A stretch of DNA of 64,000 nt, from assembly GCA_017506865.1 (NCBI GenBank), contig JAFCMP010000501.1, forward strand, positions 1 through 64,000. Reading direction: 5' to 3'. This DNA comes from Tribonema minus (lineage: Eukaryota > Sar > Xanthophyceae > Tribonematales > Tribonemataceae). Positions 1 to 64,000 of this stretch are shown here, piece by piece; within the stretch, counting starts at the first letter, position 1; the number at the start of each line of letters is the position of its first letter. Under the pieces are notes generated by a model. It ran no database searches. It was given only the letters and a program-made list of their open reading frames with translations, and was not told the DNA's origin. A program made the translations under genes and the position numbers.

Positions 1-311
1 ATGGGCAAATGGCTTGCAGCAAGCCAGCAGAAATAGGGCACTTCACACTATCATCATGTTCGCTCATAGGTGTGAAGTGTGCTGCTGGCGGCTGTCAGTA
101 AATGCAGTTGTGCAAGGTTCGGCTCCACCCACGGACCAGAAAAATACATGATGAAAATTGTACTTCAAGTATAATATAATGGCCGCAGCGACATTGCTTG
201 TGGTGAGACCAAAGAGGACTGCAACCATGGACTGCATCCCCGCATCACGGAACAGGTGCAGACTTTCACCGAGCAACACTGTATACCCTCCCTGCTCTGA
301 CATGCACGCAC

Positions 312-3300
312 CTTGACCTTGGCTTCGAAGAGGTCCTTCTTGTTGAGGAAGAGGATGGTGGAGCAGCGCTCAAAGTACGGGCTGTGGCAGATCTCACGGA
401 ACAGCATGATGGCCTCGATCATCCTAACGGTAATCAGCAGCGAGCAGTGATGCACACGTTTGATGTGAGCATAAAAGAGTGGCATTTGACGCGTGCAGCA
501 TGCCTCTTTTTCTGAGTCATCGAAGCCTTCTCAGGCCACTGTCCCTGGTCCATCACCTCCTTCAGGTGTCATCTTGCCATTCTCAAGACAAGTATGAAAC
601 ATTCAACGGTGACAGGCAATCATATGTTGCTGAGAGTACTTGCAGTTGCCAGCATATGCGCTAACGTCACACAAATCAATTGCAAACAGGCGACCAGTGG
701 TTGTGAGCGTAGTGCGCAGTGCGTGCCCTGTGCCTGATGTTGTACTCACACCGCAGACACATGGAAGGATGTACTTGAGGTACAAACTAAACTGAAGTCG
801 TTCGTACCGGGAGGCTTTCCACTGAGCAGCGCGCACGTTCGCCATGCATCATCAGTGTTGAGCGCTGCATGTGTGGCAGGACTCTACCAACCACAAGCCC
901 TACTGTTCGTGGTCTGCAAACGGTACTTCAACAGGAAATCCTTGACTACAGGCCCCCGACACCACAATACATCCAGTTCTAGCAGCACACGACTGGCATC
1001 AGTCTTATGTTGGATTGGTGACATTGATGCGTACCTCTGACGCTGCAGAGCAACATGCTAGTGAGCAGCAGCTCTCTACATTGCAAACGGTCGTGAGTTC
1101 GAGCTTGAACATTGACGAAAGGCCGCAACAAGTATGCACGCCCCGCCTCCTGTTCCATGGCTGCTCTTGACGTCCAACAAGGCACGCAACAGGTCTTTGC
1201 GCCTCAAGGACTGCCATACGCCTCAACACATCCCAAGCGTGACGGCTCCTGAGACGACAGTGAAGTCAGTCTGTGCTGCACTTGGGGCTAACGTTTAGAA
1301 TTTTGATTTGAGTCAGTTGGGAGGGCTCAATGAAGTCAGGCAGGCAGTGGTTGGGTAAGGGTTAAGTCGCAACTTAGGGTTAGGTTAAGGAGGTAACATA
1401 TATACACACCGCGTCCAACTGCTACAGCGCTCCTCAAGTCGGCGTCGAAATTTTTAAACAGCCCCCGACTGTACATGGGGAGCGCTGCCACAAGTTTGAC
1501 GGCCGTGACACGGCAGAGCAGCAGATCCGCGCATTAAGCTCAATGCGCTGCTGACGCAGGTGTGTTGCTCAACGCGTGTGTGCTGCGCACTCCAAACTTC
1601 AAAGCTGAATGTTGAAGTACGGCATCGGCGGCAGCGCTCACCGGTTCGTGGCGGCGTCCTCGTACAGCCCCTGGTCGTACTCGGAAAGCGCGGCGACGTA
1701 GATGACGGCGGTGATGTTGTCGAAGCAGTGGATCCACTTCTTGCGCTCGTTGCGCTGGCCGCCGACGTCATAGATCTCAAACGCGAGGCCGTCGATCGTG
1801 TAGCGGTCCACCACGATGCCGCTCGAGCGGATGCGCACGTGCAGCATGTCCTGCGCGGTGGCCGCGTAGCCGGGCGCGCTGATGCGGTCGAGGTCATTGA
1901 AGAAGTAGGACATGCTGTCGACGATCTGCATGCAGGGGGGGGGGGGGGGGGGGGCAAGGGGGTGAAGGGGGGAAGGGGGGGGGGGGGAAGCAGGGAGGGG
2001 GGGGGGAGGTGGCAGTTAAGATGACGGTCCGAACAGGCGCACAGCACAGAAGGGCTTGTGTTGCATGCTGCGGCGTGTCACCAGTCCGTACTTCAATTTG
2101 CTGTCTGCTGCAGTGGCCAGCAGCGCGACCTTCCAAGTTGCATCAGAGGTAGCAGCCGCAGCTGCAGGCGACGCCGGCCCAATCCTCAACTCAGCGCTAA
2201 GCACTGCTGCTCGCCTCACAGCGCTCACCTGGTACTCGTTGCGCTGCGCCCACGTATGTGTGGATATCGTGCCCTGGCCCTACCATAGCGCTGAGCGCTG
2301 CCATTCAGAGCTGCTCACCTAACAAAATGGCCACCTGATACTCTCGTTGAGCAGTGCTGCCTGTCTCACCCGATACTCGTTGTGGCGCGCTCACGTCTGC
2401 TGTATGACGGCGTCATGCCTCAACCAAAACTTCAAACCTGAACTTCAGCGCTGAGCACTGCTGCCTGCCTCACCTGGTACTCGTTGCGGCGCGCCCACGT
2501 CTGCTGTATGACGGCGTCGTGCCAGAGCGCCTTCATGGCGGCGCCGAGGGCCTCGTCGACCTCCGCCGTCTCCTCGACGTAGCGCACCGCGTCGCGCGCC
2601 TCCTTGGGCTGCGCGCACGGCGCAAGGGGCGCAAGGGCGGGGTGAGGAAACGTAGTGATGAGGGGACTAGGGGGGTGGCATTGTAACGATAATGATTAGG
2701 TAGGCGCTGGAGTGCAGTGCGCAAAAGGGTGGGAGTGGTCGGGTGGGAGACGCATCGAAAGTAGCGACGGGGGCGCCGAACCTACTGGGTGGCGAGCAAA
2801 GCGGCTGGTCAGCGTGAAGCAGGGTGCTGGGTGGAACGTGCTGAGCAATGAACACTTGAAGTCGAGCCTCCCTGCACGTCAGGAGAGCGCGACAGCCATT
2901 GCGCGCTTGGCAGGAGCGCCGCGCGCGGCGTCGGCACGATGCTGCTGCGACTTGCAGAGCGCACAGCGGCATGCCTTCTGACGTGTCAGCGATCAGTGGC
3001 AGACCTGGTGGAACCTGGCACTCTGCCATGAGTAAGCCAGTCATTGCTGTCACGCGTGATGCTGCGCCGTCGTTCTATGATATGTCAACCTAGGAAACAG
3101 TTGGTTGCGATTAAGCACGCTGCAATGTATGTGTGATCGCGGTGATCTGGTACCACGCTGGAGCATGTTGAAGTTCTGGCAGAGGCGGCATTGGCAGAAC
3201 AACTCAAGTGCCTCCGAGTCGCCCAGTCATGCGGTGTTGACAGCTCACCACGCGGCAACATGTGCTCTGTGCCTACGCGGCACGAGCGTTACGAATGCTG

Positions 3301-5568
3301 CACAGCGGCACGTCAAGCAAGACGCTACTGTGTGCTGACGTACCACTTGAGACCACACAGCATCGCAACGCCATCAGGACTCTGCTGGCAGATCGTGGTA
3401 CAGATTTCAAGCTTCAAGTGCGGCGCGTCACAAGCAGTAACACTACAGTGTGACACCAAAGTGGACGTTAGACGCAAGATGGTGCCACCTTGTCTGCCGC
3501 TGCATGTACTTCATGTCAATTCTCGCTCGCGGCGGCAAAAGCACTGATGATCGATGTCAACCTTACTACCACAGTCCAGAGGTACCCTTGTGACCAGGTG
3601 TCTGAATGCTGATGGACAGTCGTTTTGACTGTAATACCCCCTTGCGACAAAGTGTCTGAATGCTGATCGACAGTCGCTCTGACTGTGCTACCAGCAGCGC
3701 ACGACTTGGAGACGCAGAGGAGCCACCCTGTTCATCGGCAGCTCATTACTAGCCACGAACACATCCGGCACACTAACTAGCAAGCTACATAAAGTGAGCA
3801 CATGTGAGCACAATAAAAACTTCAAGTGCATGATGATGTAACTTCAAGTGAACTTCAGAGGATACATACCTTGATGTCATTCTCCAGGCCGAACAAGCTA
3901 GCTTGCCGGACGAGGATCTTCATGGTGGTAACCAAATTTGCGTACACCACGGGTGTCTGTGATGCAAGCGCGCATGCAGCGGAAGCGGTGAGAAGCAGGC
4001 GGCTGGCCCGCATAATCGCCAAGCTGAAGGTTGCGATCATACGCAACGAACAGCTTGTGTATCCGAGTCGTGAACTGTGAACTGGCATTGTACTGGCAAG
4101 CTTGCAAGGATGACGGCGGCACTAGTGCGTTACTTCAAGTCTTTGAACTCTAGGGTTAGAAGTTTCTGCACTGGCGCCGCTGACGTCGTGCAGCCAACTT
4201 GTAGGCATGCAGGCAAGAGGCCTGCCACTGTGACAGTGACGACTTGCAGGCAACACATGTGTGGTGCACGTAGCCTTCAAACGGGTGTAGCGTACCGCGC
4301 ATTTGCTGTCCAAAAAACACATGTCACACAATTCTGCAGACCACATGTTCCGCGCCTACAAGCTGCATTGACAATGACCGCCGACGGTTTTGACAGTATG
4401 TTCTGCGCCTGCATAGACCGTGCCCACACAACCAGCCTTGCAAAAGGCCGTATCAGTGACCACCCAACTATTCAGGTCAGTGATACCTACTCTAGGTGAA
4501 GTTGGCGCAAGATGACGCCGACCACAAGTCCCAGCGGTAGCTGACAGTTGCAATGACTCGGAGGTGGCAGCGATAGCGAAGGTTTTCATGAAGGACAGAC
4601 AGACGCGTACGCCATTACGATCGCTAGCCGCCTCAGGATGGCGGCGATTTTAGTGTAAAGCCGCAGTGCATCTGCTGCCAATGAGTGTCTTCACGCTGTC
4701 TGTAGCGGAAGTGCCTCAGCAACACACCGAGTTGCCTACGTGTACACCACAAATTCTACAGGCACTGTCAAACAGAAAGTCATGGCCAAAAGCAGTCAAG
4801 CAGTCGTTGAGGTGGCGCTCCACCAGTGGAGAAATGCACGGTGATTCACCAGCAGCTACGGTGTCATGGGAAGGTCGTCGACTGCGCTTCACACGCAAGC
4901 CAACCTGAATCCAACAGCAAAGCTTAATCATGCTGGCTCGAAAGCTGCATGTACTATGTAGAGTGGAGAAATGGGTTGCCTACCATTTGTCGCCGATCCT
5001 CCTCCGTAAATTCTCCGTAGAGTAGCTTCATTTGCCGAAAGATGGTGGACTTTCCAGACTCGCCTGGTCCCAGCAGCAGCAGCCGTATTTTTTTCTGACG
5101 GTCGCGCAAAGCAAGCAAGAGTTTGATGCAGCAATTGAATCATCAGCGGTGTGTTGCGATTTGGGTGTGAAGCAAGAGCCATATATTTGCTAGAGTCTCC
5201 GGCCATGGAAGCAGCGCTCGACAAGCAGCCAAGCGCGAGTGTTGCAAGACGACGGCATACGCAACAGGCTGCTGGCGCCAGTGTGCCCTGCTGCGGCCGC
5301 AGCAAGTGTGAGAGCTTGCGGACATCACAAGATACATGATTGGGCTTCAGTGTATCCACGCCCTGCACTCGCCCGCATGGCGACTGCCGACTGCGACGCA
5401 GATGCACTAGCCGAATGACAATTCTACAGGCAGACCTGTGTCCTGCGCGGAAAGGAAAATGACGCTCACCTGTTCTCTGCGATATGCACTTTGACACAGC
5501 TCGTCCACTTCCCTGCTGCGCTTCCAGGCCTCTCTCTCCTCAGGGTTCCTCGACACGCAGCCTCCCAT
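312..5568 (-). CDS. Heterotrimeric G-protein alpha subunit (3' end beyond window)
   Basis: Membrane-attached GTPase that couples receptors to effectors. Six exons read by eye: 5470-5568, 4984-5094, 3870-3956, 2474-2608, 1642-1925 and 312-423. All junctions are GT-AG and phases agree, giving 276 residues; the family is about 350, so the last 75 or so, with the TCAT motif and receptor-binding tail, lie left of base 1. The start MGGCVS gives Gly2 for myristoylation and Cys4 for palmitoylation. G1 is GPGESGKST (residues 42-50), with the Gln/Met helix and acidic stretch behind it. Switch I is RIRSSGIVV, where R175 fits the cholera-toxin arginine and Ser replaces the usual switch Thr. G3 is DVGGQRNERKKW (from residue 197). 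G4 is NKKD (266-269). The acceptor of exon 5 follows a 20-base C run. The intron after exon 4 contains two decayed copies of that exon's end. The final donor could instead lie six bases earlier. Confidence 0.93.
1935..1954 (-). promoter_or_regulatory. C20 homopolymer polypyrimidine tract at a G-alpha acceptor
   Basis: On the coding (minus) strand this is 20 consecutive C, ending eight bases before the TGCAG acceptor of exon 5. More interrupted C-rich sequence continues to about 2000. It is the only pyrimidine tract near this acceptor. Confidence 0.7.
2189..2524 (-). repeat. Three copies of the G-alpha exon 4 end plus donor site
   Basis: The genuine exon end and donor lie at 2471-2524. A 53-base copy with a handful of mismatches sits at 2367-2419, and a shorter copy (about 30 bases) at 2226-2255. 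Each is preceded on the plus strand by a matching stretch of intron containing gcagtgctgcctg-like sequence. The repeated unit is therefore the exon end, the donor and about 30 bases of intron. The copy at 2367 has lost the donor GT; the one at 2226 keeps CAGGTGAG. Confidence 0.75.
3590..3712. repeat. Two-copy tandem repeat, about 64 bp, in a G-alpha intron
   Basis: The phrase gtgtctgaatgctgat, followed by a gacagtcg...gactgt stem, occurs twice with a period of about 64 bases. It lies in the intron between exons 3 and 4. No coding sense. Confidence 0.7.
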
Positions 5569-7179
5569 GCTGCGCTCTTTCTCTCTAGCTGCGTAGCTTA
5601 GCCTGATTCGTGGCTTGTGGCCTTGCTCGCTCTATCCTCGCTAATTGTGTGAGGAGGATACAGCGCGTTTTAAACCTGTGTGTGTGCGTACTCGGCCCTA
5701 GTGGCTACAAAAGCAAGCGGACTGCCTCAGCAGCGGTACCACGCTAGCACGCTGCGGTTAAAGCACAGCTCTTGGCGGACAAAAGCACTTGTGCACCTGC
5801 ATGCAATTGCCTCATGAGTCTTTCGCCTTCCTCGACATTAGCCGAGGATGGCTGGTGGAGATGAGCCTGCCCGCCCGCTTGCTGCAGCTTGATTGGCAGG
5901 CTTCTTCTTCATGATACACATGTGCTGCTGCTACTCATGGCTACACTCATTCATGATCAATCAAGACAGACACCTCATACGTCATAGGCCGCGAGACCCC
6001 ATAGCATTGGGTTCTGGCCAGTGGGCGTATACACCATGTGGATGTATGTGGTAGAGGGTGTCGGGCGCCAGACATCGTTGCTGTTGCCTGCATGTCCGGA
6101 ACAGGAGCTGGAGAACAGGAGTCAGCGATTCGTCCGAATTTGTGAGAGTGTGCCTCCGCTTGCGTTGCCGTTGCCGTTGCAGAGACGTGTGAAGGTGGGA
6201 GCAGCGCGGCTGTGGGTTTTTTGGACACTCGCGGTCATGCAGCATATGCGTGCAGGCGCTGCAGCACGCGGAGAGGGCACGGACAGCACCCAACGGGCTA
6301 CGAGGATGGGCGGCGCAGTTGAAGTTCATGGCACACGAAAAGCTTGGCTGTACTAAAGTCCCGTCTTTTTTGCATGCTGTTTTTCGAGAGCAAGCGCACT
6401 TGTGGCACGCTTGATAGCTTCACTTAACACCTCATTTTTACTGGTGTTGAGGTGCAGGGCTGGCTGAGGCTGACTGCGGGTCAAGGTGCACAACGTGTCC
6501 ACCCCGCTGGAACTGCTATTAGAAATCAAAATGCACACACAAAGTGCAGTCATGATGTCTCTGGATGGTCAGCGTTGCCACCGTACGCAGCCCTGCCGCA
6601 GCGCCAATGTCTGTGTGACACTGCGCCGCGGCATGCGCGCGGGCAGACAGATTCTGAGCGCTGTGCTGCTCCAGGTCGGCTGCTGAAGCACACCTCCTGT
6701 GTGCCAGACGCGGGCTGCGGCAGGCCAGGCGGCGCACTCAGCTGGGCTGACAACCAGCAGCGGAAACTCTTGCCGAGAGCAAGAAGAGGGCTGAAGCGCG
6801 TGGAGCACTGCACAGAGCAGCGTCGGGCGATGGTGGCCATGTTTCGTGATTTTGCAACGTTGTGGAGCCATACACTCCGGAACTCACATTTGCTGCATTA
6901 GCTTGCAGCCATTCAGTATGATTTCCAATGGTACATACTCGCACCCTTCTTTCGACTTCAAAACGGCAAGCTTCCTTCATAAAGTTCCATCATGTTTTCT
7001 TCCATCCTCAAAGTTTCCAGCCTGCGATTGCTCGCGATGTTATGCACGTACTTGCCAGTACACAGCTCAAGAGTTTTTTCATTGCTGATAAGCATTGCTC
7101 GGCAACAACAGCCGTGGCGCCGCGTAAAGAGTGAGAACGGCGTTGCTTCAGTAAAGATAAGATCTGCGCTGGCAATACA
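5569..7179. other. Intergenic region between divergent genes
   Basis: No reading frame here looks coding; the short ORFs on both strands overlap each other and have no family signature. It separates the G-alpha start (minus) from the UIM protein (plus), so it should hold both promoters. I see no TATA box or strong motif that I would defend. Confidence 0.5.
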
Positions 7180-8049
7180 ATGCGTCACACTACCAGCAAG
7201 CGCACCCTGCGGGGTGGAAAGCACGTAGGTGACTCTCTCTCTCTCAAACTTGAACTTCAAAGAACACAAGCAGTAGCAATGAGCTCCCGAAACGACGCAC
7301 AGGCTGCTGTCTCGGTCAGCAGAGCGTGGCAGCCCCGCAACTGCATTAACCTGCTAATTGGCGACGCCAGGAGAAAGCAGATCATGCCTCTTGTAGTGCA
7401 CCTGCTTCCACAAGATCTCGCATGGTGGAATGCATCCAGTGACAAGCTGTGGGAAGAGCTGCAGCGGCTGCTCAAGGATCAGGTTATTACGCCCTATCTG
7501 GCCACGCCATCTGCAGTCACGGGTGACGAGGAGGAAGAGAAGAGCACCGACGCCATTTCCACCAGCCGCAGGAAAGCGCGCAGAGGCGAGAAGTGCGTCC
7601 AGGGCGAGGGACTGCAGTTCACGTTCCGCTTTCGGCCCACCAAACCCGTCTATTCAATAATCACATTCAACTCCGTTCCGGCTGCTACTCAGCAGCAACA
7701 GACTGCCAGCAAACAAGCAGCGCCGGCATACGCATCCCTCCCCTTGAATGAAGCCACGCTTCTTGCGTGGGTGTTCAAGTTCGATCCAGCAAATCCGTAT
7801 GCGCCGCTGCCCACCGAAACAGTAGAAGTCTTTCCCATAACATCCTTCTTCCCCATCCGAAGTGGAGACGCCATCGGCGGGGGCGGCAGCGCAGCGACAG
7901 AAGGCGATGGCGGCGGCGGCGGCGACGCAGCTGATGATGAAGACCGCCAGATGAGAGTTGCCATCGAGCTGTCGCTGGCGGAGAGCAGACGGAATGGCAG
8001 CAGCAGCGGCGGCGGCGGCGGCGGCGGCGGAGGCGGCGCCAGCGGGTGA
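7180..8049 (+). CDS. Unrecognised protein with a C-terminal ubiquitin-interacting motif
   Basis: A 289-residue open frame. The body (about residues 35-230) has a balanced, folded-domain composition, including WQPRNCINLLIGDARRKQ, PLVVHLLPQDLAWW, a basic/acidic insert, FTFRFRPTKPVYSIITF and LAWVFKFDPANPY, but I cannot place it in a family. Near residues 250-270 the sequence DEDRQMRVAIELSLAESRR fits the UIM pattern: acidic cap, Ala in the centre, Ser four residues on, then Glu. A glycine run follows. UIM helices bind ubiquitin, so a role in ubiquitin-dependent sorting or turnover is an inference. The stop overlaps a good donor (AGCGG then GTGAGCC), so the frame may be an exon that continues downstream. 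An in-frame ATG at 7279 is an alternative start; a CT-rich tract and AG just before it could be the end of a 5' intron. Confidence 0.65.
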   Translation: MRHTTSKRTLRGGKHVGDSLSLKLELQRTQAVAMSSRNDAQAAVSVSRAWQPRNCINLLIGDARRKQIMPLVVHLLPQDLAWWNASSDKLWEELQRLLKDQVITPYLATPSAVTGDEEEEKSTDAISTSRRKARRGEKCVQGEGLQFTFRFRPTKPVYSIITFNSVPAATQQQQTASKQAAPAYASLPLNEATLLAWVFKFDPANPYAPLPTETVEVFPITSFFPIRSGDAIGGGGSAATEGDGGGGGDAADDEDRQMRVAIELSLAESRRNGSSSGGGGGGGGGGASG

Positions 8050-9349
8050 GCCATCTGCGCTCTGGCCAGCAGCAGGAGCGAGGGCAGCGACAGCTGGTGG
8101 AGCATCTCGGGCCGGCAGAGTATGCGCAGCAGCATGCGCAGTGCTGGGTGTGCGTGTATGCGCAGCAAACGGCATCAGCAGAATACTCGAAGCACTCAGC
8201 AAGGCGTTGGCTCAATCAACAATTCACGCGGCGGCGGCGGCCTGAAGGGGGCACCAGCAGCAGCGCTCAGGTGCTGATGGCAGACGGTATGACCCAACGC
8301 GGCGGCAGCGTACGCGCACGTTGCGCCCTGCGACTGCGCAAGCACTAGCGCAGCGGCCACATACGCCATGTGCGCATGGCGGCCGGCCCGATTGTCAGGA
8401 AATCATCAGCATCGGACGCCACAGCACGCGCGCCCTCTGCAAGCGTGTGCAGCGCGTGACAGCTAAGCTGCGATCAGTGCATATGCGCCCAACCGACGCC
8501 CTCCCCACACCGGGCGGTGTCAGTTGCTGGGGTTGTTGCGAGCGTGCCATGCTGTGGCGTGTGCTGAAGGTGTGTGATTCAATGGCACAAACGACATGCT
8601 ATACCGCATATGCGGGCTGTGTGCGCCAAGTGTGCTTTGATCGCACTGTTTTTGTTTTCAGTTGACGGCCTGCCACAAGAAAGGTTCCCTGGTACAGGGT
8701 TGCTGTCAGCGGCTGCGTTTGTGCTGTTCAGCATTATGATTTGCGTGGTAGCGCTGTGGTAGTGCATTCAGAACCACATAACGCTGGTTTGCGCATGTGC
8801 GGTCAAAAGGTCATGATGGTGGTAGACAGAAGTTCTCGCATGTGACTTCAGTCACTGTATGAGTATGCACATGCTGCGCGTCGAGGCAGGAGAACCATCA
8901 GGGCAGTTATGTCGTACAGTCACAGAATCATGCTGCTGAACCATGAGGTGGGGGGCCATCAACAGGTCGCCACCACCACCTTCCCCCAGTGGCACAGCAC
9001 TGAAGCGGCTCCGCTGGGCAGGCGCCGCCGCCGCTGCTGCCGCCGCGCGCCATCGCACCAGCAGCACATGCAGCAGCATCTGCGAGCGAGAAAGCGGGCA
9101 GCGGGTGGCCGCAGTCACCTGAAGCCCATGGACGGCCCCCCTGGGCCACCCCCCCTGTGCAGCGCACGTGCGCATGGCAGGCGGAGCTCACGCATATATG
9201 CGAGCCGAGGCTGCGGACGCCGCGGCGGCGTGCAAAGCTGCTGTGGGCACGGCGGCAGCTGGGCGTGCCCTCGATTGAATGCAGTAGGTTGAAACCCGCC
9301 TCTTTGAGAGGGCGCTGCAGCAGTGCGGGTGACGCGCCGCCGCGAGGAG
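8050..9349. other. Region without a recognisable gene
   Basis: Contains only short overlapping frames rich in Arg, Ala and Cys from GC-rich simple sequence on both strands. If the UIM gene is spliced at its apparent stop, a further exon could lie here, but none can be picked out. Confidence 0.45.
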
Positions 9350-9598
9350 ATGGCGATGGCGACGGAAGGCACCTCGCAGCGCGCTGCTGGCTGGGACATC
9401 ATCCTGAAACATCCGTCAATTCGCAATCTTGATGACATTGTCCTGCAAATGCTCCACTGTCAGGCAGCAGTCACCAAAACAAACCTGGGTCTGATCGCAG
9501 AGCTGCGGCATGAAAACGCGCAGCTGCATGCGACCAACACGGCGGTGACGAACGCCAAAGCTGTCTACGCTGTGCAGCTGCAGGCACGCGTGCCGTAG
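9350..9598 (+). CDS. Possible small coiled-coil protein or exon
   Basis: An 82-residue frame starting MAMATEGTSQ. The middle contains LDDIVLQMLHCQAAV and then LIAELRHENAQLHATN, which has heptad-like hydrophobic spacing with polar residues, so a short coiled coil is plausible. A possible acceptor (CTGCAG) lies upstream and GTAGGT overlaps the stop, so it may be one exon of a longer gene. I do not recognise a family. A chance frame is a real alternative. Confidence 0.3.
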   Translation: MAMATEGTSQRAAGWDIILKHPSIRNLDDIVLQMLHCQAAVTKTNLGLIAELRHENAQLHATNTAVTNAKAVYAVQLQARVP

Positions 9599-10741
9599 GT
9601 GCTGGACACGGATCGTGTGCTCCTGCTGCTGCAGAAATGCAACCAGCAGTACACCACACAGATCCACGCGACGCGATCCTTCATGTGAAAAGCAATGCAG
9701 TGACTCTCCATCTACACCTCAACCCTAACCCTAAGGGGCAATGCTACCACACACACCCCCGCTCCTAGATGAGTCAGCAGTGCACAGCGGACGTCAACAC
9801 AAGCATTGCATCTCATGACTTTGTGTGGGCTCAGCTCGCGCAGGCGCGGGCGCAGGCCAGAGGCAGCAGCGTCAGCTGACTACATGATTGCGGTGCAGTT
9901 GCAGCAGACCGGCAGCACCTGGGTCATGGAGCGCAGCCCCCCTGATGTCTTGGTGGGGCTGGAACACATGGCACTTGGAGGAGGGATGCATGTTATTTAA
10001 GCATTGCCGGGGTGCTTGCTGAGTGAGGGCAAGAGCGCAGCCACAGCGCATGATGAACTGCTGGCTCGGTGAGCACTGCTGCTGACGTGCAGCAACAGAG
10101 GCTGCAATCATGCGGAGGTTGCACAGCAGCACCCATTCTCTAGCGAACAGCTCATGTGCCAATGCAAACGCACACGGGCGACAAAAGTGCAGTGGCAGTG
10201 GCGCTTGCGCCTTTCGTGGTGTGATGAGCGCAGGTGTGTGGATTTCCGCTTGTAAAAAGCCTGTCCCCCGCCACATGCCGCAAGTAACCTTACCCATGCA
10301 GCACAACAGCAGCTGCGCAATGAAACGCAGGGACGCCCCCCCCCCCCCCCTTCCCCCTTTCCGCCCTCCCTTGGCGCTCTTGCACAACCTCCACCATAAC
10401 GCTGTATAATCATGCCCCCCCCCCTCCGCGCGCTTATCCAACTGCACACCCTCCAATCCACCAAACAGCAGGGCAACACAGCAGCGCACGATGCGCTATA
10501 ACCTTTGCAGTACCCTCCCACCCCCTACAATCTGTGCCCCAGCCCCAAACCCTCTGCTCCCACAATCTGCCCCCCCCCCTCCCCCCAGAAACCCCCAGCT
10601 GCCGCCAACTCCCCCTCTCTCCCAGGGACTAGCCCCCCTGATTCTCAAGGGGCTCTGCGCCCCCCCCCCCCCACCCCCTCCCTCTCCCCTTCTGCCCCCC
10701 CCCCCTGGACCGTCACGCATGCGCGCGCGCGCGCGCCCACG
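9599..10741. other. C-rich 3' flank of SEC24 with a telomere-like repeat
   Basis: Base 9721 begins two perfect CCCTAA units. From about 10330 to 10740 the plus strand is dominated by runs of C, so the SEC24 transcript end would be G-rich, followed by a short GC alternation at 10722-10738. Proline-rich frames here are translations of the C runs, not genes. Confidence 0.55.
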
Positions 10742-13700
10742 CTACCCCCCAAAGCTCTGCCGCGTGACGTGCTGCATGAACTCGGCGTAGTTCATGCCGC
10801 CGCCGGGGAACGGCGCGCGGTCCTCCACGAGGTGCCAGAAGAAGCGGTGCTCGTTCTGCCCGTCGCCCTCGCCGACGACCATGAGCTGCAGGTAGTGCTG
10901 CGCGCGCTCCTCGCGCAGCGCGGCGACCACGGCGTTGACGCGCGCGCACGCATCGCCGCTGCTGCCGCCGGGCTGCGCCGCCGCCGGCAGCAGCGCGAGC
11001 GCGGACGTGTCGAGGCCTTCGAGGGAGGGCGCGCCGATGAGCGACGCCACGAGCGCGCGGTTCGCGGCGCGCCCGACCCACATGAGCAGGCCCACGCCGT
11101 TCTCCAGGAGGAAGATGCCGTCGCTGCGGTTGGGCGTGGGGGGGGGGGGGGGCAAGGGGGGGGGGGGGGGAGTGCAAAGTGAGGATTGCAGGCGTGATGT
11201 GCTTCATGCGCAGCATTGGGGGGAGGGACTGCGCTTGGTGATGATGATGGAGAGGGGGCAGTGATGAGGCAGTCACAGCAGGATGCGGATGCTGACGGCA
11301 GGCACCACATGGGCCGGAAGGTAGGGACGGCCAGGGGGTGCACAGATGTCGTGATGTGTGCAATCAGAAAGCACGACACGCACGGGAGCGATTTGATGCA
11401 GGGACGGACTGCAGCAGGTGGCAGCGCTTTCAAGAGGCAGCGCTGCCCAGCCATGAACAACGCACAGCCCAGCTCTCTGCACGTGCCGCGGGCTGCTTCG
11501 TGAACTCACCAGTGCTGTGTGGCACCGAGACCCAACCCTAACCCTACCGCTAACCCGCATATCACACCATCGCCGCACTGACCTGGTGAGCCTCTCCGCA
11601 GACAGGTTGACGACGGGGGGCAGGCGCACCAGCGTGCTGCGGCCGGCGGTGGGCATGCCCTGCGCGCAGCGAGTGAACAATGACAAAGCGCAGCAGCAGC
11701 GATGGGTCAATTGACGAGCGCGACTTTGATCTGGCCCTAAGATCAGCGCATCCGAGTGACTTGCCATGCTCCGCACCAGTCTGTGCTACTGCCAGCTGCC
11801 AATGCGTGTGGACTGAGGGTTTTGGTTAGCCTCAATCCTAACCCTGTAGCCCTAACTCTAGCCCTGACCCTGAACCCTAAGTGGGCAGATATCAGTGAGC
11901 AATGGTCCCAGCTGTCCTTGCCGCTTCTGCATTTGGGGCATGCATGCTCTACGCACTGCCTGCTGACGGCACGAAACGAGTCAGCAGCATGGGCAAACGC
12001 CTTGCGGCGCTGTTGGCAGAGCCACCCCTGCAAACATGTAACCTATGCAAGCAGGAACTGCAAACTGCAGAGTCCGTCTGGATCACTTCTATGTATGTAG
12101 TCCAAGCTTTGAGGTATGATGCTCGTTTACAGGCAAACTGTAAAACGATGGAATGGGACCCAACTCTAATCCTAACCCTGTCTCTCGCACCATTCCTAGG
12201 CGCTCGCTTTGACTCCTGCAGCCTCCGCCAGTGTCACTGATCACGGTCCGCGGTCTGATCCGCGACTCTTATTGAATTGTGCGTTCTTGAGGCATTCGTG
12301 CAATTAGTTGGCAACAACCACAAGCACCCAGGTGTGCGCCTCGGCTGCCGCCGCCCATTTGCTTACCACAGTTCAAGTTTCAACCTGTGACGCTCATCAA
12401 GTCGTGCGTTCTTGACATGCTGATGCAACAAGCTAACGCACCAAGCTGGCAACCACCACGACATGCCCAAGCGCGTACGCTGCGGCCTCCGCCACAGACA
12501 CTTGCTTAAGTGCTCGTTGCAAAGTAGAAGTATCACTCAAGTCGTGCGTTTCTGATATCGCCGGTGCAACGAGCTGATGCCACAAGCTGACGCAGGTAAC
12601 GAATCGGCGCGTACCTCGGCCGCCGCGGCCTCTGCCATTGTCACTCGTTCAAGTGCTCATTGATGTCGTACTGAAATATGACTCAAGTAGTGTGTTTCTG
12701 ATATTGCCGATGCAACGAGCTGATGCCACAAGCAGACGCAGGTAAAGAACCGGCGCGTACCTCAGCCGCCGCGGCTTCCGCCGAGATCGGCGTCCCCGCG
12801 TCCGCCGGCATGTCGTGTATGCTGAACATGCGCGGGTAGATGAAGCAGCGCGAGTCGTCCACGGGCATGTTGACCAGCTGAGCCATGATGAAGGCGCGCT
12901 CGTCGGGGCGGATCTCCGCGCCGCCGCGGAACGCGGGGTTCTTCTGCAGCGCCATGCTGTACAGCGGGAGGAGCTGCGGGGCGCGGCGGCGACGGCGACA
13001 GTTGCGGCGGCGGTAGCGGCGGCGGCGCGCATACGTGATGAGCTCGCTTCAGTGTCTTCATGATTGGAGCAGATCATGGCGAGGTGCTGCACAGCAGTGT
13101 GAACTAGATGGCGAGTTGCAAGGCAGTGAATGCGCGCAGCTTGTCGCGCAGCCGCGGCAGCACGGCGTCAACACGCCGAGCCACTACATGGCCAACACGA
13201 CTACAGCAGTCCAATCGCACCCAGGCGCCGCGACAGAACGCAGTCAGCGCCCTTCCCGCACGCGCCAGGCTTCGGACCATGACACAGAAGTATTCTGGCT
13301 CCTGTGGATATGGTGGCACTGTTTGACTCGTGGCCAATCGCCGCAGCAGCGGCGACCACGGTTATTGGCAGAAGGCATGTGCGGCTGTGTAACCACACCT
13401 TGTCACCTAGAAAGGCCTCTGCGTGTGATTCGTTTCCACGACATCATCAGCGCACGACACGCAGCAGCGCTCGACCGTGCGCGCACCTGGATCGCTTCCG
13501 GCATGCCCGCGGGCTGCTGCTGCGCGCCGCCGTAGCCGCCGTAGCCGCCGCCGCGCGTGGCGCGCAGGATCTCGACGCAGACGTCCTGAATGCGCGCGCG
13601 CGCGGCGTCGAGGCCGGACGTGAGCGCCACGTCCAGCGCCTGCTTGGCCACCAGGTTGCACAGCGCGTCGATGCTGACGCTGTTGAAGATCTCCTGCGGG

Positions 13701-16700
13701 GGGGGGGGGGGGGGGGGGGGGTGATTCGAGTCAGGCCACGGTATGTGGTGCTTTCATGCGTCCGCATATGGTGTTCCTGTGTCACATGCCGTGTCTGCCG
13801 GGGCGTGCGCTGTCAACAAGCGCCCGTACAGGCTGTCATACCGCCAGGGTTTGACATCTGAAAGTCAGGGTCGCAGTTTCAAGTGGTGAACACACTAGAG
13901 GACAGGTAATGAGCTTGTGTGAGTAGTACATCCGAAGCGAAATTAATAAAAGTACATCCAGGCCACGCATCTGTCCACCTTGGCTCCGATTCTGGCTGAA
14001 CTGCTCAGGCTATGTCAATCCTGCTGCCGCTGTCACAGCATCCTAACAGCTACATATCGCCACTCGACACATCGTCATCATGCTGTCCTTGTGCTCAGCT
14101 CACCCTCCCCCCCCCCCACACACACACATCTGCCTGAGCCAAAGGCATGCATCCCTTACTGTGTTGCAGAGCCCAGCGCCAGTGCCCACAGTTCACCTGT
14201 GCCGAGGGCACTCGCGCACAGCGCAGCGCGCACGCCGATCCGCTCGCAACGCGCATATGCATGTGCAGTTCCAATGCAAAGCGCACTCTTGGCGATACAA
14301 TGCTTATGCAGAGCACTGGTGACAGTCGCAAGCGCCGGCGCACGTGCGCGTGTGAGCGGAGGGCACGCTGCCGGCCGCGCCCGACAGCAACGCGCGTCCA
14401 GCAGTCGGCAGTGGCATGCGCCGCGACCACGCGCAGCAGCAGCAGCAGCAGCAGCAAGCGGCAGCAGCAGCAGCAGCGCTCGGCGCACCTGGCAGACGGT
14501 CTTGACGGGCAGAGCCACGTTGTGCACGCGGATGCGCCGCTCGCCCGTGCTGGTTGTGTACAGCAGCGCCGCCTGCGGCGTACAATGTGAGTCGCCAGTC
14601 ACGGCGGTGTACAGAGTGAGTCGTGAGTCATAAGTTGCGGGTCATGCTGTCGATGGTGCGCACCGCGCGGCCAGATCTGTGCAACCTGACGTCGTTCTGA
14701 ACTGATTTCGGGAGGCTGAAATATGAGCCTTCCCCATGCCTTTGACACCTGCACGCTAGCACCGAATACAGTGCTGGGGTATGCACTGCGCCGGCAACAC
14801 CTGCACGTCGTCATTGACACCCTGCACATGCGAGCACGCACGCACGAAAACCTACATGCATACATACATACCTGTATGCTGATGACGCTGGCCACGAGGA
14901 CCTGCTCGTCGACACATGCGAGCACACGCACATGTACATGCATATACCTGTATGCTGGTGACGGTAGCCACGAGAAATTGCTCGTCGGCACATAAGAGCA
15001 CACATACCTACATACCTTCATCTACATAATACCTGTATGCTGATGACGCTGGCCACGAGGACCTGCTCGTCGTACGCAAACTCCACGCCAAAGACGCTGT
15101 CGGGCGTGCAGTTGGGGAGCGCCAGGAGGTCCGTGCCGCGGATGAAGTAGTTGCCGTAGAAGTTGGACATTCGCAGGCCCCTGCGTACAGATAATGGGGG
15201 GGGGGGGAGGGGTGATATGCATAGGTCAGAACTACGTGTGATGGCCTGAGAAGAGCATGATGGGGGGGGGGGGGGGGATGTGTATCGATAGGTAAGGGCG
15301 ATGTGTGATGACCGATCCGGCGCGGTGCATGCGCTGCAGTGGGCGCGAAAGGGGGTGCGCCGACGCGCCGCAAAGTTGAAGTTGGCACGGAAGTGTCGGA
15401 GCGAAACGTGTCAACGCTCGGTGCAGCGCGGGGAGGCGGCGGTGTGCAAGCGCGCTGCACAGTTAAAATAAAACCACACTTCAGAGTCGAAGTTGGCAGA
15501 GAGCAGGCGCATGTGCGGCAGCGCTCACCTCGTCGCGCGCACCCTCATGACGGCCTCAAAGGCGGTCGCGCGCGTGAGCACGCGCGTGAGCTCCGCCTGC
15601 AGCTTGACGCCGTCGCGCTGCACGTTGAAGCCTGAGAGGCGTCGAGCGTTGCAACGCAGCAGAGGACGCAAGGAGCGAAGCGGCTGTGCGTCAGACCTAG
15701 CAAATGCGCTGGTAAGGGTCAAAGGTAGGATTAGTCAGGGTTAGGGGCTGCATGGGCTGGGCTGCTGACATGCCGCGCTGCACGTTGTAGCCTGCGAAGC
15801 GGCGAGCGTTGCAGCACGGCAGAGGATGCAAGGGAAAGCGGCTGTGCATTAGACCTGGCAGGAGCGCTAGTTCCTAGGGACGAAGTCACTAGGTCTCCGT
15901 TTGCACATTGCGCAAAAGACCCAAAATCGCAATAACTTCTGAACTAGAAGCCTGTTTCTCATCCTGTTTGGTGCATGGTACAGACCATATTGTTAGGTAT
16001 AATGACGATGCAACAGATCTGCAGCAGACCATGTGTGTGATGCTGTGGGTAATTACAAAGCCTCAAAAGTAAGGTTTATTCGGATTAAAAGAGTTTGCGT
16101 GTCTGTGTGTGCACCGAAAACCCGATATATATCGCCGGTATTCATGTCACATCATGAACAGGCAAGATTGAGGTGATCATGCGACAGAAGCTAGTGGTGG
16201 GGCTAGCTTAAAAATGAGGCGCGCACAGCACGAAGGAGCAGCCGTGCGGCACAGCTTGCGGAGGACAGTCTGTGGCAACACAGTGCAGCTGCCTGAGCGA
16301 GGCTAACGCAGCACGCGAGAACTGTTGCCGAGTGAGGTGCAGCAACAGCCTTGCTTCACGGTAAGCAGTGCTGAGCCACGTGTGGCACCAAGTGCTGGCG
16401 CTGACTAGCATCACGGCGAATAAAACGCATGGTATGGCGGGGAAGCAGCAACTTGGTGTGGCTTGTGAGCTGAGCATGGTAAGGCTCAGCTACACGTGTC
16501 TGCCAGCATAAGCCCAGTGCAGCAGATGAGGAAGCTTTACCCATGGCGTGGGCTGCCTGGACGGACGGAGCGTGTCGTGTTCCGACGATGGGCTGCTGTA
16601 GGCAATGAGGTGATGCTCCTTGACTAGCAGGAGGAGCAAAATACTGGTGGTTAAGGTGACACAGATATGCAGCAATTTTTGGTCAGTTGACTTGGCGACC

Positions 16701-19700
16701 CATCAGCAATCAACCTCCACAAGTGGTACTTGCGACAGTTCGCGACGGCGACTGGCCTGGCTGGCTGAAGTTGAAGCCATAAGTTAACGTATGAGCCCGA
16801 GGCTTGCAGAGCTTTATGCTGTCAAATCGGGGAAGTGAGCAGCAGACTGTCAATTGACTCGGCGACCCATCAGTCATGAACTTCTGTGGCTAGTACTTGC
16901 CAACTGTTTGCAACGGCGACTGGCTTGGGCTGGCTGCAGCTGAAGACATATGCAACATGCGGGGCTTGCAGAGCTGCCAGTGCATGCTGTCATACTGGGC
17001 CATGTATGCAGTGAGCACGCAGCAGGTTGCGGTTGGCTGACTATGAGTATCAAACAGCCATGACCGGTCCTTGCCGACTGTTTACAGTGGTGACTGGCTT
17101 GGGCTGGTTGCACCCGAAGACGTGATCCAGCTTTCAGGCTTGCAGAGCGGCCTGAACTAGCACTGAGTGGCACCCTCGCGGTATGCCGCAAAGGGTACCA
17201 AGGCTTTTACCTGCATGCCACTGCCATGGTCGTGGCATAGCTGCTTCTGGCAGCAGGTGCCATGAAAATGCATTCTTCATAAAGGTCAGGTGATACCTCG
17301 ACGCACTGGTGTCAACAGCATCATGTGGTATGAGAGCAGCTGAGGCGCAGACAAACCTGGCCCAGCAGGACGTTACAGCAAACTTCTGATGTTGCCATGA
17401 AACCTGCATGGAGTAAGTGCATTCCTCTGGGCGGTGTATGCGCTTGAAGCTACATAAAAGTGATACCAACAAGAATCTGGCTGAACTCCTGCTTTGCCAT
17501 GCTTGGTGTGCAATGAAGCAGGTAGAGTGTCTGCTGCTGTGCATTGACAACGGTGTGCCTGCAGACATGTCTGCAAGGCCAGCTTGCATTGGCAACATGT
17601 TTGCAATACAACAACCCCGACGTCAAATTTCCACGGCTTGTGAGCAAACACTGTGACAATGCTCTTGTTGATTTTTTCTAGCACCAAGGTGCACTCTACT
17701 TGCGCGCGTCCCTAGGACTCTCCCCCAGCCCGCAGGGCTATTATACCAAGAGAGGCTGTCGCGCTGCATGTTGACATTGATGTTGTCCCTCCGGGCGTCG
17801 AACGTCGCAACGCAGCAGGGGACGCAGGGACGAGATGGCCGCACGTCCGAACCTGAACGCCCGAAGAAAGGAAGGCTGATGTTTGGCCTGACTGCATCGC
17901 GCTCAGCGCAGCGGCGCTGCGCAAAGCTCCAAAGAAGCACTTCAACTGCGATGACACCGGCGTGTACGCCGGCTGCGAGCCCGCTGCGGCAGGCGCTCGC
18001 GACCTCAGGTCAGCGGTGCAGCGCGGCAGGGTCTCAGGGTATGAGACGGCTACCTTTTTTTTAATTGCCAGGAGCACCAATGAGCGGAGCAGCGGGTGCC
18101 GGGCCTGGGTCACACAGCAGTGCTGCTGACACAGCAGTGCTCAGCGCGCGCGCATCTACTGCGCGCAACGCACGGCCCGGGCGGGGTATCATTTCTGCGG
18201 GGGTAATTATCTTGTCAATGGCATACCGCAGCAGCTACCTTCTGTAGAGATTTAGCGCACCTGGGTAGTAGAACAGCTGTCCGCCAGTCTTGCTGGGGAG
18301 CTGGAAGAGCGTGGCAACGTCCATGTACTGCGCACCGCACAAGAACAGGTCCACGCAGATCTGCAGCTTGCTGAAGTCCTGGGCCTTGTTCTGCGGGGCG
18401 GGGGGGGGGGGGGGGGGGGGGGGCACCACCGGGTTGGGTCAGGAACATGAGGTGTAGGTGCGTATTGATTCACGGTGACGCGCGTGCCTTTGAGGACGCG
18501 AAGAGTGGGCCCTTGACGGTTGAGCGGCGTTGGACGTGAGAGCCATGTGCTGGCGTGCGGTCAAGTGACGCAGAGCGTTGCCGACGCGTCAGGATCCCGA
18601 TGGATGCGGAAGCCCACGCCTGCTGCAGCGCTATTTAAGTACATAGTGCGTCGACTCCTGCACTTGATGCAAAGCTCACAATATCAACAGGCGAGTTCCT
18701 CCTGGCTGTGCCGTCTTCTGACCCACCCAACATGGCAACGCATGACCGCAGGTTGCCTCCAACCTCAACAGCATCTACTGCACGCCGGTGACGCTCCCTC
18801 ACCTGGTACCAGGGCTCGTCCGGCTTGAGCATGAGGTGCTCCTTGTCCGTGCCCAGCATGACCGCAAGTTGCCTCCAAGTTCAACAGCACCCACTGCAGG
18901 CAGTGACGCTCCCTCACCTGGTACCACGGCTCGTCCGGCTTGAGCATGAGGTGCTCCTTGTCGGTGCCCAGCATGCGCGGGTTCTCGCGGTGCTTGAGCT
19001 TGGCCTCGCCCAGCGACGGCAGGTTCGCGCAGAACACCACCATCTTGCCGCCGAGGTGCGCCTGGAGCGCGCAGGAGGACGCGCACGAGGGAGTGTGTCA
19101 CGGCGTGAACGTGACCTGATCCGTTGAAGTTGAAGTTATGCCCACCCACTCAACGTCTTCCGTTCTTCAACTCATATAGCCGTTAGGTTGAAGAGGTATG
19201 GGGCTAGGGCTAAGGTTAGGGTTAGGGCTAGGGTTAGGGTTAGGTCAGCGCAGCCGCATTGCACCGCAGAGGGTTCAGGCAGACCGCCCTCTGTCTCGCA
19301 GCAGCCCCGGCGCGTTCCCCGCACGTTCCTCAGGACGCGCCGTGCCGCCACCAAAGATGATCTATTCGCGCGCAGCCTAATCAGCAATCGCCCACACAGC
19401 GGACGCGCGTAAACGCTCGTGAGCAAAGTTTTGGGTTAGGGTTAGGGTTAGGGTCAACCCTGAGCGCAGACAGCGCACCAGGGCGCCTGATCCTGCCACC
19501 TTTCCTGCCTGCAGAGGCACCCGCCAAAAGTGGCTGCGCACGCGGCGCGTGGCTCGCGATCGAAGAGCAGCAAAGCAGGAAAGACGCGATTGCACGCTGT
19601 CGGTCCTGGGCACCGGCCAAAGCATCAGCTGTACGCAGGCGGCAGCAAGTGACTCACCATGACCTTGCCGGCAGCGTTGAGCGCAAGGCCGAGCGCGCTG

Positions 19701-22700
19701 ATCACGGACCAAGTTCAACAAGTGGCTCACCATGACCGAGCGCGCTGTCGACGGACCAACTTCAACAAGTGACTCACCATGACCTTGCCGGCGGCGTTCA
19801 GCGCGGGGCCGAGCGCGCTGTCCACGGAGCGCGCCGCGCGGTGCATCTGCGGCAGCGCGTCCAACAGGGCGTCTACCACGGCACGGCTCTCCGCGAGGTT
19901 CACCAGCAGGTCGTCCGGGCACGGCAAGAAGAGGTCGCTGATGTCGCTCACCACCAGCATCTGCGCGGTTCGAAGAGAGATGGGGTTCGGGCGAGCATCA
20001 GGGTCAGGGTTTTCTTGTTCAACACCAATGTTATCACGTCCGGTGACAAAGAATGTACTGCGAAAACCATCAAGGCATGGCCCGCAAACAGTGCTCAACA
20101 CCCGAGGCAGAGCATCGCCGCTGCGCCCAACGTTGGAAAAGGTCAGGCCTTGCCAACGTCACATGAAGTTGCATGTTGGAATGCACCGTGGACAATGATT
20201 CAAAGGCCCTCATCTGATGGATACACCAGCACAATCCAGCAGACAGAGCAGCTACAGATGACCGTCACAACAGCGAGGCTGCAGACAGGCGGCCAGGCCC
20301 AAAGCGCAGCTTCTGCATAAGAAGCTACGCGGGTGGCGACCAATACATGTTGCAGCAAACAGGGTGCAGCAGACTTGCCTGCGGCTGCGACAGTGTGGAC
20401 TTGAGGTTGTAGAAGTGGATGGAGCCGTCAAAGGTGATGAGCCCGAACTGCGAGCGCTCATCGCCGGGCACCCTGGGGCGTCGAGTGAAAAGTAACAGAA
20501 GTGCTGGTGGGTGAGATCAGCGAGTCGCGAGAGCACGCACGCCAAGCGTGCCGGCGAGCACGCAGCAGCGTGCCCCGCAGCATACATGCACATGCATGTA
20601 CTCCGAAGTATAAAAAATGGGAAGCGAAGTATACAGGCGCGTGCAGTGAGCAGCGTGAGGGCCGGGGCGTTAGCCTGTGCGCGCGTTGAGCACTGAGGCC
20701 AGTGTCACTTCACTTGAAGTATGCCCTCTGCCAAGCGTGTGCTGAGAAACAGCTGGGGAACTGTTGCAACTGACATGCAGAGGTGAAATGCACAGTGCTC
20801 GCAATGCTGTCAACACGAAACCCCTGCCGCTTCTGCTTTGAAAACAGTGCTGTGAGCATGCAAACCTATTCGTCCTGTTGTACATCAGCAACCTGCGCTC
20901 GACAGCGCTCAGCTCTTCGCACCCGCGCCCTGCTATGCGCCTGGCGCCCTGTCTTACTTGCCCCGCCCGCAACCAATCTCACACGCGCGCATACAGAGCA
21001 GCTGCTGACGACTCGTGCGACACGACAACCACGCCAACAAAACACATCAGACACGCCCTCTGCGCACCTGTCCAGGCACGCCTTGCGCATGCACATGTCG
21101 TGGCAACAACAACACGTCACCTCGTGCCTTGCAGCAACTCCGCCCCCAAATGACATCCCAAGCGCGCACGCATACAGAGAGAAACTGCCGATGAGTCGCG
21201 CGACGCGACAACCTTTTAAGACACACAACACAGTTAAAATGCCAACATGCGCCCGCTGCGCACCTGTCCAGGCACGCCTTGATGGCGGCGACCGCGGCCG
21301 CGACCATGCCCGTGTTGACGGCGTTCGCGCTGACGTCGATGACAAAGAAGTACACGGGCGCCACGGGCGGGCGCACCATGTACTCTGCGGGCGCCTGGAT
21401 CTCGACGGACCCGTACGCGAGCTCCGGGCGCTGGTCGCGGTCGCGGCGCATGCCGTTCGCGTCGAGGTGGCAGAAGTAAGATGTGGGGACGTCGTTGACC
21501 ATGCCGCACACGTTGCAGCGCCACTGCCGCCCGTTGTTCATCCAGCTGCGCGCGACGCGCGTAAAGGGGGGGGGGGGGGGAGGAGGGGGGCGGCATCAAT
21601 GGCGAGTCTGAGTGCCAGTCTGAGTGAGAGTCGTCGAGTCTGCGATGTTGGGCAGTGTTGCGGTGCGGCAGGGCGGCGCTGCTCGGTCGATGCGACCTAG
21701 CCCTAACCCTAAGATATGGCGGCCGCACGTGTTGGTACTGCTACACGGCTGCATGCTGCTGAACACTTGCGCGTGTGCACAACATGGCACTGCTCGGATG
21801 TTGAGTGCGAGACGATCAGACGGGCGTACCGCGTTAGGCGGTTGCGCGCTCGCGGGGCGGGGGTGGGGAGGACCGCATCTGCAGTGGGGGCGAGTCTGCA
21901 CTGGCTGGCGCTCTTGGACGCAAGCGGCCCGACCACAAGTAGGCAAGATTGAGGCAAAGTGTCCGCGTGCAGAGGGATAGTGCGCATAAACTTAACGCTC
22001 AAAGGTTCGCATCTGCGGTGGGGGTGACACTGCACTGGCTGGCGCTGTTGCAAGCTGGCGGCCAAACCGCAGGGGCAGCACATTGTGAGTGAAGTGTCAG
22101 CGTGCAGCGGGACAGTGCACGTGAACTTGACGCCGCAAGATATCAGCGAATGGCCACGCGCGAATTGCCGCCTTGTCGCTGATGTTCCCAGCTGCTTGCG
22201 GAAGTGAATAGTGCGGCTACGGCTAGATGTGCTTCAGGCACGGCGGCAGCGACATGTGCAAATCTGCAGTGCAGTAATGGCCAATGCCGCGCCTGGAACA
22301 AATGCCAGAGCCGTCGTACAGCGTGTGAGCAGCAGCGCTCGACTGCACACTGCCGCATGGCGATGGACGCCATGCCGACCTAACAATGATGAATGACTTC
22401 ACTTTAGACCTTCAAGTATGCGCAACACACACGACGCGACCCCCCAGCTGCAGATGCGTACATGCACGCGACACACAGACCTGCCGCAGGCTGCACAGCG
22501 CATGATGGTGTGTATGTCCCCACAAAGCAATGCGCTAGCGACGGTCCTGCAGAGCATGGGGCGCACCTGACGAACGGGTTGATGTACGTACGGCAGCGCT
22601 TACAGCGCACGATGCCCTGCGAGCCAAAGTTGACCACCTCACAGCCGCCGTACTGCCGCAAGGAACACGCGCAGGGCAACAGCATACACAGCAGATCAGA

Positions 22701-25700
22701 AGTGCGCGTGAAAACGACGTGAACTCTCAAGCAGCGGGCGAGTGAGGGCCGTTGGCGTCAATGACTGCGTCAATCGACTCGCCATGGCCGCGGTGCAACC
22801 GCGGTGGGCGGCCCACACGAGAAGCGCCACGAATGATGAGTAGTGCTGAGCAGCTGACAGGAGCTTTATGACAAGTGGCTGCCTCCTTACCCCCCCCACC
22901 CCCCTTACCCCCGTCTGGAAACTTGATCTGTGCCAGAGACAAGCGACCGAAGGAGGTAATTCACTCGCAAACCCTCAGCAGCCATGAAACTGGCCGCTCC
23001 TCTGACGTTATCATCACCGTCGCCTTGGCTCCAGAACGTGTAGCGACGGAGCACCTGTATGCCGGCAGTGAGGCTGCTTCAAAGACGCACACGCTAAGGC
23101 CATCGCGAGCGCGCGCTTGATTTCGCGCGCTGTGCATCTCAGTGCTCAGAAGACCAGCGCTGCTCAGTGAACACAGCAGTGCTCAGCCAATGCATCATGT
23201 CCAGTCTACGCAGCACTGGCCGCATGCCACCCAATGCTGTCTTCTTCAGTCCCGCAGCACGCTGCAAGGCAGCGAGAGACCCCACACGCATGCCTAGTTC
23301 AGTGCTTGTGGACTGTAAAACAGGGTAAAACTCAGTCTTCGCTGTGGACGTACCGGAGGTATCTGGTCGTCCAGCCCCATGGGCTGTATGATGGCGCCGA
23401 TGGGCAGCTTGCACTGCGCGTGCGCGCTGGCGGAGCTGGGGATCTGATGGGGGCGGAGAGCAGCAGGGCCGAACGGCAATCGCGAATTATTGACAGTACA
23501 ATTGCTTTCGGTGTGTGGGCAGTCGCAACCCAAATGTGATGCAGTGACATGCCGCGCGCAGCTGCCAGCAGCCCCCTCGCACCGCTCCCCCAGATGGACG
23601 AAAGCGGTGACTTGTTTCTAAAAACCGTGATATCACTGTCCCGAGGCCTCTGCGCCATCAGCAGCAAGGGCACTAGCATAAGACAGGAAGGTGCGCAGTT
23701 CACGTCGCCCTCGCGCCGCCAACATATCACTATGCGTACTACCACGGTGCAGCGAGTGCCCAGCGCAGTGCACACTTCAAGTTGCAGTTCACGCATGGAG
23801 TTCCCGGGGAGGTCGCGCTGGCCATGGCGCCTGCTGCCAACCCTGCATTCACTGTCAGAGCAAGCAGTTGACGATAGTGCGCCGTCGTGCCGCTCCGCTG
23901 CTGTCGTGCAGAGCGCGCTGCTTCAACGGCGCGTCACACTCTTCAACTTCACCTTCATGTACACGCACGCAAGCTATGCCGTACAGAGCCCTACCGCAGC
24001 CGACAACGAGTGCGTGACGAGAGGCGTACTCACGGTAATCATGTCTACATCGCATGCTCTGAGTGGTCGCCATGCACGCATGCAATGAAGACTGCCATGC
24101 AAGCGCGCTGGACGACTGCTGCGTAAGCGTGCGCTGTCTGCTGCGTAAGCGTGCGCTGTCGACCACAAGCACGAGAGCACCGTGCACCCGCGGCCCGAGA
24201 AACAGTCATACCAGGCCCCACATACGCAACACATTGGCGGCCATACAACAGGGTGCAGGTGTCATCGACTGAGCGCTGCCACACAACCCTAAGCCCAAGC
24301 CCTAATTGTGCGTGTGGCGCGTCAGATGGCAACATTCCTCGCTTCACCGCGAGGTACCTGCCCTGTGCGCATGCTCATGAGTCATTCAAGTGTTGGACTG
24401 ACATCTACCTTGTCTGCTTTGCATAGTTTTGCGGCATGAATACTGCACCACCGCTGACATCTCCGGCGTGTATGACCCCTGTTTGATAGAGAGGTGATAC
24501 GTACTTTTTAAACGCCTCTCAGGTGCGCCCCCTGTCACTGGAACGCTGCTACCAATTGTGACCCCATACCGCTTCTGCGCTGCACTGACTGAGAACGTCA
24601 ACTTCAACTTCATGCAAGCGTGTCATGTAGCCATGATTGCACACGAGTGCCCCTCGGCGCACACCTCAACGGTGCACTTCATGACAGTGCTGTCCTCCAG
24701 TTGAAGTTGCACCTCTACCGTAGAAACTGTTACATAACACCTCTCCTGTGGAGCTCTCCGCGGCTACGACAGCACCATCAGCAGTGCTCAGAATCAGTGC
24801 TCAACGACAACGCACAACGCACTGACCTCTGACAGCAACATGCACATTTGATTTACATAGTATGGAGCACCCAAGCACGTGCCGCATCACACGCCATCAA
24901 CCGCGTTCAACGACAGCGCCACCCTCCTGCGCAGGAACAACACAAGTCTGCGTGCACATGCCACGTGGCGGCCGCAACATTCGCCATCACCAGCGCTCCA
25001 ACAGCAGCGCTCGACACGGCTCAGCTGAGCCCGAGCCGCAGGAGGCAAACAGGGTTAGGGTTAGGATTAGGGCTCGCAGTGACACTGTCGTTGCAGAACA
25101 AACTTGCGTGTGCACGCACGCCATAAGAGCGAGTTGGCGCATGGACGTTACATGTACATGCTTCAAAGCGTGTGCTTGAAGTCAGCAGCAGCGCTCAAAA
25201 CTCACCTCGCCCACGGTCATGCGCATCACGCGCGGGTCCGCCTGGATGGTGATGTCTATCTCGTGGATGCCGGGCAGCTGCTCAGCGTGCGACGCCGCGG
25301 CAGGCGCCGCTGGCCCCGCTGGCGCGCCCTGCGGCGCTGCACCGTACGCACCCGCCCCACCCCCAAAGCCCCCCGGCCCCGCTCCGTAACTGCCGCCCGG
25401 CGCACCTCCTCCGTAGCCGGCGCCTGCGCAGAGCGCCGCGACGTTGTGTGATGCTTCAAAGTTGAAGTTGATGTGATATTTCAAAGTTGAAGTGTGGTGT
25501 GATACTTCAAATTTGAAGTATGTGGTGACTTGGAGCACACAACAACGACGTCGTTGCGGCGCTGTTGCGGCGGCGTGCGGCGGCGCTGTGATGGTGACAG
25601 AGCGTCCCAGTGAACTGTGCTGACGACGCGGTGGACCCACGGGTACACGAACTGGGCGCACGTGCAGCTAGCTGCATTGCGCAGCAAGGGAAGGCGCGGT

Positions 25701-28700
25701 AACCCCCAACGTAACCCTAGCCTCTTGAGTCACGAGCCGCATCGGCGCGTGGTCTAGTGGGGCGAGCGCGACGTAGGCGGTAGGCACAGTCATGTGCTGA
25801 TCTGCACAGCGCCGCATGTGTGACAGCGGGTGGAGGTACTGTAGATCACGGAGTATACAACCCCCCCGTTTTAGCACGCCGCGAGGCCCGTGATCGGAAG
25901 ACAGGGGGTCTTTTACGGGGGGGGGGTCTTATACAACGTACCCCCCGTCTTGCTCGCGCGTGAGTGGCTGCGGTAGCATATATCGCATGATATACACTGC
26001 AGCACAGCTACCCAAGCAGCAGCCACAAATGAACGTTCTGCAGCTCACACCCTAGCACGCCTGGTGCAAACACGCCCTTAGCACTGCAAACTCATGGCCG
26101 CAGAGGCATCGCACAGCAACGCAGCTCGCACCACCTGCTTTCACGCTGCACCACAACTAGTCCCTCGCGCTGAATTATGCCGAAACGACTTGAAGTTGGC
26201 GTAACTGCCAGTTCCTTTGTCCACAAGCCCCCGGTCTTATACACCACGAGCTTACCCCGGTCTTGTACAGCATACCCCCGGTCTTGCATACACACCCACA
26301 CCTCCCTTGGGAGACGGGGGTCTTATACTACAGTATACGATGGGGGGGTCTTATACAAGAGGGGGGTTTGATACTCCGTGATCCACGGTAGCTACAGCAG
26401 TGCGTGCTGGCAGTGGCGTCACCGCGACAACTGCGTTGCGCTGCACCGCATGATTCAATCTCTGAACAATGAGAACTACTTTGAAGTACTTTCTTTGATA
26501 GTAGTACTTATTGCGAAGTACATTGTGGGATTAATGACGGCATCTGACCACAGCCACATCAGGTGACAAACCAAGTGCTGAAGCGTCCCCTCACTGACGG
26601 AGCGTACCTCTGAGCACTCACATTGATCACCGCCGCTTGCAAACACCGGCTGCAACACACCCCCTGATGCACTTTAACTTCAACTCACGACTCACCCATT
26701 CCAGGGTACGATGGCTGCGCCTGCACCCCCGGTCCCACCCCCGGGCCCCCCCCCATCGCCCCCCCTCCCCCCATTGACATCCTGTCAAACTGTGCAGTGG
26801 GGGGCTCCAAGCTCCCGGGTCCTGTGATTGGCTGCCCGGGGGGTCCCCCCATTCCTGAAGGGGGGCCTGCAGGGGCTATGGGGGTTGGAGCCCCGCCCGC
26901 TAGCGTGTAGAACTGCACGCTCTTGGGGGCTGGCGGCCTGGTTTCAAAGAGGGGGAAACAAGGGGGGTCAGCAGGGCGGAGCGGTGTCACACATGGACTG
27001 TCTGTGGCAGCTGTGATTGGCACGCACAATGCGCAGCGGGCGCAGTCCACTTCAACCACCTGGGTTCCGCCATGATCGACACAGGTGACGCTTTTCAGTT
27101 ACTGCTGGTTTCTGATGCCACCCTGGCGCAAGTGCAGGCGCGCGCACAGCGCACGCGCTGCATTTATCGAGGTTCCAGAATGCGCTGTCAGGTGGCACCT
27201 CCCGCGAACACTTTCAGGAGCTGTGTACCAGCTACTTTGGGAGTCAGCCGCGACGACCGCGGAAACGGTGGCGACAACAGCGTCGAGGGCAGCGGCGGCG
27301 ATAACGGCAACACCGGCGGCCGGGAGAGCGATGGCGGCGGCAATGGCGGCGAGGAGGGAGGCTCAACACACCCTGATTGCACTTTCAACAGGGATGTAGT
27401 ATTCGCCCTCAACCACGCGCCTGGCGGCACTCCCGTGGGGCAACAACTCCCATCCGCGGAGCAGTTCACCGCTGCCCGCGGTCAGCCGCAACGCAAGCCT
27501 TCCACCAGCTCCTTCTCCAGGGCGTCTCAGTCGTCGCCCAGGCCACGGCCGACGTACAGTACTGTTCTGTACTGTACTGACGTTTCAATTGCGGGATACA
27601 GGACACGTAATTGTGGGATACAGGACACGCTGCTCGGCGACGCTTCGGACGCCCGCGCGCGCATCGGCGAGCTGGACACGCAACTGCCGACGCCAACCAG
27701 CGCCAGGAGCAGCGTGCGCAGGCCCTCAATAGCATAGCAGCGCTAACGAGCAACGTCGCGTCGCTCAGCAGCTGGTTGGCGTCGGTAGTGCCGACGCCAA
27801 CCAGCGCCAGGAGCAGCGTGCGCAGGCCCTCAATAGCATAGCAGCGCTAACGAGCAACGTCGCGTCGCTCAGCAGCTGGTTGGCGTCGGTAGTTGAGGTT
27901 TCCAGCTCGACGATGCGCGCGCGGGCGTCCGAAGCGTCGCCGAGCAGGAAGTATACTGCACTGTCCTGTACTGACTGTACTGCAGTGTGCTGCCTGTGCT
28001 GCACGCTCAATTACTCAGTGCACTAGTCTCGCTCACAGTAACAACGCGATGTATGCAGCAGTCCTTGACACCTCCAGCAATGGTGACACTTGGTGAATGC
28101 TGCAGTCACTGCAGCAAACGTGAAAGTTTACGGTGATTTCCATAATAAGCAAAAGATTGTCGCTCCTGCTTTCAGAGCCCTGCTTGAGCCCCCATTAATA
28201 CCAAAAGGCAGGATCGCCCAGCAGCCGCACTTGTGCGATTGTGACCCTCAACTGCCTGGCAGGCCGCATGTCAGCACTGCCGATAATGTGAACACTACAG
28301 CTTGGCTTGATCACAGCGCGGCATGCTTGCGCCGCGGAGCGCAGTTCAGCATTGTTCAACAATGCGATCACCACAGCTTGGCATGCCTACATCGCTTGGT
28401 ATGCGCGATCCGCAGTGGGCACGGAAACATTGGTCATCGCGTGAGCATTACAACCCGGCATGACCACAGTGCTCAGCAAGATGAGCACCACAGCTCAGCA
28501 TGATCACAGCTCAGCTTGGGCGACCCGCAGTGAGCCTGTCTGCACTGCTCAAGCACTACAGCTGCGCGTCATCACGGCTCAGCATGGGCAACCCGCACCA
28601 AGCATGTCAGCACTGCTCAGCAATGTGAGCACCAAACGGCTCAGCATGACTGCAGTGCTCAACGACGTGAGCACCGCGCACAGCTCGGCGTGCGCGACCC

Positions 28701-30087
28701 GTGGTGAAGCTGTCAGCCCTGCTCATAAACGTGAACACTACCGCTCAGCGTGCGTAATCAGAAGTCAACTTCCGCACGCACCTTGACACCGGCGAATTAG
28801 TCGATGGTGGCGGCGGCATCCCCCCCATGCCCGTTGGCGGCCCCCCCGCTCCAGGGGGAGCGAAGCCCATTGGAGGTCCCCCCATTCCTGATGGCGGTGC
28901 GCCCATCGGCGGCCCCGGTGGACCCCCCATTCTCCCAGCAGCTGCTCCTGGTGGTAGCACGTGTACAGACGGCAGGAGAGGTTATAATTTCAAGCATGGC
29001 CTGTGTGCAAATGCGCGCGATCGGATGCAGCGCAGCTTGCCAGTGACGCCAGCTACGGGAGTTGGCGGCCTCTGATCAAGAGACCGCTGCTACAGCACCA
29101 CAGTATATTGTACGCTCCTCTGTTGGATATGCGTGCTCTGCGGAGCAGCCCGTGCTGTTGCACAAACTCAAACCCCGTATCGCTGCGGCGCGGTGCAGAC
29201 GACACGCCACGCGCGTCAGCTGCAGCACCCTGGCAACAAGCACTGCCGTGCGTGGCTTATCTTGGCCCGCATACGCTACCAACGCCACCGTTCACAGCAC
29301 ACGCATCAGCAGGCGACAGCCAAGAACTCCTCAGCCACGAGCACACACGCCGCTTTCTCTCTCTCTCTCTCTCTCTCACCCATCGGCGCGCCGGGCGGCC
29401 CGTGCATCCCCCCCGGCGGCCCCCCATACCCCCCTCCCCCGCCCGAAGGCCCCCCGCCGCCGCCCCCCGCATACGCATTAACCGGCGCCGGAGCACGCGG
29501 CGCGCCATACCCTCCGGGCGCAGTCATCGGAGGCTGCTGCTGCTGTTGTGGCTGCGGCGCGCCGGGGTAGCCACCGGGCGCGGCGGTGGCCGGTGGCGCT
29601 GCTCCGAAGCCGCGCGGCTGCTGCTGCTGCGGCGCCTGCCCCGGGGGGGGCTGCCGCTGCATGGGGGACTGGCCCGGGGGGGGCTGGGGGTGGATGCGCA
29701 GTGAGAGCGGGAGTGGAGTGCAGAGTGAGCTGCGGCGGTGTTGGGGTTCGCGTGCGTGGGCACGCGCGCTGCGAGCAATGTCACTCGGGAATCTCTGCAG
29801 TTGTATTTAACAAACAGAGGAGCTGATGGGAGCGGATGCGATTGCACGCCGGGACGAATACCGCACAAGAGACGCTGAGAAGGCGCCTCAGCGCGTGCCG
29901 GTGCCTGGTGCGGGGCAGAAGAGCTGACTTCATGAGACACGCTGCAAGTTTTACGCAACCCCTGCTGCACACTCACGTTTCCAGGCGGCGGAGCCATGCC
30001 AGGTGGCGGGGGGGCCCCTGGGCCACCATGCTGTCCAAAACTACCGTAAGAGGCAGGCGGCCCTCGGCCCGGGTAGTTGTAAGACAT
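10742..30087 (-). CDS. SEC24: SEC24, COPII coat cargo-adaptor subunit (complete, 19 exons)
   Basis: Binds cargo signals and, with SEC23, forms the inner COPII coat on the ER. Exons: 29977-30087, 29380-29683, 28782-28947, 26696-26937, 25206-25423, 23354-23443, 22567-22652, 21264-21545, 20379-20472, 19778-19960, 18918-19061, 18261-18390, 15529-15631, 15033-15180, 14489-14572, 13487-13693, 12761-12973, 11583-11659, 10742-11123. Phases agree throughout: 3264 bases, 1087 residues, as usual for the family. Residues 1-345 are the disordered Pro/Gly/Gln tail. The zinc finger is C394-x2-C397 with C416-x2-C419. The trunk domain (about 466-700) includes YFFVIDVSANAV and GSIHFYNLKSTLSQPQ. The beta-sandwich includes FEAVMRVRAT and GERRIRVHNVALP. 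The helical domain (about 805-930) includes IFNSVSIDALCNL. The gelsolin-like domain (960-1060) includes GIFLLENGVGLLMWVG. The intron after exon 9 has a GC donor (CAG then GCAAGT). Introns are large and repeat-rich. Confidence 0.94.
11531..11880. repeat. Degenerate telomere-like CCCTAA arrays in SEC24 introns
   Basis: CCCTAA-type units at 11531-11556 and 11836-11880, the latter mixed with CCCTGA and CCCTAG variants. A further pair lies near 12170. They flank SEC24 exon 18. Confidence 0.75.
12333..12790 (-). repeat. Four-copy tandem array of the SEC24 exon 17 end plus donor
   Basis: Units start at about 12333, 12471, 12607 and 12753 (period 136-146). Each contains a version of the exon 17 terminus (minus strand GCGGCGGCTGAG then GTACGC) followed by about 120 bases of shared intron. 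Only the last unit on the plus strand, 12753 onward, joins a full exon. The one at 12607 keeps GAG/GTACGC intact, so it is a decoy donor. Confidence 0.8.
13698..13721 (-). promoter_or_regulatory. C24 polypyrimidine tract at the SEC24 exon 16 acceptor
   Basis: Pure C on the coding strand, ending two bases before the CAG acceptor at 13694-13696. Confidence 0.7.
13934..13951 (+). mobile_element. 18-bp remnant of a non-LTR retrotransposon 3' end with 8-bp target duplication
   Basis: The insert gaagcgaaattaataaaa closely resembles the terminal bases of the retrotransposon at 42345-47878 (gagcgagaattaataaaaa). It is flanked by gtacatcc at 13926-13933 and again at 13952-13959. This is an extremely 5'-truncated insertion in a SEC24 intron. 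Confidence 0.7.
14870..15080 (-). repeat. Three copies of the SEC24 exon 14 end plus donor
   Basis: The exon 14 terminus (plus-strand acctgtatgctgatgacgct...) is present at 15031-15075 as the real exon, and again at about 14871-14915 and 14945-14990. The copies keep the ATACAG/GTATG donor, which is a better match to consensus than the true one (CAG/GTATTA). Confidence 0.8.
15196..15277 (-). promoter_or_regulatory. C12 and C16 tracts upstream of the SEC24 exon 14 acceptor
   Basis: On the minus strand a C12 run (15196-15207) lies 15 bases before the acceptor of exon 14. A second C16 run (15262-15277) lies further upstream in the same intron. Confidence 0.55.
15611..15873 (-). repeat. Acceptor-side duplication of the SEC24 exon 13 start
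   Basis: The true acceptor and exon start lie at 15611-15715. A copy about 160 bases upstream in transcript terms (15770-15873) keeps CAG followed by GGC-TAC-AAC-GTG-CAG-type codons. Intron sequence with gcaacgcagcagagga-like phrases is repeated with it. A third, more decayed copy lies at 17757-17848. Confidence 0.75.
16683..17160. repeat. Three diverged tandem repeats of about 150-180 bp in a SEC24 intron
   Basis: Each unit carries a version of cagttgacttggcgaccc, then a tacttgc..actgtt..cggcgactggc block, then ggctggctg and gaag. Starts are near 16683, 16850 and 17030. Copies are clearly diverged. No exon sequence is included. Confidence 0.6.
18400..18423 (-). promoter_or_regulatory. C24 polypyrimidine tract at the SEC24 exon 12 acceptor
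   Basis: Pure C run on the coding strand, followed by GCCCCGCAG and then exon 12 (NKAQDFSK). Confidence 0.7.
18690..18985 (-). repeat. Tandem copies (about 112 bp) of the SEC24 exon 11 end plus donor
   Basis: The real exon end is at 18918 onward. A nearly identical copy of about 65 bases, including CAG/GTGAGG, starts at about 18797. A fragment with only the intron part starts near 18730. Three conceptual translations therefore repeat DKEHLMLKPDEPWYQ. Confidence 0.85.
19202..19454. repeat. TTAGGG-type interstitial telomeric arrays
   Basis: Array 19202-19244 has seven TTAGGG or GCTAGGG variants; array 19433-19454 has three perfect units. Both are on the plus strand, in the SEC24 intron between exons 10 and 11. 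A similar short array is at 25051-25073. Confidence 0.85.
19650..19830 (-). repeat. Three copies of the SEC24 exon 10 end plus donor
   Basis: Donor-containing phrases (plus gactcaccatgac or ggctcaccatgac) recur at about 19651, 19723 and 19771, followed by exon-like cttgccggc..cgttgagcgc sequence. Only the copy at 19778 onward continues as the exon. All three keep ATG/GTGAG. Confidence 0.85.
21038..21285 (-). repeat. Duplicated SEC24 exon 8 end plus donor
   Basis: A 26-base perfect match between 21060-21085 and 21256-21281 covers the last codons of exon 8 (ACLDR) and the donor GTGCGCAG. Looser similarity extends through the intervening sequence. Confidence 0.75.
21566..21580 (-). promoter_or_regulatory. 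C15 polypyrimidine tract at the SEC24 exon 8 acceptor
   Basis: C15 on the coding strand about 18 bases before the GCGCAG acceptor, with further C-rich sequence upstream (21582-21590). Confidence 0.6.
21885..22140. repeat. Two-copy tandem repeat of about 125-130 bp in a SEC24 intron
   Basis: Both copies contain gcatctgc(a/g)gtgggggcga-like and gcactggctggcgct sequence, then a phrase ending in cgtgcag.gggatagtgc. Copies start near 21885 and 22010. Non-coding. Confidence 0.65.
25452..25522. repeat. Three near-palindromic cttcaaagttgaag units
   Basis: Three tandem units of about 29 bases, each centred on a palindrome of the form cttcaaagttgaag (the third is cttcaaatttgaag), separated by gtgat-type spacers. 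They lie 30 to 100 bases upstream of SEC24 exon 5 on the coding strand. Confidence 0.7.
25844..26383. mobile_element. Non-autonomous DNA-transposon-like element with 23-bp terminal inverted repeats
   Basis: The left end begins gatcacggagtat and runs into acaacccccc; the right end (26361-26383) is its inverse with a few mismatches, giving about 540 bp in total. Between them the motif ggggtcttatac and its inverse recur at least six times near both ends (25905-25950 and 26220-26360), as subterminal repeats do. No transposase frame is present. A target-site duplication is not obvious. It lies in the SEC24 intron between exons 4 and 5. Confidence 0.65.
27085..27950 (+). pseudogene. Decayed, rearranged coding relic with Ala-rich and coiled-coil segments
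   Basis: Within a SEC24 intron, on the opposite strand, several pieces read like protein but in different frames. They are an Ala-rich helix ending AARREAQHTLIALSTGM (to 27399), VVFALNHAPGGTPVGQQLPS in a second frame (near 27400-27460), FHQLLLQGVSVVAQATADVQ in a third (near 27510), and then LGDASDARARIGELDTQ and RQEQRAQALNSIAALTSNVA. Frames shift between pieces and the last part is duplicated and inverted. I do not recognise the family; a structural or tail-fibre-like coiled-coil protein would fit the composition. Confidence 0.35.
27629..27947. repeat. Inverted repeat enclosing two tandem 102-bp units
   Basis: Outer arms of about 46 bases: ctgctcggcgacgcttcg... at 27629, with its inverse ending ...gcgtcgccgagcag at 27947. 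Inside are two near-identical 102-bp units (27689-27790 and 27791-27892). Each unit itself begins ccgacgccaaccag and ends with the inverse, ctggttggcgtcgg. The whole could fold into nested hairpins. Confidence 0.75.
28260..28760. repeat. Degenerate satellite of gctcagcatgacc / gtgagcacc units
   Basis: About nine diverged units of 45-65 bases built on cagtgctcagca, gtgagcacca and gctcagcatgac fill the SEC24 intron next to exon 3. No splice-site sequence is included in the unit. Confidence 0.6.
29355..29378. repeat. CT/GA microsatellite abutting the SEC24 exon 2 donor
   Basis: On the coding strand the donor ATGG/GTGAGAGAG runs directly into a GA repeat of about ten units. Confidence 0.8.
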
Positions 30088-31884
30088 GTTTCCTGCGTAG
30101 CAGAATCGTCGTTGCAGCAGAAGTCAGGCAAGAGACAGCTGCAGAGGAGCAGGTCTACAACGATCCTGCGCTCTCTGATGCTTGAGAAAAGGAGCAGTGC
30201 AAAGGCTGCACACGCAGGCAAGGTGGCCAGACACTTCGGCTGGCATTGCATTGCTTCACACTTCATTACCATCTCTTCTTGAAAGAGTCCTCACCCGTGT
30301 GCTCTCAGCTTCGTCACCTTCGCAACCGTTTCCCTAGTCCAAGAGTGCTCACCTCCTCAGATGGCTGCTGCGTAGTGTGAGCAGCTCAGCGCTGAAGGAT
30401 GCAGCGAGGCGAGATGCAAAAGATGGCGCCTCTGCTGGCACAGCCTCCGTCTGCTGTGCCCTGCACCCACGACGCTTCAGACACCGAACCTGGGACTGGC
30501 ATTTGACTCGTGCTACGTACTCGCCCAGAGATCAAAGAGTGATGGTGGAGGGAAGTGTGCTAATAGCTGTAAGTAAGCGCATTTGGGTATTTGGTGTATG
30601 GCATGCATATGTGCAACAATTGCTATGCCACCTATGCATCGCGTCTGTGATGGGCGTGTCTCTACACTACTGCTGCAAGAACCCTCAAGTGCCAGCAATG
30701 CCAGAGAAGTTGAGGACTTGTAAAAAGTTCAATAGGCTCACGCGAGGCCGATAATCCTATGCATTCCTAGGGTCAACTCGATTGCAGCAATGTAGTCTGC
30801 ATTGCAACCCGGTTTCTTGAACACTGGCATTCGACACAGTCCAGCATCCGCGCTCCGCGTAGTACGTGTGTACGACTCAACATGATGCGCTCCGCCAGCT
30901 CCCGCGCACACAGTGACAGTCGTTAACAACTTGTATACAGTACAAAAGGCGCGTGTTGTGCTTTGATGGAGTAGGTGCCATCCCAATACTATTGCATGGC
31001 AGCGGTCATGAACCGGCCTGTACTGTGCTGTGCATGCATGCCGTTAGAGAGAGTGTATATTATGTGGCTTGCGCCTGAAGTGAGCCGATGCCGTGTGTGC
31101 TAGAATGTGCAGGTCCCATCCTGCAAGCATACCAGTCTCTTGACGTAACGCATTCTAGCGCCCACATGGCAAAGCTTGCTGTTGTAACTTTGAGACAATT
31201 TTAGCTGGAGCATGCATGCACGAATCTGCGCAACGCATTGCATCCGCGATGTTTCTTGTGCCTCGCAGCTTGCTCGGAGCACGCAAGCACCGTGAATGCT
31301 GTGCAGAATATCAGGCGTGATGCAATGGTCTGCAAAGCAATCACTGTCCATGCAAGCGGACTATGCAGCAGCAGGCCCATCATCAGGCATGTAAACGTAC
31401 CAAGCATGACCATAATCAACCAGGACAACGCCATGTGCGTGCCCTTTAATTGTTTCGCACAACAGGTGAGCACCTTGCCTACATGTGGTATCCATCCATT
31501 ATCCGCGCCTGAAGATGGTGCCTTTGCTGCAGAAACTCTGGAGCAGGATATACGGTGACCATTGGCCTGCTGTGGTGTAGGTATCTTCGGTGACAGCGGG
31601 TGCTGCGCTGGAGACTTGAAAAGGCGCACTGTCAGGGTTGCACCAATCATTTGGGCTTGCAGCTGCTGTCGAGCGGAGAGTGCGTTGTTCTGGCTGCACC
31701 ATTCCGCTCATGCGCGTGGCTGCTTCATTGTGCAAGCCTCACAGCTGTCCCTGTCAGCAAATCTCCTGCCGTCGCCGTTGTCAGCTCTTGCACAGATGTG
31801 GCACCAGCTACCCAGCATGCTGTCCGTCCATGCTGTGTAGGTCTATTGAAATTGTCCTTGCGACAGCACGCATCGAAGTACGCG
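30088..31884. other. Intergenic region, SEC24 5' flank and ankyrin gene 3' flank
   Basis: No supported gene. The longest frame (31201-31650, minus, 149 codons) has a hydrophobic stretch, MALSWLIMVMLGTFTCLMMG, but no family signature, and its reverse strand is equally open. SEC24 starts just left of this region and would take its promoter from it. Confidence 0.45.
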
Positions 31885-32842
31885 TCAACCTCCGACGCAC
31901 TGGTCGCCGGCAGGCTCCGGCGTGACCGCGGAGTCTCGTATCACGACGCCGGCGGCGCGGACCGCCGCCACGTCACGGCGCGCGCGCGCCCCCCGCAGGC
32001 GCCGCTGCAGCTCCAGCGGCAGCCGCTGCGCGCGGCGCAGCAGCTGCGCCGCCGCCGCGTGGCCGCGCATGTCCGCAACGGCCGCGGGCGCGCGCCCGAA
32101 CGCGTCGCACGGCGCGCCAACGTCTATGCCCGGCTGCGCCTGGAGAATCGCGCGCAGGCAGCGCAGGCGGCCGTAGTACGCCGCGAAGAAGAGGCAGTTA
32201 CCGAGGCCGGCGCCGTCGCAGGGGGCGGTGAGGTCCACGCCGAGCGACGGCAGGCGCGCCAGGACGCGCGCCGCGTCGTGGTAGACGGCAAGGTAGGCGG
32301 GGTGCGGCCCGAGCGCGGTCGGCAGCGAGAAGTCAATCGCGCCCAGAGAGACAAGGTCGTCGAGACCCGCCTGTCAGACGCGGCAGGATGAGTGAAGATC
32401 AGGTGCTGTCTGTTCTCGAGTGCCAAATCGTCGTTTCATGAGATCCTCGTGTGAGGCAGCAGGTCACGCCGCATGGGAGGCTGTGTGATTAAGCACTTCA
32501 GTGGAAAATGTGGTGTTTGCGTGACCAGACAGAGCATTAGCAGTTGAACAGTTCGAACTACATGCGTACATGGGTGGCACAGTCGCACAACAGGATACAC
32601 TGCGGGCCGTGAGTACTGACCAGTTCGTCCTCAGCTATCACTCTTGCTAGCTCTGAGGTGTGATGCTCTTGCACCCATAATTGATACTGCTCCGGTGGAG
32701 GGTCCCTGCTGGCTCCGTCGTTTGCATCGCGGAATGGCCCTGGCTCCTCGCCTGCCATCGCTGTTTCGAGTTCCGTATCTTCGTGTGCTGTCTCTTCCGT
32801 AGCGAAGGCTTCTTCTTCTGCGCCATCCTCGTCTGCCTGCAT
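31885..32842 (-). CDS. Ankyrin-repeat protein, two exons
   Basis: Exon 1 32621-32842 encodes an acidic N-terminus from MQADEDGAEEEAF. Exon 2 31885-32370 carries the repeats. The intron is GT-AG (CTG/GTCAGT to GACAG/GCG) and phase 0, giving 235 residues. Joining the exons completes the first helix pair, ELARVIAEDEL/AGLDDLV, at about residues 64-81. Later repeats include LGNCLFFAAYYGRLRCLRAIL and FGRAPAAVADMRGHAAAAQLL, with the family's small-residue turn and leucine-rich second helix; loop residues are GIDVGAPCDAFG-like. Ankyrin stacks bind partner proteins; the partner is unknown. The C-terminus is Arg/Ala-rich (about 180-235). The gene is head to head with CLUAP1 with 256 bases between starts. 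The opposite strand of exon 2 is open but arginine-rich and lacks a family signature. Confidence 0.75.
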
Positions 32843-33098
32843 GGTGTACGTCGTGGTGCTGGCACGCAGTGTGACTCTTCGACTTCTGCGAGAGATTCAT
32901 GTTTACGGCGGTTTTTCAAACGGCGTAACGACTTTACCTCGGGCCCGAACGCCTGGGAGGGACATTAACGGATTTCAAGTGCCAGTTGCCTGCGAAGTAG
33001 GTGCAGTTCTGTGAACGAGGTCTTCTGCCTGCATTCAGCAGTGCCGACAGCAGCTGTCACCCAAGGTTATCGGCTCTTGAAGCCCCTCAGCTCACAAG
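32843..33098. promoter_or_regulatory. Putative bidirectional promoter, ankyrin gene / CLUAP1
   Basis: 256 bases separate the two divergent start codons, so both promoters and both 5' leaders must lie here. No TATA box is seen. Sharing is inferred from spacing alone. Confidence 0.5.
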
Positions 33099-36000
33099 AT
33101 GTCCTTCCGAGAGCTGAGAAGTGAGCACCACGCTCAGCAGGGCACAGGCAAAAAAAGCTCCTTGACTGACTGTCGTGTGCAGGTCTGACTGCTCGCTGCT
33201 GCTTTCGCTGTTTGCAGATTTCACGGAGATGATGCGGGCATTGGGCTACCCAAGACTCATATCCGTAGACAACTTCCGCACTCCGAACTTCGAGCTCGTA
33301 GCAGACATCCTGTACTGGTTAGTCAAGCGGTATGATCCAGATGTGCCCATCAGGTGAGGATATGACAACAGTGACTGTACCTTCATAGCAACTGCCATGA
33401 TCTGTTGCACTGCACTGGGCGCTGATCACGTACCTGTCCCGATTATGGTGAGCTGCCGGCTTGCATGCAATGCCGCATTCACCTTCACTCTCACCTGCTG
33501 CACTGGCAGCACCAACAGCCCTCAGCGTCCAATGAAGCCGTGACATCCGCCAAGCCAGGCGAGTCTCTGAAAGACGACCCCCCCACCCTCTCCAACCCCC
33601 CCCAATGCAGCGACAACATTGAGTCCGAGGGCGACCGCGTCGACTTCCTGCTCGGCGCGGCGCAGGCGATGGCGGCCAAGGCGCACATCCGCATGAACGC
33701 GCGCAAGCTCTACAGCGCGGACGGGCACGCCGTGAAGGAGCTGCTCAAGCTGGCGACGGTGCTGTACCGCGCGTCGCGCGCGGAGGAGGACGCTGCCGCG
33801 GAGGGCGAGGACGCGTCGGACCCCGCGCCGCTGGCGTCACAGGTGCAGATTGAGTTGAAGCTTTCAAGGGTGGGGGCAAAGCTCTGAGTTGAAGTAATCG
33901 GAGGGGTGGGCCGCGTACGAGCCCTGTCTCGCAGCCCTGCTCAGTACTGTTTAAATTGACGTCGTGATGCGCCAGGGCGCATTCGCTGGTGCGCACAGTA
34001 CTCCTGCGCATTGCGATTTGAGTTGTCAAAAGGGCAAGCCACGTACGAGCCCGGCTCTCAGGCTCGGTCATGCTGCGGCTCCGTGTTGCAGTGCTCAACA
34101 GGGTGGGGTCGTCACCGCAGATGCTGGCGACACCGCGGCGGAACCGGCTGCGCTGGTGGTGAGGAGCTTGTGTGCTGGGCGCGGTGCGCAGCGCCTTTGT
34201 CGCAGTGCTGGCAGGAGCGGCATCGACATGCCACACCACTGCAGCACGCCGTGGTGTGCAGGGGGGGAGACTGCTGTCGGCCCGCAAACTCTTGCAAGCC
34301 GCTGCGGTGCAGATGTGCTGGCGGCCTCGTCTATGGTTGATGTCAGCAGAGGCCTGCGCAGTGCCTGGCGGCAGTGGCGCTCTCGTGCTGAGCTGCTGGA
34401 AACCCTGTGCTGGTGTCACGGACGGGTTCGCGAGATGCAGAGCGGACGACGTGCCGTATGTACACCACCATGGCGCCGAGCAGCAAACTCACCCCGCACT
34501 GCATAGCACTGGCACTGTGCGGGGAGCGGGCATCAGCTCTCACGCTCAACCGCCATGCTGCATGCCCAACATGCGCTTTCATGGGCACCGCATTCAGCGC
34601 CTGCAGCCAGCGGGCCACGCGCGTGCGCACTTTTTGCGGGCAGCGCCACACGTGGCAATACGCGCTACCTCCCCCCAACTCTCTCGCCTCATCCGCTGCT
34701 GCATCCCCGCCTATCGCCGCGGCGGCAGCGGCGCGCGCAGCCCGTCCCGCGCTCCCGACGACGCCAACCACACTCTGACCGCTCACGTGCCTCCGCCACT
34801 GCCGCCGCGCGCCGCCACGTGCCGCCGCCCCCCCCCCCCCCCCCCCCCCCCGCAGCTCGGCAGCGTCAAGGAGGCGCGCGCGCTGGCGGCGGACATCACG
34901 GAGCGCGGCGCGCGCCTGCACGACCTCCTCGGCCGCGAGCCCGCGGCGCGGCGCGCGCGGCTGCGCGCGGCGGCGTTCCTGGAGGCGGCGACGGCGGCGG
35001 GCGGCAGCGGCGGCGGCGGCGGCGCGGCGGCGGCGGAGATGGGGCACGTGGAGGGGAGCCTGCGCGAGATCGTGGCGCGCGCGCGGGAGAACCTGGCGGC
35101 GCTGCAGCGGCAGACAGCGGACCTGGAGGCGGACGAGCGCGCGCTGGATGCGCGCATCAAGAAGGCTCAGGTGAGTAGGTGCTACGTGCGCATGGGCGGT
35201 AGTTGGCTGGTACTGGATCGCGGGGCTGTGTGAGGCGGTGGGGGCGCGATGTTGAGACGTGCGGCGGCGGCAGCGGGCGCAGCAGATGGCAGCGCGCACG
35301 TGGCCGGATGCTACAGGGCCATAGCTTGTGTTGTCACGCTGTTGTCGATCAGCGCATTGTTCAAACGGGCGGTGGTCGGCCTGTACGGGAGCGCGCGGCT
35401 GCGTGCGGCAGCGGCGGCGTGGTCTCAGCATGCGCATCATCAGATGCTGCAGACAGGTCGCTTTTGTGTTGCACAGTACGTGTCGGCAGACCCTGAGGCG
35501 GCGCGACGCGCGGCGCATGCGCGCATGGAAGTGACGGACGACAATGTCGCTGTGCACGAAGCGGTTCGTGCACTTGGGTGATCCTATACCTTATTGAGCG
35601 GTACAACACGCAGCCTGCGCAACTTAGGAGGCGCTTCTGTCGTGTTCACAGCAGTTGTGCGAATGATCAGACCTTCAAATGTGCTCACTTGTGCAATGCG
35701 CGCCACGGGCAGCATGGAGGCACTCCAGTTGCGCGGCAGCCTGCCGTACTTTCGCGCAATGTTGCAGGAGTTGTGTAATCGTCTCCCAAATCACTTTGCA
35801 CGTCGCGACCACCAGCGTCAATGTCTTTTCACCGAGCATGGCCTCACTATTCAACACACTCGGCATTCGTTTGTTGGCGTGCGCAGGGCGATCTGGAACG
35901 CAACGAGAAGCGGCTGCGCTCACTCGAGACGCACCGCCCCGCATTTGCGGACGAGCTGGAGAAGCTGGAGGCTGAGCTGCAGCGGTATTACGAGGTATGT

Positions 36001-39000
36001 ATGGCAGCACGTGTCATGAGGGGCACGGCTCGTGACGCGGTTGAAGTTTAACTTGTCCATGCGGCCTGCGTGCGGCCGTGTGTGTTGCCGTGCGTGCGCA
36101 CAGCTGGCGCCAGGACCGCCGGCTGCGGTAGCAATGCTCAGCAGTGATTGCGCATATTGAGGTTGGAGCACTTCACGTATGACGTGCTCATGTGCAGCCG
36201 GAGACGTGGCTGCGCGAGTGTTGCACCGCTCAGAAATTGGACAGTTGACACTTAAGAGCTGGATGCAGAGCCGAGCTTGCGTGAGCACCACGCTTCAGCG
36301 AAATGGAGGTGGAACGATGTGCCGTTCAGCAGCGCGGCCGCTGACCCGGAGCAGGCCGCCTTGCGCATGCCGTTGTCCGCGTCATGCCGTGTGTGTGCTC
36401 GCACGTGCACATGGCTCAGAAGTCTAAACTACCAACCAGCATGAGCTGGAACGTTCTCCTAATCGCGCAAGAACAATCGACTCAGTAAAGTCATTTTGGC
36501 CCGGGTGTCGCGCACTGCTCCCGCGTCAGGTCTACATGGTGCGATTCAGGAACCTGGACTATCTGGAGCACGAGCTGGAGCGCTACGCGGAGGCGGAGCG
36601 CGCGGAGATGGAGGAGCACAACCGCAGGCGCAACAGGAACGCGGAGAAGGTGAGTCACGGTCACGAGTTATGAGTCTTGAGTCGAGTCGCTGTGAGGCTC
36701 CGGAGTGTGCGGAGATGGAGGAGCACAACCGCAGGCGCAACAGGAACGCGGAGAAGGTGAGTCATGAGTCACAGTCACGAGGCCTGAGTCTTGAGTCGAG
36801 TCATCAACAGGCGGAGCACGGGGAGGTGGAGGAGCACAGCTGCAGGCGCAACCAGAATGCGGAGAAGGTGAGTCACGGTTACAAGTCATGAGTCCTGAGT
36901 CAGGTCGCCAACGGGCGGAACGTGCGGAGATGGGGAGCACAACCACAGGCACAACACGAATGCGGAGAAGGTGAGTCGCAGTTATGAGTCATGAGTTTTG
37001 AGTCGGGCCACCAACAGGCGGAGCACGGGGAGGTGGAGGAGCACAACCGCAGGCGCAACCGGAACGCGGAAGGTGAGTCGTGATCATGAGTCATGAGGTT
37101 TGAGTCGAGTCGCCAACAGGCGGAGCGCGCGGAGGCGCAACGAAAACGTCGAGGCTGTGAGGTGCGCTGTGCGTGAAGTAACGAGTGGAGTCATGATTCG
37201 AGTCGCCACAGACGGGCTAGCAGGCACCCTACATTCATCTCTCGCACGCACCGTACGTGTCACCTTTCAGGTCCGAGTTGCGTTCGGAAGCGCCGAGAAG
37301 TGCGGCGCGCTGAGCTTTGGCACGTGGTCTGCTACCGTATGTATGCTCATTAGCATGCTCAATCATCATGTATATCAATGCTGCCCTCGTGTATGCGCGA
37401 TTCTGCAGCTGCGAGCTGCACCCCCCGTGGACACTCCACCATAGGGCCGCCCCCCCCCCAAACAGTGTCCAGCTGAGCGCTGCTGTCTTCTATAACTTGA
37501 TGAGAAGTAAACCGAAGCGCAGCGGTGCTTCGCTCAGTGACTCTGCAACTGTACATGCAAGGTCAACTTTCAACGCAACTGTAAATGCGACGCCAACTTG
37601 CAACGATCTTCTGTTTGGCCGGTAGTGATGTCGCGCTGCAGAAACACGCCCTCCGCTGGCATGATTGCACGCTTGCACTCAGGCCGGTATTGTGTGCGTC
37701 AACATCATGCGTCTTTCCCCCGATAGAAACGGCGCTGCAGAAACGTGCGTACTGCGGGCATGGTTTTGCGGTCGCAGTGATGTGCGCATCACGTGCTTCA
37801 GCATCGTGTGTGTGTGTGCGTGTGTGTGCTGTGTGCACGTCGCCGCAGGTGCGCAAGGAGCAGCTCAAGCAGTTCATCGGCAGGGAGGCGAGCGAGGCGG
37901 CGGTGCAGGAGGAGCTGCAGCGCAGCAAGTGAGAACACGGACCTCCTCTGCACGTCCACTTGTTGCTGGGCGCATGGCGCACACGCGTGAAAGTATTTGT
38001 CCAGTGGTCAAGTACCTTTGAGCGGCACGTGCCGCGAACGAAAAATGAGCGTTCACTGCTGCGCCCAGGTAGCGTTGCGCCGCGCTGCGCAACAGTCGGA
38101 GCATCGGGCTACCAGGGCTTATTCACGCTGTGACGTGATTATGCTGTGGCAGCCTGCAAGCAATGTACAAGATGTAGGCCAAAGCTTAAGATGTGCCAGG
38201 TGCGCGTGACGACACGACCCCTCGACTTCCACATGACATGACGCTCAAGCCCAGCTTTATGGCAGCACGTGGAGACACGAGAACTTTCACGAGCCGCCAG
38301 CAACGCCATCCCTTGGACATCGAGCGCTGACACAGGGCATAGGCTGCACTTCAGCGTTGGTATCAGGGTCAGGGTCAGACGAATGTTAGGGCCAGGGCCA
38401 GACTTTGCACAGCTGTTCAGGCTGCTGACACGCTTGCTTGGTCCTCGCGTCAGGCCCAATGGCAGCGCTCAGGAGGATGCGCCAGGCCGCGCCCCCAGCG
38501 CCGGCGCCACTGACCGTAGGGATCAGCGCAGCCGCGCCGCCAATGGCGGCGGCGCAGGCGGCGGCGGCGGCGGCGGCGGCGGCGCGGCGCGGCCGGCCGC
38601 GCGGCGGCACAGCAGCAGCGCCGCCAGCAGCGGCAGCGACATCAACTCGAGCCGCAGCGCCACTGAGGTGAGATGGCTAGCTTGTGAACCAGAGTAAGTA
38701 TGAAGGTCAGAGTCCATTGCAGCTTCATCGCTGGGCTCACTTTGGCGACGCAGTGGTCTTCCAGCGCCGCTGCGTCCAGCATTATCTGACATGCTTGCAT
38801 TCGTTCACCCATGCACCGCGCCCATGGCAACCGCCAAAGTGAGATTGGATCCTGTGCCCTGCTCCCAAGTGCGCTGTCTACAGGACGAAGTGAATCTCAG
38901 CAACAGCGCGGCAGGGTCCAGCTCGTAGACTCTGACTCTGAGCCGGACTCGTGTCGGGTGCACGATGCAGCTGCAAATGCACACCATGCGCACCTCCTCC

Positions 39001-39287
39001 GCGCAGAGCTGTGACAAGACCCGCAAGTTCAGCACACACACACACACACACACGCGTGCACGCGTACAGTGCACTTCACACAAACACACCCCACACACAT
39101 ACTTGCATTGCACTCATTGGCACGTGCATTGTGCGTCCCCTGCGCCTCCGTCACCGCGCGTGCGCAGGACGAGATCAGCCTCAACGACAGCAGCGAGGGG
39201 TCGAGCTCCCTCATCAACGACGACGACGAGTCCAGCGAGGCGGACCACACGGGCAGCGCCAGCGGCAGCGACGACGAAAATTTCTGA
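33099..39287 (+). CDS. CLUAP1: Clusterin-associated protein 1 / intraflagellar transport protein IFT38
   Basis: IFT-B component needed to build cilia and flagella. Nine exons: 33099-33120, 33218-33353, 33611-33842, 34856-35170, 35887-35994, 36530-36649, 37849-37928, 38454-38667 and 39168-39287. All are GT-AG with matching phases, giving 448 residues (about 410 in animals). Exons 1 and 2 join as [20 protein letters not shown], a near-exact family N-terminus, followed by NFRTPNF and [10 protein letters not shown] of the calponin-like domain. Exon 3 has [18 protein letters not shown] and [13 protein letters not shown]. Exons 4 to 7 (residues about 130-310) form coiled coil: [42 protein letters not shown]. 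Exon 8 is a Gly/Ala/Ser insert. Exon 9 is the acidic tail ending SDDENF, like the DNDF end of animal proteins. Exon 6 is followed by a six-copy array of its own end and donor. Exons 3 and 4 have C-run acceptors. Confidence 0.95.
34828..34851 (+). promoter_or_regulatory. C24 polypyrimidine tract at the CLUAP1 exon 4 acceptor
   Basis: 24 consecutive C, then GCAG and the exon (CTC-GGC-AGC). The intron end has almost no other pyrimidine signal. The acceptor of exon 3 (33611) is similarly preceded by C-rich sequence at 33581-33604. Confidence 0.75.
36592..37207 (+). repeat. Six-copy tandem array of the CLUAP1 exon 6 end plus donor
   Basis: Units of about 93-116 bases start near 36592, 36690, 36807, 36910, 37013 and 37115. 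Each has a version of gcggagatggaggagcaca, then caggcgcaac..gaacgcggag, then a donor (AAGGTGAGTC in units 1-4, GAAGGTGAGTC in unit 5, lost in unit 6). Each ends in gagtc-rich intron. Unit 1 is the true exon end; divergence grows toward unit 6. Confidence 0.92.
37800..37832. repeat. TG microsatellite near the CLUAP1 exon 7 acceptor
   Basis: TG-rich alternation with single interruptions, ending about 17 bases before the acceptor of exon 7. A CA run of similar kind lies at 39033-39052, before exon 9. Confidence 0.7.
38880..38940 (+). repeat. Decayed copy of the CLUAP1 exon 9 start with its acceptor
   Basis: ctacag followed by gacgaagtgaatctcagcaa parallels the true acceptor and exon start at 39162-39187 (gcgcag, gacgagatcagcctcaac). 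Conceptual translation [14 protein letters not shown] matches [14 protein letters not shown], then meets a stop. It is a decoy acceptor about 285 bases before the true one. Confidence 0.65.
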
Positions 39288-39472
39288 ATGCAAACTAAGA
39301 TGCGCCGCATGTGATTCACAGCTCTCCACGCTCTGGTGCACATTTGCTGCCTGCATGTGTTTCTGTGCGTGAAGGCGAAACTTTCTGAATGCAGATGTGC
39401 ATCGGACGCAATTCACTCCGCTCCATGCTCTGGTGCGAGGATGCTGCCTGCATGTGTTTCTGTGCGTGCTGC
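39272..39472 (+). repeat. Duplicated CLUAP1 stop region and 3' UTR, about 100 bp twice
   Basis: The last codons and stop (gaaaatttctgaatgca) plus about 85 bases ending gcctgcatgtgtttctgtgcgtg are repeated once, starting near 39375 (gcgaaactttctgaatgca). Confidence 0.75.
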
Positions 39473-39746
39473 GAGGCGGTGACACGTGCTTGTCGCCGCC
39501 GTGGCAGATGCACGAGGCAGCAGCGGTGGTGGGGTGCGCGTGGAGTCTACACGAGCAGCATGGCGGCGGAGGCGGACCGTTGTGTGTGTGTGATGCTTGC
39601 CGTTTGCGCACTGCCATGCAGTACATCCTATGTACCCTGCAATCAAGTCACATCCTACCAGAGATGCCCCGTACTGCCATCGTCGCACCAGTCGCGCGTA
39701 GCGCGAGAAAAATTTTAACCGGTACCGGTACCAGTACTCAATAACT

Positions 39747-39866
39747 GGCGGCGTTTGAGTGGTTGTCGTTGCGACACTTTCAGACTGTCATACGACATGT
39801 AGATTCCTTACAGCTAGATGCCAATCATCTGGGCTTTTTCGCGCCCTGAGCGAGAATTAATAAAAA
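39747..39866 (+). mobile_element. 5'-truncated copy of the RLE retrotransposon (3' 120 bp)
   Basis: Matches bases 47757-47878 of the full-length element almost exactly and ends aattaataaaaa followed by gtac. Downstream gtaccag (39867-39873) also occurs at 39728-39734, twelve bases before the insertion, suggesting an imperfect target duplication with filler. Confidence 0.85.
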
Positions 39867-39870
39867 GTAC

Positions 39871-40909
39871 CAGCAGCTACCCGCAAGTTTAACTGGTGCG
39901 CTGTGACAAAAGGTACCAGTATACTGGTGAAACCGGTAAAAACTGGTCTGACCGGTTTTCGCCTATGGTACCAGTTTTTACAAGTGATGCCAGGGCTTTT
40001 CTCATATGCATAGCATACGTAGTATACCGTGTGATCAGTACATACAACTACAAAGGCTTCAGGAATAGTGCTTGTTGGGAGCTCGAGGATTCTAGGTTAT
40101 GCAGCCGAATGGACCCAAGTGCATAGCGCGCAGCTCAAAGCCTTACCCACAGCATACTAGCGCAGTATTTGCTCAAAGTGCACCCGTCACAATGCAAAGG
40201 CAGTCAGCAACATGTAGCCAGCAAAAGGATGGGCAGCATGCTCATATATAATTCTGCCTGTCACCTGTTCGACTTTCGCTCTGCAACTGGCACCCTTGCA
40301 CTTGTGGATCAGCAAACAACCTCTGTCATATGTGTAAACCAGGTTTTCATGTTTACGCAGCTGAAGCTTGAGCCTTTCGTTGGCTGCGACAGCGCATCAG
40401 AAGCGGATATGTACGCGAAAACAAATCCGATCCGGTGTTGCGTTCCTCAAAATGAATCCATCGCGTCCCACGTCGGTTGATGGATGCTTATGCTTTACAT
40501 CTAACCTGCTATCTCAGCCTGCAGAAGCTGCTTGTGCATTCAGCGACATCAAACAGTCGCGCATCATCAATCGGAAACTGCCACCTGTGTTCGATTTTTG
40601 CGCCACATGGACCGCTTGCATGCCATCACTAGCCGAACCCATATGTCAACAGCAGCATCAGTAGATCGATTCATGACCATATCTGCCAGTATACACCGTC
40701 CACCTGTCGGTGTCGTGTCGTGGGGTCCCCTTTGCACGCTGAACTAACTTAAAGGCACGAAAAGAATAAACTCGCTGAAAACGGTCTACTTGCATTTACC
40801 TGGTGGCGCCGGTCATCAGCTACGGCATCGGTACGTGTTTACGGGTTGCCTCACGCGGCCAGTTACCCGTACCGGTTAGCGAGCGGCAACCAGTTACCGG
40901 TTAAAAGTG
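39871..40909. other. Non-coding region with accggt / gtacc-rich sequence
   Basis: Short motifs accggt, ggtacc, ccagt and actgg recur at 39715-39740, 39900-39985 and 40850-40922. The middle (40000-40800) has only short frames without a family signature. These gtac-rich stretches are where retrotransposon copies have landed. Confidence 0.5.
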
Positions 40910-40922
40910 GTACAAAAACTGG

Positions 40923-41178
40923 CGCGCTTACGCTCGGCACTGTCGGCAGCGCTCCACATGGCGTACTCTGGCCGTGTCATGACACACATGGCAGAATCCA
41001 GGGGGGGGGGCACATGGAGGAGGACGTAGGGGAGGACCCCGAGATGCCATTTGGCGGCGGCGGCGTTTGAGTGGTTGTCGTTGCGACACTTTCAGACTGT
41101 CATACGACATGTAGATTCCTTACAGCTAGATGCCAATCATCTGGGCTTTTTCGCGCCCTGAGCGAGAATTAATAAAAA
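40923..41178 (+). mobile_element. 5'-truncated copy of the RLE retrotransposon (3' 256 bp) with 13-bp target duplication
   Basis: Identical by eye to 47622-47878 apart from one G in a G run. It is flanked by gtacaaaaactgg at 40910-40922 and again at 41179-41191. It includes the end of the parental ORF (HMAYSGRVMTHMAES). Confidence 0.92.
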
Positions 41179-41212
41179 GTACAAAAACTGGAAAAAAGTA
41201 CAATAAAAAGTA

Positions 41213-41213
<1 letters not shown>

Positions 41214-41284
<71 letters not shown>
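41214..41284. repeat. A71 homopolymer
   Basis: 71 consecutive A following an aataaaaagtac end. It is probably an expanded retrotransposon tail or a target of later insertion. Its length would be unstable in assembly. Confidence 0.85.
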
Positions 41285-41287
<3 letters not shown>

Positions 41288-42340
41288 CGTTAACGCCGAA
41301 AGGCGTGGCAGCGAATGCGGCTGGTTTGGTGGGTGGGCTGGGCTGCAGGGCTTGCAGGAGCTAGCACCAGCGGCCCCCAGGTGATGCCAGCGTGCGTAGC
41401 CCCTTCGAGAGAACTTCAAACGTGTGGTGGTGTCTCGGAAGCCCTGGCTGGCGTGCGGAGGAGGGACAGGGAGCGGCTTGGCGTGCTTGGAGAGCAAGCG
41501 GAGTCGGCTGCACGCCACGGCACCAACCACAAGTTACTAGCAGCGGTAAATGGCAATATCTTGTCAGGCTTGCAGCCTGCGGTGAGCCGTGACCTCGCTC
41601 ATCAAGGAGGCGATGCTTTACTTAGTTATATAGCCTTTCTCTCTAGCGTCAGCGCCTGGCGCCCAGTGACTCCCTCTGCTTATCTCTATGATATCGGGGT
41701 TCACGTAGATAGCCACAATCTCCAGTTCAGGGCCCATCATGGTGACCTTGGCCTGCATGAAAACTTTGAGATGGAGTCTGCGTGGAGCTGGGTGGCCCTT
41801 AGAAGGGTCTGTCTGTGGGGGGAGAGTCTTGCAGCTTTGTTTGGTATCCCTGCTAGTGTGTGGGGGACAGTCGCTTGCGGATGCTTTGTTGGGGGTGATA
41901 TGGGAGGCCCGGTGAACCACCGTCCCGCTCATCAAGGAGGCGATGCTTTGCTTAGTTATATAGCCTTTCTTTCTAGCGTCAGCGCCTGGCGCCCAGTGAC
42001 TCCCTCTGCTTATCTTTATGATATCGGGGTTCACGTAGATAGCCACAATCTCCAGTTCAGGGCCCATTATGGTGACCTTGGCCTGCATGAAAACTTTGAG
42101 ATGGAGTCTGCGTGGAGCTGGGTGGCCCTAAGACGGGTCTGTCTGTGGGGGGAGAGTCTTGCAGCTTTGTTTGGTATCCCTGCTAGTATGTGGGGGACAG
42201 TCGCTTGCGGGTGCTTTGTTGGGGGTGATGTGGGGGGCGGGGTGTGGCGTGCAAGCTTTGCATGCTACATCCAAGAGTGAGAACAAGGCGACACACCTAC
42301 AACATGGCATTTCCACAGCCACAAGTGGAATATAATAAAA
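41285..42340 (+). mobile_element. Second, different insertion ending ataataaaa-gtac
   Basis: This 1.06-kb block lies between gtacaaaa (41210-41217, running into the A71) and gtacaaaa (42341-42348) and ends in ataataaaa, so it behaves like another target-primed insertion at a GTAC site. Its interior is two copies of a 330-bp unit. A 321-residue frame (41315-42280) spans both units, but the opposite strand is also largely open, so coding status is unsure. It might be a non-autonomous element or a 5' part of another family. Confidence 0.5.
41597..42235. repeat. 330-bp tandem repeat, two copies
   Basis: Unit 1 41597-41926, unit 2 from 41927, beginning gctcatcaaggaggcgatgc. Copies differ at only a few bases. 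The length is a multiple of three (110 codons), so the frame SYIAFLSSVSAWRPVTPSAY continues through both. Confidence 0.9.
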
Positions 42341-42344
42341 GTAC

Positions 42345-45300
42345 AAAATTCCTCAATATACTAGTAGGCCTCCACGAGATGCGGATAGGTATGTAGCTGT
42401 AGCATGTAGCACCATGGCGTAGCAGAGATCATGAAAAGAATATCATGGCGGCGGCGGGAGGCCCGTATTGCCAACTCTGAATCAGCGCAGAAATGCAAGG
42501 AATCCGATCTAGCGTGCGCACAAGCGCAGGATATTAGCACCAGTGCTGCAGATGGCAATGGCGCTTGTCAACAGGACGATGGCACGAGTGGCAGCAGCAG
42601 AGCAACTGGAGACGGACGCGCAGCGCACAAACGCAAGAGGGTACAGAATGACGGTTGGTCAATTTCCGATCAAACAGGCGAAGGGGAGCACACGGGCGGG
42701 CAAAGTGCAGTCAAGCGCTCTAGAACAGGTCATAACAGTCTGGAACAGCAACGTCTGATGCTAGACGACGAAGCTGGAGGTGGAGGCAGTGCGGACCCGG
42801 AGTACAAGTGCAACTTATGCGACCTCGTGGTGAAGAAGGGCATGTCGCTGCTCTCGTTACAGCAGAGGTTAAACGCCCACATCGCGGCGAAGCACCAGCG
42901 CAAACACCACAGTGGGACAGCAACAACGTTCCTGGAGCGCTCCGACCTCAGCACGTCGCACTTGCAAACCATCTACACCGAGTGTGCCTTGTGCAAAAAC
43001 CTGTTTCATGCCAACAAGACATTCAGAGTGGACAGCAGCGATGCCAGCGCGGGCAAGCACTGCCGCAAATGCAGGCCTATCACTTCACCCGCTGCAGTGG
43101 CGGCAACATTGTCAACAACAGCATCAGCAGCACCGCTAGCACCTGATGCATCGACGGCAACAGCTACCACGTCGCTGCCACAGCAGCAACCGGCGTGCAC
43201 ACCCATCGGCAACCCCTACGCAAAGGGACCAGCGCACGCGCAGCAGGCACCTGCTGCTCAGGCTGGTGGCAGCAGCTCCTCCGGCAGCTCAAAGAGGCCG
43301 GAACGCGGGGGCAGCAGTGCTACACGAGGGGGTCGGGGTCGCAGTGGAGGGCGCGGACGTGGCAATGGAGGACGCGTTCGCAGCGGCAGCAATGATGCAG
43401 ACATCAGCAGTAGCAGAGCGACTAGCGGCAGCAGAACCGGAGGCGGCAGCAGCAGCGGTGCCGGCGGCGGCAGTGCAGCCGGTACTAAGGACAGCGGCGC
43501 TGGCAACGGCCGCAGCAGTGATGCCAGCAGCCGCAGCGGCGGTGCTAGCAACAGCGGCAGTGGCGCGCGAACTCAAAACGGCCGCGGTGGCCGTGGCAGC
43601 GGTCGCAGCAGCGACAGCGGCGGACGAGGCTGTGGTCGTGGCGGCCGCGGCGGCGGCGGAGGGGGCCCCAGAGCGGCAGGTGCGGCGACAGCAGCGGCAG
43701 CGCCAGGCCCTGCAGGCGCAGCAGGTGGGGCAGGTGGGCTTTTCACGTGGACCATCTCAACCCCCGCAGTCGCAGCAGTGCTTGACAGCATCAGCCTCGA
43801 TGAGCTGTGCAAGCTGCAGTTCGCGACAACTAGAAGCCTTGCTAGACCACGCAATCGTCGCTATGTGGGAGCTGCACTGGAGAACGCAGCAACACATCTG
43901 TTGGCACACACAATGACGATGTTCGTCAATGCGGCGCGGGAGCCAGATTCCGCAGGGCGGGTGCAGCGACTGCAAAGATCCACGATTCTACACCACCTCA
44001 TGCCATCACTCATCACCTCCACCGATGGCGCACCTGGCATCACTCGCTCCGACAGAATCAGAATGTTGGCACGAGGTGAGCTTGACCGGTTGGTGCCAGC
44101 GCTCCTCGCACACGCGCGTGCGCACCGGCGCTGGCGCGCGCGCCAGCAAACGGAGGCAGCGATCAACGCCTACGTCCTACAGTGCATGGGCACACGGGGG
44201 GGGCTACAGCAGGCAGCGCGTTTCCTTCAGCCCAAAACGGTGGCGATACCTGATGATGACTGCTTTGCCGCCATGCAGTCCAAACACCCCCCCGCTGCGC
44301 CAGGGGAACAACTCCATGAGCTATCCGGCATGGTTGATCAGCTTGTGGCGAAAGCAGCCGACATGCCAGCAGAACTCAGCCTGTTACAGGGGGAGGGAAT
44401 TGAGCCAGAGACGGTTGCCAAGCTCATCCAGCGAGCAAGCCCTTACAGTGGAGCAGGCCCATCGGGGCTGCGCTACAGCCACCTGCAGGATGCGCTACGC
44501 ACAAGCTGGGGACGGCATGAGTTTGCTGCTGTCCTCACACGGTGGCTTCAGACCGTTATGCGGGAGGCTGCGCGGCTGCCGGATGCCTTCTGGCAGTTGC
44601 ATGGCGCGGGGCGCCTGACGCCACTTGCAGAACAACAGGAAGATGGTACAGCTAAGCAGCGGCCCATCGTTTGCGGCGAGGTGCTGCAGCGACTATGCAC
44701 TTCGGTGTACGTGGCAGACCGCAAAGACTTCCTGGCGGAGCTCCTTGAGCCAGACGGGCAGTATGGGGTAGCCGTCTCAGCAGGAGCGGAGAAAGCGGCC
44801 ATGGCCGGCAAACTCGCGTATGAGCTCGGTCACTGGCAGTTCATGCTGGACCTCAAGAATGCCTTCAACATGGTGTTCGTCCTGGCGGCAGCGGAATGGG
44901 TAGCAGCACAGCTGCCGGACTTCCTCGACTACTTCATCGGCACATACGTTCGCACTCGGCCACGCCTGCTGTTCCAGCACGTTGACGGCTCCACGCGCAT
45001 CATCATGTCTCAGCGCGGGTTTAAGCAGGGGGACCCCGCGGCACCGATGCTCTTCTGCGGCGCCATTGCTCAGTGCTTGAAACGGTTCAATGAGGCGGCG
45101 GCTGCGCAGCGCGCGCGGAGGCGGATGGGCGCCTACATGGACGATGCCAACGTCCGAACAGGCGCTTGCACGCTGACTCAGGATGACATACAGGCGGTGG
45201 CGCAGCTCAAACAACACTTTGCGGAGGTGGGGCTGGAGCTAAACCTCACCAAGTCACGCGCGCTGCCTGGCAGGGGGCATGTGGTGACAGACCACGAGCG

Positions 45301-47878
45301 GCAACTGCTGCAGCAGCTGGGCGTTCAGCTAGTGGGGGATACGGATGAAAATCAGAACCGTGGAGCTGTGTTGCTGGGGGTGCCGGTGGGCCACAGCAGC
45401 TTTGTGGACGCATGGCTGCGCAGGGAAGCGGGTGCAGGCGGGGCAGGGGCTCGATTTGCAGAGCGATGCGCGCGCCTGACATCTCCGAGGGCTATGTTCA
45501 GGTTACTGCGCTACTGCGTGGTGCCTCGCATGACGTACTGCCTGCGCACCATTCCCACTACGCAGACAGCGCCAGCCGCCAAGGAGTGGGATCGGGTCAC
45601 GCAGTGGGTGCTTGAGCACTCAATGGGCCTGCAGCCACCAGGCCAGACCTGGCGCCAGTTTGAGCAAAGTGGGGCCCACTTCCATCTGGCAGCGCACGGC
45701 CCAGCCTTACAGCAAGCGCGACTCCCAACACGGCATGGCGGCCTTGGCATTACCAGCGCCTGCGACATCGCTGATGCTGCGTATGTGGCGGGCACGTTGC
45801 AAGCGCTGCAACCAGCACTCTCTGGATGGGCGGGGGTGCTGCAGCAGGCGGCTCCTCAAGCGGCTGCAGACAACGCTGCTGAGGATGCGGCAACACAAGC
45901 GACACCGGCAGCAGCGGCAGCAGCACCAGCACCAGCAGCATCAGCAGCGGCAACTGTTACAGCGGCAGCGGCGGTTGCCAGTGGAGGCGCGACCGCTCCG
46001 GCAGCGGCAACTGCATCAGCGGCTGGCCGCGCTTATGGCGCAGCCATTCCGGCAACACACGACGCAGCTGCCGCTGGATCAGGGGCCGCGGCGGCAGCAC
46101 AGGCGGCACCAGCGGCAGCAGCAGCAGCGGCGGCGCACGGCGCAACTACTCCGGCGGCAGCAGCAGCGGCGGCAGCAGCAGCTGCTCCAGCATCAGAGGC
46201 TGCTGCAGCAGCGGCAGCACATGTTGCACCTCAAGTGGCCTCGGCGGCATCACTAACTGCAGCATCAACAGCAGCGGCTGCGGGCATAGGCAATACAGCT
46301 GCTACAGGCCCTACTAGCCTAAGGGCTGCTGCAGCACCTGCAACAGGAGCAGCGTCGGCAGGCGGCGCCGCAACCGTGCCGGCTGCGACAGCGGCAATGG
46401 CGGTGGCAGCGGCCAATGCGGCAGGTGCTGCACCAACACCTGCGGCAGCAGCAACACCACTGGCAGCAGCAGCAACGGCAGGCGGCACAGCTGCAGCACC
46501 AGCGCACGCAGCAGCGGCAGCCGTCAATGCAGGCGCTGCGCGTTCCACACCAGCAATGCTACAAGGCGCAGCAGCAGCAGAGGTGGCGCGCCTGCCCCTC
46601 ATGCGGACGATCGCCACAGCTGCCACATCTCTACGTGCAGCAACAGGTGACAAGCTGGAACATATACTGCCACCAGCGCTAACGCCACTGCAGCAGCAAC
46701 CACCTACGCAGCAGCCGCCGCTGCGGCCGACAGCAGGTGGTGGCACTGGTGCGGATGCTGCTTGCGTACTTGACGCCAGTGCTCTGCAGTTGCAGTGTAG
46801 CCTGAAGCGCCCCAATCAGAGTGCGCTTGCAGATGCCGTCGCTACCGAGCTTGCAGATAAGGTGGAGGCGGACCTGCAACAGCTGCCGCAGGGCACGCAA
46901 CGCACGCAAGCACTTGCTCGATTCCGGTCGCAGCGCCACATGCACTCGATCGGCATGGCATTCCTCAACGAGCCCATGTACTCCACAACGGCTTCGTTCG
47001 ATGGCCTATCCTGGCAGCTGGCCGTCAAACGCGCCATCGGAGTAGAGGAGCAGACGGCAGGCTGCAAGCTGTGCGGGAAGTCGCCGGGCGGCACCCTGCA
47101 TGCACGGCTGTGTCAAGCGCCACGCGTCAAGGCGCACGACACCATTGTCCACAATAGCGTCAAGAGGGCCACGCAGCGCCTCCTGCGGCAATACCTCAAA
47201 ACGGGACTGGTGGACGAGGACTACACGCCGTTTCTGGGGTCCGCCGGGCCGCCGGGGAGTCGCAGGATGGACATCGTGCTGCCTGCCGACGCCTTCCCGG
47301 TGACCGGCTACGACGACCCGACACGCCACCTACCGCTCATGGTGGACGTTACCTGCTTCGAGGCACAGGTGGCGTCGCGGGCGGCGAAGACTGCAGCAGA
47401 CCCCGAGCGATGCTGCCGCGACCAAGAGGCCGCCAAGACTACCCACTATTCTGGTCATTATGATCAGAATTGCTACAAACTTGCCACATTGGCAATAGGG
47501 TCATTTGGCAGCATCGGGGAGCAGGGGCGGAAGCTGCTGGAGGCTGTGGCGACGGAGTATGCCAGCAGGATGTCAGTGCCCGGAGGAGCGCGCCCTAAAG
47601 CTCTCAAGGGCATCGCCCTGGCGCGCTTACGCTCGGCACTGTCGGCAGCGCTCCACATGGCGTACTCTGGCCGTGTCATGACACACATGGCAGAATCCAG
47701 GGGGGGGGGGCACATGGAGGAGGACGTAGGGGAGGACCCCGAGATGCCATTTGGCGGCGGCGGCGTTTGAGTGGTTGTCGTTGCGACACTTTCAGACTGT
47801 CATACGACATGTAGATTCCTTACAGCTAGATGCCAATCATCTGGGCTTTTTCGCGCCCTGAGCGAGAATTAATAAAAA
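42345..47878 (+). mobile_element. Full-length non-LTR retrotransposon of the restriction-like-endonuclease class
   Basis: About 5.5 kb with one long intact ORF, a 3' UTR of about 108 bases and the terminus aattaataaaaa followed by gtac. The 5' boundary is set at the previous element's gtac and is approximate. gtacaa occurs on both sides (42341 and 47879). Three truncated copies share its 3' end almost perfectly, so the family has moved recently. Confidence 0.85.
42431..47770 (+). CDS. Retrotransposon polyprotein: zinc fingers, reverse transcriptase, PD-(D/E)xK endonuclease
   Basis: 1779 residues, no internal stop. Near residues 127-155 a C2H2-type finger (C-x2-C-x19-H-x4-H) is followed at 185-214 by a CxxC/CxxC ribbon. 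Residues 265-440 are Gly/Ser/Arg-rich. The reverse transcriptase (about 640-960) has RPIVCGEVLQRL, FMLDLKNAFNMV, RGFKQGDPAAPMLF (from about 859) and the catalytic GAYMDDANV (about 899-907). Then come thumb-like sequence and a long Ala/Thr linker (1153-1390). Near 1545 a C-x2-C-x8-H-x3-C motif precedes RRMDIVLP (D1614), PLMVDVTCFEA (D1639) and K1653, the order expected of the restriction-like endonuclease in R2/NeSL-type elements. Synthesis is by target-primed reverse transcription. YMDD is unusual here; related elements often have FADD. The frame continues to 47770, just before the 3' UTR. Clade is unresolved. Confidence 0.88.
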   Translation: MKRISWRRREARIANSESAQKCKESDLACAQAQDISTSAADGNGACQQDDGTSGSSRATGDGRAAHKRKRVQNDGWSISDQTGEGEHTGGQSAVKRSRTGHNSLEQQRLMLDDEAGGGGSADPEYKCNLCDLVVKKGMSLLSLQQRLNAHIAAKHQRKHHSGTATTFLERSDLSTSHLQTIYTECALCKNLFHANKTFRVDSSDASAGKHCRKCRPITSPAAVAATLSTTASAAPLAPDASTATATTSLPQQQPACTPIGNPYAKGPAHAQQAPAAQAGGSSSSGSSKRPERGGSSATRGGRGRSGGRGRGNGGRVRSGSNDADISSSRATSGSRTGGGSSSGAGGGSAAGTKDSGAGNGRSSDASSRSGGASNSGSGARTQNGRGGRGSGRSSDSGGRGCGRGGRGGGGGGPRAAGAATAAAAPGPAGAAGGAGGLFTWTISTPAVAAVLDSISLDELCKLQFATTRSLARPRNRRYVGAALENAATHLLAHTMTMFVNAAREPDSAGRVQRLQRSTILHHLMPSLITSTDGAPGITRSDRIRMLARGELDRLVPALLAHARAHRRWRARQQTEAAINAYVLQCMGTRGGLQQAARFLQPKTVAIPDDDCFAAMQSKHPPAAPGEQLHELSGMVDQLVAKAADMPAELSLLQGEGIEPETVAKLIQRASPYSGAGPSGLRYSHLQDALRTSWGRHEFAAVLTRWLQTVMREAARLPDAFWQLHGAGRLTPLAEQQEDGTAKQRPIVCGEVLQRLCTSVYVADRKDFLAELLEPDGQYGVAVSAGAEKAAMAGKLAYELGHWQFMLDLKNAFNMVFVLAAAEWVAAQLPDFLDYFIGTYVRTRPRLLFQHVDGSTRIIMSQRGFKQGDPAAPMLFCGAIAQCLKRFNEAAAAQRARRRMGAYMDDANVRTGACTLTQDDIQAVAQLKQHFAEVGLELNLTKSRALPGRGHVVTDHERQLLQQLGVQLVGDTDENQNRGAVLLGVPVGHSSFVDAWLRREAGAGGAGARFAERCARLTSPRAMFRLLRYCVVPRMTYCLRTIPTTQTAPAAKEWDRVTQWVLEHSMGLQPPGQTWRQFEQSGAHFHLAAHGPALQQARLPTRHGGLGITSACDIADAAYVAGTLQALQPALSGWAGVLQQAAPQAAADNAAEDAATQATPAAAAAAPAPAASAAATVTAAAAVASGGATAPAAATASAAGRAYGAAIPATHDAAAAGSGAAAAAQAAPAAAAAAAAHGATTPAAAAAAAAAAAPASEAAAAAAAHVAPQVASAASLTAASTAAAAGIGNTAATGPTSLRAAAAPATGAASAGGAATVPAATAAMAVAAANAAGAAPTPAAAATPLAAAATAGGTAAAPAHAAAAAVNAGAARSTPAMLQGAAAAEVARLPLMRTIATAATSLRAATGDKLEHILPPALTPLQQQPPTQQPPLRPTAGGGTGADAACVLDASALQLQCSLKRPNQSALADAVATELADKVEADLQQLPQGTQRTQALARFRSQRHMHSIGMAFLNEPMYSTTASFDGLSWQLAVKRAIGVEEQTAGCKLCGKSPGGTLHARLCQAPRVKAHDTIVHNSVKRATQRLLRQYLKTGLVDEDYTPFLGSAGPPGSRRMDIVLPADAFPVTGYDDPTRHLPLMVDVTCFEAQVASRAAKTAADPERCCRDQEAAKTTHYSGHYDQNCYKLATLAIGSFGSIGEQGRKLLEAVATEYASRMSVPGGARPKALKGIALARLRSALSAALHMAYSGRVMTHMAESRGGGHMEEDVGEDPEMPFGGGGV

Positions 47879-48089
47879 GTACAAGTACCGGTGCTACCAG
47901 TTAACGGGGCATCTCTGCATCCTACTGTTTCAAACCTGAAAAGTCTCAAAAATCTGGAGAAAATCCCCCAAGTACTTGACCCGCATACTTCACGGTTAGC
48001 AAAGTAGCCAGTTGGTGGTCGGTGCTGCATGTGCGATGCGCAAGTGGGGACGTCCACGCTTGCCTAATCATAACCCTAGAAGTACGTAT

Positions 48090-48233
48090 GGACCCCGAGA
48101 TGCCATTTGGCGGCGGCGGCGTTTGAGTGGTTGTCGTTGCGACACTTTCAGACTGTCATACGACATGTAGATTCCTTACAGCTAGATGCCAATCATCTGG
48201 GCTTTTCGCGCCCTGAGCGAGAATTAATAAAAA
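48090..48233 (+). mobile_element. 5'-truncated copy of the RLE retrotransposon (3' 144 bp) with 8-bp target duplication
   Basis: Matches 47734-47878 with one T missing. gtacgtat lies at 48082-48089 and again at 48234-48241. Confidence 0.9.
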
Positions 48234-48241
48234 GTACGTAT

Positions 48242-49334
48242 CCATAGTGACTGAGCATTTGAGTTGCTGTCGAAGGCACAGGCGGTGTGCGCTGTCGCGA
48301 CATGTAGTTTCCATGATACACTTGCAGCTGCATGTCTGTCGCTGAGCTATTGCTTGTGGCCATCTGTGTGACCGCGCAGAGAGCTTGTTTGGAAGCCAAA
48401 CAGGTGGTGATGAGCAGTAATCATACATGTGGGACAAACCGGCACAGCCCTCGTGACAAGTTGCGCACGCCCTGGAAGTTCTTGACGCTGGAGCATCTCA
48501 GGCATTGACAAGTCAGTGCCATCAGACCATGCGCTGCCTGTACCCTCATTCATATGGCGATGCCAATTACGGCAGCGCAAGTTAGCAGGCGCATCGCGCG
48601 GCATGGCAAGAGTGTCTATTGCCGGTAAGCTCAAGCAGCCGTACAACTCTTGTCCCTGTGCTATCGGCAGCATCTCATGCAGTGCTCAGCGCCTGATGCT
48701 GACGTGTACGGGGCTGTGCCTGCCACAGCCGCGCTGGCAGCCCTCTGAGCGATTACGGCACAGTGGCAATTGCTAGCGTTGGCGAGAGGACGTGCAAGAG
48801 CCATGCTTACGAGCGGTGCCTGGTGCGGCAGATGCTCAGCGCCGTTCCGATCAAGGCTCGGATAGTTTAACGTCCAGGCAATGGCAGCAAAGCGAGATGT
48901 ACTGTCCGCTGTGACCGGCTGCGGCATCATCTGCAATGTCAAGTTTCTGGCTCCTGTGCTTCTGGCTCCTGTGCGTGACGCAGGCAGCTTTGAAGAGCGT
49001 GGATGCAGTGGTGATGCTCAATGCGTGACTGTCGCGGGGTTGCCGTCTGCCATGCCTGCAGAGCCGCCGCCGCAGCAGCTATTGGCCTAGTCACCAGGTG
49101 GCGATGACGACCACTCGCTGGCTTCAGCAGCAACAGCAGCAGCGTGTGCTGCAGCCGTTCCTGCGCACTGTGCGGGTGCCAGCGTCAGCGTGCCTGGCTC
49201 CTCAGCCCGCATTTGGCGCCTGTAGCTGCGCACGCTGCACCCGCTGCGAGCAGCCAAGCGCGCAAAGGCACCCCCTGCTGGCTCGCCCGTTCACCGGGGG
49301 CGCACGTGCCACTGCCTCGGTGCCTTGATCCCGC
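48242..49334. other. Region without a recognisable gene
   Basis: Short overlapping frames only. It lies downstream of both the retrotransposon cluster and the EF-hand gene's 3' end. Confidence 0.5.
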
Positions 49335-49338
49335 TTCA

Positions 49339-49388
49339 CGCAGCAGCAGTGGCAACGACAGGGGCGGCAGCGGCAGCCGCAGCGGCAG

Positions 49389-49419
<31 letters not shown>

Positions 49420-49475
49420 GGCGGCAGCAGCAGCGGCTGCGGCAGCAGCAGCGGCAACAGCAGCAGCAGCGCGCG
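49339..49475. repeat. CAG/CGG trinucleotide repeat at the EF-hand gene 3' end
   Basis: Interrupted cagcag and ggcagc triplets for about 135 bases immediately after the stop codon of the minus-strand gene. Poly-Ala and poly-Ser frames here are artefacts of the repeat. Confidence 0.8.
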
Positions 49476-49478
49476 GCG

Positions 49479-51025
49479 CTACGCCTCGTGCCATGCGCGC
49501 GTCCGCCGCCAGCGCCCCGGCGCCATCCCCAGCGCGTGCGCCGCAGCCTCCAGCTCCACATCCGCATCTAACTCGCAGCCTGGCAGGCACGTCACCCACG
49601 CGAGCCACGCGTCCCGCGGCAGTTTCGCGGCGCCGGCGGCGTCGTTACCGGCGCTGCGGAAGGCGTCCGCCACCAGCGCCGGCACGTCCACGGCGGCAGT
49701 TACGCTTGGAGTGAGTGAGTCCGAGTCATGGGGTCGTGACTTGAGCGGCGCGGCGGCGTCGGCGACGACGGCGGCGACGGCGCGCGCGAGCAGTGTGCAG
49801 AGCAGGGAAAGTTCCTGGGGCGTTACCGCGGCGGTGCTGCTGAGGTCGACGAGGTCGAATAGCGCGCCCGCTTTGTCCCTGTGGATGATGTGATATGAGA
49901 GAGGCGGCGCAGGAGTGAGGGGCGTGAGTGCTGCGGCAGCAGCTGACGAGCGTCGCATACATCAGCGGCGCATTCATCAGGGGGCGGGCTGTATGATATG
50001 CGCGCACAGTTCTCTGTAACATGTCTGCAGCCGCTCGAGATGTGAGCTGATGGATGCGCAGGGCTTGCCTAGTGCAGCACACGCTGCACATGAGTGCATG
50101 GACTTCGCTGTCACGAGCTCTGATAGTCGATCAGCGATGCAGCGTGCGAGTCACAATCAAGCGGCACAGCGCATTTCGTGCAATGTCGCGCTGGTGTGCC
50201 TGAGAGTCCTGTTGCATTGATTTCAACGTGGAAGAGTTATTTAGAACTTCAACGCTGATCAGCCGCTCTCGAAATTTGCTTGAAAATTGAATGACCTTGC
50301 TATGTTCAGACTCCGCGGCCACTGTGTCGGTCTTTGTACACCAGCATCATATACTGATGTGATGGTTTGATGACTGCCTTTGGAACAGAGCTCCTACGCA
50401 GTCTGGCAGCAGCCGCTGATGCACCGGTTTGCTCGTCACTGCCCTGCTCATAGCAGTTCACAGGAGGTGCTGTCCGATACGCCACGCTTCAGGCGCTGGA
50501 GCTTGCAGTGCTGTCTGGCACCACAAGAGAATGGCACTGCTAGTCCTGTCCGAGCTGCGGTGCTGGGTCTTTGGGCACAGGCTTTTGCAGTGAAGCGCAC
50601 TGTGCACTAAAACTGGCACTGATGCATCAATCCGTAATACGCGGTGCATTGCTTTCAACCTGCCAAGACAGCGATTTATTGCTAATGGGCAAGCAAATGC
50701 AACTCACACCGTCTGCATGCACTTGCCTCGATTGCCCCCTGCATTGCAAGAGCAGGCAGAAGCACAGCTCGACAGGGTAGATGGCGTCCTCTTTGCCATC
50801 TGCATATATGCTCCAAAGTTGTTGTGCCTTGTTTTTGGCCGCAGGCAGCGCCTCGCACAGCAGCGCAGAGAACTCCTGCTTGTCCAGACTGAAGCCGCAG
50901 CCATTGCGAATGAAAGCCTCGTGTAGCATGCGTACGTGATAGTGGTCCCAGCGGCCAATGTCATTGGGATTGCTCGAGAAGTCCTTGTCGATGGTCTGCT
51001 GGTTGCGGCTGTACGCGCTACCCAT
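49479..51025 (-). CDS. EF-hand-like calcium sensor family protein, two exons
   Basis: Exon 1 50727-51025 starts MGSAYSRNQ (Gly2 suits N-myristoylation). Exon 2 is 49479-49878. Together 232 residues, the size of calcineurin-B or recoverin-type proteins. The segment KAQQLWSIYADGKEDAIYPVEL (about residues 67-88) has helix-loop-helix spacing, with Ala at loop position 1. ALFDLVDLSSTAAVTPQELS (about 104-123) has a 12-residue loop, D-L-S-S-T-A-A-V-T-P-Q-E, keeping positions 1, 3, 5, 8 and 12 but with Ala for the central Gly. A third pair near LVADAFRSAGNDAAG is poor. Calcium binding may therefore be weak or lost. Phase agreement needs a GC donor (TCGAG then GCAAGT); the nearby GT would break the frame. 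It is divergent from the 1385-residue gene, with 115 bases between starts. Family assignment rests on fold pattern only. Confidence 0.6.
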
Positions 51026-51077
51026 TCTCTCAAGTAAAGTCACGCGGGGTTGTGTGGATGCCTCATCTGCTGCGTGT

Positions 51078-51100
51078 TTCGGTTACACCGTGTAACCGAA
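51078..51100. promoter_or_regulatory. Perfect 10-bp inverted repeat in a divergent promoter
   Basis: Arms ttcggttaca and tgtaaccgaa with a ccg spacer, midway between start codons at 51025 (minus) and 51141 (plus). A symmetric site of this kind suits a dimeric transcription factor or a symmetric core-promoter signal; that role is inferred. Confidence 0.6.
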
Positions 51101-51140
51101 CAAACTTCGTGGGTGTGTTGTGATTGGGGTTTTGCTGACC

Positions 51141-52019
51141 ATGGCGACAGAAGCAGATCGTCTGCGGCATTCGCTCCTGTCCAGCCTCAACATGCACATA
51201 GCGGGGGACCGAAGCAGGTCTCGCGTCAGCGCCAGACACGAAGCCTCTAGTAGTCGTCCTCTCATGAAGCGGAAGAGGCCTGCCAGTGCCTCGTCTGTAC
51301 GCTGCAGCCCTTCACCAGGCAATTATATGCAACAACAGCAACAGCAGCAAGGCGCCAGACAAGATACCAGCGCTGGGAGATTAGGTCCCCTAGGCGCCAC
51401 TCGTGCCATCCTCGCCAGTGTTGAGAGGCGCCATGGTGGACCTATCGATGCCACAAAGCACAGACCCAGGCCGAGGCCGCTGGACGTGATGCTGGCAATC
51501 ATCGAGGCAAAGAGAGGCAGGACAGTAGCCTTGGATGCGCAGCAGTACGACTGCAGCACACAGGCCATAGAGAGGCTCCCCGTGGAGCCGTTCATACGCA
51601 TCGCAGGCAGCAGGGGCGGCTGGCGGGGCTTCTTCAGGGAGGTGGAGCTCCAGCACAGGAACAACAACAACAGGCCGCAGTCGCCGACGAGCCGCGCCAC
51701 CGGCATCCAACACACCAGCAGCGCCGCTGCTGATGCGGACACGCGCCAGCACATCAGCGCTCAGGCGAAGCGGCTCCACGCCCTCTGGGAGGAGCTCAAA
51801 ATCCCCGCTCCCGACAGGGACTACGTCGCCGGCACCTACTGCGCGGGCCTCAGGGCCAAGGCCGGCGTCGGCCTGCGCGCCGCGGCGGCCGAGGTGGACC
51901 GGCAGGTGGACTTGCTGCTGGCGCACCGCGCCGCCACCGTGGCAGCGCTCCGCGCGATCGCGGCGCGCGAGACGCGCCTCGCGGACGTCCGCGCGCAGTG
52001 CGCGGCACTGCCGCACGCA

Positions 52020-52053
<34 letters not shown>

Positions 52054-55000
52054 TGCGGCTGGCGGCGGCGCTGGCGCGGCTGCGGGTGCTGAGCGTTGCT
52101 GTGGTGCGTGCTATCGTTGCGTGGCGCGCGCTGCTGTGGCAGCCGATGCCCTTCATGTGGCGCGGCGCGTCGTACCTGGCGCGCATGCAGGCGGACGCGC
52201 TGTTCCTGTGCGACGCGCCCGTCGCGGCAACGCTCGGCAGCGCGGCGCTGAGCGCTGCTGACCTGTGCCTGCTGTGCCCGCTAAGGCACACGGCGGGGGG
52301 GCGCCAGGACAAGCTGAGCAGTGTGAACGTGTTGAGCGATGAGGATGCGCGGCGTGTGCGTACGGCCTTCTGGGGAAGCGATGGCGGTGTGCCGCATGCT
52401 GTGCATCTGGAGGCCCTGAGGGAGCTGGAAGCAGTTATTGTTGAGGTGAGACTGCGCAGGTGACGAATTGTGCCAAGCGGTTGGGTTACAATGCACGCGT
52501 GCAGAGAGTCTTTGCATCCCGGTGTGTTGTGCAGGTGAATGGGGGCAAGTGGGCCAATGTGCGTCAAGCATCGGCTCGACAATCTTGTATACGAGAACAA
52601 GTGTACTCAAGTTCGCCTGCACTTCACAATGGTTCATTTTTGTAGCAACGCTGCCCCTACATGCACAAAGGAGTCCAATTGATCTGGATGGTTGGCACTG
52701 CCACGGTGCTACATGACCCTTGTGTGACAAGTGTCCACCAATGGACAGAGAGTGGCAGCCAGGTCGCTGCATTCAGATGTGGCACTAACGCACGCATGCG
52801 ACACGTTGATCAGGCGACCGGGCATAACAAAGTCTGCCCTACGTCTGCAAGTGATGCTAAATTCAACATCGATAAAGAAGCGGTTTTCAAGTGGCCGTGC
52901 AAGTGCTCAGCAGGAAGAAGGATCGATACTTGCCTACTTTCCGAGCATCATCACAGCGCAGCTGCTGCTCATCATCACAATGGAGTAGGCTAAGTTTTGG
53001 AAAATCACTCTGGTATTCCTGCTACACTGGAGCAAGCCCCCCAAAACTTCAAATTGAATTTGGAATTTGTGTTATCCTCCTTGCAGGACACACCGCTGCA
53101 GACTTGCTAGGCTTGCGACCATGCAATAGCAGAGTGCTCGTTTTGAGCAAACTGAGCGTGTGTTAAAAGTTGAGGCAGGCATTCGATCGCATCCTGGCGG
53201 CACCGGTGCACGTGCAGTGATGCTGCCATGTGCCGCTGAGCAGTGCTGCAGCGCGAGCGCGCAACTGACTGGGTCTGACACTGCTACGTTTTCAGGGAGG
53301 TGGCGGCGGTGGCGCTGCAATTCAGGGAGCGTGCGCAGAGGCGCACTTGGGATGAGCGCTGCTTCATGCGAACCCCACCTTGCACTCGCGTGATTTCAGA
53401 CAAACTTACAAGACTTTCCATATGATTTGGACTACTTCAAAGAATTGCCCTGATAGCACAACTTTTGATTGAAATTTTGGGGAATTGCAGTGGCATCTGC
53501 CGCCTTCCAGTGAATCAAAGCCTGGTCTTGAAGTTAAAGTTGTCACTTCTTTGGTGCAGGAGACGGCCGTGCAGGCGCGCGCGGAGCGCGAGCAGCGGCG
53601 CATGCTGACGGGCGGCTGCTTCATACCGCTGCTGCGGTGGCTGCCGGGCTTGCAGGCGCCGCCCCTCAAGGTCCCTGCGGTGAGTCAACAGCGCCATAGG
53701 GTAGGTATCTAAGTATTCACAAGTGAGGTGCGTACATACCCCTTGCACTTCCATGTTCCAGGCCTGCGCATTGTCCATCGTGGTATGCCACAAGCACAAT
53801 TTCCCTTGCATGCCTTCCGATGTTGCCGATGCTTCAGAGCATCAGTATATTGCCTCGTGTTGGTATGCCATTTACATCACTGTGGTGCAGAGCTTATGCG
53901 TAGCGTATACGCTCTCCCCGTTGCAGGAACCGCAGCAGCAGCAGCAGCAGCAGCAGTACCAGCAGCAGCAACAGCAGCAACAGCACCGCCACAACAACCA
54001 CCAGCAGCAGCGGCAAACTTCGGAAGGTGGCTCACACTGTGACCCGCAGCAGCTCAAGGCAGTGCTCATCAGCAGCAGCAGCTCATTGCTACGCAGCGGG
54101 GCGCGCGGAAGCAGCGCAGCATCGGCACAGCTGCCCTCGCCTCCAACGCTCCCGTGGGCTTGCACCACAGACGCAGCAGGCGGCGAGCCAGGAGAGGCGT
54201 CGGATGCGCAGAGGCAGCAGCAACCACCAGCAGGCAGCGATGCTCAACCAGCAGGCGGTGACGCTCAGCACTCACTGAGACACGCAGAAAGCGAGCTGCA
54301 GCTGTCATCAACAGCCCGTGAAGCAGTGGCTCCAGACCGAACTGTCAGCCTTATAGCTGATAACAACCATCAGGATCAAGAGATCGACGGCGGCACCAGG
54401 GGTGGCGGCGGCAGCAGCGGCGGCGGCAGCAGCGGCGGCAGCAGCGGCGGCAGCAGCGGCGGCGGCAGCAGCGGCGGCAGCAGCGGTGACAACGATGGCA
54501 GCAGCAGTGTCAGCGGTAGCACAGGCAGAGGGGATTGCGATGCCGACGCTGCCCGCGGCTGCGGCGGCAGCGACAGGACTGACAGTGGCGGCAGCAGCAG
54601 CAGCAGCAGCAGACACAACAGCCGCCGCAGCACGCCGAGGATCAGCGATGGGGCCCGTGGCGCCAGCAGCGGTAGCTCATGTGCTGTCCCAAGCTGCTCG
54701 ACAGCAGACGGGGGTGCACCTGCAGTGACGCCAGCAACGGCGTCACAACCGCAGGCAGAGCCATTGTCGCTGATTGCAAGTGTCTGCCAGACGCTCAACG
54801 ATGCTAGCTGCAATGTGGCCACTGACCCCAGTGCCATCACCAGCACCGCTGCCTGCGGCAACGGCAGTGGCAGCGGTGATGACAGCAGCAGCGGCGGTAG
54901 CAGCAGCGGCGGCAGCGACGGCATCGACAGCGGCATCGCCGGCGGCGGCAGCGGCAGCAGTAGCGGCCACAGCAGCGGCAGCGGCGAGCCTGACCCAAGC

Positions 55001-55727
55001 AGTATTAGTGCTGTAGTGCCTGGAGGCGCACCGTCCTCAATGCAGGATCAGCATGTTGTGGTGGGCGGTGAGCAGAATACATCTGCCGGTCAGCTCTTGC
55101 ATACGACAACTGCGGCGCCGGCAGCCCCCTCCAACGACGGCACATTCGCGCTTGAACCTCAAGTTGCCGCTGCCGCTGCAGATGCTGGCATTGTGCCTGC
55201 ACCAGAACTGGCGCCGCCTTTTGGTTTGAGCGACGAAGGTAGTGCAGCAGCAGAGTACGGAGCAGGTGATAACATCACCGCCTCTACGGCTGAATTGCTG
55301 CGACTTGCGTCAGCGCCAACTTCCGGCATCAACGGCTCTACACACAGCAGCAGCGGCGCTCCTCCTGATGGGCTTGATCTCACAGTCCAAGGTCAATGCA
55401 GTGGCTCTCTGAGCAGCAGCAACAGTCCAGACAGCAGCTGCAGCGGAAAAGGTGGCAGCGAGGAAGCTGGGAGTGTGCTGCCGCAGTCACGCGAGTCCGA
55501 CGCAGCGGCACCAACCAAAGATTGCAGTGATACCTGCTATGAAGCAGCAGCAGGACCGTCCACAACGGAGATTTCCTTTGAGGACAATTTCGAAGTAGAC
55601 GAAGAAGGAGCTGCTGATGGCGGTACCAAGGGCACCGGCAGTGCCGGCGCTGCATCCTGCAATGCACACGGCGGCAGCGGCGGCGGCAGCAGCGGCAGCG
55701 GCGGCGGCGGCGGCGGCGTCGGCAGCA

Positions 55728-55758
<31 letters not shown>

Positions 55759-56659
55759 CGAAGGCGGCAGTGGCGGTGGCGGCGGCGGCGGCAGCAGCGG
55801 CGGCGGCGGCGGCGGCGGCGGCGACGGCGGCGGCGGTGGCGGCGGCAGCAAAAGTGGCCTTCGCGACATTGCCGACACCAGCAGTTGCGACGCCGGCATC
55901 TTAAACGACAGCGGCGCAGGCATGCCCAGTCGAGCGAACAGTGACAACAGCTGGGGCAACAGCGGCAGTCTCAACGGTGCCCACAGCAGCGCTATGCCAA
56001 AAAGCGATGCAGGCGGTAACCGCGAGTCGGTGACTCCACAACGGTCGCCACCGGCTGCCGGCAGCGCAAGCGCGCGACTTGGAAGTGCAAGCGCAGAGGG
56101 TGTGCGGACTGATTCAGCAGACGGCAGCGGCGCATTTGAGGACGACTTTGAAGCTGATGATGGCGGCAGCGGCGGCGGCGGCGGCAGCAGCAGCAGCAGT
56201 GTCAGCTCGCCAGCACCCGCCGGCACGCGTCAATCCGGGGGCGCGCTGCCGAGCACTGCTGCACAAGCGCATGCAGCTCTGCCGCGCACACACAGTGCAA
56301 CATCCGCAGGCACTGTTGACGGCGCTGAGATGGAGCACGCGGTGGCGGCGGCAACAGAAGTGGCGACGCTAGCTGCTGCCGCCTCCTCGGCGGCGGAATA
56401 CGATGCCTCCGAGTCGTGGCATTCTGAGTCGGATGGGGCATCGAAGGCATCTGGCGCTAGGGCTTCACCAGCAGAGCCACGTCACATTGCTGATGCGGCT
56501 AGGAAGCCGGAGGCTGCACCTGCAGCGGCAGCAGCAGCAGCGGCAACTGCGCAAAGCGCGCTCTCTGCGGATGCGAGCTATGAGGAGTCTTGGCAAGGGG
56601 ATGGGGACGATGGCGACGAGGAGTACAGCCTGGACCCGCCGGTCTCAGAGGACACCTGA
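51141..56659 (+). CDS. Unrecognised 1385-residue protein with LWEELKIP motif and acidic FEDDFE repeats
   Basis: Exons 51141-52445, 53560-53679 and 53927-56659, all phase 0 with GT-AG junctions (GAG/GTGAGA, CAG/GAGACG, GCG/GTGAGT, CAG/GAACCG). The start MATEADRLRHS is in a strong context (ACCATGG). Residues 1-200 are basic and disordered with a Gln run. Near 210-232, RLHALWEELKIPAPDRDYV resembles a motif of the MAP65/PRC1 microtubule-bundler family, but no other hallmark is seen. Helical Ala/Leu/Arg sequence (240-340) and WRALLWQPMPFMW follow. Exon 2 encodes AEREQRRMLTGGCFIPLLRW and PGLQAPPLKVP. The 910-residue third exon is Gln, Ser and Gly low complexity, broken by short acidic aromatic motifs: SFEDNFEVDEEG (about 1024), FEDDFEADDGG (about 1211), YDASESWHSESD (about 1299) and SYEESWQGDGDD (about 1357). 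A cytoskeletal or ciliary role is a guess. Confidence 0.65.
53290..53400 (+). repeat. Possible decayed copy of exon 2 start of the 1385-residue gene
   Basis: After an acceptor-like ttttcag, one frame reads EVAAVALQFRERAQRR...CFM, similar in spacing to exon 2 (ETAVQARAEREQRR...CF). It lies about 260 bases upstream of that exon, in the same intron. Similarity is weak, and it could instead be an alternative exon joined through the donor at 52461. Confidence 0.3.
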
Positions 56660-57913
56660 ATTACTGATACGCAGAGGAATCGTGACAGACTTGTTTAAAC
56701 CGAGTGACTCGTAGCAAAGGTCTGGGCCACCCTGGCCATTACATATGAGTGTTGCGCTTATGGCAGTCCAAGCACTGCCAGTCACACACGCATTCAAATA
56801 TTCAAGTTGTCTGACGATACCATCATTTTTGCCCTTTGGTGAGCGTGTATGGCACCATCATCCGCCGCAGCATTGCAGGATTGCTTCCAATGATTGATGT
56901 GACCACTATGGTGATGAGTCCACCATGCATTGCGTGTTGCCTCACCACTTGACGCATCTGGACGTGCAGAGCATAGAACACTTGTCTGCAAACCAGATCA
57001 GGTGGGAACTATGAGGATTGCGTGCGCCCACCTTGCGGAGTCAAGACGCCCTGTGCTGACACATAGTGTGCACTGATGTGATTGCGCAGTCTAACTCCGA
57101 TCTAACAAGTGTGCAGGCTTGTGTCCACAGTGCTCCACAGTGACAGCACCAGGCATGCATGTATACTGACGTATCGCATCTCTCACACAGGCGCTGCATC
57201 ATCAGGCATACATACAAAAGACGCCAATTAGATGCTCATCACAATACCAGTAAATACTCATCAGCATCCAGGCAGTGCTGTTACGATTTGCATGGATTTT
57301 CATTGATTTTCCAGCTCGGGCTTGCACGGCATCGCTCAGATTTGCAATGACGGCAGCGGGATGCGCTCCACCAATGCGGACGGCCGCGTATCTGGCCTTG
57401 CCAACAGCGCTCAGTCCGGCAGGTCGACCGAACTCGCTTGATAAGGGGTTGCGGAAGCGACTGTAACAGCGGCATGAAGCTTCTATGCGACATCAAGAAC
57501 GGTATGCTATAGCTGCTGGCTGGGACAGCGACCTGTCCCTCCTCATGCGCGCGCATCACAAAATGACACACTTTGCAAACGAAGACACACGATAGGGAAA
57601 TGCAGAGCCGCTGGGACAGGCCGCTGCTCTGCGGCCAGTGGTGCGTGACCGCCGCCGACACTGGACAGTGTCGGGCAACTACGCTCTCTGCACACAAAAA
57701 TGTAACAGCGCTCCACCCCAGTGCAGCGCTCTTCTGAGCGCCTCCTGCCTAATCAACGCAGGGAACCGGGCCAGCTAGCTGCCCGCAGCAGAGACTGCGC
57801 TGCCGCAGCCGCCGCTGCCCGTCGCCGACCGCCAACAGAAAAGAAACACACACACACATACACACATACACATGCACACATGCTGAGCACTGCCGCACCA
57901 GCAGCAGCGCTCA
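56660..57913. other. Intergenic, convergent gene ends
   Basis: Lies between the ends of the plus-strand 1385-residue gene and the minus-strand sulfotransferase gene. A CA run sits at 57848-57876. No supported gene. Confidence 0.55.
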
Positions 57914-60900
57914 TCATCGCAGCGCCGCGCAGTCCCCACCGACGTCGCGCAGCCCGAGGCGCCACGCCCACTCCGGCACCGCGACGCCGAACGTCAGGTA
58001 GTCGTCCAGGAAGTGCGTCACGACGACGCACGCGAGGTACGGCGTATAGTAAGCCTCCACAGCTGCGGCGGCGTCCGTAGTGTGGCGCGCGTAGCTGTCG
58101 TTCGGGCGCCACGCGCCGGCGGCGGCGTCGAACGGCGGGAAGCGCTCGTTGAAGGCGGGCACGCCCTCGGGGTCGGCGACGCCGACGCGGCGCAGCAGCG
58201 CGGCGACGGCGTCGCGCGACGTGCGCGGGTCGAGCGCCTCGACTGTCTGGAACTGCGGCAGGATGGCGCCCAGGCCGCCGCAGAAGTCGACCTGGCGCGC
58301 GCGAGTCGTCGAGCAACTGAGTGAGTCGAGTAACTGAGTGAACAAGTAGTTTTTGGTGTTAGGTGACCACGGAAAGCAGGTGCAGTGTCAGCGGCACTGT
58401 CAGCGGCACGGTGGTGATCGCGTGCCCACGCTCCGAGAGAGAGAGATGCGCCGCGGATGAAGTCAGTGGCGCGGCGCGCGTGCGGTTGATTGCGGGGAAT
58501 GAGAGCTGTGGTGTGTGTCACCTGGGGGATCGCGCGTTGATGACTCTGCGCTGTGCAGGCGCGCTTTGACGTTGGGCGGGACGCCGCCTGAGCCGCAGCC
58601 GGAAAAACCATATTCTCGGCGAACTACTGTTGCACTTCAATTGGAGGTCATCACGGCTTTGTGCTGCACTGTGGTGATCACGCCTTGATGGTAGCATCGC
58701 GAGCGCTACACAAGCGTGGCCTGCTGCGCTAGCACGGATCTCTTTCGAGCGATCGCCACATCCCCCAGCGCACACAGCTCCTCAGAGAGTATCTTTCGAA
58801 GCCGCAGAGCTGAAAGCCCTGACGTTGGTGGCATCCTTGTGCGACCCGTGACCGAAGCACGGCTATGGCAGTGGTGATGTTGCTTGCAACGCACAGAATA
58901 CGCTTCATCACCCCTCATGCGCCAAGCTGTGGCAAGACTGCACCGAGGAAACCCACAGAACTCCATGTGCTGGGGTGCTATCTTGCAGCACTGAAGCCAA
59001 GTCGAGCTTGACAGCACGGCAATAGCGCACCAACCAGCTGCTGAGCCACGGCGCAGCGTTGCGCTGCAAACATTCGACGTACTTCAACATCACCACCACA
59101 CTGTGATTCTACTGCGTTCAAATGCACTTTCCGCCCATTGTCTGCAACTACCCAGAAGTGCGAGGTGAATGATTTTAGAACCATGCACAACAACTCCACC
59201 TCCCCACCTCCCACCCCACGCCCCCTCGGTCGGTCACGCACCTGGGGACGGAAGTGGGGATTATCTACGGGGGGGTCCTGTGTGAGACGCTCCACGGCCT
59301 CCGCAAAGGTCGGATTCGGTTTGCCGAACAATGCAGTGCACAGCTCAAAGCCGTCGTCGTGTCCGACCTGGCACGACAGAGCAACAGGAGCCGGGCGCAG
59401 GCACGTGGCATGTCAACTTCAAGTTTGCCTTGCGCAGTTCAAAACGCTGCTGCTGCTGCTGTTGCGCAATGCATCAGCTGCCTGCACTCAGGGGCCAGTG
59501 CCCCTCCCTCCCTCCCACTTGTTCTGTGCGGTACTATGGTGGAATGAGTTGAGCGTGCAGTGACGAGCGTGGAGCGTGCAGTGACGAGCGTGGCTGTGCA
59601 TCAGCGCTGACACCACGACAGACGCCTTTCACGACAATTTAGTGCAATGGCTGGCCATTAGAGCATGCAACACAATGTTGAACGCACGCCGTCAGCACAA
59701 GAGCAGTGCTGCGCACAGCACGGCCATAAGCAGCAGCAACGAGCCAAGGGTAGGTACCAGCTGCATGCAGCCCTACGCGCATGACATTGCCCTTGTTGCT
59801 ATGCGGACGCCGACTCTCTGTACGTTGAGGAAGCGCGAGTACATGAGCAGTACACCAGTGCATGAACAGTGCACCAGCAAGTACATGAGCAGTGCACCAG
59901 CGGCGCCTCTCCGCGAGCGTGGCATGTTGGCTGGCGTCCCTGCGACACGGCCGCTGCCGCCGCCGTGCCTTCCTGACGGTGAAATCGCACACGCCTGCTG
60001 CCGAAGCTGCCAGTGCAGGGCCCGTTCGCAACGACACCGACATGGCGATTGCATGGCTGCCGCTATGGTGTCCTGACAATGAACTTGCGCAGCTGCTGCA
60101 CATGCTGCAGGCGCAGGACACGTCTACAACAGCAACTGCATGGCTCCCGTTGCCGCCGTTGGGTGAGGCGATTAAAGCGCCGCACTCACCTCGCACTTGG
60201 ACCGGTACGCAGACAGGTACCGCACCAGCGGCTCCCTGTAGAAGACGGCCTTGTGCCAGGTGTCATCGTACACCAGGTCCGCCAGCTGCGGGAGCGTCAT
60301 GTTGTGGCTGTGCATGTCGTTGCGCCCCCATATATCGCCCTCCAGCAGGCTCTCATCGTAGCGGGACCGCAGCGATGTGAAGAGGTGGTTGAAGGACTGG
60401 CAGTTGTTCTGGAACAGCATCGGCGGCAGACGTAACGTTCACCGTTATCTTTAGAGTGCTGCTGGCGCTTTTGAGGCGCAACGGACGGCGATGAGCTGAA
60501 AATTTGAGCATCACCACGTGTCACGTGCATGGTGCCCTCCACCACGACATGCAGCAGTCACAGTGTCGTTGACCTTGGCATCACACGAGGGAACTTCAAA
60601 GTGAAGGCGGCCGGGCACAGATGCACACGAAGTAGGTGGAATGAGCACTACATACACACCAGTGGTGCTGCACAACGAGCGGAATTACACTTCGAAAAAA
60701 GCACATCAGAGAAGCACAACTGGTGTTGCGAGCGATCAAGTGTCGGAAGCAGCAGCGGCAGGCGATGCACGACACGGCATGCAGCCATCACCCATAGGGG
60801 TTTCTGTCTGCTGATGCATGACAGTGTTTGACCATGAATCTCTGCACTGGGGTGGAAGTCGCTGGAATGGGCGCGCAGGGGTGCTTTGTGTGATGTACCG

Positions 60901-61602
60901 CTTGTTGGCCGAGTAGATACTCGCCAGATGTTGCACCAAACACCTCAAGCAAGACCATCACCACTGATTCTGATTTTGAAGGTTGCTCTGCCTACATAAT
61001 AAAAAAGAGCTGATGCACTGCACATTGCCATCAACTTGCCAGTATAGAACTTAAAGCTCATTTTCGCGCTGACTGACGAAGAAAAGCTTTCAATGTATCT
61101 CATTCACGACTGCCACCTGTGGTCTAACTTGTGAGGCAGGCAACAAAAATTTAATGCCGGCACTGTCCAAGTACTGTTTTTGTGACCGCGCCTGTCCTCA
61201 TTCTGACATTGCAGATCAAGGATTAAGTGCGGCGTTCTGCGCCTCTGCCATACTCATTTGGCGCGATGTGTCTCTGCGTGATTCAGCAGCACCGTGAAGC
61301 CAGCTCACCTTGGCGATGTAACAGAAGATCAATCGGTGCTCCGGGATCACCAGCAGGTGATTTGTGTGGGCCCCTCGCAGCTTTGGGTGCTGAGGGCTCC
61401 GCTTCGGATGATGCTGCTTTTCCGCGCGACCAGCCGCCTGCTGAAATAGCCGGCGTCTGCGATGCGCTCGCGCCTGCAACCCGTTTTTGTCGTTCACCGT
61501 CTCTGCAGGGCTGGAACCAGTGGTGCCACTAACTGTTACCAGCACTTGCAAGAACAACAAACACAGCAACAGCATCACATGTTGCTGCTGGGTCGCCGAC
61601 AT
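57914..61602 (-). CDS. Carbohydrate sulfotransferase (Sulfotransfer_2-like), five exons
   Basis: Golgi-type enzyme that would move sulfate from PAPS to a sugar hydroxyl. Exons 61309-61602, 60899-60943, 60190-60408, 59242-59367 and 57914-58291. All are phase 0, giving 353 residues, a usual size. MSATQQQHV is followed by a hydrophobic anchor (about residues 9-26). Then come HLLVIPEHRLIFCYIAK and VFGATS, the place of the PAPS 5'-phosphosulfate loop (family C-x-x-x-K-V-G-S/C-T). The 3'-phosphate site is KAVFYREPLVRYLSAYRSK (about 165-183), with the expected Arg, Pro, Ser and Tyr. DNPHFRPQ/VDFCGG matches the family H-x-x-P-Q...C segment. The end has VEAYYTPYLA and DDYLTFG-VPEW. The 45-base second exon is the least certain; its acceptor tract is weak and it puts Phe between Val and Gly of the loop. 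First ATG at 61602 chosen; nothing earlier in frame is ATG. Confidence 0.82.
59543..59600. repeat. Short tandem repeat gagcgtg-cagtgacgagcgtg
   Basis: A unit of about 21 bases is repeated twice and partly a third time in a sulfotransferase intron. Confidence 0.6.
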
Positions 61603-63248
61603 CGGCTTCAGCTCGCTTTCCAGACAAGGTCTTTCTTCAACACCGCGGAGCAACTGTCGGCGAAATAACCGGCAGAGTGACCGCGGATGTGTGTTTTGGC
61701 AATTTCTATTGACTCACCCACGTGCTATTGGCGAGGCAATGATGCCATGATTTTTCTTTGGCACCTGCGGCAGTGAGTGCGGCCTTGCGCAACCTGCGCA
61801 GTCGAAACATGTCACTTTGCCATTTGCCAATGAGTCCGGCCTGGCTGTCCCACTTGATCGATGTATTTGCGGTCATGATTGCATATGATTGTGTAACTTG
61901 CAATATCTTGCACATGGCCTCATTGCCGTGCAACATATACAACCCGGGCGACCCTCCAACCATTGCGAAATGCTGTAACTGTGCCGTTTGCATTGTGCAA
62001 TGGAAACACTTATTTTGTAAAATCAGTGCGTGCAAGACCAAGCGGCCTCAGGCTACTAGTAGTACGAACCAGCTGCTCGTTAGCACCGAGAGGTGCGGCA
62101 GCGCTTGCGGTGGCGCTGATGGTGGCGAGGGTGCATCAGGCAGCGAGGGGATGGGAGATGCTGGCTCTGACTGTGAGCAGGAGCTGCGGAGTCGCGTGTG
62201 GTGAGGATACGGCTTTGGGCAGCAGCAGGGGATATTGGAACATGGGGATGCGGATAGCATCAGGGCACACTGTAGATCGTTTGCTTGAACACGCAAGAAA
62301 GAGAACCTCGGCCAGGCACGTCAGCGGCGTGCTTAGGCAAGGAATCGAGGACCGGGCGCCTCTGGCCCAAATGTATACTAGAGGCATAACCGCGGTCCTC
62401 CGGCGTTTTCGCTCAAGAGATGGAGACATCGGCTACGATAGGTGTGGCTCAGACTGGGTGCCGCTGTGTCTAACCCCCATGAGTCTAGTACAAGCCTGCA
62501 ACGCAGGGCTCTAAGGGCCCGTCCGATTTTAGTTTTTTGCAATCTTATCCAACGCATCAAGCCCACCTTGGGGCTGCTATAAATACAAGATCATAAGTAC
62601 GAACCAGAAAAGGCGCGTGTGATCCGAGTCACCAGGAAAAGGTGTGTGCCGTGCACAAGCAGTTCACTCTGTCTCAATATGCACCCAAATAATGAAGTCG
62701 GTCTACACACAGTGGATATCTGTTGAATGCACAACAAACAGTGTGCACGTTACGCACAGAACTGATTCAGAAGCATGCCATCCTTGTCCGCGCGCATTGT
62801 AATGCATTGCCACTAGTATAGAGACACATGACAAATCGTTGCACGGCTGACGAATGGTCCACTGTGTGTCACCCGGTCCGTGCATGCGTGACTACGTAAA
62901 ACCTGTAGACATCGCATTGCAGTCATCAGCGACTTGTACCTCCTCCGGCACAGATGGTGCCCAGCAGCATTCATGAGTGGCAAGATAATGGTGCATCCAT
63001 GGATGGACCACAGAGGAAACTCTGTACCCAATGCTGTCTGAAAACATGGGTGCAAGACAGTCACAATCACCCAACCTGCAGACGTTCGTGCATGTTCTTG
63101 CCGCCGCTGTGCTGCTACGAATCAGGCGAGCGGCAGTGAGACCAGCATTAAAGCGCGGCGGGCAGCAGCGAGTTCAGCAATCCAGCAACAGCAACAAGCA
63201 GTGGCGGAGGCGCCAGCAGCGCCCTCCTGAGACTTGCCACATTGAACC
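61603..63248. other. Sulfotransferase 5' flank, no supported gene
   Basis: A 111-codon minus frame (61706-62041, MVLHALILQNKCFHC) is the most protein-like frame, but no family signature is seen and no splice partners are evident. The remainder shows only short frames. Confidence 0.4.
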
Positions 63249-63869
63249 TCACGCAAAAGCGCCGACACATCTGCTCAAGAAAAGCCGTTGTCGTGCTCCT
63301 GCAAACCTCTGTTGAGGTGCGGACATAAGCGTGGGCCGCCTTGAACTAATTTTTGGGAAATGCTTAGGATATGTCACAGCTTCTTTTGTGTGCAACTCGG
63401 AAGCAAAGTAGACCATCAGCATGCCGCTTTGCAATGTCACGGGTGTCAGACCCTGCTGTTCCACTGGCACGTATGCAGCGCGATAAGCACGTGGGCTAAA
63501 TAACAGTTGTTGAAGGTTTGCCAAATCGCTCACCATCACGCAACAAGCTCCTTCAGCCTGAGGATCGGTCCAACTCCTGGTTGGCGCTGCTAGTGTCCGG
63601 CGATCCCGAAACGCCAGCCTGCAACCACGTTCAACAGCCTGAGAGAGCGGCCCTCGTATATACTCTCTCTGCTCCCTGATACAGGCTCTTCCCTGATGAT
63701 CATGATCCAAAAAAGAGTTTATAAATAAATAAACGCGAAGTGTAAGTGTAGCATCGGGAAGTAGCTTGTTATTCAATCCTGGCTGGGATGTCATTGAAAA
63801 AGAGCTGTTCGCACGACATAGCGCCAGCAACAGGAGCTGAACAGGGATAGCTTGCTGGCGTGCTGTCAT
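63249..63869 (-). CDS. Possible secreted protein of unknown function
   Basis: 206-codon open frame from ATG at 63869. Residues 1-25 (MTARQQAIPVQLLLLALCRANSSFS) resemble a signal peptide: positive charge, Leu core, small residues. The rest is of balanced composition, with HDHQGRACIREQREYIRGPL, MVSDLANLQQLLFSPRAYRA and SGMLMVYFASELHTKEAV, but I recognise no family. It lies in the same orientation as, and about 1.6 kb upstream of, the sulfotransferase, so a secretory theme is possible but unproven. An unspliced exon of a longer gene or a chance frame are alternatives. Confidence 0.4.
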   Translation of the reverse strand: MTARQQAIPVQLLLLALCRANSSFSMTSQPGLNNKLLPDATLTLRVYLFINSFLDHDHQGRACIREQREYIRGPLSQAVERGCRLAFRDRRTLAAPTRSWTDPQAEGACCVMVSDLANLQQLLFSPRAYRAAYVPVEQQGLTPVTLQSGMLMVYFASELHTKEAVTYPKHFPKISSRRPTLMSAPQQRFAGARQRLFLSRCVGAFA

Positions 63870-64000
63870 ATCTGAAAAGCCGGCAGCACCATGTTCACAA
63901 CATGCATGCGTCAGGCGCCATCACTGGCACGGCGAAGATTGCTGTCTTCAGTCATCGCCAAGCCTTCCTCAGCAGCACAAAGGCTCCCTGCTCACCTGCG

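Follow-up and report, generated by a model that had tools for sequence, protein, structure and literature searches.

Intron growth is usually put down to transposons and drift. Introner elements lengthen or create introns repeatedly across a genome as copies of one dispersed family, and a minisatellite in an intron is a tandem array of several copies of a unit of about 100 bases. Internal gene duplications were reportedly found by Gao and Lynch in 2009 to be common; as cited in PMC4974935 and PMC3443670, that work deals with duplications creating or multiplying introns. In the potato RdRp gene, a duplicated segment crosses an intron-exon border, and a formerly exonic segment is now intronic (PMC4974935; review PMC3443670). 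Genes are thus already known to undergo internal tandem duplication, including duplication across a single intron-exon border. Tandem and mutually exclusive exons are reported as head-to-tail exon copies with splice sites (PMC9013439, PMC6071210).

The array analysed here lies in a 64,000-nucleotide stretch of DNA of the yellow-green alga Tribonema minus (the window; contig JAFCMP010000501.1) and consists of five units of about 105 bases and one remnant, 3' of an exon of CLUAP1/IFT38. It resembles the ATP2A1 and potato RdRp duplications in being a short tandem duplication in a gene, but it lengthens an intron already present and shows no new one, its unit runs across the donor and was multiplied several times, and the pattern recurs at roughly one in seven of the predicted donors sampled in Tribonema. 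Unlike the duplications attributed to Gao and Lynch, as cited elsewhere, the copies are partial exons within an intron and show a donor bias. Like tandem exons they run head to tail, but only the exon end is copied, without an acceptor of its own, the frames break and no coding constraint is seen. In contrast to an intronic minisatellite, the unit straddles the border of a coding exon, and the arrangement recurs with unrelated sequences at the borders of other genes. Unlike introner elements, the CLUAP1 array matched only itself in the whole assembly (158 Mb), and no dispersed element behind it was found in this search, which skips simple repeats. The earlier note knew of no named element of this kind; internal tandem duplication is the closest known process. 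A literature search, covering titles and abstract starts with most subscription papers outside it, returned no description of such arrays at exon edges from Tribonema or related algae and did not show partial exon copies with donors in introns at such frequency in one genome.

The CLUAP1 array and its units

Joining the predicted exons between 33229 and 39287 gave a 437-residue protein that matched the solved CLUAP1 chain 8bd7_L (E 7e-76). From within the exon at 36530-36649 into the intron that follows, Tandem Repeats Finder, run on the window, placed an array at 36592-37134 (score 527, period 103, 77% matches, 5.2 copies). Beyond it, a sixth copy in a decayed state reaches to about 37211. 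A repeat search likewise gave five 100-base copies at spacings of 107, 111, 103 and 104, and chance was excluded by self-alignment (E 4e-98). The features are as follows.

36530..36649, + strand: CLUAP1 source exon, ending in the 57 bases that make up the exonic part of unit 1
36650..36655, + strand: donor GTGAGT, judged ancestral, with homologous proteins contiguous across the junction
36700..36756, + strand: exon-end copy of unit 2, 57 nt, identity 0.93 to the exon, followed by donor GTGAGT at 36757
36811..36867, + strand: exon-end copy of unit 3, 57 nt, identity 0.86, AG directly 5' (ATCAACAG), donor at 36868
36915..36970, + strand: exon-end copy of unit 4, 56 nt, identity 0.86, GG and not AG directly 5', donor at 36971
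37018..37072, + strand: exon-end copy of unit 5, 55 nt, identity 0.89, AG directly 5' (ACCAACAG), donor at 37073
37119..37211, + strand: remnant sixth unit, exonic part shortened and broken (identity 0.37), without GTGAGT
37849..37928, + strand: next CLUAP1 exon, with its acceptor 5' of 37849

GGTGAGT occurs in five units, with donors at 36650, 36757, 36868, 36971 and 37073. The exon-derived part measures 57, 57, 57, 56 and 55 bases in units 1-5, unit 4 being frameshifted by a one-base deletion, and the part derived from the intron start takes up some 45-55 bases per unit. The earlier note had described six tandem copies of the exon end and donor, with divergence rising away from the true exon. 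The array itself was confirmed, with five donors kept and the sixth copy decayed, but the steady rise was not found: in units 2-6 the exonic part matches the true exon with an identity of 0.93, 0.86, 0.86, 0.89 and 0.37, and intronic identity is 0.66, 0.71, 0.69, 0.71 and 0.53. Derived changes are common to units 3 and 5, which suggests that several units were duplicated together or that units exchanged sequence. In unit 2, the exonic part (36700-36756) has 0 changes in 42 bases and the intronic part (36757-36810) 12 in 45, a contrast which may mean that the unit and the true exon have exchanged sequence in part.

Although tandem repeats are easily misassembled, an assembly artefact is an extremely improbable source of the array: units 2-5 differ from unit 1 by 7-34% and carry unit-specific indels, and like structures are found on many contigs.

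Splicing outcomes and the public CLUAP1 model

The join 36649/37849 produces no insertion relative to 8bd7_L or to the proteins of Chrysoparadoxa, Ascophyllum and Phaeothamnion. Because these homologous proteins lack an insert there, donor 1 (36650) is, on protein comparison, the ancestral donor. The earlier note had expected a later donor to insert copies of an ER-rich segment. This did not hold: with donor 2, 3, 4 or 5 in place of donor 1, the intron is read through to a stop at codon 48 (counted from the exon start), which rules out a longer coiled coil by this route. Nineteen residues could be added only by splicing a unit as a separate exon, with AG before and GT after. Among copies 2-5, AG stands directly 5' of units 3 and 5 only and is missing from units 2 and 4, and acceptor plus donor were not found on every copy. 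The frame expected of tandem or mutually exclusive exons is not kept either (56 nt in unit 4, 55 nt in unit 5, unit 6 broken). No coding constraint was detected in units 2-5, where 7, 9 and 5 changes fall at codon positions 1, 2 and 3, respectively.

The best database match to the CLUAP1 protein was the T. minus record P0121, which is the same except for inserted stretches and a misaligned part beside them. P0121 carries three unit-derived segments between the two CLUAP1 exons, as would be expected if the units were real AG-copy-GT cassette exons adding to the coiled coil; the AG directly before units 3 and 5 and the 57-nt exon copies of units 2 and 3 are also in keeping with this. Such exons are nevertheless improbable. 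Substitutions are not enriched at third codon positions, unit 4 has a frameshift and no AG, the homologues lack the insert, units 2 and 3 would be separated by an intron of 54 nt, and the public Sec24 model P0241 skips the arrays of its own gene. Moreover, a gene finder trained without RNA also called pieces overlapping the CLUAP1 units exons, so transcripts need not underlie the public model, which may be an ab initio call too. P0121 has other stretches without counterpart in the homologues examined: 35477-35563 and about 37275-37337, within CLUAP1 introns, are read as exons there and are probable annotation errors. At least one public protein model (P0121) contains intron copies as exons, and counts of exon repeats or of coiled-coil length taken from such models would mislead.

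Recurrence at exon borders

Further duplications at exon borders were found in the window, five of them in the Sec24 gene, whose protein equals the T. minus record P0241 at all 643 aligned residues. The matches to P0121 and P0241 identify the genome as that of T. minus; a green alga (Haematococcus), suggested at first by GC content and TTAGGG repeats, was rejected.

18740..18975, - strand: Sec24 duplication, unit 115, across the donor of exon 18918-19061; junction unbroken in both Sec24A and the public model
19643..19828, - strand: two copies, unit 120, at Sec24 donor 19778; junction unbroken in both Sec24A and the public model
14824..15072, - strand: copies at spacing 76-164 at Sec24 donor 15033; junction unbroken in both Sec24A and the public model
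20963..21281, - strand: copy at spacing 177, 73% identity, at Sec24 donor 21264; compared with the public model
12218..12782, - strand: copy at spacing 126, 69% identity, at Sec24 donor 12761; compared with the public model
2180..2503, - strand: exon-end copies at donor 2474 of a putative exon, called by prediction

P0241 has no extra copy at the five duplicated junctions (donors 12761, 15033, 18918, 19778 and 21264); one residue differs at donor 21264, which was taken as a codon split by the intron. Sec24A (3egd_B) aligns without gaps across three of them (15033, 18918 and 19778). A perfect 104-base tandem duplication at 27685-27893 overlaps a predicted Sec24 exon (27852-27955) that is missing from the public Sec24 model; either this exon is false or the duplication is very recent. 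A telomere-like GGGTTA array (19201-19244) lies within a predicted Sec24 intron. Elsewhere in the window, a reverse-transcriptase-like frame (1779 aa, named by eye) has a 330-base tandem duplication (96%) 5' of it, the two together occupying 41580-42244 and 42431-47770. Identical repeats of 124 bases start at 39747 and 41059, and positions 47723 and 48079 mark the two copies of a 160-base repeat (96%).

Recurrence was counted in 354 kb, comprising the window and 29 other 10-kb pieces from other contigs (L002-L030), which were picked by contig number and fixed offset and not by random draw. Exons were predicted by a small self-trained model and checked by homology for a few genes only; in a Pfam check of seven predicted proteins, six matched a family and that of L030 had no match. 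Predicted exons shorter than 40 bases or wholly within a repeat cluster were removed before profiles and site counts (93 of 338 in the repeat-coverage profile). Site counts scored same-strand copies of the exon end within 1.5 kb downstream, with wrong-side and antisense copies as controls. Doubtful calls include the donor cluster at 47723-48237 of the window, in a retroelement-like region, the exons 54726-55001 and 56121-56198, rich in simple sequence, and the acceptor exon L017:3529-3617, itself an exon-end copy.

The sample held 92 direct-repeat clusters. Those running from an exon into the downstream intron numbered 32, against 10.2 by random placement (0 of 1000 placements reached 32), and those from the upstream intron into an exon, at the acceptor, 15 against 10.7. 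Intron-only clusters numbered 21 against 44.4, exon-exon clusters 9 against 6.2 and others 15 against 20.4. Among the 23 clusters of at least 85% identity, 9 were at donors (2.5 expected), 2 at acceptors (2.8) and 7 in introns (11.1). Without the window, donor clusters still numbered 23 against 8.0 (0 of 1000 placements as high) and were present in 13 of the 29 pieces; acceptor clusters numbered 14 against 8.4 (fraction of placements as high, 0.044). A same-strand exon-end copy lay downstream of 34 of the 242 predicted donors (60 copies; wrong-side 4, antisense 3), and an exon-start copy upstream of 20 of the 255 predicted acceptors (37 copies; wrong-side 7, antisense 1). Introns with an exon-end copy were longer (median 934, n = 23, against 551, n = 201; p 0.007). 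Together with the cluster counts, this upholds the proposal that tandem duplication across exon borders is a recurring accompaniment of longer introns. Exon-edge copies make intron growth countable and allow the question whether splice-site DNA is preferentially duplicated to be tested directly.

The locus richest in exon-edge copies was the FolD (methylene-tetrahydrofolate dehydrogenase) gene of piece L017 (G000:C46:20001-30000; 344-3617), whose protein matched both tetrahydrofolate dehydrogenase families. Exon-end copies follow three of its donors, up to six at one, and exon-start copies precede two acceptors; the predicted chain adds a fourth donor and one more acceptor, the third, which is a copy in its own right. 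Long C runs stand just 5' of acceptors, also of exon-start copies (34828-34851 in the window; near 1340 and 1515 in L017), and may be the pyrimidine tract.

Donor excess, decay of the copies and origin of the arrays

Part of the raw donor excess is ascertainment, because duplicated sequence can be recognised for longer when its source is a conserved exon than when it is an intron. Copies of single 40-mers were profiled with introns shorter than 300 bases left out. A downstream intron copy was found for 2.1% (3/140) of the 40-mers at exon positions -80 to -41, 12.4% (22/178) of those formed by the last 40 exon bases, 7.3% (13/177) of those formed by the first 40 intron bases and about 4% of those deeper in the intron. 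At acceptors, an upstream copy was found for 6.9% (12/174) of the 40-mers of the first 40 exon bases and about 3% of those in the intron. Strong copies (score at least 26; 112 of 202 introns used) numbered 18 for exon-end, 9 for exon-start, 7 for intron-first, 7 for quarter-point, 2 for middle and 4 for intron-last 40-mers. Direct-repeat coverage, taken over 202 introns, showed no peak at the donor: it stood at 0.16 over the final 25 bases of the exon, at 0.10-0.17 along the intron and at 0.07-0.09 next to acceptors.

With exons masked, 17 of the 55 intron clusters touched a donor, against 7.9-8.0 expected (p 0.001-0.002), and 8 of 55 touched an acceptor, against the same expectation, which is no excess. 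The donor figure was 12 of 39 against 5.5 (p 0.006) without the window, and 10 of 35 against 5.0 (p 0.02) when L017, the FolD piece, was also left out. At identities of at least 85%, 7 of 16 clusters touched a donor and none of 16 an acceptor. The donor excess after masking is about two-fold, modest and based on predicted exons. The earlier note would be refuted if such arrays were no commoner at splice sites than elsewhere, and the outcome differs between the two borders: donors bear the note out, with an excess that survives masking and removal of the window, and acceptors show a weak excess that does not survive masking.

These figures bear on the idea that duplication is blind to the donor and strikes anywhere in genes, the preference for edges arising from ascertainment and from removal of within-exon duplications. 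Interior intron 40-mers are indeed also copied downstream at about 4%, acceptors fall to random expectation once exons are masked, and copies anchored in the intron diverge equally in both parts (below). The idea is still rather unlikely, given that the masked donor counts remain above expectation with and without the window and FolD, and in the most similar clusters.

The fate of the copies was followed in 48 copies from 29 exons. Relative to the true exon, about 10% of exon bases, 7.7% of GT bases and 27% of intron bases beyond +7 were changed; of the 45 copies with an aligned GT, 38 had it intact, about as often as neighbouring exon bases, and no special conservation of GT was detected in this pool. 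The description of the copies as decoy splice sites is fair, but it implies no conservation of the sites in the pooled copies. Selection could in principle have kept spare donors, extra U1 sites aiding the splicing of long introns, and GGTGAGTC is present in all five good CLUAP1 units while the flanking intron parts are 29-34% off unit 1. Such selection is nevertheless very improbable, for in the pool GT changed like the exon bases beside it.

Copies and true exon differ most at the third codon position (15% against 8-9%). Between copies, the differences at positions 1, 2 and 3 were 16.1, 14.1 and 18.0%, with little pattern, and since the third-position excess is nearly absent there, it was attributed to synonymous substitutions that the true exon itself has undergone. 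Copies found by anchoring in the intron differed by 13.5% in the exonic and 14% in the intronic part (12 of the 17 copies found), compared with 37% for unrelated intron aligned by the same procedure. Of the five dropped, three had 0-5 aligned exon bases, the alignment apparently having slid back on the source, and two had an exon identity below 62%. Conservation of the exon copies beyond neutrality, which the exon-anchored contrast of about 10% with 27% might have suggested, was rejected in view of the equal intron-anchored values. The copies decay without measurable selection for or against splice sites.

Duplication is direct, repeated and border-spanning at many predicted exon borders, and the CLUAP1 copies have no visible coding constraint. 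The CLUAP1 array is probably a product of recurrent, mostly neutral tandem duplication across exon-intron borders, enriched about two-fold at donors. The duplicated unit would reach from the last 57 or so bases of the CLUAP1 exon to about 45 bases into the intron. With the upstream donor staying in use, extra units would come to lie within the intron at low cost and decay, and each round would lengthen the intron and leave exon-like pieces with GT, and sometimes AG, edges. The contrast between the two parts of CLUAP1 unit 2 exceeds the prediction of a simple neutral history and counts against this explanation, as do the third-position differences between copies and true exon, the copies read as exons in P0121, and the dependence of the counts on predicted exons and partly on ascertainment.

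The donor excess most likely has one of two sources. Donor-proximal DNA might be duplicated more often, for example by transcription-linked breakage or slippage, or, on top of a general exon-edge excess, acceptor duplications might be partly weeded out by selection, the AG of the upstream copy being usable first. That 5' splice sites are themselves duplication hotspots, where transcription or splice-site recognition (e.g., nascent RNA-DNA hybrids) would copy the border into the intron, is unlikely. It is compatible with the data, because there is a donor excess at least as strong in the most similar copies, and no excess of masked acceptors or of inverted repeats. If true, the splicing signal would mark where introns grow.

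Inverted repeats showed no excess at donors in the 354 kb (3 of 23 clusters against 2.3), and no common motif was seen by eye in the listed duplication edges. Local inverted repeats within exons, in the window and L002-L030, were above random placement (9 of 23 clusters against 1.9).
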